Positions 1-64,000 of a stretch of DNA of 64,000 nucleotides are shown here, one piece after another. Position 1 is the stretch's first letter; each line of letters opens with the position of its first letter. Origin of the DNA: Bradyrhizobium japonicum USDA 6 (GTDB lineage Bacteria > Pseudomonadota > Alphaproteobacteria > Rhizobiales > Xanthobacteraceae); assembly GCF_000284375.1 (NCBI RefSeq), contig NC_017249.1, positions 8,735,001 through 8,799,000 on the forward strand. The letters run 5' to 3'. The notes under the pieces were generated by a model, which saw only the letters and a list, made by a program, of their open reading frames with translations, did no database searches and was not told the DNA's origin. The position numbers were made by a program, and so were the translations under genes.

Positions 1-217
1 AGGCGGTCTGGAGCAGCTTTTCGATCGGCTCGGAGGCAGCGGCAGCGGCGCCGCCTTCCTTGCCGTGGCCGGCGTCTTCCTTCACGACAATTTCGAAACC
101 CGGCTTCTCGAGCGGCTTCGGCGTGAACAGCGCCTGGGCGGTGAAGCTCGTCACCAGCAGGATGAGACAGGTGCCCAACACGGCACCGAGAATCTTATTG
201 AGTTCGAAAGAGTCCAT
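1..217 (-). CDS. cycM: Membrane-anchored cytochrome c CycM, N-terminal part
   Basis: Only the first 72 codons are present; the rest, including the haem-binding CXXCH, lies beyond the left edge. The protein starts MDSFELNKILGAVLGTCLI, which gives a single uncleaved N-terminal membrane helix at about residues 7-27. A linker rich in Ala, Gly and Glu follows. This start, and the position divergent from kdsB, match CycM of Bradyrhizobium, a membrane-bound class I cytochrome c that passes electrons from the bc1 complex to the aa3-type oxidase. The identity rests on the recognised N-terminus and gene order, because the haem domain cannot be seen. The start is the ATG whose complement ends at 217. 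Confidence 0.8.
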   Translation of the reverse strand, partial: MDSFELNKILGAVLGTCLILLVTSFTAQALFTPKPLEKPGFEIVVKEDAGHGKEGGAAAAASEPIEKLLQTA

Positions 218-251
218 TTCCGGCCAGGCCCCACACCACAGTAAGGAAATA

Positions 252-267
252 GCGGCCGCGCGGCCGC
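252..267. repeat. 16-bp GC palindrome in the cycM-kdsB gap
   Basis: GCGGCCGCGCGGCCGC is its own reverse complement. It lies 35 bp upstream of the cycM start, in the shared promoter region with kdsB. It could be an operator or leader hairpin, but a GC-rich genome produces such strings readily. Confidence 0.4.
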
Positions 268-436
268 CAGGACGAGCCTCGGGAGAATCAAACGTTCCTT
301 GTTGTTTCCCCGAGTTTTGCCATTGAGATATCGGTTTGCCCGGGGTCTGGCAACCCGTATAAGCGACCCGGCTTTCAGCCCGTCCCCACCCCATTTCTCG
401 ACGCGGAAAACCTCTCGTTTCCAGGCCCTTGACCCG

Positions 437-1177
437 ATGATCGATCCCCGCATCCTGGTGCTGATCCCCGCCCGCATGGCCGCCACCCGCCTGCCCGGCA
501 AGCCGCTCGCCGACATCGCGGGCCTGCCGATGATCGTACATGTGATGCGGCGGGCAGAGGCCGCCGGCATCGGCCGGGTCGCGGTCGCAACCGATACGGA
601 CGAGATCGCCTCCGTGGTCACCGCCCATGGCGGCGAAGCCGTGATGACCCGCCCGGAGCACCCCTCTGGCTCGGACCGCATCCACGAGGCGATGCAGAAG
701 CTCGATCCCTCGGGCAAGGCCGAGATCGTGGTCAATCTCCAGGGCGATTTCCCGACCATCACGATCGACAACATCCGCGAGGTGCTGCCGCCGCTGCAGG
801 ATCCGGCCGTGGACATCGCAACGCTGGCCTCGCAGATCCATACCGAGGAGGAGGACCTCGCGCCGAGCGTCGTAAAGGCGATCGGAACCTCGCTGGGCGG
901 GAAACGCATGCGCGCACTTTATTTCACCCGCGCGACCGCTCCGACCGGCGACGGACCGCGCTACCACCATATCGGCCTCTACGCCTATCGCCGCGCCGCG
1001 CTGGAGCGCTACGTCTCCCTGCCGCCATCCCCGCTGGAGTTGCAGGAGAAGCTCGAGCAGCTCCGGGCGCTGGAGGCCGGGATGCGGATCGACTTCACCA
1101 TCGTCGACACCGTGCCCCGCGGGGTCGACACGCCGGCGGACCTGGAGACCGCCCGCAGCATCCTTTCCAAATCCTGA
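437..1177 (+). CDS. kdsB: 3-deoxy-manno-octulosonate cytidylyltransferase
   Basis: KdsB activates KDO with CTP to CMP-KDO for lipopolysaccharide inner-core synthesis in the cytoplasm. The 246-residue length is normal. Visible motifs are the nucleotide-binding [15 protein letters not shown] (residues 10-24), SGSDRI (77-82), NLQGDFP (100-106) and a C-terminal [11 protein letters not shown]. The open frame extends upstream to 299, but the ATG at 437 gives [13 protein letters not shown], which fits the family start; no strong ribosome site precedes it. The stop is 21 bp before pheA, so the two may be co-transcribed. Confidence 0.95.
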
Positions 1178-1198
1178 GCCGCTGTTACAAGGCCGATC

Positions 1199-2059
1199 AT
1201 GAGCAAGCTGAAAATCGCATTCCAGGGCGAGCCTGGGGCCAACTCCCACATCGCCATCGTCGAGGCCTATCCCGACGCCGAGCCGATGCCCTGCGCCACC
1301 TTCGAGGACGCGCTGTCGGCGATCTCGTCGGGCGAGGCCGATCTCGGCATGATCCCGATCGAGAATTCGGTCGCGGGCCGCGTCGCCGACATCCATCACC
1401 TGCTCCCCGCCTCCGGCCTCTTCATCATCGGCGAATGGTTTCTGCCGGTCCGCCATCAGCTGATGGCGGTGAAGGGGACGAAGCTCGAGGACATCAAGAG
1501 CGTCGAGAGCCACGTGCATGCGCTCGGCCAGTGCCGGCGCATCATCCGCAAGCTCGGCATCAAGCCGATCGTACACGCCGACACCGCCGGCAGCGCCCGC
1601 GACATTTCCGAGCGCAACGACAAGGCCGTTGCCGCGATCGCCTCGCGGCTTGCGGCAAAGATCTACGGCCTCGACATCCTGGCCGAGGACATCGAGGACG
1701 AGGCGCACAACACCACGCGCTTCGTGGTGCTGGCGCGCGAGCCGAAATGGGCGGCGCAGGGCTCGGGGCCGCTGGTCACGACTTTTGTATTTCGCGTGCG
1801 CAACTTGCCCGCCGCGCTCTACAAGGCGCTCGGCGGCTTTGCCACCAACGGCGTCAACATGACTAAGCTCGAAAGCTACATGGTCGACGGCAATTTCTTC
1901 GCCACGCAGTTTTATGCCGACGTCGACGGCCATCCCGAAGACAAGGGGCTGGCGTTCGCGATCGAGGAGCTGAAATTCTTCTCGCGCGAATTCCGCATCG
2001 TCGGCGTGTATCCGGGGCACCCGTTCCGCGCGACGTTCAGCGAGACGCAGCAGGATTGA
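1199..2059 (+). CDS. pheA: Prephenate dehydratase
   Basis: Converts prephenate to phenylpyruvate in phenylalanine synthesis. The 286-residue protein is monofunctional, with no chorismate mutase domain. The catalytic domain starts AFQGEPGANSH (residues 7-17) and carries the TRF motif at residues 173-175. An ACT regulatory domain follows at about 190-275. The segment where many enzymes have the Phe-binding ESRP motif reads TKLESYM here. The gene is convergent with the monooxygenase at 2086, with a hairpin between them. Confidence 0.95.
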   Translation: MSKLKIAFQGEPGANSHIAIVEAYPDAEPMPCATFEDALSAISSGEADLGMIPIENSVAGRVADIHHLLPASGLFIIGEWFLPVRHQLMAVKGTKLEDIKSVESHVHALGQCRRIIRKLGIKPIVHADTAGSARDISERNDKAVAAIASRLAAKIYGLDILAEDIEDEAHNTTRFVVLAREPKWAAQGSGPLVTTFVFRVRNLPAALYKALGGFATNGVNMTKLESYMVDGNFFATQFYADVDGHPEDKGLAFAIEELKFFSREFRIVGVYPGHPFRATFSETQQD

Positions 2060-2064
2060 TTGGC

Positions 2065-2083
2065 TACCCTCCCCTGGAGGGTA
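2065..2083. terminator. Hairpin between convergent genes
   Basis: TACCCTCC and GGAGGGTA form perfect 8-bp arms around a 3-nt loop, between the pheA stop and the stop of the minus-strand monooxygenase. It has no clear T run on either strand, so a bidirectional terminator is inferred from position and stem only. Confidence 0.5.
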
Positions 2084-2085
2084 AG

Positions 2086-3102
2086 CTACGCCGCGGCCGC
2101 TTTCAGCCCGAACGCCTCCGCCAGCAGCGAATACGATTTCTTCCGTGCGTCGTGATCGTACACGGCCGTAATCACCATCAGCTCGTCCGGCTTGCTCGCA
2201 TCGATCAACGGCTGCAGCTTCTTCTGCACTGTCGCCGGATTGCCGACGAAGAGGCGCGAACGGTTGCGCGAGATCGAAATGCGCTCGGCGTCCGTATAGG
2301 GATAGGCCAGCGCCTCCTCGACACTCGGCAGCGGCAGATATTGCCCGCGGTCGCGGCGCAGGCGGTTGAGATCGAACGAGGCGGCGAGTTTTTGGGCCTC
2401 CTCATCCGTGTCGGCCGTGATGACGGCGACGGCGAGGATCGCGTGCGGGCTCGCGCTCCATGCCGAGGGCTGGAAACGGTTGCGGTAATGCACCATCGCA
2501 TCGATCGCGTCATGGGATGCGAAATGATGGGCGAAGGCGAAGCCCATGCCGACCTGCGCGGCGAGCTCTGAGGAATAATCGCTGGAGCCGAGCAGCCAGA
2601 TCGGCGGCAGCTTGGTGTCGTCGGGCATCGCGACGACGTTGTTGTAGGGATGCCCTGCGGGAAATTCGCGGGTCTCCCACAGAATCAGTTCGTGCAGCCG
2701 CTCCAGGAAGTCGTCGCCCTCGCGGCGATCCAGCCGGCTGCGCAGTGCGTAGGCGGTGGCGCCGTCGGTGCCGGGGGCGCGGCCGAGACCGAGATCGATG
2801 CGGCCGGGAAACAGGGCTTCCAGCATCTTGAAGCGCTCGGCCACCACGAGCGGGGCGTGGTTGGGCAGCATCACCCCGCCGGAGCCGACGCGGATGTGCT
2901 TCGTCACTGCCGCGATCTGCCCGATCATCACGTCGGGCGCCGGGCTCGCCACCGAGGCGAGGTTGTGATGCTCGGCGAGCCAGTAGCGGACATAGCCAAG
3001 CCCATCGACATGGCGCGCCAGATCGATGCTGTTGCGCAGCGCCGCGGCGGGTTTTGTACCTGTGGTGACGACGGAGAGGTCGAGGACTGAGAGCGGGATC
3101 AT
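2086..3102 (-). CDS. LLM-class flavin-dependent oxidoreductase (luciferase-like)
   Basis: The 338-residue protein belongs to the bacterial luciferase-like monooxygenases, TIM-barrel enzymes that use reduced flavin. It starts [12 protein letters not shown] and shows RYWLAEHHN near residue 40, [12 protein letters not shown] near residue 95 and [12 protein letters not shown] near residue 120, as in the single-subunit alkanal-type group. No neighbouring flavin reductase or substrate gene is present, so the substrate is unknown. The family assignment is firm; any specific reaction would be a guess. Confidence 0.85.
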
Positions 3103-3500
3103 GGCGCGCTAAGGTAGTGAAGGCCGGCGAGGCGGCAATGGGCAGACTGCGCAGGTCTGGCGTGTGCAGACAGCGAGCCCGCACGGCAAGACCGGTTATG
3201 GCGATGGGACAATATTTGTCGTAGCCACATCATCCTCACATTGCCCACACCCCTATTTACTTCCGCCCGCCGCCAAAACCGTTACAATTAATTGATTTAT
3301 CTTGTATTTTGTCATAAGTACACACTTCCCACCGTCCTTCTTACCTGTGCAATATTTCCACCGTTCCAGGTAAAAGTGGGCTACTTCCCATCCTCGATGG
3401 GCTGTCGAGTGCGACCGCTTTGGCTTATCTTGCCCACATCCAATCGAGACCCGACTGCCGGCCGCCGAAAGCCGGACGAGCCCTTGGAGTGAGTGGTGCC
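3103..3500. other. 398-bp gap upstream of metF, no gene seen
   Basis: This divergent promoter region contains an AT-rich stretch at about 3280-3320 that stands out from its surroundings. I looked for S-adenosylmethionine or S-adenosylhomocysteine riboswitch cores and for an ArsR/MetR-like operator and recognised none. Short open frames across it lack protein-like composition. It may hold the metF-metH promoter and a long leader. Confidence 0.4.
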
Positions 3501-4442
3501 ATGACCGATCTGACGACGCCTGCCCGGGCCGAAGGGCAAGACGGGCACCTCCAAAACGGGCACCTCTCCTCGAAGCGGCCCGCGATCTCCTTCGAGTTCT
3601 TTCCGCCAAAGACGGAAGAGATGGAGCGCAATCTCTGGGAGACCATCAACCGGCTCGCCCCGCTCGACCCGAAATTCGTGTCCGTGACCTATGGGGCCGG
3701 CGGCTCGACCCGCGAGCGCACCCATTCGACCATCACCCGCATCCTGAAGGAGACTGCGCTGCTGCCGGCCGCGCATTTGACCTGCGTCGGCGCCTCGCGC
3801 GGGGAGATCGACGAGATCGTCGACCGCTATCACGAGGTCGGCGTCCGCCACATCGTCGGCCTGCGCGGCGATCCCGCCGGCGGCATCGGCACGCCCTATT
3901 CCAGCCATCCCGACGGCTACCAGAGCTCAGCCGACCTCGTTGCGGGCATCAAGAAGCGGCACGGCGACATCGAAGTGTCCGTGTCCGCCTATCCCGAGAA
4001 GCACCCTGAAGCGCGCGACTTCGACGCCGATATCGACACGCTGAAGGCCAAGGTCGATGCGGGCGCGACGCGCGCGATCACCCAGGTGTTCTTCGATAAC
4101 GACCTCTACTTCCGCTATCTCGACCGCGTCCGTGCCCGAGGCATCGACATCCCGATCGTGCCCGGCATCATGCCGATGCACAATTTCAAGCAGGCCCGCA
4201 ATTTCGTCACCCGCGCCGGCACGACCGTGCCGGACTGGCTGGCGGAGAAATTCGACGGCCTCGACGACGACGCCGAGACCCGCAAGCTGGTGGCCGCGAC
4301 GGTTGCCGCCGGCCAGGTGCAGAAGCTGGCGAAGCGCGGCGTCGACACCTTCCATTTCTACACCATGAACCGCGCCGATCTCGTGTTCGCGATCAGCCAT
4401 TTGCTCGGCATCCGCGCCAAGAGCGCGCAGAAGGCGGCGTAA
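3501..4442 (+). CDS. metF: Methylenetetrahydrofolate reductase
   Basis: Reduces 5,10-methylene-THF to 5-methyl-THF with FAD and NAD(P)H, supplying methyl groups to MetH. The protein is 313 residues, with [14 protein letters not shown] near residue 29, [29 protein letters not shown] and a VPGIMPM segment typical of bacterial MetF barrels. The ATG at 3501 is preferred to the in-frame opening at 3420 because the upstream codons are not conserved-looking. The stop is 7 bp before metH, so the pair is an operon that makes and then uses methyl-THF. Confidence 0.95.
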
Positions 4443-4449
4443 GAAGTCA

Positions 4450-8304
<3,855 letters not shown>

Positions 8305-8611
8305 GCCCGCCTTCGCTTCCCAGCCCGCTTTCGCTTCCCACGACTAAAAACGTGAAAAACAACCCCATGCACAGTAGAGCTGGGGTTGAAAGGCTTGAGG
8401 AATTTCGGTCTTACCGAAACGACTTGCTCCGTCGGGCAAAACACCGGTAATATTCCATCATCGCCCACCGCGCCCGTCTGATACTCGCCTCGACGGCTTT
8501 TCTCTCGCCGGAACCGGGCGGTGTGAACTCGTTCACTTGTCCGCTCAACCCTGATTCGATAATCTATCGGCCTACTACCTTCAAACCGATGGTTTGCTTG
8601 GGATCGAACAT
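8305..8611. other. 307-bp gap after metH with short repeats
   Basis: The gap opens with two near-identical copies of an 18-bp unit beginning GCCCGC(C/T)TTCGCTTCCC (about 8306-8341). The stretch at about 8385-8470, including CTTGCTCCGTCGGGCAAAAC, resembles a short dispersed intergenic sequence I associate with this genus. No terminator with a T run and no gene is evident. The promoter of the small secreted peptide probably lies near its right end. Confidence 0.35.
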
Positions 8612-8743
8612 ATGACGCAGTTCATTGCACTGTTCGTCGCCGCGATCGCCCTTGTCGTGCTGCCCACGATTGCCGCGGCTGACTGTCCGAAAGGCTACGT
8701 GCCATGCGGCGAACGAAACCAGTTGTGCTGCCCGCGAAAGTAG
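8612..8743 (+). CDS. Small secreted cysteine-rich peptide
   Basis: This 43-residue ORF starts MTQFIALFVAAIALVVLP and continues into an Ala-rich cleavage region, a convincing signal peptide of about 23 residues. The predicted mature part is about 20 residues and holds four cysteines (C-P-K-G-Y-V-P-C, then a CC pair before PRK at the end). Such a peptide would be exported and disulfide-bonded. It is too short for routine gene calling. Its last 40 nt overlap the next gene in another frame. I do not recognise a named family; reality is inferred from the signal peptide and cysteine pattern, and the ribosome site is weak. Confidence 0.6.
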   Translation: MTQFIALFVAAIALVVLPTIAAADCPKGYVPCGERNQLCCPRK

Positions 8744-9492
8744 CAAGTCGCAAATGGCTCTGGCTTGGTAGCCTCGTCTTTGTCGCGATCGGCCTGGTGA
8801 TGGTTGCAGCCTGGGTCGGATTCCCGCGAAAGAAACACACGATCACGGCCATCCTCTCCGAGACCGGATATTTCGAGGTGGTACCGCCGAGCACGTTCGG
8901 CGGTCCCGGCACCATCAACACGATCGAATATCTGAGCAATGGCCGACTGGAGTTGCATCCGACCTGCGATATCGACCCCACGCTGCTGGCCGACAAGATC
9001 CGGAAATCACCAACCATGGACCGGGACCTGAAGCAGTCGCTCGAGAAGAACCTCGACGTGTCCGCACAGGTCAGGGACAAGCTGTCGGCGGTCGCCGGAA
9101 TGCAGCAAGTTGATTCAATTCACCTCAAGCTCGAGAACGCCAACATCCTCCTGATCTCCGACGAGTCGCTGATATCGACCCGCAATGCCTTGCTGAAGGC
9201 CGAATGCGAGGACGCGATCGCCATGAACATTTCGAGCGGCGGCGTGGTCTGCCAGACGCGCTCCGTGCTGGAAGCCGACGTCGTCTACGAGATCAAATAT
9301 CACAACACGATTTCGATGGAGGAGCGGGCCAAGCTGACATCCGAGATCGCGGCGAAGCTCGAGCTGGACGCCCACCAGGGATCGGACGACAAGGTGTCCG
9401 GCTCTCAATTGTTCTTTGGCATCAGGCTGTCACCCAATCCGATCGTGCTGAAGACCGCGACGGGCGAGATCAAGCCCTGCAACAGGCGATAG
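8704..9492 (+). CDS. Membrane-anchored protein of unknown function
   Basis: The 262-residue protein begins with a basic stretch (MRRTKPVVLPAKVASRKW) and one membrane helix at about residues 18-39. A soluble, probably periplasmic, domain of about 220 residues follows, with scattered cysteines (near TCDIDP, AECEDAI, VCQTRS and the C-terminal PCNRR). I recognise no domain. The ATG at 8704 overlaps the upstream peptide gene by 40 nt; no better ATG lies before the helix. The overlap suggests coupled expression with the peptide. The convergent glutathione transferase ends 12 bp downstream. Confidence 0.7.
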   Translation: MRRTKPVVLPAKVASRKWLWLGSLVFVAIGLVMVAAWVGFPRKKHTITAILSETGYFEVVPPSTFGGPGTINTIEYLSNGRLELHPTCDIDPTLLADKIRKSPTMDRDLKQSLEKNLDVSAQVRDKLSAVAGMQQVDSIHLKLENANILLISDESLISTRNALLKAECEDAIAMNISSGGVVCQTRSVLEADVVYEIKYHNTISMEERAKLTSEIAAKLELDAHQGSDDKVSGSQLFFGIRLSPNPIVLKTATGEIKPCNRR

Positions 9493-9504
9493 GACGCCGC
9501 GCGC

Positions 9505-10134
9505 TCACCCCTTCGGCGGGGCCAGCGGCTGCAAGATCTCCCCGAACGGCGCCAGCGCCTCGCAGCGCTCGGCGTGGGCCGACAGCGCCGGATAGCGCGA
9601 CGACTCGAACAGAAGCGGATGCGCTTCGCGGGTGAAGCGGACGACGCAGGCAACCGCAATGTCGGCGTGGCCGATCCGGCCGCCCAGCCAATACGGCGTC
9701 GTCACCCTCGCGCGTTCGGCCTCCAGCACGCCGAGCACATCGCCGATCTGCGCCTGGCAGCGCTCGACCCACAGCGCAAGCTGCTCCTTCCGCAGCACGC
9801 GCTCATAGAGCAGGCTGACCGCCTTGTCGCCGAGGCCGGTGGCGAGTGCGCAGATCCGCAGGTGCTTTCGCCGCTCGGCGCCGCCGCGCGGCAGCATCGC
9901 CTTCTCCGGCCCGACGAGCTCGTCGAGATAATCGAGAATGATCGTGCTCTCGATCAGTGCCTCGCCATCATCACACACCAGCGTCGGCACGCGCCGCAGT
10001 GGATTGTACGGCGCGATCTTGTCGGCATCGCCGAAGGTCGACCAAGGCTTGTGCTCGAAGGCGAACCCGTAAAGCCGGAGCGCAATCGCGACGCGGCGAA
10101 CGAAGGGGGAGTCGTATTGGCCGATCAGGAACAT
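9505..10134 (-). CDS. Glutathione S-transferase family protein
   Basis: The 209-residue protein has the two-domain GST layout. The N-terminal thioredoxin-like fold includes SPFVRRVAIAL (residues 8-18), the cis-proline segment RVPTLVCDDGEALIES (about 48-63) and a helical C-terminal half. The serine at position 8 is a plausible glutathione-activating residue. These cytosolic enzymes conjugate or isomerise electrophilic compounds. No catabolic partner is adjacent, so the substrate is unknown. No clear ribosome site precedes the ATG. Confidence 0.85.
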   Translation of the reverse strand: MFLIGQYDSPFVRRVAIALRLYGFAFEHKPWSTFGDADKIAPYNPLRRVPTLVCDDGEALIESTIILDYLDELVGPEKAMLPRGGAERRKHLRICALATGLGDKAVSLLYERVLRKEQLALWVERCQAQIGDVLGVLEAERARVTTPYWLGGRIGHADIAVACVVRFTREAHPLLFESSRYPALSAHAERCEALAPFGEILQPLAPPKG

Positions 10135-10513
10135 GGTGAGCCTTCGTCATCACGGAGCTTGACCAGAGAACCGGTCGTGATTGCAGTTGCATTGAGATGG
10201 AGAATATCGCCTGCCAGCTTTTCACCGGCAAGCGCCGAATGGATGACGAGGCCGCGCGCCGCGGTCAGCGCTCCTATGGTCCGCTGTGCTCCTGATTGCG
10301 GCGCAATAGCGGACCTAATCAAAGGTCCGAGTTGGGCCAGCACCTGACGAAGAGATCTGCCAATCGGAAGAGATTTCGAAGCGTTCCGAAACCTCGACGA
10401 TGCGCGAACACGTGTGCTGAACGCAGCGAAGACGTGGCAGAGTTGCTTGACCGATAGAACAACCTTTGGGATGTTTAGAAAGTGTACCTGATGCTCTAGT
10501 TGCGTTGGCTCCC
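10135..10513. other. 379-bp gap before the DUF2235 gene
   Basis: GC drops across this stretch, which marks the left side of the accessory region. The minus strand is open across it (about 10125-10520, GTG start). Part of that translation looks protein-like (around LAGEKLAGDILHLNATAITT), but I recognise no family and the frame overlaps the GST start, so it may be a remnant. No repeats or terminators were recognised. Confidence 0.3.
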
Positions 10514-11503
10514 ATGGCACGCAGGCTCATACTGTGTATCGACGGTACTTGGAACTCGCGCGCAGAGGAGACTAGGTTCTTTGTCCACCCGACCAATGTG
10601 CAACGTATTAGCGAATTGTTGGTCAATGACGGCAAGCAACAACTCGTCTTCTACTTGCGCGGAGTTGGAACGGACAGTCTCGTTGACCGGTTTGTTGGTG
10701 GGGTTTGGGGCGCTGGAATACACGGCCGCGTTCGCGACGGATACCGCATCCTCTGTGAGAACTATAGAGAGGGCGACCAGATCGCACTAATCGGTTTCAG
10801 CCGCGGAGCCTTCGCGGTGCGGCAGATCACAGGAGTAATGGCGCTTATTGGCCTCTTGAAAGCCGACCGCCTCAATTTGTTTGATCGTGCGTTCTCGCTA
10901 GGTATGCGACGATTTGCACGCTCCATTGATAATGAAGAATCCCTATTTGTATCGACGAATTGCCATCGGCCCGTGCCGATCAGATTTCTTGGCGTTTTTG
11001 ATACCGTGATCCGCTATGGGCCATTCTTGGCATTGTCCAGGATGATTCTAGAGCGCGCTATGGGGCGGCACATCGGTTTCCATGATCATGTTGCGCCATG
11101 GTTTGTTGTCCAGATAGCCCACGCTCTCGCGCTCGATGAATGCCGGATTAATTTCGAACCATGGCGTTACCTGCAGTCGGAGGATTGGCGTCAGCGGGTT
11201 GAGGAGAGGTGGTTCGCCGGCCATCATTCCGATGTTGGCGGCGGCTGTGCTGATTCGCGCGCCGCGGAAATCTCTCTGCGATGGATGGCGGAATGTGCTC
11301 AGGAGGCGGGCTTGATGTTTACCGAAATGCCGCATGTTGGAGATCGCTCGCATTGCGCCCCACTTAATCCTTCGCGAATCGGCGCTTGGCGCTTAATGCC
11401 GTTTCGTCGGCGAGTCGTTGAAATATCGGACTCCATTCACCCGTCCGTCGAGTTGAGGACGAACGCAACTGGCTATCGACCCTTTGCGAGATGCCGATTT
11501 TGA
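10514..11503 (+). CDS. DUF2235 alpha/beta-hydrolase-like protein
   Basis: The 329-residue protein starts MARRLILCIDGTWNS, the characteristic DUF2235 opening (phospholipase-like, T6SS Tle1-related fold). The nucleophile elbow GFSRGAFAVR (GxSxG) lies near residue 100. FLGVFDTV and HSDVGGG, the acid and histidine regions of this group, follow. No secretion signal and no VgrG, PAAR or immunity neighbour is visible, so a role as a T6SS effector is not supported here; it may be a cytoplasmic lipase or esterase. Base composition is lower in GC than the flanks, suggesting acquisition. Confidence 0.8.
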   Translation: MARRLILCIDGTWNSRAEETRFFVHPTNVQRISELLVNDGKQQLVFYLRGVGTDSLVDRFVGGVWGAGIHGRVRDGYRILCENYREGDQIALIGFSRGAFAVRQITGVMALIGLLKADRLNLFDRAFSLGMRRFARSIDNEESLFVSTNCHRPVPIRFLGVFDTVIRYGPFLALSRMILERAMGRHIGFHDHVAPWFVVQIAHALALDECRINFEPWRYLQSEDWRQRVEERWFAGHHSDVGGGCADSRAAEISLRWMAECAQEAGLMFTEMPHVGDRSHCAPLNPSRIGAWRLMPFRRRVVEISDSIHPSVELRTNATGYRPFARCRF

Positions 11504-11549
11504 CTCCAGTAGATACAGTACACGCGTAGCATTGATCGACGGGCCATCA

Positions 11550-11565
11550 TGCCCGCTTTGGGTCA
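11550..11565. repeat. Short dispersed motif TGCCCGCTTTGGGTCA
   Basis: Similar sequences recur at 12681-12696 (TGCCCGCAGTGGGTCA) and about 13049-13073 (a degenerate form with an inverted partner ending GCGGGCA). All three lie in the lower-GC accessory region around the lone binding-protein gene. Confidence 0.4.
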
Positions 11566-11600
11566 TGACCTGACTCATGCACCGCAGAAAATCAGCACCT

Positions 11601-12569
11601 CTATTCGATCACCTCATCAGCGCGGACGAGTAGTGAGGGCTGCACGGTGAGGCCGAGCGCCTTGGCGGTCTTCATGTTGATGATGAGCTCGAATTTCGTC
11701 GGCCGCTCTACCGGCAGGTCGGCAGGCTTGGTGCCTTTGAGTATCCTATCGACGAAACTGCCTGCACGGCGGAATAGATCGGCTGTATCCGCGCCGTACA
11801 CCGACAATCCGCCATTGGCGTAGACTCGAAACAAGTAGTTTGCAGGCAGACGATGCTTCGCCGCGAGTGCAATTATTCGCGGAGCCTCGACATAGGTGAG
11901 CGGATCACCGAAATCAATTATCGCATCGGCGTTTTGGGCAGAAGCCGATGCAAAGGCGATGTCCAGGTCCTCGGCCGTGGCCGCTTCAACTGTCAGCAGC
12001 ACTATGCCAAGTTTCCGCGCCTTGTTGCGTGTCTCTTCCACCAAGTAGAGCATTGGATTCTTTGGATTGACCAAGATCGCGATTTTCGAGGCGCCCGGAA
12101 CGAGTTCGCGAAGGATTTCGACACGTTTTCCGAAGAAATCTTCAGGTACGTTGGTCGTAATACCCGTTATGTTGCCACCCGGTCGCGATAGACTTTGCAC
12201 GAGGCCAAGGCGGACGGGATCAGCCACAGCCACGAATACAATCGGAATGGTGGCAGTTGCCGATTTCAGGGCCAGGGCCGCTTGAGGTCCCGCAGCGATT
12301 AGCACATCGGGATTGAGAGCGATCAGGTCGGCGACTGAAGCTGGCAGTTGATCGGGTGGATGAGAAAAGCGGGATTCGGTAATCAGGTTTCCATCTACCC
12401 AGCCGTGGTGTCGCAGCCCATCAAGAAATGAACGCTCGGCTTGATTAAGGGCCTGCCCGCTCCCATCACCTATAGCAAGAAAGCCGATGCGCCGAGGCTT
12501 CCTCTGCGCCCACAAACGCTGAGGCGAAACGAGCAACACAGCAGCCGCTATGAACTCCCGCCGCTTCAT
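11601..12569 (-). CDS. ABC-type substrate-binding protein (COG2984 family)
   Basis: The 322-residue protein starts MKRREFIAAAVLLVSPQRLWAQ, a twin-arginine-like or Sec signal peptide, and continues RKPRRIGFLAIGDGSG. It has the two-lobed binding-protein pattern of the uncharacterised COG2984 family (VLIAAGPQAALALKSAT, IPIVFVAVADPV, GLVQSLSRPGGNITGI). The longer open frame to 12707 is rejected because the signal peptide begins at the internal ATG at 12569. No permease or ATPase is adjacent, so it is an orphan here. Many such orphans occur in bradyrhizobia; the ligand is unknown. Confidence 0.85.
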   Translation of the reverse strand: MKRREFIAAAVLLVSPQRLWAQRKPRRIGFLAIGDGSGQALNQAERSFLDGLRHHGWVDGNLITESRFSHPPDQLPASVADLIALNPDVLIAAGPQAALALKSATATIPIVFVAVADPVRLGLVQSLSRPGGNITGITTNVPEDFFGKRVEILRELVPGASKIAILVNPKNPMLYLVEETRNKARKLGIVLLTVEAATAEDLDIAFASASAQNADAIIDFGDPLTYVEAPRIIALAAKHRLPANYLFRVYANGGLSVYGADTADLFRRAGSFVDRILKGTKPADLPVERPTKFELIINMKTAKALGLTVQPSLLVRADEVIE

Positions 12570-12610
12570 TCGATCCTCATTGCAGTCTGAGGACGACCGG
12601 GCACAGAGTA

Positions 12611-12967
12611 TCACATCTCTATGATCGTCGCGCTCACTGTGGCTGCAAAATCTTGCGTCGCCAAGCAATACGACGGCGTATGCCCGCAGTGGGTCATTCG
12701 CTTCCAATTAGCCGCGTTTCGACCACCTGAAATGAGAGAAGCGACCCGCCCCATTAGTCGTTCACGCACAGCTCGGCGCGACCTTAGAGCTGGCTCGTTG
12801 CTCACAACAGTTCCGACTGTGCAAAGGTCGATCTGGCTTGAGCAACACTCCTTGGTCATCTGAAGAGCAATTTTCGTCTCAAAGCTTCGGCACTGCGCAG
12901 GTTGCTGAGCTATGCCGGCGCTCGTCGATAGTGCCAGGATCATGGTCGAAGGAAAGGTTGCCTTCAT
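12611..12967 (-). CDS. Possible small secreted cysteine-containing protein
   Basis: The 118-residue ORF begins MKATFPSTMILALSTSAGIA, a plausible signal peptide, and its product contains six cysteines. GAGGG lies just upstream and suits the second of two adjacent ATGs. It ends 41 bp before the binding-protein gene on the same strand. Against it, the 3' third overlaps a dispersed motif (12681-12696), so the C-terminus may be accidental or the gene truncated. No family recognised. Confidence 0.35.
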   Translation of the reverse strand: MKATFPSTMILALSTSAGIAQQPAQCRSFETKIALQMTKECCSSQIDLCTVGTVVSNEPALRSRRAVRERLMGRVASLISGGRNAANWKRMTHCGHTPSYCLATQDFAATVSATIIEM

Positions 12968-13416
12968 CATGCCCTCGCTCTCAAATAGTGGTGCACTCTA
13001 CAATTGATTGAACGGCAAAAATAGAGCGCGGCTGCTGCCAGATCGAAAGTCCGCTTAGGGTCGAATGCGGGCAATCGTCGGCCGAGGACGGAGCTTCCGC
13101 TATACACTTGAGACCAGGCATCCGCGCCAACGCACCGGCAGCGAAACCTGCTCGGCCCCTTCGACTATGGCAAGAACCGCTGCAACGCCGCCACCGGCCA
13201 CATGCAGGTCTGCGTCCCGCGCTGACGCGGTCTCGCTTCGGGCCTAATACCAGCGTCCGCCTTTCTCCGCATCGCGGACCTGAGTCGGGCGTCACGCGAT
13301 GGCGGCTTCACATCCCTTTTCACATCCCCTTGGCGCGCTTAACAGCTCGCTTACATTTTCCTCACTGGCAGCTTATTCTTGGGGTTGCAGAGGTGGCCCC
13401 TGAGAGGGAATGCAGC
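12968..13416. other. About 450-bp gap before the winged-helix/TPR regulator
   Basis: It contains the degenerate TGCCCGC-type motif (about 13049-13073). Around 13146-13226 one frame reads LLGPFDYGKNRCNAATGHM and ends shortly after at VCVPR and a stop, which resembles the tail of a small cysteine-rich secreted protein. I could not find a matching signal peptide in that frame, so it may be a decayed gene. The regulator's promoter should lie near the right end. Confidence 0.3.
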
Positions 13417-14979
13417 TTGCGGTTTCTTTTTGAGGATTACGAATTGGATACCGACAGGCGCGAACTGCAGCGCGCAACGGACGTGGTCGTTGTCGCCCCC
13501 CAAGTGTTCGATCTGCTTGAATACCTGATCCGAAACAGAGAGCGCGTCGTCAGCAAGGACGACCTCATCAACGCCGTTTGGAAGGGTCGCATCATTTCAG
13601 ATGCTGCGCTGACGACCCGGCTGAATGCCGCCCGGAGCGCAATCGGCGACACGGGTGAGAAACAGCACTTGATCAAGACATTGCCGCGCAAAGGCTTCCG
13701 CTTCGTGGGTGCAGTGCAGGAAGCCCGGAGGCTCGCGAATGAGACGGTGGGCACAGTCGAGCGAACCGGCGACACGCCGCCGCGCCTATCCATCGTCGTG
13801 CTACCCTTCACGAACCTGAGCGGTGATCGTGAGCAGGACTATTTCGTGGATGGCGTAACCGAGAGTTTGACCACGGACTTGTCGCGCATCGCTGGTTCAT
13901 TTGTAATCGCACGGAACAGCGCCGTCTCATACAAGGGTAGAGCCGTCGATGTACGGCAAGTCGGCCGCGAACTAAACGTTCGCTACGTGCTCGAAGGTTC
14001 AGTGCAACGCAGCGGCAAGCGGCTTCGGATGAACGTGCAGTTGATCGATGCTATTAGCGGCCAGCATCTTTGGGCCGAGCGCTTCGAGAAGTCTGTCGTC
14101 GACCTGTTCGACATGCAGGACGAAATCGTATCGAGGCTCGCCAATACATTAGGCGCCCAACTCGTCGAGGCTGAGGCGCGACGAGCCGAGCGTACGCTGC
14201 ATCCCGATGCGATCGACTTGTGCTTCCAGGGCCGGGCCTGGTTGATGAAGGGGATTAGCCTTGAATGCGTGACGCAAGCGCGGGGCTTCTTCGAACGCTC
14301 GCTGGAGTTCGATCCCGGCAACGTCGAAGCAATGATTGGCATGGCAAATGTTGATACGGTAGTTGGAGGTAGCTTTACGACGGATGATGGGCCCACGCGG
14401 CTCGCGGCGGCCGAGGCGATGGTGAACAAGGTATTGTCGATCAGGCCGAACAGTGCCTCAGCCCACATGGCTCGGGGTTGGGTCCAGACCTTTACGAACC
14501 GGGCCGCCCAAGGCATCCGTGAGTTCGAACATGCGTTGGCGCTGGCTCCGAATTTGGTCCACGCTCATGCTGCCCTTGGTTTCGCAAAATCCTACATAGG
14601 TTGCGCTACCGAGACCGAAGGCCATATACTCGAAGCTTTACGGCTCTCTCCTCGCGACGTTTTCGCCTACCAGTGGGCGTGTTTTGCGGGCGTGGCCAAG
14701 CTGCTGCTTGGTTCAGACGTCGAAGCCGTCAGTTGGCTGCGACGAAGCACCGAGGCGAACCGTAACTTTCATCTCGCTCATATATCGCTCGCCGCTGCCT
14801 TGGCCTTGACCGGCGCGCTCGATGAGGCGCGAACTGCTGCGAGAACGGGACTTGCGCTCAACTCAGGTTTCACCATTCGTCGCTTGCTCGCAGCTCAACA
14901 AAGCGACAATCCAATTTACCTTGCCGGGCTGCAGCGCTTGTGTGAAGGCTGGCGCCTCGCTGGCGTGCCGGAGGGGTGA
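13417..14979 (+). CDS. Winged-helix regulator with TolB-like and TPR domains
   Basis: An OmpR/CadC-type winged helix occupies about residues 1-98 (RFLFEDYELDTDRRELQR to PRKGFRFVG). A TolB/FlgO-like domain follows at about 120-240 (LSIVVLPFTNLSG, DYFVDGVTESLTTDLSRI, VRYVLEGSVQRSGKRLR). Tetratricopeptide-like helices fill about 255-500. No cyclase or membrane segment is present, so it is a cytoplasmic DNA-binding protein with a protein-interaction tail. The TTG at 13417 is chosen because GAGAGGG lies 8 nt before it and relatives begin at this point; an in-frame ATG at 13108 adds non-conserved residues. Its targets are unknown. Confidence 0.8.
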   Translation: MRFLFEDYELDTDRRELQRATDVVVVAPQVFDLLEYLIRNRERVVSKDDLINAVWKGRIISDAALTTRLNAARSAIGDTGEKQHLIKTLPRKGFRFVGAVQEARRLANETVGTVERTGDTPPRLSIVVLPFTNLSGDREQDYFVDGVTESLTTDLSRIAGSFVIARNSAVSYKGRAVDVRQVGRELNVRYVLEGSVQRSGKRLRMNVQLIDAISGQHLWAERFEKSVVDLFDMQDEIVSRLANTLGAQLVEAEARRAERTLHPDAIDLCFQGRAWLMKGISLECVTQARGFFERSLEFDPGNVEAMIGMANVDTVVGGSFTTDDGPTRLAAAEAMVNKVLSIRPNSASAHMARGWVQTFTNRAAQGIREFEHALALAPNLVHAHAALGFAKSYIGCATETEGHILEALRLSPRDVFAYQWACFAGVAKLLLGSDVEAVSWLRRSTEANRNFHLAHISLAAALALTGALDEARTAARTGLALNSGFTIRRLLAAQQSDNPIYLAGLQRLCEGWRLAGVPEG

Positions 14980-15066
14980 TGTCGCCTTTGGGGTCACGGA
15001 TCGCGCTGCGCGCCATCCGGGCTACGATGCCGTCGCGTCGAGGAGCGACGACGGCTGCGACACACT

Positions 15067-15148
15067 CCGTCATTGCGAGCGCAGCGAAGCAATCCGGCAT
15101 CTTTCCGCAGAGACAGCCTGGATTGCTTCGCTGCGCTCGCAATGACGG
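15067..15148. repeat. Intergenic palindromic repeat, GTCATTGCGAG family, copy 1
   Basis: The two arms (15067-15095 and 15120-15148) are perfect 29-bp inverted copies around a 24-nt loop, beginning CCGTCATTGCGAGCG. A related imperfect copy lies at 45939-46024. It follows the regulator's stop and could act as a terminator stem. Confidence 0.85.
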
Positions 15149-15166
15149 TGAGGATGCAGCCGTGCA

Positions 15167-15760
15167 CTACTCGATAATCGGCACATGCCTCGCCACGTCG
15201 CGCGGCGCCGTGCCGTCGAGGCGCGGATCGTCCGCAATTTCGATCTGGCGGCGGAACGGGCGGAAGCCGGAGCGCTGGTAGAACGCCACGGCCGAGGGAT
15301 GGTCGAAGGTGCAGGTGTGCACCCAGACGCGGCGCAGATCGCGTGACCATGCGAGCTCCAGCGCGCGGTTCATCAGGAAGCGGGCGGCGCCCGTCCCGAT
15401 CAATCCAGCGGTGACACCGAAATAGACCAGCTCGCACTGGCCGGCCTCGCGAAAATCCAGTTCCAGCAGGCCTTCGTCGCGACCGTCCACGACGAGGGCA
15501 TACACCTCGACACCTGGCGCGTGGATGATCGTAGCAAGCTCCCCATCATTCAGGCGCGCACGCGAAAACCACAGCCACTCCTCGCCGACGCGGCGATGGA
15601 GATCGCGATACCAATGAAGCGCGGGCGCGTCGACCTTGCGCAAGGACCACGCGCCTGGAGGATCGTCGCGGCGCGCGGGAGGTGCGGTCATCTCCAGATG
15701 GGTGACGACCGCGGCGATCTTGCCGGGGGGGATGTCGGAATAACCGTTGGGGATGATCAT
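15167..15760 (-). CDS. GNAT family N-acetyltransferase
   Basis: The 197-residue protein has a C-terminal GNAT fold with YFGVTAGLIGTGAARFLM, which fits the acetyl-CoA-binding motif A region, and VWVHTCTFDHPSAVAFYQRSG, the usual last strand and helix. The N-terminal 60 residues are specific to this subgroup. The ATG at 15760 gives MIIPNGYSDIPPGKIAAV; the longer frame to 15838 is dropped because its Arg-rich start lies in a repeat element. The substrate cannot be told from sequence. Confidence 0.85.
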   Translation of the reverse strand: MIIPNGYSDIPPGKIAAVVTHLEMTAPPARRDDPPGAWSLRKVDAPALHWYRDLHRRVGEEWLWFSRARLNDGELATIIHAPGVEVYALVVDGRDEGLLELDFREAGQCELVYFGVTAGLIGTGAARFLMNRALELAWSRDLRRVWVHTCTFDHPSAVAFYQRSGFRPFRRQIEIADDPRLDGTAPRDVARHVPIIE

Positions 15761-15798
15761 GGGGCCTCTCGGAAAGACATGGCGAACAGCTCGCTTGC

Positions 15799-15920
15799 GG
15801 CCCATCCTTCGAGACGCCCGCCTACAGCGGGCCCTCAAGATGAGGTCGCGTTTCGCGGCGGGATATCAGACCCTCATGGCGAGGAGCCCGCCTGACCGGG
15901 CGTCTCGAACCATGCAGGCC
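15799..15920. repeat. Intergenic repeat, CATCCTTCGAGACGCCC family, copy 1
   Basis: The sequence runs from CCATCCTTCGAGACGCCCGC to TCTCGAACCATGCAGGCC. It matches a second copy at 61070-61190 and fills most of the gap between the acetyltransferase and the acylase gene. Confidence 0.8.
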
Positions 15921-15954
15921 GTGCTCTTCCGGCACTCTCCAGCCAACAAGTCGC

Positions 15955-18402
15955 TCATCGCGGCGTCAAAATGATCGCTTCCGCGGTCGCGGCTTCGACG
16001 GCCGGGCGGCTGTACAGCAGCGGGACGTATTGGCCCGTTGCCCAGAGCGGAGCGAGGTCGCGGTAATGGGCGCTGAAGGGATCGCCGGATTGGCCGGGCG
16101 TGTTGATGGTGCGGCTCGCATCCCAATTGCCGACGTCGAGCACCATGCGGAACGACGCGCCGGCGAACAACTGGTAATCGGCGCGGCGATAGGTGGCCGC
16201 GCGCGGCACGTTGGCGGCACCGCCATAGGCGAGCGGACCGACCGAGAGCTGCGCGGCGGTGGCCTTGTCGGCGAGCGGCATCAAGGCATGGTCGAATTTC
16301 GCGACATGCAGCCGGCCCCAGCGCCAGGTCGAGGCATCTGGCCCGAGCTTGCCCGTGACGTCGGCCACCGCGGCGCCGAGGCTGTCGCGCAGGATCTGGT
16401 CACGCGCGGCAGCGGGATCGGCGCCGAACGACGCATCCGGGGATTCCAGATAGGCGACGAGCGCCGAAATGCTCGACGCCTCCGGCGCGATCAAATCGGC
16501 GGCCTTGGGCGCGGTGGTCTTCAGCAGCACCGGCCCAAGATGATTGGCGATCCAGACCTCGAACACGGCGGCTGCCGCGCTGTCGGCGGCATCGCGCGCG
16601 TCCCATGGCTTGAGCAGATCGAGACCCTTCTTCACATTGGGATCGTCGGAGGTGAGCGGCTGCAACAGCTTGACGAGGCGCCGCCCCAGCATCGCGGTGT
16701 CGTCGTTCTGCAAATCCATGGCGTCGGCGAGCGTCACCTTGCTGTTGGCCGCGAGCACCTCGGTGATGCGTTGCCAGCGCGCGCTGTCGGACCATTCGAA
16801 CCCGACCTTGCGTTCGGCTACCGGGTAATCGGCCGGCAGGTTCATCTGGTTGGCGGTGGCGAGAAAGCCCTGCTTCGGCTGATAGGCTTTCGGCAATTCG
16901 TCGAGCGAGAGAAAGCCCTGCCACTCATAGCGGCCGTCGCCCGGCACCGGCATCAGGCCGTCGAAGTTGGCGCGGCGCGGCGTCTTGCCGGCGGCAACCC
17001 AGCCGATATTGCCGCGGGTGTCGGCATAGACCTGGTTCTCCGACGGCGCGCCCCAGCGGCGCATGGCGGCGAGGAAGCCGTTCCAGTCCTTCGCGGTCAT
17101 GTAATCGGACGAGCCGAAATAGGCTGACGTGCCGGGCTCGAACCAGATCGAGCGCACCGCGAAGGCGCGCTTGTTGCCATCGTCGACATAGATCACCGGA
17201 CCGTGCCGGGTGAACTTCAGCTCGAGGTCGCGATCGGCCTCGCCTTTGACCTGCTCGGTCTCGTGCACGACGCGCATGTCCTCCCAGCCATTGCTGTAGC
17301 GGTACTGGTTGGGGTTTTGCGGATTGAGCTCGTAGACGTAGAGGTCTTCCTGGTCGACGTTGAAGATGGTGAGGCCGAACGCGATGGTGCCGTTGTGGCC
17401 GATCGAGATGCCGGGCAGCGCCGGCTCGCCGGCGCCGATCACGGAGAGGCCCGGCGCGTTGAGGCCGACGATGTAGCGCAGCGAGGGCACGCTGTGCTCG
17501 CGATGCGGATCGTTGGCGAGGATCGGGCGGCCCGTCGCAGTGCGCGAGGCCGCGATCACCCAATTGTTGGAGCCGATGGTGTCGCGCTGCTGGTCGGCCT
17601 CGGTGAGGTATTTGTCGGGATCGTGGGCGAGTGCGGCCTGCTTGTCCTTCGGCGCCGCGAAGGCCACCGGGCGGGTCGCGAGATCGTAGGCCGCGAGCAC
17701 GGCCTTCGGCACGCCGCAGGGGTCGAGCCCATCGGGGACTTTCGTGGTCCATGCCGGTTCGAGCTTGACGCGGAAACGATCGGCATCGAGGCCGGCCGCG
17801 CAGGCGACCAGCGAGCGCTTGACCTCGGAGGCGACGTTGCGCGTCAGGCCGTGGCTGCGAATGCGGACGACGTCATCCGCCGTCCACGGATCAGGCATGG
17901 TGCCGGCGATCCTGAACTCGATCGGCAGCGGACGCTTTCCCGCCCGCACATCGGCGACATAGGCATTGACGCCGGCGACGAACGCGTCCGCATAGGTCTT
18001 CGCCTTGGGGCCGTAGGCCGCCCATTCCGCGTTCATGTCGCCGCGATAGAGAAACAGCCGCAGCGCCTTGTCCTGCTCGGCATAGGCCGGGCCGAAATCC
18101 TTTGCGAGCAGGCCGAGCCCGCGCTTGCGCCAGAGATCGATCTGCCAGAGCCGGTCGCGCGCGGCGTTGAAACCTTGCAGGAAGAACAGGTCGTGCTCGT
18201 TGCCGGCATAGATATGCGGGATGCCCCAGACGTCGACCAGGATCTGGGCGGGGGCGTCGAGGCCGGCGACATCGGTCTTGAGCTGCCGCGCACTGCCGAG
18301 CGGGTTCGGCTTGTCGCGCGCGATGGCTGTCGAGGTCAGCAGCGCGGCGCAGATGACTGCGCCGCCGAGTTTTTGGATGACCCGGTTGAGATCCGTGTTC
18401 AT
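15955..18402 (-). CDS. Penicillin acylase family protein (peptidase S45, Ntn hydrolase)
   Basis: An 815-residue precursor with a signal peptide (GGAVICAALLTSTAIA) targeting the periplasm. The family cleaves itself before a nucleophile serine; here IGSNNWVIAASR supplies that Ser-Asn-Asn-Trp site at about residue 280. The upstream part is the alpha chain plus linker and the C-terminal part the beta chain. NDPHREHSVPSLRYIV and FGLTIFNVDQEDLYVY are typical of the S45 core. The family hydrolyses amide bonds in penicillins, aculeacin or acyl-homoserine lactones; specificity here is unknown. It is separated from glpK by a repeat. Confidence 0.88.
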   Translation of the reverse strand: MNTDLNRVIQKLGGAVICAALLTSTAIARDKPNPLGSARQLKTDVAGLDAPAQILVDVWGIPHIYAGNEHDLFFLQGFNAARDRLWQIDLWRKRGLGLLAKDFGPAYAEQDKALRLFLYRGDMNAEWAAYGPKAKTYADAFVAGVNAYVADVRAGKRPLPIEFRIAGTMPDPWTADDVVRIRSHGLTRNVASEVKRSLVACAAGLDADRFRVKLEPAWTTKVPDGLDPCGVPKAVLAAYDLATRPVAFAAPKDKQAALAHDPDKYLTEADQQRDTIGSNNWVIAASRTATGRPILANDPHREHSVPSLRYIVGLNAPGLSVIGAGEPALPGISIGHNGTIAFGLTIFNVDQEDLYVYELNPQNPNQYRYSNGWEDMRVVHETEQVKGEADRDLELKFTRHGPVIYVDDGNKRAFAVRSIWFEPGTSAYFGSSDYMTAKDWNGFLAAMRRWGAPSENQVYADTRGNIGWVAAGKTPRRANFDGLMPVPGDGRYEWQGFLSLDELPKAYQPKQGFLATANQMNLPADYPVAERKVGFEWSDSARWQRITEVLAANSKVTLADAMDLQNDDTAMLGRRLVKLLQPLTSDDPNVKKGLDLLKPWDARDAADSAAAAVFEVWIANHLGPVLLKTTAPKAADLIAPEASSISALVAYLESPDASFGADPAAARDQILRDSLGAAVADVTGKLGPDASTWRWGRLHVAKFDHALMPLADKATAAQLSVGPLAYGGAANVPRAATYRRADYQLFAGASFRMVLDVGNWDASRTINTPGQSGDPFSAHYRDLAPLWATGQYVPLLYSRPAVEAATAEAIILTPR

Positions 18403-18433
18403 TGTCGTTCTCCCGTTGTTGTTATTTTAGTCC

Positions 18434-18516
18434 GTAGCCCGGATGGAGCGAAGCGTAATCCGGGAATCTTGCTCGTGGAGAAAACCCCGGATTACGCTGC
18501 GCTCCATCCGGGCCAC
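18434..18516. repeat. Intergenic palindromic repeat, GTAGCCCGGATGGAGCG family
   Basis: The left arm (18434-18464) begins GTAGCCCGGATGGAGCGAAG and pairs with the right arm (18485-18516), which ends CTCCATCCGGGCCAC. It lies between glpK and the acylase gene. Confidence 0.8.
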
Positions 18517-18526
18517 AAGAATCCGA

Positions 18527-20032
18527 CTATCCCTCCCCCTCGTCGCTCGCGAGCACGCCCTTCACCGCCCTCGCCCAACCCGCGAGCTTCCGCTCCCGCG
18601 TCGCCTGGCTCATGTTCGGCTTGAAGCGATGCTCGAGGCGCCAATTGTCGGCGAACTTCGTCGGCTCGGGATAGACGCCGGCCTGGAGGCCGGCGAGGTA
18701 CGCAGCGCCCAGCGCCGTGGTCTCCTGGATCACGGGCCGATCGACCGGTGCGTCCAAGAGATCGGCGAGGCGCTGCATGGTCCAGTCGGAGGCGGTCATG
18801 CCGCCGTCGACGCGCAGCACGACGCTCGCGACTTCCGAGCTCGGCCAGTCCGCGCGCATCGCGGCCCAGAGGTCGAAGGTCTGGTAACACACGCTCTCCA
18901 GCGCGGCGTGCGCGAGCTCCGCCGGGCCGGTGTTGCGGGTGAGGCCGAACAGCGCGCCGCGCACCCGCGGATTCCAGTAGGGCGCGCCCATGCCGACGAA
19001 GGCGGGGACCAGATAGACGCTCTGCATGGAGTCCGACTGATCAGCAAGAGGTCCGGTCTCGGCAGCGTGCTTGATGATGCCGAGGCCGTCGCGCAGCCAC
19101 TGCACCGCCGAGCCTGCGACGAAGATCGAGCCTTCGAGGGCGTAGGTGCGCTTGCCGTCGAGCTGATAGGCGACGGTGGTGAGCAGCTTGTTCTTGGAGA
19201 CGACCGGCGTGGTCCCGGTGTTGAGCAGGGCAAAGCAGCCGGTGCCGTAGGTGGACTTCATCATGCCCGGTCGGAAACAGGCCTGGCCGATGGTCGCGGC
19301 CTGCTGGTCGCCGGCAATGCCTGAGATCGCGATCGCGCCGCCGAACAGGTCCGGCGTGCTCTCGCCGAAGCGGGCGGAGGAATCCTTCACCTCGGGCAGC
19401 ATCGAGCGCGGCACGCCGATGATCTCCAAGAGCTCGTCGTCCCACTGGCCCGTGTGGATGTTGAACAGCAGCGTGCGCGAGGCGTTGGTGGCGTCGGTGG
19501 CGTGCACCTTGCCGCCGGTGAGGCGCCAGAGCAGATAGCAGTCGACGGTGCCGAACATCAATTCGCCGCGCGCGGCCCGCGCCCGTGCGCCGGGAACGTG
19601 GTCGAGGATCCAGGCGACCTTGGTGCCCGAGAAATAGGGATCGATGATCAGGCCGGTCTTCTGCGAGATCACGGGCTCGCGGCCTTCTGCTTTCAATTTC
19701 GCGCAGATGTCGGCGGTGCGGCGGTCCTGCCAGACGATGGCGCGGTGCACGGCCTGGCCCGTGGCGCGGTCCCACACCACGGTGGTCTCGCGCTGGTTGG
19801 TGATGCCGATCGCGGCGATGTCCTTTGCGGTGATGCCGGCCTGCTCGATCGCGTCGCGGCAGACCATCACGGTCGAGGTCCAGATGTCCTCCGGCTCGTG
19901 CTCGACCCAGCCCGAGGCCGGAAAATGCTGCGGAAACTCCTGCTGCGCGCGGGCGGCAATCGAGATGTCACTGCGAAAAACGATGGCGCGCGACGAGGTG
20001 GTGCCCTGGTCGATGGCGAGGACGAAAGACAT
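18527..20032 (-). CDS. glpK: Glycerol kinase
   Basis: Phosphorylates glycerol to glycerol-3-phosphate in the cytoplasm. The 501-residue length is standard. FGGY-kinase signatures are visible: the phosphate-binding [13 protein letters not shown] at residues 7-19, [26 protein letters not shown] and [12 protein letters not shown]. The ATG at 20032 ([10 protein letters not shown]) is chosen over the longer frame to 20080 because it places the ATP-binding loop as in known GlpK. No glp transporter or dehydrogenase is adjacent, so it appears as a lone gene. Confidence 0.95.
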
Positions 20033-20127
20033 GGAAGCTACCTTGGCGTTTCCCTGAGAGGGGTCATTGTGTCGCGCCAAAGGGAGCGGATTAGGGCGGG
20101 AAGGTCAAGATTGGATGCGGGGGCACG

Positions 20128-20295
20128 ATCCCCTTACCTTCTCCCCTTGCGGGAGAAGGTGGCGCGCGAAGCGCGCCGGATGAGGGTATGTTTCGGCGAA
20201 TTCAGCAGGAGGAGATTCACTCGCGGAGAGATACCCCTCACCCGTCTCGCCGCTTCGCGGCGATCCACCCTCTCCCTCAACAAGGGGGAGAGGGA
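20128..20295. repeat. Intergenic repeat, CTCTCCC/GGGAGAG family, copy 1
   Basis: Paired boxes CTTCTCCCCTTGCGGGAGAAGG and a CCTCTCCC...GGGGGAGAGGG end enclose a GCCGGATGAGGG core and GCGGAGAGATACCCCTCACCC. Related elements lie at 43441-43606, 48690-48840 and 58155-58290. It fills the space between glpK and the SDR gene. Confidence 0.8.
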
Positions 20296-20301
20296 AGAAC
20301 C

Positions 20302-21075
20302 CTACACCGCGGCCGTCGTCACGCCGCCGTCGATGACGATGGTCTGGCCGGTCATGAAGCTCGAAGCGTCGGAGGCTAGGTAGGCCACTGCGCCGGCGAT
20401 TTCGTCGGGTTCGCCGATGCGGCGAAGGGGCGTGGTGGCGGTGCGGCGCTTGAGGTTGGCTTCGTCTTCCCACAGCGCGCGGGCGAAATCGGTCTTGACG
20501 AGGCCGGGCGCGATGCAGTTGACGCGGACGCCTTTCGGGCCCCATTCGCCGGCGAGCGAGCGGCACAGCGCGAAGTCGGCGGCCTTGGAGATGCCGTAGG
20601 CGCCGATCACGGTCGAGCCGCGCAGCCCCCCGATCGAGGAGATGATGACGACGGAGCCGTTGCCGCGCTCGGCCATTTGCGGGATCGCCAGCGCGGAGAG
20701 CCAGATGTTGCTCTTGACGTTGCTGCCCATGATCTTGTCGAAGGCCTCGTCGGTGATGTCGAGCAGCGGGCCGTAATACGGATTCACCGCGGCGTTGCAG
20801 ACGAGGATATCGATCTTGCCGTAGTGCTTGATCGTGCCCGCGATCAGCGCCTCGACCTCGGCCTTGCGCGCGATGTTGCAGGGAATGACGATCGCATCGC
20901 CACCGGCCGCGATGATGCCGTCGGCGACTTCCTTGCAGGCGTCCGCTTTCCGCGATGACACCACGACCTTGGCGCCGAGTTTTGCGAGCAGCTCCGCCGA
21001 AGAGCGGCCGATGCCGCGGCTGGAGCCGGTGACGATCGCGACCTTGCCGGTGAGATCGAACGGGGTGTTCTTCAT
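20302..21075 (-). CDS. SDR family oxidoreductase (last gene of the pim-type cluster)
   Basis: The 257-residue classical short-chain dehydrogenase has the cofactor motif TGSSRGIGRS (residues 17-26), the NAAVNPYYGP segment, Ser in IISSIGG and the catalytic Tyr-Lys pair in YGISKAA. The C-terminal MTGQTIVIDGG is typical. It is the last gene on the minus strand after the two acyl-CoA dehydrogenases, so oxidation of a hydroxy intermediate in dicarboxylate or fatty-acid breakdown is plausible. I did not assign a pimE symbol because I cannot show that correspondence. Confidence 0.85.
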   Translation of the reverse strand: MKNTPFDLTGKVAIVTGSSRGIGRSSAELLAKLGAKVVVSSRKADACKEVADGIIAAGGDAIVIPCNIARKAEVEALIAGTIKHYGKIDILVCNAAVNPYYGPLLDITDEAFDKIMGSNVKSNIWLSALAIPQMAERGNGSVVIISSIGGLRGSTVIGAYGISKAADFALCRSLAGEWGPKGVRVNCIAPGLVKTDFARALWEDEANLKRRTATTPLRRIGEPDEIAGAVAYLASDASSFMTGQTIVIDGGVTTAAV

Positions 21076-21138
21076 TGTTGTTGGGCTCCGCTGATTCCAT
21101 TTAATCGATGTCATCGCCCGGCCTTGTGCGCAATTGCG

Positions 21139-21234
21139 CACTGGATCGGGCGATCCAGTATTCCAGAGACGGCGCGGCCGGAATCGAAAGGCCGCGGCGT
21201 ACTGGATCCCCCGCTTTCGCGGGGAATGACAGTC
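21139..21234. repeat. Intergenic repeat, CCAGTA/TACTGG family, copy 1
   Basis: It contains CGATCCAGTATTCCAGAG, a spacer, then GTACTGGATCCCCCGC and CGGGGAATGACAG. Related copies lie at 22436-22542 and 39063-39168. It fills the gap between the SDR gene and pimD. Confidence 0.75.
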
Positions 21235-21243
21235 ATCGTGTGG

Positions 21244-22386
21244 TCAGATCAACCCGCTCCCATCCGCGACGCGGCGCTGGTGGTAGTCGGTGTCGCCAAA
21301 GCTGTTCTCGATCATGGTGAGGCGCTTGAAGTAGTGGCCGATCTTCGCCTCCATGGTCATGCCGATGCCGCCGTGGAGCTGGATCGCCTGCTGTCCCACG
21401 AACTTCAGCGACTTGCCGATCTGCACCTTGGCCGCGGCGATCGCATTGGAGCGCTCCTTGGCGTCCTCGAAATCGCCGGCCATGGTCGCGAACATCGACA
21501 TCGATCGCGCCTGCTCGGCGGCGACGAACATGTCGGAGGCGCGATGCTGCAACGACTGGAACGAGCCGATCGCGACACCGAACTGTTTTCGCGTCTTGAT
21601 ATATTCGACCGTGGTCTTCAGCGATTCGTCCATCAGGCCGACGGCCTCGGCGCAAAGCGCGATGCGGGCTTCGTCGACGACGCGCTCGATCAGCGCGAGC
21701 GAGTCGTCGGGATTGCCGAGGGCCGCATCGGCGCCGACCTCGACACCGGTGAAGGTGATGTCGGCGGCGTGCAGGCCGTCCTGGGTCGGGTAGGACTTCT
21801 TGGTCACGCCCTTGGCATTGGCCGGGACCAGGAACACGCCGATGCCGGACTTGTCGCGGCGGTCGCCCTTGGTGCGGGCGGTGACGATCAGGGTCTCGGC
21901 GTTCTCGCCGTTCAGCACGACGAACTTCTCGCCGTCGATGACCCAGCCGTCGCCCTTCTTCTTCGCCGTCGTCGAGACGTCGAAGAGATCGTAGCGCGAG
22001 TTCTTCTCGAGCTGGGCGAACGCCAGCGTCTTGCTGCCGTCGATGATCCCGGGCACATGCGCGACCTTCTGCGCATCGGAGCCGGCGTGGCGCAGGAAGC
22101 CGCCGCCGATCACGACCGTTGCCAGGTAAGGCTCGAGCACCAGCGCCTTGCCGAGCGCCTCCATCACGATCATGGTCTCGACACCGCCGCCGCCGAAGCC
22201 GCCATCGGCCTCCGCGAAGGGCAGGCCGAGCAGGCCCTGCTCGGCGAGCTTGCCCCAGACGGCCTGGCTCCAGCCGCCCTTCTCCTTCATGTACTTCTTG
22301 CGGCTCTCGAAATCATAGGAATCGGTCAGCAGGCCGTCGATGCTGTCCTTGAGAAGCTGCTGCTCCTCGTTCAGATCAAAATCCAT
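21244..22386 (-). CDS. pimD: Pimeloyl-CoA dehydrogenase, small-subunit type
   Basis: An FAD-dependent acyl-CoA dehydrogenase of 380 residues introducing the alpha-beta double bond into acyl- or dicarboxyl-CoA. The start MDFDLNEEQQLLKDSIDGL and the C-terminal LHGGIGMTMEAKIGHYFKR fit the PimD type rather than the general fatty-acid enzymes. It sits directly after pimC on the same strand, as expected if both chains form one heteromeric enzyme. The ATG at 22386 is used; a start at 22398 would add four residues. A repeat separates it from pimC. Confidence 0.85.
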   Translation of the reverse strand: MDFDLNEEQQLLKDSIDGLLTDSYDFESRKKYMKEKGGWSQAVWGKLAEQGLLGLPFAEADGGFGGGGVETMIVMEALGKALVLEPYLATVVIGGGFLRHAGSDAQKVAHVPGIIDGSKTLAFAQLEKNSRYDLFDVSTTAKKKGDGWVIDGEKFVVLNGENAETLIVTARTKGDRRDKSGIGVFLVPANAKGVTKKSYPTQDGLHAADITFTGVEVGADAALGNPDDSLALIERVVDEARIALCAEAVGLMDESLKTTVEYIKTRKQFGVAIGSFQSLQHRASDMFVAAEQARSMSMFATMAGDFEDAKERSNAIAAAKVQIGKSLKFVGQQAIQLHGGIGMTMEAKIGHYFKRLTMIENSFGDTDYHQRRVADGSGLI

Positions 22387-22435
22387 GTCTCTCTCCAAAT
22401 CGGCGGGAATTGCCCTACCGTCGCCTCACCCTCAG

Positions 22436-22542
22436 ACGTCATCCCCGCGAAAGCGGGGATCCAGTAAACGCAGCCGCCTGCCGTACTCACGACCGCCGAG
22501 GCGTACTGGGTCCCCCGCCTTCGCGGGGGACGACACCGTCAT
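22436..22542. repeat. Intergenic repeat, CCAGTA/TACTGG family, copy 2
   Basis: It runs from ACGTCATCCCCGCGAAAGCG through GGGATCCAGTAAACG to GTACTGGGTCCCCCGC and CGGGGGACGACA. It lies inside the pim operon, between pimC and pimD. Confidence 0.8.
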
Positions 22543-22549
22543 TGTCGAC

Positions 22550-23740
22550 TCACAGCCCCAGCACCGCCTTGGCGATGATGTTGCGCTGGATCTCGTTGGA
22601 GCCGCCGTAGATCGAGACCTTGCGGTTGTTGAAGTAGCTCGGCGCGATCTGGGCGGTCCACTCCATGGCTTCGTTCGAGCCGTCATCGCCGTGCACGTCG
22701 TAGGGTGCTGCGAACGGGCCGATCACTTCCATCAAGAGCTCGGTGGTGGTCTGCTGGATCTCGGAGCCCTTGATCTTCAGCACCGACGACGCCGGATTGG
22801 GCTTGCCCTTGCCGTGCTTGCCTTCGTCGGCGACGACGCGGAGCTGCGTCAGCTCGAGCGCCTTCAGCTCGATCTCGCAAGCCGCCAGCTTCTCGCGGAA
22901 CGCGGCGTCCTGGATGATCGGCTTGCCGCCGGACTCGACCTTGCCGGCCAAGTCGCGGATGCGGCGCAGCCGCTCCTTGGAGACGCCGACCCGGGCGATG
23001 CCGGTGCGTTCATTGCCGAGCAGGAATTTGGCGTAGTCCCAGCCCTTGTTCTCCTCGCCGATCAGGTTCTCGATGGGCACCTCGACGTCGTCGAAGAACA
23101 CCTCGTTGACCTCGACGCCGCCGTCGATGGTCTGGATTGGACGCACGGTGACGCCCTTCGACTTCATGCTGAAGACGATGAAGGAGATGCCCATCTGCTT
23201 CTTGGCGGAGGGGTCGGTGCGGCAGAGGCAGAAGATCATGTCGGCGTGCTGGGCGAGCGTGGTCCAGGTCTTCTGGCCGTTGATGATCCACTTGTCGCCC
23301 TTGCGCTCGGCCTTGGTCTTGAGCGAAGCGAGGTCGGAGCCGGAGCCGGGCTCGGAGAAGCCCTGGCACCACCAGTCGTCGACATTGGCGATGCGCGGCA
23401 GATACTGCTTCTTCTGCTCTTCGTTGCCGAAGGTGTAGATCACAGGACCGACCATGCTGACGCCGAAGGCGAGCGGCTGCGGCGCCGGATAGGACTGCAG
23501 CTCCTCGTTGAAGATGTAGTGCTGCACGGAGGTCCAGCCCGTCCCGCCATACTGCTTCGGCCAGTGGCTGACGCCCCAGCCCTTCTTGTTGAGGATGCGC
23601 CACCACGTCACCATCTCGTCCTTCGAGAGATGACGGCCCTCGACCAGCTTGCGCCGCGTATCCGGCGGCACGTTGTCGCGGAAGAATGAACGCACTTCCT
23701 CGCGAAACGCCTGCTCTTCCTTCGTGAATGCGAGATCCAT
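22550..23740 (-). CDS. pimC: Pimeloyl-CoA dehydrogenase, large-subunit type
   Basis: A 396-residue acyl-CoA dehydrogenase (FAD). It starts MDLAFTKEEQAFREEVRSFF and shows the family block WWCQGFSEPGSGSDLASLKT, followed by KWIINGQKTWTT and IYGGSNEIQRNIIAK at the end. An AGGAGG ribosome site lies just upstream of the ATG. It precedes pimD and follows the thiolase on the minus strand, in the order known for the pim operon of Rhodopseudomonas palustris, where this operon acts on C7-C14 dicarboxylates. The substrate range in this organism is inferred from that order. Confidence 0.88.
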   Translation of the reverse strand: MDLAFTKEEQAFREEVRSFFRDNVPPDTRRKLVEGRHLSKDEMVTWWRILNKKGWGVSHWPKQYGGTGWTSVQHYIFNEELQSYPAPQPLAFGVSMVGPVIYTFGNEEQKKQYLPRIANVDDWWCQGFSEPGSGSDLASLKTKAERKGDKWIINGQKTWTTLAQHADMIFCLCRTDPSAKKQMGISFIVFSMKSKGVTVRPIQTIDGGVEVNEVFFDDVEVPIENLIGEENKGWDYAKFLLGNERTGIARVGVSKERLRRIRDLAGKVESGGKPIIQDAAFREKLAACEIELKALELTQLRVVADEGKHGKGKPNPASSVLKIKGSEIQQTTTELLMEVIGPFAAPYDVHGDDGSNEAMEWTAQIAPSYFNNRKVSIYGGSNEIQRNIIAKAVLGL

Positions 23741-23770
23741 CGGATCCTCCTGTGAAACGTTATTCCCTAT

Positions 23771-23869
23771 TCGTCATTCCGGGGCGCGCGAAGCGCGAAC
23801 CCGGAATCCAGAAGTTTGTGGCTCGAGGTTCCGGGTTCATTCGCTGGCGCGAATGCCTCGGAACGACGG
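23771..23869. repeat. Intergenic repeat, GTCATTCCGGGGCGCG family, copy 1
   Basis: It runs from CGTCATTCCGGGGCGCGCGA through ACCCGGAATCCAGAAG to CCTCGGAACGACGG. The related copy is at 26778-26880. It separates pimB from pimC. Confidence 0.8.
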
Positions 23870-23875
23870 AGCCCG

Positions 23876-25063
23876 TTACTGCAACACCTCGAAAAGTCCC
23901 GCCGCGCCCATGCCGCCGCCGACGCACATGGTGACGACCGCGTACTTGGCCTTGCGGCGGCGGCCTTCGATCAGCGCGTGACCGGTCAGGCGCGCGCCCG
24001 ACATGCCGTAGGGATGGCCGACCGAGATCGCGCCGCCGTCGACGTTGATCTTCTCGGGGTCGATGCCGAGCTTGTCGCGGCAATACAGCACCTGCACCGC
24101 GAAGGCTTCGTTCAGCTCCCAGAGGCCGATGTCGTCGACGGTGAGGCCGTGGCGCTTGAGCAGGCGCGGCACGGCGAAGACCGGGCCGATGCCCATCTCG
24201 TCCGGCTCGCAGCCGGCGGAGACGAAGCCGCGGAAGATGCCGAGCGGCTTGAGGCCGCGCTTCGAGGCTTCCTTGTCGCTCATGATGACGGAGGCGCTGG
24301 CGCCGTCGGAGAGCTGGCTGGCATTGCCGGCGGTGATCGAAAAGCCTTCGCCGCGCACGGGCTTGAGGCCGGCAAGGCCTTCAGCCGTGGTCTCGGGGCG
24401 CGGGCCTTCGTCCTGCGACAAGGTCACCTCCTTGAACGAGACGGCGCCGGTCGCCTTGTCGGTGACCGCCATCTGCGTCGTGATCGGCGCCAGCTCGTCC
24501 TTGAACTTGCCGCCCTGCTGGGCCGCGGCGGTGCGGCGCTGGCTCTCCAGCGAGTACTCATCCTGCTTCTCGCGCGAGATGCCGTAGCGCTTGGCAACGA
24601 CTTCGGCGGTGTCGATCATGGGCATGTAGACCTCGCCCTTGATCTTGAGCAGCGCCGGGTCCTGGGCGTGGAAGCCGTTCATCTTGTCGTTCTGCACGAG
24701 GCTGATCGACTCGCCGCCGCCGCCGACCGCGATCTCGACGCCGTCGAAGATCACCGAGCGCGCGGCCAGCGCGATCGCCTGGAGGCCCGAGGCGCATTGC
24801 CGGTCGATGGTGGTGCCGGCGACGGTCACGGGGAGACCTGCGCGGAGCAGCGCCTTGCGCGCGATGTTGCCGCCGGTCGCGCCCTGCTGCAGCGCCGCGC
24901 CCATCACGACGTCCTCGACCTCCTTCGGATCGACTTTTGCACGGGCGACGGCCTCGCCGATGGCGTGGCCGAGCAAGGTTGCGCCCTCGGTGGCGTTGAG
25001 CATGCCGCGATAGGCCTTGCCGATCGGGGTGCGGGCGGTGGAAACGATGACGGCGTCGGTCAA
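23876..25063 (-). CDS. pimB: Acetyl-CoA acyltransferase (thiolase)
   Basis: Cleaves 3-oxoacyl-CoA with CoA in the last step of beta-oxidation. The 395-residue protein has the active-site cysteine in [12 protein letters not shown] (about residue 87), the histidine region [17 protein letters not shown] and the second cysteine in [12 protein letters not shown]. The start is TTG at 25063: the TTGA overlaps the stop of the upstream ligase gene by four bases, indicating translational coupling. It lies between pimA and pimC in the pim order. Confidence 0.9.
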
Positions 25064-26742
25064 GAGCGACCTCCTGATGCGTGTTGGGTGGATTGTGATG
25101 GTTTCTGCTGCTGGCGCAATTCGTGGCGCGACAATTTTCCGACCGGCGTGCGCGGCAGATCGTCGACGAACTCGACCGCCGCCGGCAGCTCGTGCTTGCC
25201 GACCTTGCCGGCGAGCTGCGCGCGCAGCTCATCGAGCGAGAACGGCTTGGCGTCCGGCTTGAGCTTGATGAAAGCCTTGGCGGCCTCGCCGCGATACTGG
25301 TCGGGAATGCCGAGCACGATCACCTCGTGCACGCCTGGAATGGTGTAGATCGCCTGCTCGATCATCTGCGGATAGACGTTGAAGCCGCCGGAGATGATCA
25401 TGTCCTTCTTGCGGTCGACCAGGAAGAAATAGCCGTCGGTATCGACATAGCCGATGTCGCCGGTGAGGAAGCGGCCGTCCGAAAAGGACTCCGCGGACTC
25501 CTTCGGCTTGTTCCAGTAACCCTTCGTGACGTTGGGGCCCTTGATGCGGATTTCGCCGACTTCGCCCGGCGGCAGCACTCTTGTCGGATCATCCAGCGAA
25601 ACCACGTCGAGCTCGATGCCGGGCAGCATCAGGCCGATCGACCCCGGCTTGTCCGGTCCCGTCGGCGGGTGGCCGGTGCCGGGCGAGCAGGTCTCGGTCA
25701 TGCCCCAGCCGCTGCGCAGCTTCTTGCCGACCTTGCGCTCGAAGAAGTTCGCGATCTCCACCGGCAGCGGCGCACCGCCGGAGCCGATGACGGCGAGCGA
25801 GGAGAAGTCGCGTTTGTCGAGATCAGGCAGCGCTGCGATCGCGATCCACATCGTCGGCACGCCCGGGAAGTACGTCGCGCGCTTGATTTCGATGTCGCGC
25901 ATCACCGCCTCGACATCGAAGCGCTGATGGAGCGAGATCAGATTGCCGCGGCTGAGCGAGGACAGCAGCACGACGGTGAGCGCATAGATGTGGAACAGCG
26001 GCAGCACGCAGATCACGCGCTCGACGACGTCGCCACGTGCCGCACGCGACGGCTTGCCCCAGACATCGTAGATCGACACCGCGGAGGTGAGATTGCCGTG
26101 GGTGAGCATCGCGCCCTTGGGCAGGCCGGTGGTGCCGCCGGTATATTGCAGCAACGCGACGTCGTCCGCCGTCACGGACGGCCACTCGGCCGGCGCGGTC
26201 GCGCCCTCGGCGAAGCTCTTGAAGGTGACGATGCGGGGATCGTCGGGGATCGGTGCCTGCGGCGTGCCGACCTTGCCCCAATCGTCGTCCTCGCAGACGA
26301 CGAGGCGATCGATCAGGCCCTTCTCCAGGAACTTCAGCGCGGTCGGCAGCAGCGCCGCGAGATTGGAGGTGACGAGCAGGCGCGAGCCGGAATCCGAGAC
26401 CTTGTGCGTCAGCGCGATCTCGCCGTCGAGCGGGGAGAGATGCGCGACGCGGGCACCGGCCTTCAGCGCGCCGAAGAAATTGACCGGATGGTCCGGCGTG
26501 TTGCCGAGGAACAGCGCCACGGAACTGGTCTTGCCGCAGCCGGCGCGCAGGAAGGCAGCCGCGGCACGCTCCGCCATGGCGGCGAGCGCGGTATAGCTGA
26601 TCGGGCGATCGCGGAATTCCAGCGCGGTGCGCGGGCCGAAATCGGCGGCGGCTTTCGACAAGAGGTCAGGCAGCGAGCCCTGGACGATGGTGTCGTCCCA
26701 ACGCACGCCCTCGGGATAAAACTGTTCGCCGGGATGGGTCAT
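25060..26742 (-). CDS. pimA: Long-chain or dicarboxylate CoA ligase
   Basis: An ATP-dependent acyl-CoA synthetase of 560 residues (ANL superfamily). The AMP-binding signature [20 protein letters not shown] is at about residue 200, [11 protein letters not shown] at about 340, and the adenylate-hinge region [20 protein letters not shown] at about 440. It activates free acids for the operon's beta-oxidation enzymes; PimA of R. palustris takes C7-C14 dicarboxylic and fatty acids. The ATG at 26742 ([15 protein letters not shown]) is taken over a start at 26766. A repeat lies upstream between it and pimF. Confidence 0.9.
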
Positions 26743-26777
26743 TTTCTTGATTGCTTGAGCGAGCAACTAACATCGAC

Positions 26778-26880
26778 CGTCATTCCGGGGCGCGACAAAG
26801 TCGCGAGCCCGGAATCCATAACCACCAGCTGGGGTTATGGATTCCGGGCCTGCGCCTTGCGGCGCATCCCGGAATGACGA
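26778..26880. repeat. Intergenic repeat, GTCATTCCGGGGCGCG family, copy 2
   Basis: The outer arms CGTCATTCCGGG and CCCGGAATGACG are inverted copies, and an inner pair (CCGGAATCCATAACC and GGTTATGGATTCCGG) surrounds AGCTGG, giving a nested stem. It separates pimA from pimF. Confidence 0.85.
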
Positions 26881-26900
26881 AGGTTGAGCCGAACCGGCCA

Positions 26901-28997
26901 TCACGCCGCCTTCGACGCCGCGGCCAGCGACGCGAACGTCTTGCCTTCGGCCGCGAGCTTCTTCAGCAGCGGCGCGGGCTCGAGGCTCGGATCGTTGGTT
27001 TCCTTGGCGTAGAAGGAGAGACGATCGGCGATGTGCTTGAGGCCGACGGTGTCGGCCCAGAACATCGGGCCACCGCGGTAGATCGGCCAGCCGTAGCCGT
27101 AGAGCCAGACCACGTCGATGTCGGAAGGACGCGCCGCGATGCCCTCTTCGAGGATCTTCGCGCCCTCGTTGATCATCGGGTACATCATGCGCTCGAGGAT
27201 CTCCTCGTCGCTGACGACGCGCTTCTTGCGGCCGAGACGGAGCAGCGTCTCGTCGATCAGCTTTTCGACCTCCGGATCGGGCAGCGCCGAGCGGCTTCCT
27301 GCTTCATACTTGTAGTAGCCCTTGCCGGTCTTCTGGCCGAAGCGGCCGGCTTCGCAGAGCGCGTCCGCGATCTCCGACTTGATGCCGCGGTCCTTGCGCG
27401 AGCGCCAGCCGATGTCGAGGCCGGCGAGATCGCCCATCGCGAACGGCCCCATCGGCATGCCGAATTTGGTGACCACGGCATCGACCTGCTGCGGCAAGGC
27501 ACCTTCGAACAGCAGCTTCTCGGACTGCTTGCCACGCTGCGCCAGCATGCGGTTGCCGACGAAGCCGTCGCAGACGCCGACCACGGCCGGCACCTTCGCG
27601 ATCTTGCGCGCGATGGTCACGGCGGTGACCAGCGCATCCGGCGCGGTCTTGTCGGCGCGCACGATCTCGCACAGCTTCATGACGTTGGCGGGCGAGAAGA
27701 AGTGCATGCCGAGCACGTCCTGCGGCCGCTTGGTCGACTTCGCGATCTCGTCGATGTTGAGGTAGGAGGTGTTGGAGGCGAGCACGGCGCCGGGCTTGAC
27801 GTATTGGTCGAGCTTGCCGAACACTTCCTTCTTCACCGCCATGGTCTCGAACACGGCCTCGATCACAAGGTCAGCATCGCCGACATTCTCGATGCCGACG
27901 ACGCCGTTGATCAGCGCCATGCGCTTGGCGGGCGCGTCGGCCGGGATGCCGCCGCGCGCGGCGGTCGCTTCCCAGTTCTTCTGCATGATGCCCATGCCGC
28001 GCTTGAGCTGCTCCTCGCCGGTCTCGATCAGGGTGACGGGAACGCCGGCATTGGCAAAGGACATCGCGATACCGCCGCCCATGGTGCCGGCACCGAGGAT
28101 GGCGACGCGGTTCACGGGCCGCGACTTGGTGCCCTCAGGCACGCCGGCGATCTTGCTGGCCTCGCGCTCGGCGAAGAAGGCATAACGCTGCGCCTTGGAC
28201 TGGTCACTGGCGACGAGCTTGAGGAAGCCCTCGCGCTCCTTCTTCAGGCCCTCGTCGAACGGCAGGTCGATGGCGTAGCCGACGGCGTCGGCGGCCGCGA
28301 ACGGCGCTTCCAGGCCGCGCGACTTCTTGGTCATGGCGGCGACCGCATTGGTGAAGATCGAGCGGTCGGCCTTGGCCGCGGCGAGCTTGGAATCGTCGTC
28401 GCGCAGGCGCCGCAGCGGACGCTTCTCGGCGAGCAGCTTGCGGACGAAGGCTTCGCCGCCGGAGGCCGGACCTTCGACGATCTCCTCGATCAGGCCGTTC
28501 TTGAGCGCCTCGGCAGCCCCGATCGGATCGCCGCCGACGATCATCTTGACCGCGAGTTCCGGCCCGACCGCGCGGGGCAGGCGCTGGGTGCCGCCGGCGC
28601 CCGGCAGCAGGCCGAGCTTCACCTCGGGCAGGCCGAGCTTGGCTTCCTTCACGGCCACGCGGAAATGACAGGCCAGCGCGACCTCGAGGCCGCCGCCGAG
28701 CGCGGTGCCATGGATCGCGGCGACGACCGGCTTGGGCGAGTTCTCGATCTCGGCGAGGACGTCGTTGAGGGCGGGCGGCTTCGGCGGCTTGCCGAATTCG
28801 GTGATGTCGGCACCGGCGATAAAGGTGCGGCCGGCGCAGGTCAGCACGACGCCCTTGATCGCGGGATCGGCGATCGCGGCCTTGATGCATTCGAGAATAC
28901 CGCCGCGCACTGCGGCACTCAGCGCATTGACCGGAGGACTGTTGACCGTGACGATCCCGACTTCGTCATGACGCTCAAGCTTGACCACTTCGCTCAC
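26901..28997 (-). CDS. pimF: Bifunctional enoyl-CoA hydratase / 3-hydroxyacyl-CoA dehydrogenase
   Basis: A 698-residue fusion for two middle steps of beta-oxidation. The N-terminal crotonase domain (1-190) has the oxyanion-hole and catalytic segments [11 protein letters not shown] (Glu105) and [18 protein letters not shown] (Glu125). The dehydrogenase begins with the NAD motif [15 protein letters not shown] (300-314) and continues with [15 protein letters not shown] and a C-terminal helical domain. The start is GTG at 28997 with AAGGAGGG six bases upstream. It is the first gene of the minus-strand operon, facing iclR across an IclR-type palindrome. Confidence 0.92.
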
Positions 28998-29040
28998 GGC
29001 TTCCCTCCTTGGTGGGGATTTACTTTGTTCGATTTCGCGG

Positions 29041-29059
29041 TGCGGAATTTAATTCCGCA
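29041..29059. promoter_or_regulatory. IclR-type operator between pimF and iclR
   Basis: TGCGGAATTTAATTCCGCA is a perfect 19-bp palindrome with 9-bp arms around one T. Its GGAAT...ATTCC core matches the general form of IclR-family sites. It sits 44 bp upstream of the pimF start and 67 bp upstream of the iclR start, so one bound regulator could control both promoters. Confidence 0.75.
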
Positions 29060-29126
29060 TCTTGACGGCAGGGTTATTTTGAAGCACGGACGTTGTCAAC
29101 GACTCCGCGCAAGAAGCAGATCAGGG

Positions 29127-29993
29127 ATGAAGCGTACAGGCAAGAAGACTGCGACCGATCGGAATTTCGTCGTCGCGCTTTCCCGCGGACTAGATGTTTT
29201 GCGCGCATTCCAACCCAGCGACGGACTTCTCGGCAACCAGGAGATCGCTGCGCGTACCAACCTGCCCAAGCCGACCGTTTCGCGCCTGACCTACACGTTG
29301 ACGAAGCTCGGTTATCTGACACCGGTTCCCCGTTTCGAGAAGTATCAGCTCGCGCCCGCCGCGATGGCGCTCGGTTATGCGGCGCTATCCAATCTCGGCG
29401 TTCGGCATTTGTCCGAGCCATTTCGCGAGGAAGTGATGCGCGCGACCGGCGGCGCCGTCGCAATCGGCGGCCGCGACCGTCACAGCATGATCTATTTCGG
29501 GCAAAGTCGCGGCAGCGAGACGGTCGGCGTTCAACTGGACGTCGGCTCCCGCGTGCCGATTGCAACCAGCGCGATGGGACGTGCCTATTTCTGGGCGCTC
29601 GACGAAGAGGGCCGCGCCGAGGTCTCCCGCATTCTGCGCGAACATTACGGCAGCCGGTGGCCGAAGATGCGCGACGGACTGGAACGTTCGGGCGAAACGG
29701 TCGCGAAATACGGTTTCGCGATGTCCGTCGGCGACTGGCATGACGACATCGGCGCCGCCGGCGTCGCGCTCAAGCTCAACGACGGAACCGGACCTTACGC
29801 ATTCAATTGCGGCGCGCCCGCATTCCGCTTCACGGAAGAGCGTTTGATCAACGACATTGGACCGCGTCTGCTGGCGATGGTAAGGAACATTGAAGCGGCA
29901 CTCGGGGGACTGATGCCGCAATCCAAAAAAGAAGTCAGCAAAAAGCTGAAATCAGGAGGAAAAGTTGCGCGTGTGGCCGAGGGGTTCAGATAG
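29127..29993 (+). CDS. IclR family transcriptional regulator
   Basis: The 288-residue protein has an N-terminal winged helix (about 15-80: ALSRGLDVLRAFQ, NQEIAARTNLPKPTVSRLTY) and a C-terminal IclR effector domain (about 95-260: VGSRVPIATSAMGRAYFWAL, SVGDWHDDIGAAGVAL). A Lys-rich tail follows. The ATG at 29127 is the start that begins just before the DNA-binding domain; the frame is open far upstream only as a shadow of pimF. It is divergent from the pim operon and immediately upstream of the liv genes, so it likely controls one or both through the palindrome at 29041. Confidence 0.9.
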   Translation: MKRTGKKTATDRNFVVALSRGLDVLRAFQPSDGLLGNQEIAARTNLPKPTVSRLTYTLTKLGYLTPVPRFEKYQLAPAAMALGYAALSNLGVRHLSEPFREEVMRATGGAVAIGGRDRHSMIYFGQSRGSETVGVQLDVGSRVPIATSAMGRAYFWALDEEGRAEVSRILREHYGSRWPKMRDGLERSGETVAKYGFAMSVGDWHDDIGAAGVALKLNDGTGPYAFNCGAPAFRFTEERLINDIGPRLLAMVRNIEAALGGLMPQSKKEVSKKLKSGGKVARVAEGFR

Positions 29994-30059
29994 CCTTTGT
30001 CATCACCGGGAGCGGTTCGCATCGCCCCTTCGCCCACTGACGTGTGTGGGCGAGACGAG

Positions 30060-30853
<794 letters not shown>

Positions 30854-30857
<4 letters not shown>

Positions 30858-31567
30858 CGACGCTGCTCAACGTCAAGGACCTGCGCGCCTATTACGGCCA
30901 GGTCCAGGCGCTCCATGGCCTGTCCTTCTCGCTCAACGAAGGATCGTTGACGACGCTGCTCGGCGCCAATGGCGCCGGCAAGACCACCACCCTGCGCGCG
31001 ATCTGCAACATGGTGCGTTCCACCGGTGCGATCGAGTTCGAGGGCAAGCCGCTGAGCAACCGCTCCACCGAGAGCATCGTGCGGTTCGGCATCGCCCACG
31101 TGCCGCAAGGCCGCGGCACCTTCACGACCATGACGGTCGAGGAGAACCTCCAGCTCGGGGCCATCACCCGCAAGGACAGCGCCGGCATCGTCTCCGACAT
31201 CGAGCGCATGTACGCGCATTTCCCGGTGCTGAAGCAGCGCCATACCCAGCAGGCCGGCACGCTCTCCGGCGGCGAGCAGCAGATGCTCGCGGTCGCCCGC
31301 GCGCTGATGCTGCGGCCGCGCCTGATGCTGCTCGACGAGCCGTCCTTCGGACTGGCGCCGCTGGTCGTGCGCGACCTGTTCGGCATCCTCGGCAAGATCA
31401 ACCGCGAGGACAAGGTGTCGATCCTGGTGGTCGAGCAGAACGCCCAGCTCGCGCTCGAACTCGCCGACCAGGCCTATGTGATCGAGACCGGACGCATCGT
31501 GATGTCGGGCAATGCCAAGGACATCGCCAACAACGAAGAAATCCGCAAATCCTATCTGGGTTACTGA
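30854..31567 (+). CDS. livF: Branched-chain amino acid-type ABC transporter ATPase LivF
   Basis: The 237-residue second ATPase of the importer has Walker A GANGAGKTTTLRAI, signature LSGGEQQMLAVARAL, Walker B LMLLDEPSFGLAP and the LivF-specific ending with NEEIRKSYLGY. The ATGA overlap with livG indicates coupled translation. It follows the LivG-LivF pairing in which the two ATPases form a heterodimer on the permease pair. Confidence 0.92.
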
Positions 31568-31579
31568 GGAGCCGGCACG

Positions 31580-32458
31580 ATGGAGCTGTTCACCAACCAA
31601 GTGCTGGCCGGCATCGCCACGGGCGCGATCTACGCCTGCATGGCGCTCGCCGTGGTCATGATCTACCAGGCTATCGACCATCTCAACTTCGCGCAGGGCG
31701 AGATGGCGATGTTCTCGACCTTCATCTCCTGGCAGCTGATGCAGTGGGGCGTGCCCTACTGGGCCGCCTTCGTCATCACGCTGGCACTCTCCTTCGTCGC
31801 CGGCATCGCGATCGAGCGCATTCTGTTCAAGCCGCTGGCGAAAGCGCCGGTGCTGACCAACGTGGCCGGCTTCATCGCGCTGTTTGCGATCATCAACTCC
31901 TCGGCCGGCCTGATCTGGGACTTCACCATCAAGCAGTACCCGACCCCGTTCGGCTCCGCACCGTTCCTGGGCAGCCAGCTGATCTCGACCCACCAGGCCG
32001 GCATGATCGGCGTCACGGTGCTGCTGCTGCTCGGCCTCTACTTCTTCTTCCAGTACACGCGCATCGGCCTGGCCATGCGCGCGGCCGCCTCGGTGCCTGA
32101 ATCGGCCCGCCTCGTCGGCATCAACACGTCCTGGATGATCGCGCTCGGCTGGGGCATGGCGACCGCGATCGGCGCGATCGCCGGCATGCTGATCGCCCCC
32201 GTCGTGTTCCTCGAGCCCAACATGATGGGCGGCGTGCTGATCTACGGCTTTGCCGCCGCGGTGCTCGGCGGTCTCACGAGCCCGTTCGGCGCGGTGGTCG
32301 GCGGCTTCCTGGTCGGCATCTTCGAGAACCTCGCCGGCACCTACATCCCCGGCGTCGGCAACGAGCTGAAACTCCCGATCGCGCTCGCGCTGATCATCTC
32401 CGTCCTGGTCGTCAAACCCGCTGGCCTGTTCGGCCGGCACATCGTCAAGCGAGTTTGA
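31580..32458 (+). CDS. livH: ABC transporter permease LivH
   Basis: The 292-residue inner-membrane protein has about eight hydrophobic segments. It opens LFTNQVLAGIATGAIYACMA, with the GxxxGxxYALxALG-like start of LivH proteins, and includes GWGMATAIGAIAGML and LGGLTSPFGAVVGGFLVG, the cytoplasmic coupling loop region. A GAGGAG ribosome site precedes the ATG. It lies 12 bp after livF and 2 bp before livM. Confidence 0.92.
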   Translation: MELFTNQVLAGIATGAIYACMALAVVMIYQAIDHLNFAQGEMAMFSTFISWQLMQWGVPYWAAFVITLALSFVAGIAIERILFKPLAKAPVLTNVAGFIALFAIINSSAGLIWDFTIKQYPTPFGSAPFLGSQLISTHQAGMIGVTVLLLLGLYFFFQYTRIGLAMRAAASVPESARLVGINTSWMIALGWGMATAIGAIAGMLIAPVVFLEPNMMGGVLIYGFAAAVLGGLTSPFGAVVGGFLVGIFENLAGTYIPGVGNELKLPIALALIISVLVVKPAGLFGRHIVKRV

Positions 32459-32460
32459 TC

Positions 32461-33480
32461 ATGAGCGCTGCAGAAGAAGTCGTTGCAGAAGGCCACGAGG
32501 CGGTCGAGGCTGTTCCGAAGCGGGCCATGACGCTGGGCACCGGCACGTCGCTGGTGGTGCTCGCGGCGCTGCTGATCGCGCCCGTCTTCGTCAAGAACTT
32601 CATCATCTTCCAGATGACGATGCTCCTGATCTACGGGCTCGCGGTGCTGGCGCTGAACATCCTGACCGGCGGAAGCGGCCAGTTCTCGCTCGGCCAGAGC
32701 GCGTTCTACGCGGTCGGCGCCTATACGACCGCGGTGCTGATGGAGCACTTCAACGTCAATTACGCCCTGACGCTGCCGATCGCCGGCGTGGTCTGCTTCG
32801 GCTTCGGCTATCTGTTCGGCAAGCCGGCGCTGCGCCTCTCGGGCGTTTATCTCGCGCTGGCGACCTTCGCGCTCGCCACCGCGATGCCGCAGCTCCTCAA
32901 GCTCAACTTCCTCGAGCACTGGACCGGCGGCGTGCAGGGCCTCGTCGTCACCAAGCCGGACGCGCCATTCGGCCTGCCGATGTCGCAGGACATGTGGCTG
33001 TACTACTTCACGCTCGTCGTGACGATCGCGATCTACATCTTCTCGGTGAACCTGTTGCGCTCCCGTTCGGGGCGCGCCTTCATGGCGATCCGCGACAACG
33101 AGATCGCGGCATCCGCCATGGGCGTGGACGTCGCGCTCTACAAGACGCTGGCGTTCGGCGTCTCCGCCGCCATCACCGGCATCGCCGGCTCGCTCGGCGC
33201 CATCGCCGTGCAGTTCGTCGCGCCCGACAGCTACACCATCACCCTCGCGATCTCGCTGTTCCTCGGCATGGTCGTCGGCGGCGTCGGCTGGCTGCCCGGC
33301 TCGATCGTCGGCGCCGCCTTCATCATCTTCGTGCCGAACATCGCGGAGGGCATCTCCAAGGGCCTCTCCGGCGCGGTGTTCGGCGTGCTCCTGTTCCTCG
33401 TCATCTACCTCGTGCCGCATGGCGCAAGGCAAGTCGCGATCCTGGGCCAGCAGCTCGCCGGCCGGCTCAGGAAGAATTGA
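32461..33480 (+). CDS. livM: ABC transporter permease LivM
   Basis: The 339-residue inner-membrane protein has multiple helices, with LNILTGGSGQFSLGQSAFYA near residue 65 and RSRSGRAFMAIRDNEIAASA near residue 200, both hallmarks of LivM permeases. The ATG at 32461 is chosen; an in-frame TTG two codons upstream is an alternative. The N-terminal 20 residues are acidic and cytoplasmic. It partners LivH, and the first of three binding-protein genes begins 40 bp downstream. Confidence 0.92.
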   Translation: MSAAEEVVAEGHEAVEAVPKRAMTLGTGTSLVVLAALLIAPVFVKNFIIFQMTMLLIYGLAVLALNILTGGSGQFSLGQSAFYAVGAYTTAVLMEHFNVNYALTLPIAGVVCFGFGYLFGKPALRLSGVYLALATFALATAMPQLLKLNFLEHWTGGVQGLVVTKPDAPFGLPMSQDMWLYYFTLVVTIAIYIFSVNLLRSRSGRAFMAIRDNEIAASAMGVDVALYKTLAFGVSAAITGIAGSLGAIAVQFVAPDSYTITLAISLFLGMVVGGVGWLPGSIVGAAFIIFVPNIAEGISKGLSGAVFGVLLFLVIYLVPHGARQVAILGQQLAGRLRKN

Positions 33481-33520
33481 AACGTCCATCCAGACTGTTG
33501 TTTTAACCAAGGAGACCCAA

Positions 33521-34750
33521 TTGCTTTTCGGAAGAATACTGCGAACCACCGCACTCGTAACGGCGGTCGCGACCCTCGCCTCCGGCGCAGCACTTGCCCA
33601 GAAGAAATACGACACCGGCGCGTCCGATACCGAGATCAAGATCGGCAACATCATGCCGTACAGCGGTCCGGCGTCGGCCTATGGCATCATCGGCAAGACC
33701 GAAGAAGCCTATTTCAAGATGATCAACGACAAGGGCGGCATCAACGGCCGCAAGATCAACTTCGTCACCTATGACGACGCCTATTCGCCGCCGAAGGCCG
33801 TCGAGCAGGTCCGCAAGCTGGTCGAGAGCGACGAAGTGCTGGCCGTGTACAATCCGCTCGGCACGCCCTCGAACACCGCGATCCAGAAGTACCTGAACGC
33901 CAAGAAGATCCCGCAGCTGTTCGTCGCCACCGGCGCCACCAAGTGGAACGACCCGAAGAACTTCCCCTGGACCATGGGCTGGCAGCCCTCCTACCAGAGC
34001 GAAGCGCAGATCTACGCGAAATGGCTGATGAAGGAAAAGCCGAACGCCAAGGTCGCGATCCTCTACCAGAACGACGATTTCGGCAAAGACTATCTCAAGG
34101 GCACCAAGGACGGTCTCGGCGCCAAGGGCGCGTCCATGATCATCATGGAAGAGAGCTACGAGATCTCCGAGCCGTCGATCGACGGCCACATCGTCAAGAT
34201 CAAGGCGGCCAATCCCGACGTGCTGCTGATCTACGCGACGCCGAAGTTCGCGGCCCAGACTATCAAGAAGACCGCCGAGCTCAGCTGGAAGCCGCTGCAG
34301 ATCCTCACCAACGTATCGATCTCGGTCGGCAGCGTGATGAAGCCGGCCGGCTTCGAGGCCTCGCAGGACGTGCTGTCGGCGGCCTATGCCAAGGACTCCA
34401 CCGACCCGCAGTGGACCAACGATCCCGGCATGAAGAAGTGGAACGAGTTCGTCGACAAGTACATGCCCGGTGCCGACAAGACCGACACCGGCATGGTCTA
34501 CGGCTATGGCGCAGCGTCGACCCTGGTCAAGACGCTGGAAATGTGCGGTGACGACCTCACCCGCGCCAACCTGATGAAGCAGGCCGCTTCCTTGAAGGAT
34601 TTTGCACCGGACACGCTGCTGCCCGGCGTCAAGATCAACACCAGCGCCACCGACTTCGCCCCGATCTCGCAGCTCCAGATGCAGCGCTTCAAGGGCGAGA
34701 AGTGGGAACTCTTCGGCGAGATCATCAGCGGCGACGTCGCCTCCGAGTGA
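33521..34750 (+). CDS. ABC transporter substrate-binding protein, tandem paralogue 1
   Basis: The 409-residue periplasmic binding protein has a signal peptide MLFGRILRTTALVTAVATLA cleaved before QKKYDTG (about residue 27). The mature start has the DTEIKIGNIMPYSGPASAYG block of LivK-like receptors. The start is TTG at 33521, supported by AAGGAG six bases before it and by the signal peptide; the longer frame to 33419 runs into livM. It is the first of three adjacent paralogues and the one closest to the permeases. A terminator follows at 34789. Confidence 0.9.
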   Translation: MLFGRILRTTALVTAVATLASGAALAQKKYDTGASDTEIKIGNIMPYSGPASAYGIIGKTEEAYFKMINDKGGINGRKINFVTYDDAYSPPKAVEQVRKLVESDEVLAVYNPLGTPSNTAIQKYLNAKKIPQLFVATGATKWNDPKNFPWTMGWQPSYQSEAQIYAKWLMKEKPNAKVAILYQNDDFGKDYLKGTKDGLGAKGASMIIMEESYEISEPSIDGHIVKIKAANPDVLLIYATPKFAAQTIKKTAELSWKPLQILTNVSISVGSVMKPAGFEASQDVLSAAYAKDSTDPQWTNDPGMKKWNEFVDKYMPGADKTDTGMVYGYGAASTLVKTLEMCGDDLTRANLMKQAASLKDFAPDTLLPGVKINTSATDFAPISQLQMQRFKGEKWELFGEIISGDVASE

Positions 34751-34788
34751 CGCGCTGACGCGATCGTCCAAGTCTAGTCAAATCTGAC

Positions 34789-34820
34789 AAAGCCCCCGCG
34801 GGCGACCGCGGGGGCTTTTT
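34789..34820 (+). terminator. Rho-independent terminator after binding-protein gene 1
   Basis: AAAGCCCCCGCG pairs with CGCGGGGGCTTT around a short loop and is followed by T residues. Confidence 0.9.
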
Positions 34821-34879
34821 GTTGACGTCAGGCGTCAATCTTGTTCAATGCGGCGCCGATCCATTCCGGGTGGAGAAAG

Positions 34880-36106
34880 ATGACTGTCGTTCGATTTCAG
34901 GTTGCGGCCGTTTCGGCCGCGCTCGCTTTGTGCACTGCGGTGAGCAGCCCGGCACTGGCGCAAAAGAAATACGACAGCGGCGCTTCCGATACCGAGATCA
35001 AGATCGGCAACATCATGCCCTATAGCGGGCCGGCCTCCGCCTATGCCGCGATCGGCAAGGCCGAGGAAGCCTATTTCAACAAGATCAATGCCGAGGGCGG
35101 CATCAACGGCCGCAAGATCAAGTTCATCTCCTACGACGACGGCTATTCGCCGCCGAAGACGGTGGAGCAGGCGCGCAAGCTGGTCGAGAGCGACGGTGTG
35201 CTGCTGATCTTCGGCTCGCTCGGCACCTCCACCAACGGCGCCATCCGCAAATACATGAACGACAAGAAGGTGCCGCAGCTGTTCGTGGCGAGCGGCGCCT
35301 CCAAATGGAACGATCCGAAGCAATATCCGTGGACCATGGGCTGGCAGCCGAGCTACGCCAGCGAGGCGCGCATCTACGCCAAATACATCATGAAGGAAAA
35401 GCCGGACGCGAAGATCGGCGTGCTCTACCAGAACGACGATTTCGGCAAGGACTATCTGAGGGGGCTGAAGGACGGCCTAGGGGCCAAGGCGTCGATGATC
35501 GTGCTCGCAGACAGCTACGACACGTCGGAGCCCGCGATCGACGAGCACGTCGTGAAGCTGAAGGCCTCGGGCGCCGACGTCTTCCTCAGCATCACCACGC
35601 CGAAATTCGCCGCGCAGGCGATCAAGAAGGCGGCCGAGATCAACTGGCATCCGGTCCACATCATCTCCAACGTCTCGGCGTCGGTCGGCGGCGTGCTCGA
35701 GCCCGCGGGCCTGGAGATCTCGCAAGGCATCCTGTCGGCGAGCTACACCAAGGACGGCTCCGACCCGCAATGGAATGCCGATGACGGCATGAAGAAATTC
35801 TATAACTTCCTCGCGCAGTACGACCCCAAGGCCAACAAGCTCGATGCCGGCGTGGTGTTCGGCTATGCCGCGGCCCAGACCATGGTGAAGGTGCTGCAGA
35901 TGTGCGGCGACGAGCTCACCCATGAGAACGTCATGAAGCAGGCCGCTTCGTTGAAGGATTTCGAGCCCGACACGCTGCTGCCCGGCATCAAGATCAACAC
36001 CTCCGCCGATAATTTCGCCCCGATCGAGCAGCTCCAGATGATGCGGTTCAAGGGCAGGAAATGGGAGCTGTTCGGCGACATCATCTCGAGCGAGCTCGGC
36101 CACTGA
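34880..36106 (+). CDS. ABC transporter substrate-binding protein, tandem paralogue 2
   Basis: The 408-residue protein has a signal peptide ending in SSPALA, cleaved before QKKYDSG (residue 28). The sequence runs in register with paralogues 1 and 3 along its length (SDTEIKIGNIMPYSGPASAY, INGRKIKFISYDDGYSPPKT, WNDPKQYPWTMGWQPSY). Differences cluster in the lobe that should face ligand (for example DGVLLIFGSLGTSTNGAIRK). The ATG at 34880 has GGAGAAAG just upstream. A hairpin before and after it suggests separate or attenuated transcription. Confidence 0.9.
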   Translation: MTVVRFQVAAVSAALALCTAVSSPALAQKKYDSGASDTEIKIGNIMPYSGPASAYAAIGKAEEAYFNKINAEGGINGRKIKFISYDDGYSPPKTVEQARKLVESDGVLLIFGSLGTSTNGAIRKYMNDKKVPQLFVASGASKWNDPKQYPWTMGWQPSYASEARIYAKYIMKEKPDAKIGVLYQNDDFGKDYLRGLKDGLGAKASMIVLADSYDTSEPAIDEHVVKLKASGADVFLSITTPKFAAQAIKKAAEINWHPVHIISNVSASVGGVLEPAGLEISQGILSASYTKDGSDPQWNADDGMKKFYNFLAQYDPKANKLDAGVVFGYAAAQTMVKVLQMCGDELTHENVMKQAASLKDFEPDTLLPGIKINTSADNFAPIEQLQMMRFKGRKWELFGDIISSELGH

Positions 36107-36212
36107 AGCCGCGCAACTCAAAATCGCCTCCGGCTGGTTAATCAACTTAGGACAGCCGTACCGTCTCGCAGTCGCACACGGGCGCGCGCCGGTCCCTGAC
36201 TACTAAAGGAGC

Positions 36213-36239
36213 AGCCCCTGCGACACAGCCGCGGGGGCT
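36213..36239 (+). terminator. Terminator hairpin after binding-protein gene 2
   Basis: AGCCCCTGCG pairs with CGCGGGGGCT (one mismatch) with a 7-nt loop, followed by TTCGG, a weak T run. Stem sequence and position match the stronger terminators at 34789 and 37590. Confidence 0.7.
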
Positions 36240-36346
36240 TTCGGTTGAAGGCCCCCGGTAAATCGTATTGAATTGCGTCCGCGCCGCCAAAAATCATCAA
36301 GCCAAGAAAAGGGACGCACACACACCAAGAAAATAGGGAGATAGGA

Positions 36347-37576
36347 ATGCCCGCTGTCACCGGCAAACTTGCGGCCGCGTCACTGGCGCTTGCGCTCATT
36401 GCGGCCTCGGCCTCCACTGCATCGGCCCAGAAGAAATACGATACCGGCGCGACCGACACCGAAATCAAGATCGGCAACATCATGCCCTACAGCGGACCGG
36501 CTTCCGCCTACGGCATCATCGGGCGGACGGAAGCCGCCTATTTCAAGAAGATCAACGACGAGGGCGGCATCAACGGCCGCAAGATCAATTACATCTCCTA
36601 TGACGACGCCTACTCGCCGCCGAAGACGGTGGAGCAGGCCCGCAAGCTGGTCGAGAGCGACGAGGTGCTGTTCATCTTCAACTCGCTCGGCACGCCGCCG
36701 AACTCGGCGATCCACAAATACATGAACTCGAAGAAGGTGCCGCAGCTGTTCGTCGCGACCGGCGCCACCAAGTGGAACGATCCGCAGAACTTCCCCTGGA
36801 CGATGGGCTGGCAGCCCAATTACCAGAGCGAGACGCAGATCTATGCGAAATGGCTGCTCAAGAACAAGCCGGACGCCAAGATCGCGGTGCTCTTCCAGAA
36901 CGACGATTACGGCAAGGACTATCTGAAGGGCCTCAAGGATGGCCTCGGCTCGAAAGCCGCCTCGATGATCGTCATCGAAGAGAGCTACGAGACCTCCGAG
37001 CCGACCATCGACAACCACATCGTCAAGCTGAAGTCGACCGGCGCCGACGTCTTCATGAACATCACGACGCCGAAATTCGCCGCCCAGGCGATCAAGAAGA
37101 ATGCCGAGATCGGCTGGAAGCCGCTGCACTTCCTCAACAACGTCTCGGCCTCCGTCGGCAGCGTGATGAAGCCGGCCGGCTTCGAGAACGGCCAGGACAT
37201 CGTCTCGGCCGACTATCTCAAGGACGTGTCGGATCCCGCGTGGAACAACGATCCCGGCATGAAGGAGTTTCTGGCGTTCATGACCAAATACTTCCCCGAG
37301 GGCGACAAGCTCGATAAGGGCACGATCGTCGGCTATGCCGTGGCACAGACGCTGGTCCAGGTCTTGAAGCAGTGCGGTGACAATCTCACGCGCGAGAACA
37401 TCATGAAGCAGGCGGCGAACCTGAAGGACTTCCGCACCGAGGCGCTGCTGCCGGGCGTCAAGATCAACACCTCGCCGACCGATTTCGCGCCGATCAGCCA
37501 GCTTCAGCTCGAGAAATTCAAGGGCGAGAAGTGGGAGCTGTTCGGAGACGTGATCAGCGCCGACGTCGGCGGCTAA
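36347..37576 (+). CDS. ABC transporter substrate-binding protein, tandem paralogue 3
   Basis: The 409-residue binding protein has a signal peptide MPAVTGKLAAASLALALIAA, cleaved after SASTASA before QKKYDTG. It shares the DTEIKIGNIMPYSGPASAYG block with its two neighbours and looks closer to paralogue 1 (ESDEVLFIFNSLGTPPNSAI). GGGAGATAGG precedes the ATG. Three receptors for one permease set imply a broadened ligand range, with binding proteins competing for one LivHMGF complex. A clear terminator follows. Confidence 0.9.
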   Translation: MPAVTGKLAAASLALALIAASASTASAQKKYDTGATDTEIKIGNIMPYSGPASAYGIIGRTEAAYFKKINDEGGINGRKINYISYDDAYSPPKTVEQARKLVESDEVLFIFNSLGTPPNSAIHKYMNSKKVPQLFVATGATKWNDPQNFPWTMGWQPNYQSETQIYAKWLLKNKPDAKIAVLFQNDDYGKDYLKGLKDGLGSKAASMIVIEESYETSEPTIDNHIVKLKSTGADVFMNITTPKFAAQAIKKNAEIGWKPLHFLNNVSASVGSVMKPAGFENGQDIVSADYLKDVSDPAWNNDPGMKEFLAFMTKYFPEGDKLDKGTIVGYAVAQTLVQVLKQCGDNLTRENIMKQAANLKDFRTEALLPGVKINTSPTDFAPISQLQLEKFKGEKWELFGDVISADVGG

Positions 37577-37589
37577 CCCCAAACGACTG

Positions 37590-37623
37590 AGAGCCCCCTG
37601 CGCGGCCATCGCAGGGGGCTTTT
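37590..37623 (+). terminator. Rho-independent terminator after binding-protein gene 3
   Basis: GAGCCCCCTGC pairs with GCAGGGGGCT around a 9-nt loop and runs into TTTT; it ends the liv cluster. Confidence 0.9.
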
Positions 37624-37759
37624 GCTTGCGCGCGGATTATGATCACGCGATTGCACAATCGAATGATGGTAAAGCCCGCTTACGCTCTGGCGCCTGATGC
37701 GGTAGGCAGGGAGCCGGCGATTTTGTCGCCATCATTTCAGTTCGCTGAAGGCCTTCGTC

Positions 37760-39043
37760 ATGACCGACCGACGTCCCCTGCTCCGCGCGCTCTACGACGC
37801 CGCCGTTGCCGCCGCCCATCCCAGCACGATTCTGGCGCCGCATCTGCGGCCCGCGCCGAAAGGGCGCGTGATCTGCCTCGCCGCCGGCAAGGGCGCGGGT
37901 GCGATGGCCGCGGCCGCCGAGCGGCATTATCTCGATACGCTCAAGCTCGCGCCGGAGCGCCTCGTCGGCATCGCCACCACGCGCCACGGCTACGGCGTGC
38001 CGACGCGCCGCATCCGCGTGGTCGAGGCCGGTCACCCCGTGCCCGATGAGGCCGGCCTGAAGGGCGCCGCCGATACGCTTGCGCTCGCGAGCGAGGCCGG
38101 GCCGGACGATCTGCTGCTGGTGCTGCTCACCGGCGGCGGCTCGGCGAACTGGATCGCGCCGGTGGACGGCATCAGCTTCGCGCAGAAGCAGGCAGTCAAC
38201 AAGGCGCTGCTCCGCTCGGGCGCGCCGATCGGCGAGATGAACACGGTCAGGAAGCATTTGTCGCGGATCAAGGGCGGCCGGCTGGCGCGCGCCGGCAAGA
38301 ATGCCGCCGAAATCGTGACGCTGGCGATTTCCGACGTGCCGCACGACGATCCGTCCGCCATCGCCTCCGGCCCCACCGTGCCGGACCCGACCACGCTGGC
38401 AGATGCGCGCGCGATCGTCGCGAAGTACAAGCTCGCCATCGACGACGCCGTCCGCCGCGCGCTCGACGATCCCGCCAACGAAAGCGCCAAGCCGGGTGAC
38501 GCCGCCTTTGCGCGCGCGCATTTCGAACTGATCGCGCGGCCCAAGCAATCGCTCGACGCCGCGGTGAAGCTCGCCAAGGAAGCGGGCTATGAAACCATCG
38601 ATCTCGGCGCCGATCTCGAAGGCGAGGCCCGCGAGGTCGCCGCCAATCACGCCAGGCTCGCGCTTGAAGCACGCGCGCAGGGCAAGCGCCTCGCGATCCT
38701 CTCCGGCGGCGAGCTCACCGTTACCGTGCGCGGCAATGGGCGCGGCGGCCCCAACCAGGAATACGCGCTGGCGCTCGCCTCCCTGTTGAAGGACACGCCT
38801 GACATCTCCGCTCTCGCCGGCGACACCGACGGTGCCGATGGCGGCGCCGGCCATCCCACCGATCCCGCCGGCGCGCTGATCGATGCTGCAACGTTCGCGA
38901 AGATGAAGGCGCTGGCGCTTCAGCCGCAGGCGTATCTGGACAACAACGACGCGACGACGTTCTTCGAGGCGACCGGCGATCTGCTGATGCCGGGACCGAC
39001 GCTGACGAACGTGAACGATATCAGGGTGATTTTGGTGGATTGA
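37760..39043 (+). CDS. Glycerate 2-kinase (MOFRL family)
   Basis: The 427-residue protein belongs to the GckA/TtuD family, whose members phosphorylate D-glycerate to 2-phosphoglycerate (older annotations say hydroxypyruvate reductase). Motifs are AAGKGAGAMAAAAE near residue 41, VLLTGGGSANWIAPVDG, GEMNTVRKHLSRIKGGRLAR and the MOFRL C-terminal SGGELTVTVRGNGRGGPNQE. It follows the liv terminator and appears as its own transcription unit. It would feed glycerate from tartrate, serine or photorespiration-like routes into glycolysis; no such genes are adjacent. Confidence 0.88.
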   Translation: MTDRRPLLRALYDAAVAAAHPSTILAPHLRPAPKGRVICLAAGKGAGAMAAAAERHYLDTLKLAPERLVGIATTRHGYGVPTRRIRVVEAGHPVPDEAGLKGAADTLALASEAGPDDLLLVLLTGGGSANWIAPVDGISFAQKQAVNKALLRSGAPIGEMNTVRKHLSRIKGGRLARAGKNAAEIVTLAISDVPHDDPSAIASGPTVPDPTTLADARAIVAKYKLAIDDAVRRALDDPANESAKPGDAAFARAHFELIARPKQSLDAAVKLAKEAGYETIDLGADLEGEAREVAANHARLALEARAQGKRLAILSGGELTVTVRGNGRGGPNQEYALALASLLKDTPDISALAGDTDGADGGAGHPTDPAGALIDAATFAKMKALALQPQAYLDNNDATTFFEATGDLLMPGPTLTNVNDIRVILVD

Positions 39044-39062
39044 GGCACCTGCCCAGGTCTCG

Positions 39063-39168
39063 CTGTCATTCCCCGCGCAGGCGGGGAATCCAGTACGCCG
39101 CGGCCTGTCGGTTCGATCACAAACGTCTCGGAGTACTGGATCGCCCGGTCAAGCCGGGCGATGACAGC
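39063..39168. repeat. Intergenic repeat, CCAGTA/TACTGG family, copy 3
   Basis: It runs from TGTCATTCCCCGCGCAGGCG through GGGAATCCAGTACGCC to GAGTACTGGATCGCCCGG and GCCGGGCGATGACAGC. It lies between the convergent glycerate kinase and marR genes, where the stems may act as terminators. Confidence 0.8.
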
Positions 39169-39186
39169 AGAGAACGTGAATCCCCC

Positions 39187-39708
39187 TCAAAACTCGTTCG
39201 CGATCTTCGAGAGCATCACGATCAGGGCTTCGCGGTTGGACTGCCCGAGCAGCTCGTTCAGCCGGGACTCGTGCTTGGTGGCGACGAGCTTTTTCGCTCG
39301 GGTCAGCACGGCCTTGCCCTTGTCGGTCAAGACCAGGATGTGCGAGCGGCGGTCGTTGGTGGAGCGGATCCGCGCGCAGAGGTCGCGGCTCTCCAAATTG
39401 TCGAGCATCGCCACGAAGTTTGGGCGCAGGATGCCTAGCGTCGAGGCGATCTCGGTCTGGTTACGGCCCGGATTCTTCTCGACCAGCAGCAGCACGGAGA
39501 ACTGCGCGGGCGTGAGCTGGAGCGAGGCCATGCAGCGCAAGAAGTTCTCGAACACCTTGAGCTGCGCCCGCTTCAGCACGTAGCCGAGCTGCTCGGAGAG
39601 CTCGCCAAGCTGGAGGGCTTCGGGCTGGGCCTCGGCCGCGTCCTTGCGGCCCTTGGCCGCGTCGCCGGGCTTTTCGGAAGACTTTTCAGCGGTTTTGGAA
39701 ACGGTCAT
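39187..39708 (-). CDS. MarR family transcriptional regulator (CouR-like candidate)
   Basis: The 173-residue protein has a charged N-terminal extension of about 30 residues. The MarR fold follows, with the recognition helix in RNQTEIASTLGILRPNFVAM and the wing in RSTNDRRSHILVLTDKGKAV. It is divergent from the aromatic-type liv genes with a dyad-rich 176-bp spacer. In R. palustris a MarR protein, CouR, represses p-coumarate genes and is released by p-coumaroyl-CoA; the neighbourhood here suggests the same role. That function is inferred from context, not shown by sequence. Confidence 0.85.
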   Translation of the reverse strand: MTVSKTAEKSSEKPGDAAKGRKDAAEAQPEALQLGELSEQLGYVLKRAQLKVFENFLRCMASLQLTPAQFSVLLLVEKNPGRNQTEIASTLGILRPNFVAMLDNLESRDLCARIRSTNDRRSHILVLTDKGKAVLTRAKKLVATKHESRLNELLGQSNREALIVMLSKIANEF

Positions 39709-39767
39709 CGCCTCGTGCTCGTGATCCCGCTAAATTCGGGGCGGGTCGTCCACCCACCCTTGAAGTT

Positions 39768-39801
39768 ATATTTGATAATTGTTATGGACCATATCAAATA
39801 T
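39768..39801. promoter_or_regulatory. Operator-like dyads between marR and the aromatic ABC genes
   Basis: ATATTTGATA (39768-39777) and TATCAAATAT (39792-39801) are perfect 10-bp inverted arms with a 14-nt spacer. Within it, GTTAT-GGACC-ATATC (39781-39795) matches a dyad also seen upstream of lysR, pobA and the hydratase operon. This is the only AT-rich part of the divergent promoter and a likely site for the MarR protein. Confidence 0.65.
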
Positions 39802-39884
39802 CGTCAGCGTTTCAATGGCTGTGAGCGGACCGTCCACCGCAATTGCGGAGGCCGGTCCCGATCTTTGAGGGGGAGCGTCCGGTC

Positions 39885-40925
39885 TTGAATACCACCATCA
39901 TGCTGTTCCTGGTACAGGACGGCATCACCAATGGGGCGATCTATGCGCTGCTTGGCCTGGCGCTGGTGCTGGTGTTCGCCGTCACGCGGGTCATCCTCAT
40001 TCCCCAGGGCGAATTCGTCACCTACGGCGCGCTGACCTATGCCTCGCTGGCCGCGGGCCAGATGCCGGGCACGGCCAAGCTCGCGCTGGCGCTGGGTATC
40101 GGCGCCTTCGTGTTCGACCTGTTCGTGGCGCGCAAGGCGCTGCACGGCCGCCTGATCGTGCGCAGCCTCGTCACCAATGTCGTGCTGCCGGCCATCGTGC
40201 TGGCGCTGACCATCACCTTCGCCGCCCAGAAGCCGCCGGTGGCGGTCTGTATCGCGCTGTCGCTGGTGATCGTGGCGATGATCGGCCTCTATCTCTACCG
40301 CATCGCCTTCCAGCCGCTGGCGCACACCTCCGTGCTGGTGCTGCTGATCGCATCGGTGGGCGTCCATCTCGCGCTCCAGGGACTGGGCCTGCTGTTCTTC
40401 GGCGCCGAAGGCCAGCGCGGACCCGCCGTGCTGTCAGGCGCGTTCACCGCCGGCGCGCTGCGCTTCACCGGCCAGAGCATCACCGTTTACGCCATCACCA
40501 TCACCTTCATCGTCGGACTCTGGCTGTTCTTCGGGCTGACGCTCTACGGCAAGGCGCTGCGCGCGACCGCCGTGAACCGGCTCGGCGCCCGCCTTGCCGG
40601 CATCCGCACCACGCTGTCCGGCCAGATCGCCTTCCTGCTGGCCTCCGTCATCGGCGCGCTGTCGGGCATCATGATCGTGCCGATCACCACGCTCTACTAC
40701 GACTCCGGCTTCCTGATCGGCCTGAAGGGCTTTGTCGCCGCGATCATCGGCGGCCTCGTCAGCTATCCGCTCACCGCCGTCGCGGCGCTGGTCGTCGGCA
40801 TCGTCGAGGCGTTCTCGTCCTTCTACGCCTCCAACTACAAGGAAGTGATCGTCTTCATGCTGCTGATCCCCGTGCTGCTGCTGCGCTCGCTCGCCGCGCC
40901 CGCGGTCGAGGAAGAGAAGGACTGA
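39885..40925 (+). CDS. Liv-type ABC permease for aromatic acid uptake (LivH-like)
   Basis: The 346-residue membrane protein opens with MNTTIMLFLVQDGITNGAIY, the LivH-type first helix, and has about eight helices plus the GGLVSYPLTAVAALVVGIVEA loop. The start is TTG at 39885, with GAGGGGGAG 10 bases upstream; ATG at 39900 is an alternative without a ribosome site. It begins a three-gene unit (permease, permease-ATPase fusion, ATPase) like CouPSTU of R. palustris, which takes up phenylpropanoids. The matching binding protein is probably at 56909. Confidence 0.85.
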   Translation: MNTTIMLFLVQDGITNGAIYALLGLALVLVFAVTRVILIPQGEFVTYGALTYASLAAGQMPGTAKLALALGIGAFVFDLFVARKALHGRLIVRSLVTNVVLPAIVLALTITFAAQKPPVAVCIALSLVIVAMIGLYLYRIAFQPLAHTSVLVLLIASVGVHLALQGLGLLFFGAEGQRGPAVLSGAFTAGALRFTGQSITVYAITITFIVGLWLFFGLTLYGKALRATAVNRLGARLAGIRTTLSGQIAFLLASVIGALSGIMIVPITTLYYDSGFLIGLKGFVAAIIGGLVSYPLTAVAALVVGIVEAFSSFYASNYKEVIVFMLLIPVLLLRSLAAPAVEEEKD

Positions 40926-40930
40926 CGCGC

Positions 40931-42700
40931 ATGCAGAGCCGGCTTCCCATCCTCATCTTCGCGCTTCTCATGGCGGCGATCCCGCATCTCCCGGGCATGC
41001 CGCCGTTCTGGATCGTGCTACTCGACAATATCGGCCTTGCCGCCCTCGTCGCGATGGGCCTCGTGCTGCTCACCGGCGTCGGCGGCTTGACCTCGTTTGG
41101 CCAGGCGGCTTTCGTCGGCTTCGGCGCCTACACCACCGCGGTGCTGTCGACGGCCTATGGCCTGTCGCCATGGCTGACCTTGCCGCTGTCGCTGCTCGTC
41201 AGCGGATCGTTGGCGGTGCTGCTTGGCCTCGTCACCGTCCGTCTCTCCGGGCACTATCTGCCGCTCGGCACGCTCGCCTGGGGGCTGGGCCTGTTCTATC
41301 TCTTCAGCAAGCTGGAATTTTTGGGAAGAAACGACGGCATCTCGGCGATCCCGCCGCTGTCGATCGGTTCGTTCAAGATGCTCTCGCCCGGCTCGATCTA
41401 TTACGCGATCTGGGTTGCCGTGATCCTCTCGGCCCTGCTCACGATGAACCTGCTGGATTCCCGCACCGGCCGCGCCATCCGCGCGCTGCGGCGCGGACAC
41501 GTCGCGGCCGAAGCGTTCGGCGTGCACACGCCGCGCGCCAAGCTCCTGGTGTTCATCCACGCCGCGGTGCTGGCCGGTCTCTCCGGCTGGCTCTACGCGC
41601 ATCTTCAGCGCGCGGTGAACCCGACGCCGTTCGGCGCGCAGGCCGGCATCGAATATCTCTTCATCGCGGTGGTCGGCGGCGCCGGCTATGTCTGGGGCGG
41701 CGTACTGGGCGCGGCGATCGTCGTGGTCCTGAAGGAGGTGCTGCAGAGCTATTTGCCGCTGATCCTGCCCGGCTCCGGCCAGGTCGAGACCATCGTGTTC
41801 GGCATCATGCTGGTGGCGCTGCTCCAGCTTGCGCCCGGCGGCGTCTGGCCCTGGCTGATGTCGTTCCTGCCGGAGCGCACCAATGGCAAGAAGCCGGACA
41901 CCTCGCTGAAACTGGAGCAGCGCACCCGCGCGGCCGGCCAGTCCGGCGTCCTGCTCCAGGTCGAGAAGGCGCGAAAGCAGTTCGGCGGCGTGATCGCGGT
42001 CAACAACGTCTCCTTCGACGTGCAGGCGAAAGAGATCGTCGCGTTGATCGGACCGAACGGCGCCGGCAAGAGCACGACGTTCAACCTGATCACCGGCGTG
42101 CTGTCGGCGACCTCGGGCTCGATCTCGGTCCTCGGCAAGAAGGTCGACAGGGCGCCTCCGCAGGAGATCGTCAAGCTCGGCATCTCCCGCACCTTCCAGC
42201 ATGTGAAGCTCGTCCCTGACATGACCGTGCTGGAGAACGTCGCGATCGGCGCGCATCTGCGCGGCCATTCGGGACCGATCTCCTCGATGCTGCGGCTCGA
42301 CCGCGCCGATGAAGCGAGGCTGCTCGCGGAGGCCGCCCGCCAGATCGAGCGCGTGGGCCTCGCCGAGCAGATGCATCAGCTCGCAGGTTCGCTCTCGCTC
42401 GGCCAGCAGCGCATCGTCGAGATCGCGCGTGCGCTGTGCGTCGATCCGATGCTGCTGCTGCTCGACGAGCCGGCCGCCGGCCTGCGCCACATGGAGAAGC
42501 AGCGCCTTGCCACGCTGCTCCGCGAACTGCGCGACGGCGGCATGAGCGTGCTTCTTGTCGAGCACGACATGGGCTTCGTGATGAACCTCGCCGACCGCAT
42601 CGTGGTGCTCGATTTCGGCACCAAGATCGCGGAAGGCACGCCCGCCACGATCAAGACCAATCCCGAAGTGATCAAGGCCTATCTCGGAGTGGCGGCATGA
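40931..42700 (+). CDS. Fused Liv-type permease and ATPase
   Basis: A 589-residue fusion. Residues 1 to about 315 form a LivM-type permease (LTGVGGLTSFGQAAFVGFGA, RTGRAIRALRRGHVAAEAFG). After a charged linker (about 316-340), residues 341-589 form a LivG-type ATPase with Walker A GPNGAGKSTTFNLI, signature LSLGQQRIVEIARAL and Walker B LLLLDEPAAGLRHME. In the pim-linked liv cluster the same two parts are separate genes. It starts 5 bp after the LivH-like gene and overlaps the next ATPase gene by ATGA. Confidence 0.92.
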   Translation: MQSRLPILIFALLMAAIPHLPGMPPFWIVLLDNIGLAALVAMGLVLLTGVGGLTSFGQAAFVGFGAYTTAVLSTAYGLSPWLTLPLSLLVSGSLAVLLGLVTVRLSGHYLPLGTLAWGLGLFYLFSKLEFLGRNDGISAIPPLSIGSFKMLSPGSIYYAIWVAVILSALLTMNLLDSRTGRAIRALRRGHVAAEAFGVHTPRAKLLVFIHAAVLAGLSGWLYAHLQRAVNPTPFGAQAGIEYLFIAVVGGAGYVWGGVLGAAIVVVLKEVLQSYLPLILPGSGQVETIVFGIMLVALLQLAPGGVWPWLMSFLPERTNGKKPDTSLKLEQRTRAAGQSGVLLQVEKARKQFGGVIAVNNVSFDVQAKEIVALIGPNGAGKSTTFNLITGVLSATSGSISVLGKKVDRAPPQEIVKLGISRTFQHVKLVPDMTVLENVAIGAHLRGHSGPISSMLRLDRADEARLLAEAARQIERVGLAEQMHQLAGSLSLGQQRIVEIARALCVDPMLLLLDEPAAGLRHMEKQRLATLLRELRDGGMSVLLVEHDMGFVMNLADRIVVLDFGTKIAEGTPATIKTNPEVIKAYLGVAA

Positions 42701-43428
42701 GTGCGCTGTTGTCCGTCGCCGACGCCCATGTCGCCTATGGCAAGGTCGAGGCCGTGCGTTCGGTCTCGCTCGAGGTCGGCGCCAACCAGATCGTCACCAT
42801 CGTCGGGGCCAATGGCGCCGGCAAGACCACGCTGCTCTCCGCCATCATGGGCATCTTGCCGCTGAAAGGGCGCGTCGCCTTCGCAGGGCAAGATCTGTCA
42901 CGGCTCGACATCGAGGACCGCGTCGCGATGGGGCTCGGCCTCGTTCCAGAGCACCGCGAGCTGTTCGTGACCATGAATGTCGAGGACAATCTCGAGCTCG
43001 GGGCCTTCCGCATCGAGCGCAGCAAGGCGAAAGCCTCGATGGAGCGCGTCTACACGCTGTTCCCGCGGCTGAAGGAGCGGCGCAAGCAGTTGGCGGGCAC
43101 CCTCTCCGGCGGCGAGCAGCAGATGCTCGCAATGGGCCGCGCGCTGATGGGCGAGCCGAAGCTCTTGATGCTGGACGAGCCGAGCCTCGGCCTCGCCCCG
43201 ATCATCGTCGCCGACATCTTCCGCATCGTCACCGAGCTCCGCGCCGGCGGCGTCTCCGTGCTGCTGGTCGAGCAGAACGCGCAGGCCGCGCTGAAGATCG
43301 CGGACCAGGCCTATGTGATGGAGCTCGGCGAGTTCGTGCTCAGCGGCAAGGCCAGCGATATCGCGGCGAACGAGCGCGTGGCGGCCAGCTATCTCGGCTT
43401 CCAGCACGAAGGCGCGAGTGTGATCTGA
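42697..43428 (+). CDS. Liv-type ABC ATPase (LivF-like)
   Basis: The 243-residue ATPase has Walker A GANGAGKTTLLSAI, signature LSGGEQQMLAMGRAL, Walker B LLMLDEPSLGLAP and the LivF-like end VAASYLGFQHEG. The ATG at 42697 overlaps the fusion gene's stop by four bases. It completes the transporter encoded from 39885; no binding-protein gene lies in this unit. Confidence 0.9.
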   Translation: MSALLSVADAHVAYGKVEAVRSVSLEVGANQIVTIVGANGAGKTTLLSAIMGILPLKGRVAFAGQDLSRLDIEDRVAMGLGLVPEHRELFVTMNVEDNLELGAFRIERSKAKASMERVYTLFPRLKERRKQLAGTLSGGEQQMLAMGRALMGEPKLLMLDEPSLGLAPIIVADIFRIVTELRAGGVSVLLVEQNAQAALKIADQAYVMELGEFVLSGKASDIAANERVAASYLGFQHEGASVI

Positions 43429-43440
43429 TTTCCTGGCTGG

Positions 43441-43606
43441 CTCCTCTTCCCTCTCCCTCGTTGGAGAAGTAAGCGCGGGTAAACGTGCCGGATGAGGGGC
43501 TCTCTCCACCAATGACGACGTGGGACCATCGCCTGCGGAGAGACACCCCTCACCCCTCTCGCGGCTATGCCGCGAGCCACCCTCTCCCGCAGGGGGAGAG
43601 GGTGTA
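43441..43606. repeat. Intergenic repeat, CTCTCCC/GGGAGAG family, copy 2
   Basis: CCTCTTCCCTCTCCCTCG, GCCGGATGAGGGGC, GCGGAGAGACACCCCTCACC and CCCTCTCCCGCAGGGGGAGA are recognisable boxes shared with 20128-20295. It lies between convergent genes. Confidence 0.8.
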
Positions 43607-43620
43607 CCGTGCGAGCCGAA

Positions 43621-44256
43621 CTAGCTTTCGCTTGAAGACAGACTCGCTTTCCCCTTCAACGCCGCGACCTCCGCTTCCAGCTCCGCGATCCGTTGGTCCC
43701 TCGCCGCCAGCGCTGCCGCGACATCCGGCGCATCGAACTTCTGCGGAATGTGCTGCGGGCAGTTGGTGTCCCACGCCGCGATCTTGAACAGGATCACCTG
43801 CTCCGGGCGCGCGCGGTAGCCCTTAGGCATCAGCGACGTCGTCAGCGCCTCGTCGTCCTCGACGACGCGCGCCTCGCCCCAGATCTTCACGCGGCGGCGA
43901 TGGGCGTAGTCCATCACGAAGATATAGGCCTTGGGATTCTCGGACAGGTTTCCCTGCGTGATGTATTGCCGGTTGCCGGCATAGTCCGTGAAAGCCAGCG
44001 TCTGCTTGTCCAGCACCTTCAAAAACCCCTTCGGGCCACCGCGATGCTGGATGTAGGGCTGGCCGTCGGCCGAGGCGGTGGCGAAATAAAAGCTGTTGGC
44101 GTCAGCCAGGAACGCCGCAAGGTTCTCATCGACCTCGGTGCGCCAGCCGCGCTGCTCGGAATGGGCATAGCCTTCGCGCGATCCCTTTCGGGTCTGGATC
44201 GATTTCACCGCCGGCGTGAACGCCACGTCGCTGGCGTAGGTCTGAGCTGCCGTCAT
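43621..44256 (-). CDS. Pyridoxamine 5'-phosphate oxidase family (FMN-binding) protein
   Basis: The 211-residue protein has a split-barrel flavin-binding domain (about 25-165: ADANSFYFATASADGQPYIQ, HRGGPKGFLKVLDKQTLAFT, GNRQYITQGNLSENPKAYIF, HRRRVKIWGEARVVEDD). A C-terminal heptad-like helix (ALAARDQRIAELEAEVAALK) suggests dimer or partner contact. Such proteins are general flavin reductases or oxidases rather than vitamin B6 enzymes. It is divergent from the LysR gene, so it may be a LysR target. Confidence 0.85.
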   Translation of the reverse strand: MTAAQTYASDVAFTPAVKSIQTRKGSREGYAHSEQRGWRTEVDENLAAFLADANSFYFATASADGQPYIQHRGGPKGFLKVLDKQTLAFTDYAGNRQYITQGNLSENPKAYIFVMDYAHRRRVKIWGEARVVEDDEALTTSLMPKGYRARPEQVILFKIAAWDTNCPQHIPQKFDAPDVAAALAARDQRIAELEAEVAALKGKASLSSSES

Positions 44257-44354
44257 CGGAACATCTCCTGAAATCCCGGCGCATTCCTGCGTCTTTCGGG
44301 GTCTAAATTGGCCCTTCCGGCGACCAAAACAATCCGGCGGCTTGACACTTCATA

Positions 44355-44374
44355 ATTGCGTTATATGCAATAAT
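44355..44374. promoter_or_regulatory. LysR-type box and shared dyad upstream of lysR
   Basis: ATTGC-GTTATAT-GCAAT (44355-44371) is a perfect inverted repeat containing a T-N11-A LysR box. Shifted by five bases, GTTAT-ATGCA-ATAAT (44360-44374) matches the dyad at 39781, 47394 and 52864. A TTGACA hexamer lies at 44342-44347. The box ends only a few bases before the lysR ATG, fitting autoregulation. Confidence 0.6.
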
Positions 44375-44377
44375 ACC

Positions 44378-45262
44378 ATGGACCGCCTCGAAGCCATGCA
44401 CGTCTTCGTCACCGTCGCCGATCTGCGCGGCTTTGCGCCGGCGGCGCGCAAGCTCCAGCTGTCGCCTTCGGCCGTGACGCGGCTGATCGCGGCGCTGGAG
44501 GAGCATCTCGGCGCGCGGCTGCTGCAACGCACCACGCGGCAGGTGAGATTGACCGATGTCGGCACGCGCTATCTGGAGCGCGCGCGGCGAATCCTCGCCG
44601 ACGTCGAGGAGGCCGACGGCTCCGCGCGGGAGGAACGCAACCGGCCGAGCGGGCGTCTCGTGGTGTCAGCGCCGATCGGCTTCGGCCGGCTCCATGTCGG
44701 GCCGGTGATGACCGCCTACCTCAAGCGCTATCCCGAGGTCGCCTGCGAACTCAGGCTATCTGACCATCTGGTCAACCTCGTCGAGGATGCCGTCGACGCC
44801 GCCGTCCGCATCGGCCATCTCGCCGACTCCTCCCTCGTCGCGCGCCAGGTCGGCGAGATGCGGCGGATCGTGGTGGCGACGCCGGGCTATCTGAAGCGCC
44901 ATGGCGAGCCGAAGACGCCGGAGGCGCTGCTCGAACACCAGACCATCGCGTTCGGCCCGTCCGCGAGCTGGCGCTTCGTGCAGGACGGCCGCGACATCGA
45001 GGTCATGGTCAACCCGCGCTTCACCAGCAACAGCGCCGACGCCGCCCTGCAATATGCCGAGGCCGGCGGCGGCGTGACGCGCGTGCTGGCCTATCAGGCC
45101 GCGGAGGGCCTCAAGCGCGGGCGGCTCAAGATCGTGTTGGCGAAATACGAGCAGCCGGCGCTGCCGATCCACATCGTCTATCCGACCTCGCGCCTGCTCT
45201 CGGCCAAGGTGCGCGCCTTCATTGATTTGGTCTTGGAGATGGCCGAGTGGAAGTTTGGGTGA
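44378..45262 (+). CDS. LysR family transcriptional regulator
   Basis: The 294-residue protein has an N-terminal winged helix (MDRLEAMHVFVTVADLRGFA to LQRTTRQVRLTDVG, about 1-60) and a substrate-binding-like effector domain (about 90-290) of the DsdA/AaeR-like group common next to oxidoreductases. The ATG at 44378 matches family starts; the frame's earlier start at 44342 would place codons in the promoter. There is no ribosome site, so the transcript may be nearly leaderless. It is divergent from the flavin-binding protein. Confidence 0.9.
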   Translation: MDRLEAMHVFVTVADLRGFAPAARKLQLSPSAVTRLIAALEEHLGARLLQRTTRQVRLTDVGTRYLERARRILADVEEADGSAREERNRPSGRLVVSAPIGFGRLHVGPVMTAYLKRYPEVACELRLSDHLVNLVEDAVDAAVRIGHLADSSLVARQVGEMRRIVVATPGYLKRHGEPKTPEALLEHQTIAFGPSASWRFVQDGRDIEVMVNPRFTSNSADAALQYAEAGGGVTRVLAYQAAEGLKRGRLKIVLAKYEQPALPIHIVYPTSRLLSAKVRAFIDLVLEMAEWKFG

Positions 45263-45406
45263 TGGTCTCGTGTCCCTGACGCGCTGCAACGCGTAGCGTT
45301 GCTGCGCAGAGCCGGGACCCAGAAGGCCAGAGCATGGGCTGCGGATGGATGGGCCCCGGCTCTGCGCAGCGGCACTTCGCGCCGCACCGCGTCCGGGGCA
45401 CGAGAG
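45263..45406. repeat. Intergenic repeat, ATGGTCTCGTGTCCC family
   Basis: It begins GATGGTCTCGTGTCCCTGAC and ends CCGGGGCACGAGAGCC; an internal inverted pair GCGCAGAGCCGGGACC and GGCCCCGGCTCTGCGC forms a second stem. It separates the convergent lysR and thioesterase genes. Confidence 0.75.
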
Positions 45407-45408
45407 CC

Positions 45409-45828
45409 TTACGCCTTCTTTGGCACCACGCGGAACGTCCCGCTCGCCCGTGCGATCACAACGCCGTCGGCCTTGATCAGGCATTGCGCGAAGCAGATCG
45501 TCTTGCCGGTCTTGATCACGTCGCTCTCGATCGAACACCACTGCCCGATCTCGGCGGAGCCGACGAAATCGACCGAGAGTGAGACCGTCACGAACGAAGT
45601 GGTCCAGTTCGTCACCAGCGCGCAGCTATAGCCCATGGCGTTGTCGGCAAGCGCGGCGATGAGGCCGCCGTGGATCAAGCCACGGCCGTTGGTGTGCGGC
45701 CTTGCCAGCCGGAGGCCAATAATGACGGCCTTGTCGGTGTTCTTCGCGTAAAGCGGCTCCCAGGGTTCGGTGAGAGGGCTCTTGCGAAACAACGGCTCGA
45801 AGCCGTCGGGAATGTCGGTGTCGATCAT
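45409..45828 (-). CDS. PaaI family acyl-CoA thioesterase
   Basis: The 139-residue hotdog-fold protein has NGRGLIHGGLIAALADNAMG near residue 50, the PaaI signature containing the active-site His-Gly-Gly and Asp, and the final strand ASGTFRVVPKK. It hydrolyses CoA thioesters in the cytoplasm and would release CoA from stalled aryl- or acyl-CoA. The ATG at 45828 (MIDTDIPDGFEPL) is used rather than 45885. Placement among aromatic genes suggests, but does not prove, an aryl-CoA substrate. Confidence 0.88.
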   Translation of the reverse strand: MIDTDIPDGFEPLFRKSPLTEPWEPLYAKNTDKAVIIGLRLARPHTNGRGLIHGGLIAALADNAMGYSCALVTNWTTSFVTVSLSVDFVGSAEIGQWCSIESDVIKTGKTICFAQCLIKADGVVIARASGTFRVVPKKA

Positions 45829-45938
45829 AGCGTGCCTCGCGTTGCTGGCTGGCGCCATTGAACGCGATCTGGATGACAGTTTCACCGCCTACAAAGTTTT
45901 AAACGGAATTTGCGCAGGTGTTTGAAATGAGCGGTGCC

Positions 45939-46024
45939 GTCATTGCGAGGAGCGAAGCGACGAAGCAATCCAGACTGTCGCCGCGGAAAGATTCCTGGAT
46001 TGCTTCGCTTCGCTCGCAATGACG
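45939..46024. repeat. Intergenic palindromic repeat, GTCATTGCGAG family, copy 2
   Basis: It begins CGTCATTGCGAGGAGCGAAG and ends CTTCGCTCGCAATGACG, with imperfect arms of about 30 bp; related to the perfect copy at 15067-15148. Confidence 0.85.
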
Positions 46025-46044
46025 ATGTGGAGAGAGCACGCGAT

Positions 46045-46141
46045 GCCGTAGGGTGGGCAAAGGCGCGAAGCGCCGTGCCCACCGTCTCGCCTGGAATAGA
46101 GAAGAAGCGGTGGGCACGCTGCGCTTTGCCCACCCTACGGC
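46045..46141. repeat. Intergenic palindromic repeat, GCCGTAGGGTGGGCAAAG family
   Basis: GCCGTAGGGTGGGCAAAGGC at the left end is inverted as GCTTTGCCCACCCTACGGC at the right end, with a second inner stem (GTGCCCACC and GGTGGGCAC). Confidence 0.85.
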
Positions 46142-46156
46142 ACCAACGTCACAGTC

Positions 46157-47518
<1,362 letters not shown>

Positions 47519-47586
47519 TTAGATAACATGTTAATTAATGAGACCGGGCCATCGAAGCCCGCCGTCGAAACAGGGAGAGACGACCG

Positions 47587-48603
47587 ATGAGGAAAGCCTG
47601 TCTGGCTTTGCTGCTGGCAGCAAGCGTGAGCCCCGCGTTCGCGCAGGACAAGACCTTCGACCTGAAAGTCTCGCACTGGGTGCCGGCGTCGCATCCGCTG
47701 CAGAAATCGCTGGAAGACTGGGTGGCCGCGGTGAACAAGGATTCCGGCGGCACGATCACCGGCAAGGTGTTTCCCGCCCAGCAGCTCGGCAAGGCGTTCG
47801 ACCATTACGACATGGCACGCGACGGCATCGCCGACGTCACCTATGTCAATCCCGGCTATCAGCCCGGCCGCTTCCCGATCGTCGGCGCCGGCGAATTGCC
47901 GTTCCTGATCTCGGACGCCAAGGGCGGCTCGATGGGGCTGGACGCCTGGTACCGCAAATATGCCGAGAAGGAGATGAAGGACGTCAAATACTGCCTCGCC
48001 TTCGTCCACTCGCCCTCCTCCTTCCATTCCAAGACCAAAAAGATCGTGATGCCGGAAGACGTGAAGGGCCTGAAGATCCGTCCCGCGCACGCCACCATGG
48101 CGAATTTCGTCACCTCGCTCGGCGGCACCAACGTGCAGTCCTCCGCGCCCGAAGTGCGCGACATCATCGAGCGCGGCGTCGCCGACGGCGTCACCTTCCC
48201 CTGGGGCTCGCTGGTGCTGTTCGGCATCGACAAGGTGACCAAGTACGACATGGAGGCGCCGCTCTACACCACGACCTTCGTGTTCGTGATCAACAAGGAC
48301 AAGTACAACGCGATGTCCGACAAGCAGAAGGCCGCGATCGACAAGAACTGCTCGACCGAGATGGCCGGCATGGTCGGCGAGCATTGGGGCAAGTTCGAGG
48401 ATGCGGGCATCGACAAGGTCAAGGCGGAATCAAATCATGAGGTCTACAAGCTGACACCCGAGCAGACCGCCGCCTGGAAGAAGGCCGCCGAGCCGCTGGT
48501 CAAGACCTGGGGCGAAGGCGCCAAGAAGGCCGGCGCCGATCCCGACGCCGCGTTGGCGGATCTGAAGGCCTCACTGAAGAAGTACAACGCGCTGGCGGAG
48601 TAG
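47587..48603 (+). CDS. TRAP transporter substrate-binding protein (DctP family)
   Basis: The 338-residue periplasmic receptor has a signal peptide MRKACLALLLAASVSPAFAQ. The DctP core includes LKVSHWVPASHPLQKSLEDW, GGTITGKVFPAQQLGKAFDH, the conserved arginine region VKGLKIRPAHATMANFVTSL and GVADGVTFPWGSL. GGGAGAGA precedes the ATG. It is divergent from pobA and upstream of DctQ- and DctM-type membrane genes, as in TarPQM of R. palustris, which takes up lignin-derived aromatics. Transport of 4-hydroxybenzoate or cinnamates is a contextual inference. Confidence 0.88.
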   Translation: MRKACLALLLAASVSPAFAQDKTFDLKVSHWVPASHPLQKSLEDWVAAVNKDSGGTITGKVFPAQQLGKAFDHYDMARDGIADVTYVNPGYQPGRFPIVGAGELPFLISDAKGGSMGLDAWYRKYAEKEMKDVKYCLAFVHSPSSFHSKTKKIVMPEDVKGLKIRPAHATMANFVTSLGGTNVQSSAPEVRDIIERGVADGVTFPWGSLVLFGIDKVTKYDMEAPLYTTTFVFVINKDKYNAMSDKQKAAIDKNCSTEMAGMVGEHWGKFEDAGIDKVKAESNHEVYKLTPEQTAAWKKAAEPLVKTWGEGAKKAGADPDAALADLKASLKKYNALAE

Positions 48604-48624
48604 GCGCCGCGGCGAAAGAAGCAC

Positions 48625-48647
48625 GGTGGCGAGGACATCTCGCCGCC
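48625..48647 (+). terminator. Possible attenuator hairpin after the TRAP receptor gene
   Basis: GGTGGCGAG and CTCGCCGCC pair (one G-T) around GACAT, followed by GTTGTTCT. It could stop part of the transcripts so that the receptor is made in excess over the membrane subunits. Confidence 0.4.
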
Positions 48648-48689
48648 GTTGTTCTGCAGGCGGGTTGCACGGTGAGGAGCGCACGCCGC

Positions 48690-48840
48690 TTCCTCCCCCT
48701 CTCCCCGCCTGCGGGGAGAGGGTTGGGGTGAGGGGGAGTCTCCGCGGGGGCGGTGACAGTTGGACTCGCGGAGAGTCCCCTCACCCGGAATCCGCGCTTC
48801 CAGCGCGAATTCCGGCCTCTCCCCGCACGCGGGGAGAGGC
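48690..48840. repeat. Intergenic repeat, CTCTCCC/GGGAGAG family, copy 3
   Basis: CCCCTCTCCCCGCCTGCGGG, GTTGGGGTGAGGGGGAGTCT, CGCGGAGAGTCCCCTCACCC and CCTCTCCCCGCACGCGGGGA are its boxes. It sits inside the TRAP operon, between the receptor and small-permease genes. Confidence 0.8.
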
Positions 48841-48896
48841 AAAGTGCGCGGCGACATCTGAATCAAGAGAATGACCTCACGCGATAGGACTCTCCC

Positions 48897-49406
48897 ATGA
48901 AGCGCTCCTGGATGGACCGCATCATCGACACGATCGAATGGATCGCGGCCGGCTTCGTCGGCATCGTCGCGCTCGACATCTTCCTGTCGGTGCTGCTGCG
49001 CAACACGCTGAACTACTCGATCCCCGATTCGTTCGATATCGGCCGCATGTTGCTCGGCATCCTCATCTTCTGGGGCATCGCCGCGACGTCCTATCGCGGC
49101 ACGCACATCACGGTCGATCTCGTCTGGGGCAATGTCGGACCGCGCTACCAGCGCTGGATCGACGTGTTCGCAACGCTGGTGCTGCTGTTCGTCGTCACCG
49201 TGCAGACCTGGACGCTGTTCGACAAGGTGCGCGGCACCTACAACGACAACGTCCAGACCTTCGACATGCACATGCCGACCTGGCCGTTCTTCGCGGTCGC
49301 GTGGATCGGTGATGCCGCGGCCGTGCTGCTGATCGCGATCCGCACCTATCGCCTGATCTTCCATCCCGAAGACATGCACGATCCCAAATTGAAGGCGACG
49401 GAGTAA
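48897..49406 (+). CDS. TRAP transporter small permease (DctQ family)
   Basis: The 169-residue inner-membrane protein has four hydrophobic segments (about 12-35, 50-68, 90-110, 130-150) and the family block GILIFWGIAATSYRGTHITV. It stabilises or couples the large permease. Its stop is 2 bp before the large-permease gene, so these two are tightly coupled, while the receptor lies 290 bp upstream across a repeat. Confidence 0.88.
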   Translation: MKRSWMDRIIDTIEWIAAGFVGIVALDIFLSVLLRNTLNYSIPDSFDIGRMLLGILIFWGIAATSYRGTHITVDLVWGNVGPRYQRWIDVFATLVLLFVVTVQTWTLFDKVRGTYNDNVQTFDMHMPTWPFFAVAWIGDAAAVLLIAIRTYRLIFHPEDMHDPKLKATE

Positions 49407-49408
49407 TC

Positions 49409-50728
49409 ATGAGCACCGATGCCGTCGCCTTAATCGGCTTCGTTTCCCTGTTCGTCCTGATGCTGCTGCGCGTGCCCGTCGGCATGGCCATGGGCCTCGT
49501 CGGCGTGTCCGGCTTCGCCTATCTCGTCAACGGGACGGCGGCGCTTAAGCTGGTCGGCCAGACCTCGATGCGCACGGTCACAGACTACACCTTCGGCGTC
49601 ATCCCGATGTTCCTGCTGATGGGCTCCTTCGTCAGCAATTCTGGCATGAGCCGCGAGCTGTTCCGCGCCGCCAACGGCTTTGTCGGGCATCTGCGCGGCG
49701 GGCTCGGCATCGCCACCGTCGGCGCCTGCGGCGGCTTTGCCGCGATCTGCGGCTCCTCCGTCGCGACCGCCGCGACCTTCTCCGCCGTCGCCTATCCCGA
49801 GATGCGCCGCTTCGGCTATCCGCAGTCCTTCGCCACCGGCGTGATCGCGGCGGGCGGCACACTGGGCGCGATGCTGCCGCCCTCCACCGTGCTCGCGGTC
49901 TACGGCATCATTACCGAGCAGGACATCGGAAAGCTCTTCATCGCCGGCATCATTCCGGGTCTGCTGGCAATGACCATGTACATGATCACGATCTTCCTGA
50001 TCGGTCATTTCCGCCCGGACTTCCTGCCCAAGGGCAAGGTGCTGCCGTGGCGCGAGCGCTTTGCGGGCCTGAAGGACATCTGGGCGCCGGTCTTGCTGTT
50101 CGTCTTCGTCATCGGCGGCCTCTACGGCCTGCCGTTCCTGCCGCGCTTCACGCCGACGGAGGCCGGTGGCGTCGGCGCCGCGGGCGCCTTCATCATCGGC
50201 GTGGTCACGGGGCGGCTCGACCGCGAGAAGATATTGGCCTCGCTGCTGCAGGCGACGCGCACCGCGGCCGCCGTGTTCACGGTGCTGATCGGCGCGCTGA
50301 TCTTCGGCTACTTCCTCACGGTGACGCAGACGCCGCAGAAGGTCACCGAATTCCTCACTGGTCTCGGCCTCGGCCCCTACGGCGTGCTGGCGCTGATCAT
50401 GGTGATGTATCTCGTGCTCGGCTGCCTGATGGACGCCATGGCGATGATCATCCTCACCGTGCCGATCATCTTTCCCGTGATCACGCATCTCGGGTTTGAC
50501 CCGATCTGGTTCGGCGTCATCATCGTGATGACCGTCGAGCTCGGTCTGATCCATCCGCCGGTCGGGATGAACGTCTTTGTCATCAAAAGCGTGGTGAAGG
50601 ACGTCTCCTTCTCCACGATCTTCAAGGGCGTGATTCCCTTCGTGGCGACGGATCTGGTGCGGCTGGTGATTTTGATCGCGTTCCCGCTGCTGGCGACGTG
50701 GCTGCCAACACGGATGATGGCGCAATGA
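49409..50728 (+). CDS. TRAP transporter large permease (DctM family)
   Basis: The 439-residue transport subunit has about 12 membrane segments. Typical blocks are VPVGMAMGLVGVSGFAYLVN, IPMFLLMGSFVSNSGMSREL, FAAICGSSVATAATFSAVAY and a C-terminal GLIHPPVGMNVFVIKSVVKD. It moves substrate with a sodium gradient and completes the receptor/DctQ/DctM set. DUF3237 follows by 12 bp in the same direction. Confidence 0.92.
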   Translation: MSTDAVALIGFVSLFVLMLLRVPVGMAMGLVGVSGFAYLVNGTAALKLVGQTSMRTVTDYTFGVIPMFLLMGSFVSNSGMSRELFRAANGFVGHLRGGLGIATVGACGGFAAICGSSVATAATFSAVAYPEMRRFGYPQSFATGVIAAGGTLGAMLPPSTVLAVYGIITEQDIGKLFIAGIIPGLLAMTMYMITIFLIGHFRPDFLPKGKVLPWRERFAGLKDIWAPVLLFVFVIGGLYGLPFLPRFTPTEAGGVGAAGAFIIGVVTGRLDREKILASLLQATRTAAAVFTVLIGALIFGYFLTVTQTPQKVTEFLTGLGLGPYGVLALIMVMYLVLGCLMDAMAMIILTVPIIFPVITHLGFDPIWFGVIIVMTVELGLIHPPVGMNVFVIKSVVKDVSFSTIFKGVIPFVATDLVRLVILIAFPLLATWLPTRMMAQ

Positions 50729-50740
50729 CGAGGTGAAGCG

Positions 50741-51202
50741 ATGACCACACCCGCGCTCGAGACCAAATACGTCTTCACCATCACCGCAAAGATTGGCGAC
50801 GTCGTCACCGTCGGCGAGACCGGCATTGGGGTCCGCCGCATCATCCCGATCATCGGCGGCGAGGTGACGGGCGCGATCACGGGCAAGGTGCTGCCGTTCG
50901 GCGCCGACTTCCAGACCATCCGCCCCAACGAGCTGATCGATCTCGAAGCGAAATACGCCTTCGAGACCGATGACGGCGCCATCGTCTATGTCGAGAACAA
51001 GGGCATGCGCTTCGGCCCGGTCGAGCTGCTGCACAAGCTGAAGCGCGGCGAGCCGGTCGATCCGAAGCTGATTTACTTCCGCACGGTCCCAAGATTCGAG
51101 ACGGGGCACGACAAATATCGCTGGCTGATGCAGCACATTTTTGTGGCCTCAGCCGCACGCCATGCCGACCGCGTCGTGATCGACGTGCATCAGGTGATGT
51201 GA
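50741..51202 (+). CDS. DUF3237 domain protein
   Basis: The 153-residue cytosolic protein has no signal or membrane segment. It opens ALETKYVFTITAKIGDVVTV, then GVRRIIPIIGGEVTGAITGK, and ends YRWLMQHIFVASAARHADRV, which is the DUF3237 pattern (a small beta-barrel). Family members often sit in catabolic operons for aromatic or other acids, with no established reaction that I can name. It is 12 bp behind the TRAP permease with a GAGGTG ribosome site, so it is likely part of that operon. Confidence 0.85.
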   Translation: MTTPALETKYVFTITAKIGDVVTVGETGIGVRRIIPIIGGEVTGAITGKVLPFGADFQTIRPNELIDLEAKYAFETDDGAIVYVENKGMRFGPVELLHKLKRGEPVDPKLIYFRTVPRFETGHDKYRWLMQHIFVASAARHADRVVIDVHQVM

Positions 51203-51240
51203 GGGTCACGCATGCCGCGATTGTGGCGGTGCCGAGCGCA

Positions 51241-51864
51241 CTACTTCGCCGCAGCGATCCAGTCGGTGGCCTTTACCCGCGCGACCAGTTTTGGCTGTCC
51301 TGACGGATCGGGCTTGTAGACGAACGCCTCGCCTTCCTGCACATCGCCGGCGTCCTTGCCGAAGGCGTCGGCAAAGTTGGTCTTGTGGGTGACCAGGATT
51401 GTATCGGTTGCCCGGGACGGAGGCGTGTTGACGAGGTCGCGCACCGCGGCGCCCGCCTTGCGATTGGCGCCGCCCGGGTTCGCCATCGCCGATGCGCTGC
51501 CCCCACTGTCGGTCAATGCGTCGACCGCCTGAACGTCCCGGCTGGACAACAGTTTTCCCGTCTCGACGGCGCGGTTGAGCTTGCTGGTGAGCACAAGACC
51601 GATGGGAATGCCGAGCTTCCTGACGGCCCGGCCGACGTCCGCAGCCATCTCGCGCCCGTTCGCGCTGAGCTGACGCTGCGCCGTCATGTCGGTGACGTTG
51701 AGGGGATAGACGTCCTTTTGACTGTCGTCCGTTGCGCCATGGCGGAACATGATGACATAGCCACCGCCCCGGAGCTCGCTCACCAGCGCATCGGTATCGA
51801 CCGCTCCTGCCGGATACAAAGGGGCCAGAAAGACCAGGAGAGCGATGCAGGCAATCTTCCTCAT
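51241..51864 (-). CDS. Secreted histidine phosphatase family protein
   Basis: The 207-residue protein has a signal peptide MRKIACIALLVFLAPLYPAG. The phosphatase core follows: the phospho-histidine motif is FRHGATD (about residues 40-46), with QLSANGREMAADVGRAVRKL, LTSKLNRAVETGKLLSS and a second histidine in ILVTHKTNFADAFG. It is close to phosphoglycerate-mutase-like and SixA-type enzymes but exported, probably to the periplasm. It is convergent with the DUF3237 gene and unlikely to belong to the aromatic pathway. Confidence 0.85.
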   Translation of the reverse strand: MRKIACIALLVFLAPLYPAGAVDTDALVSELRGGGYVIMFRHGATDDSQKDVYPLNVTDMTAQRQLSANGREMAADVGRAVRKLGIPIGLVLTSKLNRAVETGKLLSSRDVQAVDALTDSGGSASAMANPGGANRKAGAAVRDLVNTPPSRATDTILVTHKTNFADAFGKDAGDVQEGEAFVYKPDPSGQPKLVARVKATDWIAAAK

Positions 51865-52087
51865 TGGACACCTCCGATGAGCCGGCCATCAGTCCACGCA
51901 CCCAAATGCCCGCGGCGGCGCCGAAAAGCTTTGCCGGGCGCTTGCGGTTTCCTTGATTGTTGCTCCAGATTCGCCCTTTTCGGCGGCGAGGCCCGCGGTC
52001 AGCAACCCTGAATCCGCCTTTGACCCAGAGCTCGGCTGGTTTCAGGATGGTCCGGCGCAAGGTTATGCAGACCACGGGAGTCCCACC

Positions 52088-52768
52088 ATGTCTCTTATGG
52101 CTTCCAGCGAACCAGCTCCCCGACACACCCTCGACTCCGCCGAAATGGGCGCCATCGCTCATCTCTACCGCGGCGAGGTCTATCGATCGACGATCTGGCG
52201 AACGCGGCTCGACAACACGACCAATTGGGCGATCGTCACGATGGGCATCGCACTGTCGACGACCTTTTCGAGCCCGGAGGCTTCGCCTCTGCCGCTCGTA
52301 CTCGTCGGACTGCTCCTTGCCGTGTTCCTTGGTATGGAGGCGCGGCGTTATCGCTATTTCAATGTCTGGCGTGCCCGGGCTCGTTGGCTGGAGAGGAATT
52401 TCTATGCGCCAATCTTCACCGGTGAAGCGCACGATGACAGCTGGAAGGATGTTCTCGCGCGCGACTACACTGCGCCCCGCCATCACATTTCGTTTGTCCG
52501 CGCAGCCGGACGGCGGTTGCGTCGCAACTACGTCTGGATCCTCGCCATCCAGGCAACCGCCTATTACGGCAAGATTGCAATCCATCCGACACCTGCGTTG
52601 ACCTTGACGGAACTTATTGATCGCGCCGCCGTCGGACCGATTCCCGGCTGGATCGTTCTGATCATGGGCTTTGCCTACAATTTCGGGTGGCTGGCGTTCG
52701 CGCTCGGCACGATGTGGCTCGACCAACGCGAGCACGGGACCAAGGGCGACCAGGTGGCGATGGGTTGA
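52088..52768 (+). CDS. DUF2270 membrane protein
   Basis: The 226-residue protein fits the DUF2270 family: EMGAIAHLYRGEVYRSTIWR near residue 20, then two hydrophobic segments (about 48-82), an FNVWRARARWLERNFYAPIF block, and two more near the C-terminus. It is expected in the inner membrane; function unknown. The ATG at 52088 is followed by a typical N-terminus, whereas the frame back to 51953 is not conserved-looking. Its direction matches the hydratase operon, but a 129-bp gap with an operator-like site separates them. Confidence 0.82.
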   Translation: MSLMASSEPAPRHTLDSAEMGAIAHLYRGEVYRSTIWRTRLDNTTNWAIVTMGIALSTTFSSPEASPLPLVLVGLLLAVFLGMEARRYRYFNVWRARARWLERNFYAPIFTGEAHDDSWKDVLARDYTAPRHHISFVRAAGRRLRRNYVWILAIQATAYYGKIAIHPTPALTLTELIDRAAVGPIPGWIVLIMGFAYNFGWLAFALGTMWLDQREHGTKGDQVAMG

Positions 52769-52863
52769 TGACGCGGAGCGGTTAGCCGTTCCTGGGGGAG
52801 CCGAGACGAGTGTAGCAGCCCCGCCGTCAGGGAGGACTGCTCCGTCTTGACTCCCCAAAATTC

Positions 52864-52878
52864 GTTATACAACATAAC
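52864..52878. promoter_or_regulatory. Operator-like dyad upstream of the hydratase operon
   Basis: GTTAT-ACAAC-ATAAC lies 20 bp before the hydratase ATG and matches the dyads at 39781, 44360 and 47394. Its place between a TTGACT at 52847 and the start codon suits a repressor site. Confidence 0.6.
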
Positions 52879-52897
52879 TATTCTGACAAGGACGCAA

Positions 52898-53707
52898 ATG
52901 ACACAGGGAAACGCCGAGACCGCTGACGCGGGCGCCTCCGGGCTTTTGAGGATCGAGCGGGCGGACCGGGTTCTGACCGTGGGCCTGAACCGGCCGGCCA
53001 AGCGCAATGCGCTCAATGACGGCATTATCCTCGAAATCGGCGAGTGCTTTGCCTCCCTGCCCGAGGATATCGGCGCGGTCGTCATCCACGGCATCGGCGA
53101 TCATTTCTCCAGCGGTCTCGACCTCTCCGAGCTCCAGGACCACGACGCGACCGGCGGCCTCCTCCATTCCCAGATGTGGCACCGGGTGTTCGACCGCATC
53201 CAGTACAGCCGCGTGCCTGTGATCGCCGCGCTCCGGGGCGCCGTGATCGGCGGCGGGCTGGAGCTTGCCTGCGCCGCCCATATCCGCGTCGCCGAGCCCT
53301 CGACCTATTTCGCCCTGCCGGAAGGGCAGCGCGGCATCTTCGTCGGCGGCGGCGGCTCGGTGCGGCTGCCGCGACTGATCGGCGTTGCCAGGATGATGGA
53401 CATGATGCTGACCGGCCGCGTCTACAGCGCGACCGAAGGCGCCTCCTACGGCTTTACGCAATATGTGACGGAGGCCGGCAACGGGCTCGGCAAAGCTCTG
53501 GAGCTTGCGACCAAGGTTGCCGCCAACGCACCGCTGACGAACTTCGCCGTGCTCCAGGCGCTGCCGATGATCGCGGAGGCCAATCCGCAGGCCGGCCTGT
53601 TGATGGAATCGCTGATGGCAACGGTTGCGCAGAGCGACAAAGAGGCGAAACGCAGGATCCGCGAATTCCTCGAACACAAGACCGCAAAGGTGAAGCCGAA
53701 GTCATGA
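52898..53707 (+). CDS. Enoyl-CoA hydratase/isomerase family protein
   Basis: The 269-residue crotonase-fold enzyme has NRPAKRNALND near residue 31, HFSSGLDLSEL, the oxyanion-hole GGGLELACAAHIRVAE with Glu122, and LPEGQRGIFVGGGGSVRLPR with Glu142. Both catalytic glutamates of a hydratase are present. The sequence around Glu142 differs from that of hydroxycinnamoyl-CoA hydratase-lyases as I know them, so simple hydration is more likely than retro-aldol cleavage. An AAGGA ribosome site precedes the ATG at 52898. It overlaps the ligase gene by ATGA. Confidence 0.88.
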   Translation: MTQGNAETADAGASGLLRIERADRVLTVGLNRPAKRNALNDGIILEIGECFASLPEDIGAVVIHGIGDHFSSGLDLSELQDHDATGGLLHSQMWHRVFDRIQYSRVPVIAALRGAVIGGGLELACAAHIRVAEPSTYFALPEGQRGIFVGGGGSVRLPRLIGVARMMDMMLTGRVYSATEGASYGFTQYVTEAGNGLGKALELATKVAANAPLTNFAVLQALPMIAEANPQAGLLMESLMATVAQSDKEAKRRIREFLEHKTAKVKPKS

Positions 53708-55587
53708 GCGGACAGCCGTCCTCTTCCAGCATGGAGCGCGGCGCGAGCACTTCCCCGCTGCGGCCCATTTCGTTCGGCGATCCCGTCGTCAACATCGAGC
53801 GGCGCGACGACGGCACGATTTACCTGCGGCCCAAGCAGCCGCTCGGCGACTATCCAGTCCGCCTCACTGACCGCCTGCATCACTGGGCGACGACGACGCC
53901 GGACCGCGTCTTCATGGCCGAGCGCGAAGGCGGCCGCGGCTGGCGCAAGATCACTTACGCCGAGTTGCTCGCCGCCAGCCGGCACATTGCCTCCGGCCTG
54001 ATTGCGCGCGGCCTGTCGGCGGAGCGGCCGGTCGTCATCCTGTCAGGCAATTCGATCGACCACGCGCTGCTCGCGTTCGGCGCGTTCTATGCCGGAATTC
54101 CGTTCTGCCCGGTGTCGCCGGCCTATTCGCTGGTGTCGAAGGATTACGGCAAGCTCTCTTACCTGATGAAGCTGCTGACGCCCGGCCTCGTCTTCGCCGA
54201 GGACGCCGGCAAGTTCGCGGATGCGCTCGCCGCCAATGTCTCTGATGGCACCGAGATCGCCGCGTCCTGGGGCAGCGTGCCGGGCCGCGACGTCACCCTG
54301 CTCGCCGACCTCATGGCGACGCCGATCCGCAGCGATCTCGACGAGGTGCACGGCAAAATCGGCCCGGACACCATCGCAAAATTCCTGCTGACGTCGGGCT
54401 CGACCGGCAACCCCAAGGCCGTCATCAACACCCAGCGCATGATCTGCGCCAACCAGGTGATGTTGCGCGAGACGCTCGCCTTCCTCAAGGACGAGCCGCC
54501 CGTCATCATCGACTGGCTGCCCTGGAATCACACCTTTGGCGGCAACCACAATATCGGCCTGACGCTCTACAATGGCGGCTCGATGTATCTCGACGCCGGC
54601 AAGCCGGTGCCGGGCGGCATCGAGGAGACCGTGCGCAATCTCCAGGAGATTTCGCCGACGGTCTATTTCAACGTCCCCAAGGGGTATGAATCGCTGCTGC
54701 CTTATTTGCGCGACGACCAGGGCCTGCGCGCAAAGTTCTTCGACCGGCTGCACGCGATGTTCTTCTCGGGCGCAGCACTATCGCCGTTCGTCTGGAACAG
54801 CCTCGACGAGCTCGCGGTGAAGGAAAAAGGCTACCGCGTGCCGATGCTGACCGGCTTGGGCGCGACCGAGACCGCGCCGTTCTTCATGTCGGTTAATCCG
54901 CGCACCAGCCGCTCCGGCCATGTCGGGTTGCCCGTGTCGGGCAATGACGCCAAGCTGGTGCCGAACAACGGCAAGATGGAGGTGCGGGCCAAGGGGCCGA
55001 ACGTGATGCCCGGCTATTGGCGCCAGCCCGACATCACCGCAAAATCCTTCGACGAGGAAGGATTTTACAAGATGGGCGACGCGCTCAAGCCCGTCGATCC
55101 CGACGATCTCAACGCCGGCTTCGATTTCGACGGCCGCGTCAGCGAAGACTTCAAGCTCGGCAGCGGCACCTGGGTCAGCGTCGGCCCGCTGCGTGCGCGC
55201 TTCGTCGCGGCCTGCGCGCCGCTGGTGCGCGACGTCGTCATCGCCGGCATCAACCGCGACGAAATCTCGGCGCTGGTGCTGCTCGATCTCGACGGCTGCC
55301 GGCTGATCAACCCGACGCTGCCGGCCGACGATCTCACCGTCACCGCCCGCGACCGGCTGGTCCGTGAAGCCTTCCGCGAGCGCCTGACGCGCTTTCTGTC
55401 TTCGGCCACCGGTTCCTCGACGCGGATCACGCGCGCGATCCTGCTGGATACGCCGCTCTCGATCGACAAGGGCGAGGTCACCGACAAGGGCTCGATCAAC
55501 CAGCGCGCGGTGCTCGAGCATCGCGGCGCGCTGATCGAGGAGCTCTACGCTGCCAATCCATCAGACCGTGTGATATCGGTCGGGTAA
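53704..55587 (+). CDS. Feruloyl-CoA synthase-type ligase
   Basis: The 627-residue ANL-family CoA ligase is longer than fatty-acyl types because of a family N-terminal region ([20 protein letters not shown], typical of feruloyl-CoA synthetases). The ATP motif [20 protein letters not shown] lies near residue 230, [16 protein letters not shown] follows, and the C-terminal hinge includes [20 protein letters not shown]. It would activate ferulate, p-coumarate or related acids with CoA and ATP. It is translationally coupled to the hydratase. Confidence 0.88.
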
Positions 55588-55612
55588 GAAACCATCGCTA
55601 CAGGAGAACGCC

Positions 55613-56374
55613 ATGTTGTTGAAGGATCAGGCAGTCATCGTTACCGGCGGTGCATCGGGACTGGGCGCTGCGACCGCGCGAAAGCTGGCGGCGCAGGGCG
55701 CCAAGGTCGCGGTGTTCGACCTCAATGCCAAGCTTGCGGAGACCGTCGCCGCCGAGCTCAAGGGCGTCGCCGTGACCTGCGACGTCTCCGACGCCGCCTC
55801 GGCTGAGGCCGCGATCACGCAGGCGACCAAGGCGCATGGACCCGCGCGCGTGCTGGTGAACTGCGCCGGCATCGGCGTCGCCAAGCGCGTGGTCGGCCGC
55901 GACGGGCCGATGGCGCTTGCCGATTTCGACAAGGTGATCAGGGTCAACCTCATCGGTACCTTCAACATGTTGCGCCTCGCCGCAACCGAGATGTCCAAGC
56001 TCGAGCCGCAGGCGACCGGCGAGCGCGGCGTCATCATCAACACGGCGTCCGTTGCCGCCTATGACGGCCAGATCGGCCAGTCGGCCTATTCGGCCTCGAA
56101 GGGCGGCATCGTCGGCATGACGCTGCCGATCGCGCGCGAGCTCGCGCAGTTCGGCGTCCGCGTGCTGACGATCGCGCCGGGCCTGTTCCTGACGCCGCTG
56201 CTCGCCAACCTGCCGCAGGAAGCGCAGGACTCGCTCGCGGCTGCGATCCCGTTCCCGCGCCGGCTCGGCCATGCCGACGAGTTCGCCGCGCTCGCGCTGC
56301 ACATGGTCGAGAATTCGTACCTGAACGGCGAAGTGGTGCGCCTCGACGGCTCGCTGCGCATGGCGCCGAAGTAA
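55613..56374 (+). CDS. 3-hydroxyacyl-CoA dehydrogenase, SDR type
   Basis: The 253-residue SDR resembles the HSD10 or type II 3-hydroxyacyl-CoA dehydrogenase group: [19 protein letters not shown] near residue 11, [20 protein letters not shown], catalytic Tyr159 and Lys163 in YSASKGG, and [20 protein letters not shown]. It would oxidise the 3-hydroxyacyl-CoA made by the hydratase, using NAD. CAGGAGA precedes the ATG. It is the third gene of the operon. Confidence 0.88.
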
Positions 56375-56399
56375 GGCGCAACGAAAGCAGGGCCATCGC

Positions 56400-56819
56400 A
56401 TGTTCGTGAACCGGCGCGACGTCCAGATCCAGTGGGGCGATTGCGACCCCGCCAACATCGTCTATTACCCGCGCTATTTCGCGATGTTCGACGATTCGAC
56501 GTCGACCCTGTTCGAGGTCGCCGGATTCTCCAAGCAGGACTTGGTCCGCAAATACGGCCTGGTGGGCATCCCCATGGTCGACACGCGGTCCAAGTTCTAC
56601 ATCCCTTCGACCTATGGCGACTGGATCACCATCGAGACGAAGATCGAGAGCATCAAGCGCTCGAGCTTCGAGGTGAAGCACAACGTCTACAAGGGCGAGG
56701 CGCTGGCGATCGAGGGTTTTGAGACCCGCGTCCTGGTCGGCCGCGATCCCGTTAACCCCGACAAGCTGAAATCGGCACCGTTTCCGGCGGAAATGGTCGC
56801 CAAATTCACGGGAAATTAG
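56400..56819 (+). CDS. 4-hydroxybenzoyl-CoA thioesterase family protein
   Basis: The 139-residue hotdog-fold thioesterase has QWGDCDPANIVYYPRYF at residues 11-27; Asp16 is the counterpart of the catalytic Asp17 in the Pseudomonas 4-hydroxybenzoyl-CoA thioesterase. It would release 4-hydroxybenzoate (or vanillate) after side-chain shortening, feeding pobA at 46.2 kb. It is 25 bp behind the dehydrogenase gene in the same operon. Substrate assignment rests on motif plus neighbours. Confidence 0.85.
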   Translation: MFVNRRDVQIQWGDCDPANIVYYPRYFAMFDDSTSTLFEVAGFSKQDLVRKYGLVGIPMVDTRSKFYIPSTYGDWITIETKIESIKRSSFEVKHNVYKGEALAIEGFETRVLVGRDPVNPDKLKSAPFPAEMVAKFTGN

Positions 56820-56908
56820 GTCTGGAGCTAAATCGCCGCATCGCCAAAAGAGGGGGCTGAATTACCCCCGATTTCTGCTTTCAAAGAAACACGTCAAGGG
56901 AGGAATAG

Positions 56909-58060
56909 ATGAAACGCTTTTACCTGACCGCCGCCATCACTGCTGCGACGCTTGCCCTGCCGGCTCTGCCTGCACTGGCCCAGACCAGCGAAATCACCAT
57001 CGGCATCACCACCACCACGACCGGCCCGGGCGCGGCGCTCGGCATTCCCGAGCGCAACGCACTGGAATTCGTGCCGAAGGAGATCGGCGGCGTGCCGCTG
57101 AAGGTGATCGTGCTCGACGACGGCGGCGATCCCACCACGGCAACTACCAACGCTCGACGCTTCGTGACCGAATCCAAGGCGGACATCATCATGGGCTCGG
57201 CGCTGACGCCGCCGACCATCGCGGTCTCCAACGTCGCCAACGAGGCCGGCATTCCGCATTTCGGCCTGGCGCCGTTCCCGATCACGCCTGAGCGCATGAA
57301 GTGGTCGGTGGCGATGCCGCAGCCGATCCCGATCGTCGGCAAGGTGCTGTACGACCACATGAAGTCGAAGGGCGTGAAGACCATCGGCTATATCGGCTAT
57401 TCCGACTCGTACGGCGATCTCTGGTTCAACGATCTGAAGGCCCAGACCGGACCGATGGGCATGACCATCGCCGATGAGGAGCGCTTCGCCCGTCCTGATA
57501 CGTCGGTGACCGGACAGGTGCTCAAGCTCGTTGCCGCCAATCCCGACGCGATCCTGGTCGGCGCCTCCGGCACCGCGGCCGCGCTGCCGCAGACCGAGCT
57601 GCGCGAGCGCGGCTATCAGGGCCTGATCTACCAGACCCATGGCGCCGCCAGCATGGACTTCATCCGCATCGCCGGCAAAGCGGCGGAAGGCGTGCTGATG
57701 GCCTCCGGTCCCGTCATGGATCCCGAGGACCAGCCGGACGAAGCCGCCACCAAGAAGCCGGGCCTCGCGCTCAACACCGCCTATGAAGCCAAGTACGGTC
57801 CGAACAGCCGCAGCCAGTTCGCCGGTCATTCCTATGATGCGTTCGAGATCCTCAAGCGCATCATTCCGACGGCGCTGAAGACGGCGAAGCCCGGCACGCC
57901 GGAATTCCGCGAAGCGATCCGCCAGGCGCTGCTGTCGGAGAAGGAGCTGGCAGCGAGCCAGGGCGTCTACAACTTCACCGAAAAGGACCGCTACGGCCTC
58001 GACGAGCGCTCACGCATCCTGCTCACGGTGAAGAACGGCAAGTACACGCTGGTGAGATAA
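56909..58060 (+). CDS. ABC transporter substrate-binding protein, probable aromatic acid receptor
   Basis: The 383-residue periplasmic binding protein has a signal peptide ending in LPALPALAQ and a LivK-type fold (SEITIGITTTTTGPGAALGI, VIVLDDGGDPTTATTNARRF, IGYIGYSDSYGDLWFNDLKA). It is clearly different from the three receptors at 33.5-37.6 kb. GGGAGGAA precedes the ATG. No permease is adjacent, while the transporter at 39.9-43.4 kb lacks a receptor, so the two probably form one CouPSTU-like system. A good terminator follows. Confidence 0.85.
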   Translation: MKRFYLTAAITAATLALPALPALAQTSEITIGITTTTTGPGAALGIPERNALEFVPKEIGGVPLKVIVLDDGGDPTTATTNARRFVTESKADIIMGSALTPPTIAVSNVANEAGIPHFGLAPFPITPERMKWSVAMPQPIPIVGKVLYDHMKSKGVKTIGYIGYSDSYGDLWFNDLKAQTGPMGMTIADEERFARPDTSVTGQVLKLVAANPDAILVGASGTAAALPQTELRERGYQGLIYQTHGAASMDFIRIAGKAAEGVLMASGPVMDPEDQPDEAATKKPGLALNTAYEAKYGPNSRSQFAGHSYDAFEILKRIIPTALKTAKPGTPEFREAIRQALLSEKELAASQGVYNFTEKDRYGLDERSRILLTVKNGKYTLVR

Positions 58061-58087
58061 GGCGCGACGAAAGTTTCGAGGCGACGA

Positions 58088-58119
58088 GAGCCGGCCTGAT
58101 GGGCCGGCTCTTTTGTTTT
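58088..58119 (+). terminator. Rho-independent terminator of the hydratase-to-receptor operon
   Basis: GAGCCGGCC pairs perfectly with GGCCGGCTC around a 5-nt loop and is followed by TTTTGTTTT. Confidence 0.92.
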
Positions 58120-58154
58120 GGCTGTAGCAACGAGCTGCGGGCCCACTGTCGCTG

Positions 58155-58290
58155 CGCCCCCTCTCCCGCTTGCGGGAGAGGGTTGGGGAGAGGGTGCCTC
58201 CGCAGTGGGATTGTCTGAAGCAGTCCCCCAGCGGAGAGAGCCCCCACCCGGCGCTTCGCGCCGACCTCCCCCGCAAGCGGGAGAGGTTGC
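58155..58290. repeat. Intergenic repeat, CTCTCCC/GGGAGAG family, copy 4
   Basis: CCCCCTCTCCCGCTTGCGGG, GAGGGTTGGGGAGAGGGTGC, CAGCGGAGAGAGCCCCCACC and CGCAAGCGGGAGAGG are its boxes. It lies between convergent genes after the terminator. Confidence 0.8.
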
Positions 58291-58315
58291 ACCGAGCCTG
58301 CGGATATGCCGAGCC

Positions 58316-59044
58316 CTAAGCCGCCTGCCGCAACGGCGTCCAGGCGAACTCCGGATAGTAATTGTCCATCATGCGATCGACATACGCCGTGAGATTGCCA
58401 AATCCCTCGGCCCTTTGCCGCAGTCCGGATTCGAAGAAGGGCGTCAGGATTCCGGCGAGTGCGCCGAAGGCGGTGGCATCGACGCCGCAGGGCTTGTTGC
58501 CCATCAGGTAGGCCTTGTCGCCGAGCTGGACCGAGAGCGCGAACAGCGAACGCACCGCGAGATCGACGTCGTCATCGGGCGCGTGGCGGCCGAGGCCGGA
58601 GAGCAGATAGTTCTCGGCGACACGGAATTGCGCATCTTCGCGCAACTTTTCGCGATTGTGCTCCGGTGCGCCGTCGAAGAAATGCGCGGGCCCCTTGGCG
58701 AAGTTGACCGGATCGACCCAGCGCGCCCCGACCAGCGCCCAGTAGACGTGATGCTCGATCATGCGCTCGAACGCCCAGGCCTGCGCCCGCTCGGCCAGCG
58801 ACAGCCCGGCGTCGAAATCGAAGCCATAGCGGCGCTCGATATGGGCGCGGATGAAGGTGGAATCGGCCACAGCCTCGCCGCCGTCGTCGATGAACGGCAG
58901 CTGCCCCTTGGGCGAGGCCGGCGGCATTGCCCGCTCATTCCGGTAGGGCAGTCCCGCCATCTTGAGCTGCACCTCGGTCTTGGTGACGAAGGGGCTGATT
59001 TCCGGCAGGCCGAAGCCGGCGCCAAAGCCATAAAGCGTGATCAT
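58316..59044 (-). CDS. Glutathione S-transferase family protein (Faxc/metaxin-like)
   Basis: The 242-residue protein has an N-terminal thioredoxin-like part (MITLYGFGAGFGLPEISPFV, PKGQLPFIDDGGEAVADST) and an all-helical C-terminal part ending with NKPCGVDATAFGALAGILTP. The pattern is nearer to the Faxc/metaxin branch than to classical detoxifying GSTs. It is unrelated in detail to the GST at 9.5 kb. Its leader contains three tandem 15-bp repeats (59064-59108). The substrate is unknown. Confidence 0.82.
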   Translation of the reverse strand: MITLYGFGAGFGLPEISPFVTKTEVQLKMAGLPYRNERAMPPASPKGQLPFIDDGGEAVADSTFIRAHIERRYGFDFDAGLSLAERAQAWAFERMIEHHVYWALVGARWVDPVNFAKGPAHFFDGAPEHNREKLREDAQFRVAENYLLSGLGRHAPDDDVDLAVRSLFALSVQLGDKAYLMGNKPCGVDATAFGALAGILTPFFESGLRQRAEGFGNLTAYVDRMMDNYYPEFAWTPLRQAA

Positions 59045-59063
59045 GCGAACTCTCTCCTGGACC

Positions 59064-59108
59064 TGCGAAATTTGGGTTTGCGAAATTTGGACTTGCGAAA
59101 CTTTGAGG
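59064..59108. repeat. Three tandem 15-bp repeats in the GST leader
   Basis: TGCGAAATTTGGGTT (59064-59078), TGCGAAATTTGGACT (59079-59093) and TGCGAAACTTTGAGG (59094-59108) follow each other without gaps. They fill nearly all the space between the GST start and the upstream small ORF, so they will be in the GST mRNA leader or promoter. Confidence 0.85.
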
Positions 59109-59112
59109 GAAC

Positions 59113-59373
59113 CTAGTGACCGGCTGCTGCCACCATGGTGGCAGCAGCCGTGATATCTTCTGCGAAACGGGCCCCCCGCCAGGCGCGGGCCATGACATGG
59201 CGGGCCAGCGCGTCCGCAGCCCGGGTCAGCAAGCGTGCCATCACGCTTGCGAGAGCAAATCGGAGGTCGACGGCCATGAGATCGAGCGAAACGAGGCGGC
59301 CGAGCGCCCAGGCGGACCAGACCTGTGCCCGCAACATCGGAATCGCCGGGCCGAAATGGGTTGGAATGATCAT
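59113..59373 (-). CDS. Small protein of unknown function divergent from the WYL regulator
   Basis: The 86-residue ORF begins MIIPTHFGPAIPMLRAQVWS, with GAGGA seven bases before the ATG at 59373 (a TTG two codons upstream is less likely). It is Ala- and Arg-rich with amphipathic helices and no clear signal peptide. Its last codons are made of a perfect 30-bp palindrome (59121-59150). It is divergent from the WYL-domain regulator, a common place for that regulator's target. No family recognised. Confidence 0.6.
   Translation of the reverse strand: MIIPTHFGPAIPMLRAQVWSAWALGRLVSLDLMAVDLRFALASVMARLLTRAADALARHVMARAWRGARFAEDITAAATMVAAAGH
59121..59150. repeat. Perfect 30-bp palindrome at the end of the small ORF
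   Basis: The arms 59121-59135 and 59136-59150 are exact inverted copies with no loop base, beginning CGGCTGCTGCCACCA and centred on CCATGG. It lies six bases from the ORF's stop codon. It could fold as a strong stem at the 3' end of the small mRNA or serve as a protein site. Confidence 0.9.
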
Positions 59374-59486
59374 GGACAAATCCTCTTCAGTCGATGTGTT
59401 GTCCCGGTATAGACACCCCCTGCTGCCAACATCCTGTCAGCAGCAGCGCGCCGTTTTCTGATCCGTCCCCCGATGAGAGAATTGCC

Positions 59487-60185
59487 ATGAGACGCGCCGA
59501 CCGGCTGTTTCAGATCATCCAGGTGCTGAGGCGCACGCGTAAGCCGCTGACCGCGGACGCGATCGCGGCCGAGCTCGAGACCTCGAAGCGCACCATCTAT
59601 CGCGACATCGCAACCTTGATCGGCCAGCGCGTGCCGATCCGCGGCGAAGCCGGCATGGGCTACATCCTGGAGAAGGGTTTCGACCTGCCGCCCTTGATGC
59701 TGACACCCGACGAGATCGAGGCGGCCGTGCTGGGCGCGCAATGGGTCGCGGGCCATGCCGATTCCGCGCTGGCACGCGCGGCCGAAGATTTGATGGCCAA
59801 GATCGCCGACACCGTGCCTGAGCGCTTGCGTCCCTTCGTGCTGGAGCCGGCAAGCCGCGCGCGGCCGAGCTGGAACAGGGAGCCGGACCGCCTCGACATG
59901 GCGCGCACGCGCACCCAGATCCACGAAGGCAAGAAGATCATGCTGCGTTATCGCGACGAGCAGGGTCGCCCCAGCGAGCGCATGATCTGGCCGATCTCGG
60001 TCGGCTATCTCGAAGCCGTGCGCCTGCTTGCGGCCTGGTGCGAGCTACGCGGCGACTTCCGCAGCTTCCGCACCGACCGCGTCGTGGATGCTAGCTATCT
60101 CGACGATAAATATCCGGAGCGGCGCGATGTGCTGCGCGCAAGATGGCGGCAGAGCCTGGTCTGGGGCCCGCCAAAGGACACGTGA
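59487..60185 (+). CDS. YafY-type HTH-WYL transcriptional regulator
   Basis: The 232-residue protein has an N-terminal helix-turn-helix (RRADRLFQIIQVLRRTRKPL, AIAAELETSKRTIYRDIATL) and a C-terminal WYL domain (about 130-220: ALQ-like region, IWPISVGYLEAVRLLAAWCE, FRSFRTDRVVDASYLDDKYP). WYL domains bind small ligands or nucleic acid fragments. The ATG at 59487 begins the typical MRRADRL. It is divergent from the small ORF at 59113-59373 and overlaps or abuts the next gene. Confidence 0.9.
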   Translation: MRRADRLFQIIQVLRRTRKPLTADAIAAELETSKRTIYRDIATLIGQRVPIRGEAGMGYILEKGFDLPPLMLTPDEIEAAVLGAQWVAGHADSALARAAEDLMAKIADTVPERLRPFVLEPASRARPSWNREPDRLDMARTRTQIHEGKKIMLRYRDEQGRPSERMIWPISVGYLEAVRLLAAWCELRGDFRSFRTDRVVDASYLDDKYPERRDVLRARWRQSLVWGPPKDT

Positions 60186-60190
60186 GCGCG

Positions 60191-60514
60191 ATGGAAGAGA
60201 TCTCCCCCGTCGACCTGTCGAGCTGGTGCCAGAGCTGCGGCGCCTGCTGTGGCTATTCGGAGAACTGGCCGCGCTTCTCGATCGAGAGCGACGAGGAGCT
60301 TGCCGCAATCCCCGAGACGCTCGTCAACGCGCGCCAATCCGGCATGCGCTGCGAGGGCGATCGCTGTTCGGCGTTGCGGGGGGAGATCGGAAAGCAGACG
60401 GCCTGCGGCATTTACGAGGTGCGGCCGGAGGTGTGCCGCACCTGCATGCCGGGAGACGCCGAATGCGCGATGGCGCGGCGGAAATTCGGACTGCCGGTAG
60501 TCGAGGCCGCTTAG
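60191..60514 (+). CDS. YkgJ family cysteine-cluster protein
   Basis: The 107-residue protein has the zinc- or iron-binding pattern WCQSCGACCGY (C-x2-C-x2-CC) at about residues 13-23, then RCEGDRCSAL and a C-terminal ACGIYEVRPEVCRTC cluster. Family members are small metal-cluster proteins of unclear function. The start may instead be GTG at 60182, whose GTGA overlaps the regulator's stop; either way it is coupled to the WYL regulator. It is convergent with the next gene and overlaps it by 4 bp. Confidence 0.85.
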   Translation: MEEISPVDLSSWCQSCGACCGYSENWPRFSIESDEELAAIPETLVNARQSGMRCEGDRCSALRGEIGKQTACGIYEVRPEVCRTCMPGDAECAMARRKFGLPVVEAA

Positions 60515-60924
60515 GCTGGAACGGCTACAGCTGGAACGGCTTCGCTGACCTCGTCGTCGAACCCGTCCTCAAGCGGTGCAAGCACCGAGAGCGGCTTGGT
60601 CGACAGCGTGATCGGCTTGCGGCCCCCCGACAGCGACGGCGACGATTTGACCGTGCTTTCGCGCGACAGCGCGTAGAGCGTCGAGCCGACGCGGCCGCCG
60701 TTGTCGATCAGGTCACGCTCGCTGCAGCTGGCTGCGATCGCGACCGCCAGCGAGTGCAGATGGCTGCGGCGATAGCAGAACAGCGCCAGCCTGGCGCGCG
60801 CGTCAGGGGAAACACTCTCAACCAGCCTCGGCAGGCCACTCTCGCTGGCGCGATACATCTCGCCAAGGAGTTCGTCGCGGACCGGGCAGAAATCGCTTTC
60901 ATAGGCGTCGCGGCTTGAAAACAT
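60511..60924 (-). CDS. Hypothetical protein
   Basis: The 137-residue protein is supported by GAGGGAGA upstream of the ATG at 60924. It starts MFSSRDAYESDFCPVRDELL and contains LPRLVESVSPDARARLALFC and RSHLHSLAVAIAASCSERDL, a helical body. A Pro/Ala-rich, low-complexity tail follows (EVSEAVPAVAVPA). It has no signal peptide or membrane helix. I do not recognise a family. Confidence 0.7.
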   Translation of the reverse strand: MFSSRDAYESDFCPVRDELLGEMYRASESGLPRLVESVSPDARARLALFCYRRSHLHSLAVAIAASCSERDLIDNGGRVGSTLYALSRESTVKSSPSLSGGRKPITLSTKPLSVLAPLEDGFDDEVSEAVPAVAVPA

Positions 60925-61069
60925 TGCAGTTCTCCCTCGATGCGGAAGATGCAGCGCAATTCTCTAATGAAAGGTTAACCACGCCGCCCGGTAGTCACCC
61001 GGGGTCCTTGCGCCCCGGTCGCGAATCCGAGGCGCCCTGGTGGTTTGACAACGGGGTTGGCGACCGCCT

Positions 61070-61190
61070 GCGGCCATCCTTCGATACGCCCGCCGTTGGC
61101 GGGCTCCTCAGGATGAGCTCTGCTTCTGCTGAAGGGTCCTAACCCCTCATGGTGAGGAGGCGCGAAGCGCCGTCTCGAACCATGCAGGCC
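61070..61190. repeat. Intergenic repeat, CATCCTTCGAGACGCCC family, copy 2
   Basis: It runs from GCGGCCATCCTTCGATACGC to CGTCTCGAACCATGCAGGCC and is closely related to 15799-15920. It fills the space before the DUF3307 gene's stop. Confidence 0.8.
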
Positions 61191-61218
61191 CGGCAGCCAC
61201 TCCGGAGAGCCGCCGGCC

Positions 61219-61620
61219 TCAGTTCGCCGCCATGAAGATGGAAAGGCCGAAACCGGTCAAATGATGCAGGGCCTGGTCGACGCCGATCAAGGTCCAGAAC
61301 CAGGGATGCGCCAGGTCGACACCGAAATTGGCGGAGACGAACCCCTTGGCGCGGTCGATGGTGATATGGATCGCGAAGTCGATGAACGCGACGAACCAGA
61401 ACCGCGGTGCCACCAACAGGATCAGCGGCAGCGCAACCGCGAGATGAATCAGGCAATGCACCAGAAGCGGCAAAGCCCAGCCGTGCTTCTGGTCCTTGCC
61501 GTGCGCCATCCAGGCAGTCTGGAGCACGAAATCGGCGATGATGTGCTTGAAGGTGAGCAGCAACATCCAGCCAATGAGCGCTTCGACCGGAACCGCCGAT
61601 GACATGGGTGGAAACGACAA
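61219..61620 (-). CDS. DUF3307 membrane protein
   Basis: The 133-residue protein has about four hydrophobic segments and the DUF3307 features LTFKHIIADFVLQTAWM near residue 22, LLVHCLIHLAVALPLIL and FAIHITIDRAKG, with conserved histidines and aspartates in membrane segments. Family function is unknown. The TTG at 61620 is preferred because GAGGG lies seven bases upstream; ATG at 61605 is possible and would remove five residues. Confidence 0.85.
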   Translation of the reverse strand: MSFPPMSSAVPVEALIGWMLLLTFKHIIADFVLQTAWMAHGKDQKHGWALPLLVHCLIHLAVALPLILLVAPRFWFVAFIDFAIHITIDRAKGFVSANFGVDLAHPWFWTLIGVDQALHHLTGFGLSIFMAAN

Positions 61621-61971
61621 GCTGACGCCCTCATTGACGTGACAAGAAAGATCGGAGCGTTCAGCGCAACTTCTTTTTTGGACCGGTCAAATCGCCGGGA
61701 CGTGTGATTTATGACATCTCCCGCGACGGAATGCAGCCGGGGGGAACTGGAAAATCGCCAACTGTGGCTAACTAGTGATAGGATGACCAATCGCCGCGGC
61801 CAGATCGAGTAAGGTTACCTCCGGCTCGAAATTTGCTTTCCGGCATCGGCACGCTATCATTGTCGGCAGAGAAATTTCGTTCTTTTTTCAGACGTTTAGG
61901 AATTGCAGGGCGCCCGCCGCGATCGCATCCGCGAGCCGTCCGCCACTCAGAAATAGGGCCGGAGTGCTGCC
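61621..61971. other. 351-bp divergent promoter gap, no gene seen
   Basis: It contains AT-richer patches (for example CAACTTCTTTTTTGG near 61670 and GAAATTTCGTTCTTTTTTCA near 61868) and no repeat of the listed families. It should hold promoters for the DUF3307 and TAXI-type genes. I found no open frame with coding character. Confidence 0.4.
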
Positions 61972-63417
61972 ATGAGTACTGAAGGCCCGACCTCGTCACC
62001 GACCGAACCGCCGCCGCGGCGCCCCAAGGTAATCAAGACCAATCAGCAGCAGGTCCTTCTCTACGTCGTGCTGACCCTGCTGCTGTCGCTCGCTACCGTC
62101 TGGGGCGGCCGCGCCATGCTGCACAATTCGGAGACGCTGACCTTTGCCGTCGGCCCCCCCAACAGCGACGAAGCGCTGTTCGCCGCCAAGCTCGCCACCT
62201 TGCTGAAGAACAACGCCTCGCGCTTCCGGATCAAGATCGTCAACAACGCAGACAATGCCAAGGCGCTCGCACAGTTCGACCGCAAGCAGGCCGACCTCGC
62301 CGTCCTTCGCACCGATACCAAGGTGCCGCTGCGGGCGCGCACGCTCGCCATCCTCGAGCACGATCTGGTGCTCCTGCTCGGTCCCGGCAACAAGAAGATC
62401 AAATCGCTCGCCGAGTTGAAGAAGAAGAAGGTTGCCGTCCTCGCCGAGAACGAATCCTCGCTCGCCTTCGTCCGTAGCATCCTCGACATTCCCGACGGTC
62501 CGGATGCCGCGAAGATCCAGATGGCGCCGCAGGGTGCAACGCTCGACAAGCTGTTCGCACCGGCGAGCGGCTTTGGCGCGGTGATCGCCATCGTCCATGC
62601 CTCCAGGGCGGTGCGGGACAAGGCCTATGAGCAGGTCGCCAGGCGCGGCGGCTTCACGCTGAACGCGATCGACGAGGCCAAGGCGCTGGCGCGCAGGATT
62701 CCTGGCATTTCCAGCGAGACGCTGACCGCGGGCACGCTGTCTGCGTCGCCGGAAATTCCCGACGACGACCTCGACACGATCGGGCTCGAATGGCTGCTGG
62801 TCGCGCAATCCAGGATGTCGGCGGGCACGGCGGGGGAGCTCGCGCGCGTCGTCTATGAGAACAAATCCGCGCTCGGGCTCGACAACGGCTTCGCCAGCCG
62901 AATCGAGCCGGCCTCCGTCGAGAAGGATGCCTACGTGATGGCGCATCAGGGGGCGGCCGACTACATCAACGACGACACCAAGTCGTTCATGGATAAGTAC
63001 AGCGACCTGATGTATCTGGGCGCCGCCGCGCTCAGCGTGATCGGCTCGATCTTCGCTGCGATCTACGCCAAGATCACCCGGATCGCGCCCGAGAAGGCTG
63101 GCGAGCTTTCCACCGCCGTCCTCGACATCGGCGAACGCATCGAGCACGCCCATTCTCTGGACCAGCTCGAATGTCTCCAGGATGAGCTGGAGGGCATTCT
63201 GCGCGGCGCCGTCATAGGTCTCAGGGACGGCACGATCAGTACCGACGGGCTCGACACCTTCAAGCTCGGCTACGAGTTCGTCCGCGACGAGATCGGCATG
63301 CGCCGCGACTATCTCAAACGCCACTGCGGCGAGGCCGACAAGGTCGCCCAGGATACGGCCCCTCCCCAGCAGGACGAGAGCAAGATCGTCGTGGTCAAGA
63401 CAGCTCAGAGTGCCTGA
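61972..63417 (+). CDS. Membrane-anchored TAXI-type substrate-binding protein
   Basis: The 481-residue protein starts with a Pro-rich cytoplasmic tail, then one membrane helix (about 28-45: LLYVVLTLLLSLATVW). A TAXI-family binding domain follows (about 55-330: LTFAVGPPNSDEALFAAKLA, ADLAVLRTDTKVPLRARTLA). A second helix (about 347-368: YLGAAALSVIGSIFAAIYAK) is followed by a 110-residue cytoplasmic helical region. A soluble receptor would not need the second helix and tail, and no TRAP permease is adjacent. It may act as a sensor or bind a partner. Confidence 0.8.
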   Translation: MSTEGPTSSPTEPPPRRPKVIKTNQQQVLLYVVLTLLLSLATVWGGRAMLHNSETLTFAVGPPNSDEALFAAKLATLLKNNASRFRIKIVNNADNAKALAQFDRKQADLAVLRTDTKVPLRARTLAILEHDLVLLLGPGNKKIKSLAELKKKKVAVLAENESSLAFVRSILDIPDGPDAAKIQMAPQGATLDKLFAPASGFGAVIAIVHASRAVRDKAYEQVARRGGFTLNAIDEAKALARRIPGISSETLTAGTLSASPEIPDDDLDTIGLEWLLVAQSRMSAGTAGELARVVYENKSALGLDNGFASRIEPASVEKDAYVMAHQGAADYINDDTKSFMDKYSDLMYLGAAALSVIGSIFAAIYAKITRIAPEKAGELSTAVLDIGERIEHAHSLDQLECLQDELEGILRGAVIGLRDGTISTDGLDTFKLGYEFVRDEIGMRRDYLKRHCGEADKVAQDTAPPQQDESKIVVVKTAQSA

Positions 63418-63541
63418 CCTGTCGATTTGACGGGTCTCGCAGCGGCACCTTGCCGGCATTTCCCGTGAATCTCCCGGCCGAATCCGGGAACCGTCCCCGG
63501 TCCACAACCGTTTGCTCCCGGATACAACCGGAGCACGCGCG

Positions 63542-63759
63542 ATGCGTACACTCCTCGTCATCATCCTTCTGGGCATGCTGGTGGCGGCTGGATATTTCGC
63601 CTATTCCGCAATGGCGGTCGAGGGCGAGCCGATCCCGACGGAAGGCTATGTGGCATTGGCGCTGGGGGCGGGTTTCGCCATCGTCGTCGGCGTCGGCCTG
63701 ATGATGTTGCTTTTTTCAGCAGCCGCCGCGGCTACGACGAGCCGCCGCATTTCAGGTAG
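63542..63759 (+). pseudogene. Small two-helix membrane protein with a frame break at a T6 run
   Basis: ATG at 63542 (GGAG seven bases upstream) begins MRTLLVIILLGMLVAAGYFA, the first helix; VALALGAGFAIVVGVGLMML is the second. In the starting frame no stop is met before the window ends. In the -1 frame after CTTTTTTC (about 63711-63718) the protein continues SSRRGYDEPPHFR and stops at 63757-63759, which looks like the natural C-terminus of about 72 residues. Restoring frame needs one extra base near 63718. It may be a sequencing or assembly error, a true mutation, or slippage on the T run. Confidence 0.55.
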
Positions 63760-63899
63760 CGCCCCGGATCCACCACGGCACCGGGCTCGATGCTGCGGGC
63801 AGCCCCTGCCCGTCGTTGACGGCTCCCGCCCGGGCGGGCACTTTGGCGGTGGCGTCCCAGCCGGGACCCAGAGAGACACGATCGAGCCCGCCTTCCCGC

Positions 63900-64000
63900 A
63901 TGTCCAAGCCGCTGATCCCCGCACTGGCCCAGTTCGTGGCCGCCACGGCCGGCCGCAACATGACCAAGGCGGCCTATGCCGCGGTCGGCCTCGGCGTGCT
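63900..64000 (+). CDS. Start of an unidentified gene cut by the right edge
   Basis: ATG at 63900 opens a frame reading MSKPLIPALAQFVAATAGRN, then MTKAAYAAVGLGVL to the window end. The composition is coding-like but there is no clear ribosome site. The opposite strand also carries a 70-residue open frame here (63752-63967), so the call is uncertain. Confidence 0.35.
   Translation, partial: MSKPLIPALAQFVAATAGRNMTKAAYAAVGLGV

Follow-up and report, generated by a model that had tools for sequence, protein, structure and literature searches.

According to excerpts of PMC3610893, couAB and the ABC and TRAP transporter genes of Rhodopseudomonas palustris are under the control of CouR, and repression with p-coumaroyl-CoA as the ligand is described for other CouR proteins in excerpts of PMC3610893 and PMC10458429. 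These two partial sources give different routes for R. palustris-type hydroxycinnamate degradation, non-beta-oxidation in PMC3610893 and beta-oxidation in PMC10458429. CouR of Rhodococcus jostii RHA1, with about 25 to 36% identity to R. palustris CouR (excerpts of PMC4737184 and PMC9594313), is likewise a MarR repressor released by p-coumaroyl-CoA. In its operator, as in the dyad studied here, 5 bp separate the halves of an inverted repeat, although the box itself differs (cATTGA-N5-TCAATg), and the last enzyme of the RHA1 pathway, CouO, belongs to the amidohydrolase superfamily (excerpts of PMC4737184). In Agrobacterium fabrum, the MarR repressor HcaR (Atu1422) controls the ligase, hydratase, dehydrogenase, and last-step enzyme of beta-oxidative hydroxycinnamate degradation, while, unlike the arrangement proposed here, the vanillate step is under a second regulator, Atu1419 (excerpts of PMC7797058). 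Another MarR relative, Saro_0803 of Novosphingobium aromaticivorans (NF053777, 90 bits, under the 200-bit cutoff), has an inverted-repeat operator over a predicted −10 box but differs in operator sequence (GCAATA-N6-TATTGC) and in ligand, resveratrol (excerpts of PMC10046596).

We analyzed a window of 64,000 nucleotides from Bradyrhizobium japonicum USDA 6, the features of which are collected in Table 1. The MarR-family protein encoded there is a full-length orthologue of PDB 6c28 (the runner-up match had an E value of 7.5e-10), an entry that, with 6c2s and 6c9t, we take to be the R. palustris repressor CouR (RPA1794), and the recognition-helix stretch ILRPNFVAMLD is identical in both. The gene is divergent from the hydroxycinnamate ABC operon and clustered with couAB, couP (its matches 3tx6, 4jb0, and 3ukj being, we assume, CouP-type entries), and the TRAP genes, and a palindromic site is present both in the couR promoter and in those of its predicted targets, as for R. 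palustris-type CouR. Since no dyad at up to two mismatches lies upstream of couP (55500 to 56950), couP is presumably transcribed from the couA promoter. In the related genomes G093 and G108, the ABC uptake genes also adjoin couR (71 to 79% identical), and couB is 74 to 77% identical to the one here. The layout matches that of R. palustris in PMC3223731, where the cluster order, judged by locus numbers, is like that of G108. The promoters reported as CouR controlled in R. palustris (excerpts of PMC3610893) are the dyad-bearing ones in the G108 cluster, where the couA and pobA/TRAP sites are perfect and the couR/ABC site has one mismatch. Unlike the reported R. palustris targets, the predicted operator here also precedes pobA (in a shared spacer), pcaHG, and an amidohydrolase gene.

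Table 1. Predicted operators and genes of the cou region (positions in the window, except for the last entry, which lies elsewhere in the genome)
Feature	Position	Strand	Remarks
couR, MarR-family repressor, CouR orthologue	39187..39708	-	PDB 6c28 "CouR", E 5.7e-68, residues 1-173
Primary predicted CouR operator GTTATATTTGATAAT	39765..39779	.	couR/ABC spacer; full palindrome, best fit there
Second, imperfect operator copy (predicted) GTTATGGACCATATC	39781..39795	.	couR/ABC spacer; ends ...ATATC
CouSTU-type ABC uptake genes	39885..43428	+	permease 39885-40925; fused permease/ATPase 40931-42700; ATPase in ORF 42436-43428
PPOX-type flavoprotein	43621..44256	-	divergent from lysR
Dyad GTTATATGCAATAAT	44360..44374	.	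ends 3 bp before lysR ATG
LysR-family regulator	44378..45262	+	best NCBIfam matches YafC, AaeR, both under cutoff
4HBT-type thioesterase ORF	45409..45885	-	downstream of pobA; 57% identical gene adjoins pobA in G108
pobA, 4-hydroxybenzoate 3-monooxygenase	46157..47341	-	TIGR02360, 707 bits, over cutoff
Predicted operator ATTATATCATATAAT	47394..47408	.	pobA/TRAP spacer
TRAP transporter, TarPQM-type	47587..50728	+	dctP 47587-48603, dctQ 48897-49406, dctM 49409-50728
DUF3237 gene after TRAP genes	50741..51202	+	same cluster in G093, G108
Predicted operator GTTATACAACATAAC	52864..52878	.	couA promoter, 19 bp before couA ATG
couA, enoyl-CoA hydratase family	52898..53707	+	putative hydroxycinnamoyl-CoA hydration role, from cluster
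couB, acyl-CoA synthetase	53821..55587	+	predicted start codon; PRK12582, 718 bits, under 777 cutoff; putative ligase
Short-chain dehydrogenase	55613..56374	+	candidate beta-hydroxyacyl-CoA dehydrogenase
4HBT-type thioesterase	56400..56819	+	
couP, substrate-binding protein of ABC system	56909..58060	+	PDB 3tx6/4jb0/3ukj group, E down to 4e-202; Peripla_BP_6
Amidohydrolase gene	1.82 Mb		PF04909, 205 bits; unlinked to cou cluster in this genome

Distribution and conservation of the dyad

The original prediction had named four 15-bp dyads in promoter spacers, at 39781, 44360, 47394, and 52864, and all are present at those coordinates. For the couR/ABC spacer, the chosen 39781 copy is present and conserved but imperfect, and the better, fully palindromic copy at 39765 had been overlooked; the two form a 31-bp tandem, 1 bp apart and 16 bp from center to center. 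The statement that no equivalent occurs elsewhere in the window was right, because only these five places come within one mismatch of RTTAT-N5-ATAAY. The looser form RTTAT-N5-ATAWY gave nine strand matches at the same five places, whereas 100 dinucleotide shuffles averaged 0.06 and never reached nine. Because shuffling a GC-rich window underestimates AT-rich spacers and the pattern itself had been derived from these very sites, weight was placed on independent tests.

In the whole genome (9.207 Mb), RTTATN5ATAAY occurs at seven places versus two for the reversed pattern. Four are in this 13-kb stretch, one precedes pcaHG, and one precedes the amidohydrolase gene, whereas the seventh (2035431) is probably due to chance. 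By itself, the bare core TTATN5ATAA shows no enrichment (12 versus 10 genome-wide), and neither 2035431 nor the core-only places 1271749, 3130423, 7062135, 7988847, and 8554467 had a recognizable aromatic neighbor among the starts of translated ORFs; these were taken as background.

We then compared 119 genomes of the family, of which 26 were considered CouR bearing (match of at least 66% identity). The CouR-bearing genomes had 146 sites versus 43 reversed-pattern matches (Wilcoxon, 1.4e-5), while the 70 genomes in which CouR had no match were at background (129 versus 117; 0.21), and site densities differed between the two sets (3e-8). The 23 genomes with only 39 to 51% CouR-like matches showed a weaker excess (53 versus 34) and were kept out of the contrast. 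Related genomes in this comparison are not independent, and the set called CouR-less includes some with more distant CouR-like proteins (G023 and G037).

At the level of individual genes, a perfect site precedes couA in all 24 CouR-bearing genomes that have this gene, beginning 27 to 65 bp upstream. Genes were tested in 46 of the 70 no-match genomes, hand-picked mostly for completeness; there, 1/15 couA homologues had a perfect site, a weak control given that these homologues are just 56 to 62% identical. The single exception, G023, has a 42% CouR-like MarR gene in that very cluster. For pobA genes within the cou cluster of CouR-bearing genomes, 18/22 had a perfect site and the other four had one mismatch, in contrast to 0/8 for pobA genes outside it (8 of 10 such genes examined). 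Before couR itself, 22 of the 26 family-level genes had a perfect site; among the four spacers without one are those of the three g28 genomes that carry CouR, where the site has one mismatch. Genus g28 is one of two genera with the CouR nearest to 6c28.

Bradyrhizobium-type loci were compared as well, using the best 80 of 109. A perfect site within 200 bp before couR was present in 80/80, and the GATAT-N5-ATAAC form (the 39781 copy on the other strand) was present in 74/80; where the gene was in reach, dctP had a perfect site in 52/53 and pobA in 47/48. Footprinting within the genus was undiscriminating because entire spacers are conserved (mean, 0.85 to 0.91; site ranks of 17/107, 27/231, and 22 and 32/162), which shifts the weight to the comparison between genera. 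The 88 instances collected (54 unique) vary in the center and flanks, the arms being fixed by the search itself, but 23 of the 24 couA promoters retain TTGAC directly upstream of the predicted CouR operator (counted by eye).

These comparative site data support the proposal, made in the original prediction, of one regulon that joins ABC and TRAP uptake, side-chain degradation by couAB, and ring hydroxylation by pobA. Checks for the two outcomes named there as telling against it, namely random AT-rich promoters matched as often as aromatic genes and lack of conservation in orthologous spacers, left the regulon reading standing. On this comparative evidence, RTTAT-N5-ATAAY is very probably the operator of CouR, released by p-coumaroyl-CoA.

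Sites before pcaHG and the amidohydrolase gene

Of the two distant sites, one begins 68 bp upstream of pcaH (pcaHG set at 994898 in the genome) and the other 44 bp upstream of the amidohydrolase gene. Among 23 pcaH loci fetched from CouR-bearing genomes, 18 were counted as orthologues (at least 76% identity), and 7 of these, in two genera, have the site at 59 to 70 bp upstream, while 11 do not. The other five loci (53 to 74%) have no perfect site, although in three of them a string with a single mismatch lies at −166 to −170. Capture of pcaHG by the CouR operator appears, from these sequences, to be lineage specific. The amidohydrolase site is found 25 to 59 bp upstream in 17/25 CouR-bearing genomes and is absent from all four of genus g26, both of g6, and two of the three of g43. 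The five genomes nearest to 6c28 (CouR, 81 to 88%; genera g28 and g6) have no pcaH match, and three of the five have the amidohydrolase site.

An alternative is that the CouR operator is real for couR/ABC, couA, and pobA/TRAP, while the pcaHG and amidohydrolase sites are unused or belong to another regulator. The patchy occurrence just described (7/18 and a lack in 8/25) speaks for it, but we consider it unlikely, since the distant sites share the consensus and fall in narrow distance windows, and perfect sites in CouR-less genomes are limited to 1/21 pcaH loci, at a different distance, and 0/3 amidohydrolase homologues. The amidohydrolase also co-occurs with CouR, being present in 25/26 CouR-bearing versus 3/46 CouR-less genomes. 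As predicted members of the CouR regulon, pobA, the captured pcaHG, and the distant CouO-like amidohydrolase are apparently new. Within the open-licence literature (titles and starts of abstracts), we found no paper dealing with a CouR operator upstream of pobA or pcaHG, and no relevant paper there contained the five operator strings.

The amidohydrolase is likened to RHA1 CouO at the level of superfamily, and its only match in the PDB is an uncharacterized protein. In two of the three CouR-less genomes that have a homologue, it adjoins couA or couA and couB. Of four plasmid loci opened (of 41 records), two have homologues 72% and 71% identical whose neighbors are genes for feruloyl-CoA synthase, a hydratase, an SDR-type protein, and a MarR protein. 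Neither of the remaining loci is a hydroxycinnamate cluster: one resembles the acetovanillone genes of PMC9618137 in having genes for biotin carboxylase, an HAD hydrolase, and a CoA ligase, and the other, in Rhodococcus opacus, has SDR, AMP-binding, and MaoC genes. No RTTAT-N5-ATAAY dyad at up to one mismatch was present in two plasmid clusters of Rhizobium that include a MarR gene. The source name 4-hydroxyphenyl-beta-ketoacyl-CoA hydrolase is carried by one relative (76% identical) among 120 listed and by the homologue at one opened plasmid locus. The presence of such an amidohydrolase under the predicted operator hints at a last step of beta-oxidative type. The operator before it in 17/25 genomes, including three of the five nearest to R. 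palustris CouR, would place CouA and CouB in a beta-oxidative route. We regard as an evenly balanced proposal that the CouR operator of Bradyrhizobium has extended its reach to this distant gene and to one pcaHG set, while the other set (7751798 in the genome) keeps its own LysR, with CouA and CouB acting in a beta-oxidative route to 4-hydroxybenzoate rather than in an aldehyde-forming cleavage.

In the mechanism that we propose, a CouR dimer would, as long as inducer is absent, occupy the palindrome where it overlaps the core promoter, blocking transcription of couR/couSTU, couA(B...P), pobA, and the TRAP genes, as well as of pcaHG and the amidohydrolase gene elsewhere in the chromosome. After entry of p-coumarate or a related acid, CouB would make its CoA thioester, which would free CouR and turn on uptake, side-chain removal, ring hydroxylation, and ring cleavage together. 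If the operator has indeed spread to pcaHG, a single CoA-thioester sensor would govern the entire funnel, beginning with the uptake of hydroxycinnamates and passing via pobA to the opening of the ring, an example of a repressor regulon extending downstream along a pathway. The CouO-like hydrolase bears on whether the route is beta-oxidative in the Rhodopseudomonas/Bradyrhizobium group. The predicted CouR operator, now defined at the sequence level for a bacterial family and used here to extend the regulon, could serve work on plant-root phenol metabolism and p-coumaroyl-CoA biosensors.

LysR and chance as improbable sources of the dyads

The dyads could instead be bound by the LysR-type protein of the cluster. 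LysR-type boxes have the form T-N11-A, which RTTAT-N5-ATAAY includes; one dyad directly precedes lysR, and matches of at least 62% identity occur in 23/26 CouR-bearing genomes. Nevertheless, lysR's own promoter is the least conserved target: among Bradyrhizobium-type loci with lysR (from the best 80 of 109), only 1/60 had a perfect site and 47/60 had one mismatch, and 13 of the 20 family-level genes examined (from those 23 matches) lacked any site at up to one mismatch. Moreover, the couA sites are perfect in G093 and G007, where LysR has no match at 1e-60, and in G059, whose LysR matches are just 45 to 47% identical; G093 retains the couR and TRAP sites as well. The couR site was also kept in the 20/80 Bradyrhizobium-type loci whose fetched stretch, in some cases a short one, contained no lysR. 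With neither conservation at its own promoter nor a regulator wherever sites occur, a LysR box regulon was rejected as very improbable, and the dyads are more likely bound by the CouR orthologue of the MarR family. The 44360 dyad is the weakest member and may be merely the −10 region.

Even less credible is that the dyads are chance, −10-like palindromes of AT-rich promoters, noticed because they were sought: the unenriched bare core, the TATAAT-like stretch within several sites, and a pattern constructed from the sites themselves would fit, but the perfect couA sites in 24/24 genomes, where the background density predicts about 0.00016 per 400-bp promoter, the lack of sites at pobA genes elsewhere (0/8), and the contrast between CouR-bearing and CouR-less genomes contradict it.

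Dyads in the window and in the chromosome

Inspection of the sequence confirmed the positions of the four 15-bp dyads that the original prediction had assigned to promoter spacers of the aromatic region, but its list was incomplete. The form as then written (RTTAT-N5-ATAWY) gave nine strand matches at five places in the window, compared with 0.06 in shuffled sequences. Of the two copies in the marR/ABC spacer, which are one base apart and make up a 31-bp tandem overlapped by an inverted repeat, this fifth place forms the better palindrome. In the whole 9,207,384-bp chromosome (the window being 8735001 to 8799000), RTTATN5ATAAY, hereafter a perfect site, occurred at seven places versus two for the reversed pattern, and four of the seven fell within a 13-kb stretch of the window. 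The shorter core TTATN5ATAA was not enriched genome-wide (12 versus 10). The first independent support came from the sites before pcaHG and before a CouO-like amidohydrolase gene, because the pattern itself had been taken from the window. Over 88 instances, the consensus was RTTATATNATATAAY, with a variable center and with arms fixed by the search.

Dyad sites and associated features (window coordinates unless marked chr)
Feature	Position	Context
Three consecutive Peripla_BP_6 substrate-binding-protein genes	33419-37576	upstream of couR
couR (MarR family)	39187-39708	
Dyad GTTATATTTGATAAT	39765-39779	marR/ABC spacer
Inverted repeat, 10-bp arms, 14-bp gap	39768-39777 / 39792-39801	marR/ABC spacer
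Dyad	39781	marR/ABC spacer
Dyad	44360	lysR promoter, ends 3 bp from ATG
lysR	44378-45262	
Dyad	47394	pobA/TRAP spacer
Dyad	52864	couA promoter
Genome site	start 68 bp before pcaH	group thiolase (pcaF-like)/intradiol dioxygenase/pcaH/pcaG
Genome site	start 44 bp before amidohydrolase gene	
Genome site	chr 2035431	no evident link

CouR and the conservation of its predicted operator

The MarR gene product is a CouR orthologue (PDB structure 6c28, E value of 5.7e-68; source species presumably R. palustris). Its cluster comprises CouSTU-type ABC, pobA, TRAP, couA, couB, SDR, thioesterase, and couP genes, the last matching structures 3tx6, 4jb0, and 3ukj with E values down to 4e-202. In family genome G108, with a CouR 82.6% identical to 6c28, the couA promoter and the pobA/TRAP spacer each carry a perfect site, the couR/ABC spacer holds the tandem with one mismatch, and the gene order fits that of R. 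palustris RPA1780-1794 as far as PMC3223731 sets it out. A passage of PMC3610893, crediting Hirakawa 2012, places the R. palustris couAB, TRAP, and ABC genes under CouR. The 31-bp length stated for the R. palustris CouR binding sequence in a passage of PMC9594313 equals that of the couR/ABC tandem. The CouR operator itself is already known; what appears to be new is the predicted extent of its use here.

The family search covered 119 genomes, and CouR was found at an identity of at least 66% in 26 of them. Within this CouR-bearing set, the promoter of couR itself was perfect in 22 genomes and one mismatch off in the remaining four, the couA site was perfect in all 24 genomes having couA (two lacked a couA match), and pobA inside the cou cluster had a perfect site in 18 of 22 cases, the other four being at one mismatch. 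Of the ten pobA genes outside the cluster, eight were covered (four unlinked and four paralogous), and none of these had a perfect site (0/8). The pcaH site was present in 7 of 18 orthologues: each of the five genomes belonging to the window's genus had it, as did two of the four of genus g40. Gene tests in CouR-less genomes used 46 of 70, and there a perfect site preceded 1 of 15 couA homologues, 0 of 3 amidohydrolase homologues, and 1 of 21 pcaH loci, the last at another distance (Fisher, 0.015). G023, the genome behind the couA exception, carries a CouR-like MarR gene (42%) in the same cluster.

Sites outnumbered the reversed pattern by 146 to 43 in the CouR-bearing genomes, versus 53 to 34 in 23 genomes with 39 to 51% CouR matches and 129 to 117 in the 70 genomes lacking any match. 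Across this and related genomes, the sites track the cou genes and CouR, and the idea of one regulon joining uptake, side-chain degradation, and ring hydroxylation stands on the comparative data for the couR, couA, pobA, and dctP promoters. Among the best 80 of 109 Bradyrhizobium-type loci, the site was perfect before couR in all 80, before dctP in 52 of 53, and before pobA in 47 of 48; the loci without pobA in reach had the dctP site in 6 of 6. Such conservation is by itself weak support, because at this depth the spacers are conserved over their whole length. One of these records, Frankia sp. RB7 (L031, 95% identity), is probably mislabelled or contaminated. The pobA genes of three CouR-bearing genomes, G024, G065, and G087 (L238, L248, and L253), show one in-frame stop each in the genome search. 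G037 (L299:7681-11736) groups CouR-like (41%), CouA, CouB, and amidohydrolase genes without the dyad, perhaps reflecting a related regulator with another operator.

Judging from these distributions, CouR is likely the binder of the dyads. A LysR-type protein in that role is unlikely: although 23 of the 26 CouR-bearing genomes have LysR matches, the couA site is also perfect in G093 and G007, where no match was found, and in G059, where the matches are distant. Of 60 loci with a lysR copy (from the best 80 of 109), 1 was perfect and 47 had a single mismatch; it may simply be the -10 region of lysR and is kept as a weak member of the set.

In 23 of 24 couA promoters, as counted by eye, the site is immediately preceded by TTGAC. 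The operator therefore seems to overlie the -10 region, and bound CouR would exclude RNA polymerase. Each palindrome would accept one MarR dimer, and the two couR/ABC copies, 16 bp apart, could hold two dimers for tighter autoregulation. The inducer would be hydroxycinnamoyl-CoA made by the ligase, by analogy with RHA1 and R. palustris as described in passages of PMC4737184 and PMC10458429, respectively.

The amidohydrolase and the predicted route

The amidohydrolase, unlinked to the cou cluster in the window's genome, was present in 25 of 26 CouR-bearing versus 3 of 46 CouR-less genomes (57 to 66% identity in the latter). In two of these three (G117 and G037), it adjoins couA, or couA and couB. 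Its operator was present in 17 and absent in 8 of the 25 CouR-bearing genomes, and present in three of the five with CouR nearest 6c28. Four plasmid loci were opened of 41 records: on two Rhizobium plasmids, a 71 to 72% identical gene adjoins feruloyl-CoA synthase, hydratase, SDR-type, and MarR genes, one homologue being named 4-hydroxyphenyl-beta-ketoacyl-CoA hydrolase, and the other two loci had different gene sets. In RHA1, CouO of the amidohydrolase superfamily catalyzes the final step of deacetylation and gives an aromatic acid, according to a passage of PMC4737184. Together with the SDR gene behind couB, these observations suggest a beta-oxidative route ending in 4-hydroxybenzoate, which PobA uses as substrate; the PobA product in turn serves PcaHG.

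In genus g26 (L271-L274), the amidohydrolase is kept (89%) in all four loci without the operator, the couA and pobA sites being perfect; loss or replacement of control is possible. The two Rhizobium plasmid clusters (L303:4611-4726 and L304:4588-4725) share another repeat in the ligase/hydratase spacer, with arms TTTGTTTACA and GTAAACAA, possibly the operator of their diverged MarR protein.

Two pcaHG sets

One pcaHG set (994898) carries the dyad, a predicted CouR operator; no regulator gene was found among its family-identified neighbors, and a MarR gene lies ca. 6 kb beyond pcaG. The second set (near 7751798) had no RTTATN5ATAAY site in the genome scan, adjoins a divergently transcribed LysR gene, and has a second pobA ca. 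3 kb away. From layout only, the first set appears tied to CouR, and the second appears to have a regulator of its own. This dyad-free second group (L294, G000:C1:7747996-7752469) looks like a separately controlled duplicate of the 4-hydroxybenzoate/protocatechuate route. Behind the pcaHG set with the CouR dyad lies a gene for a methyl-accepting chemotaxis protein (L015:6456-8147); if it is cotranscribed with pcaHG, chemotaxis would join the regulon.
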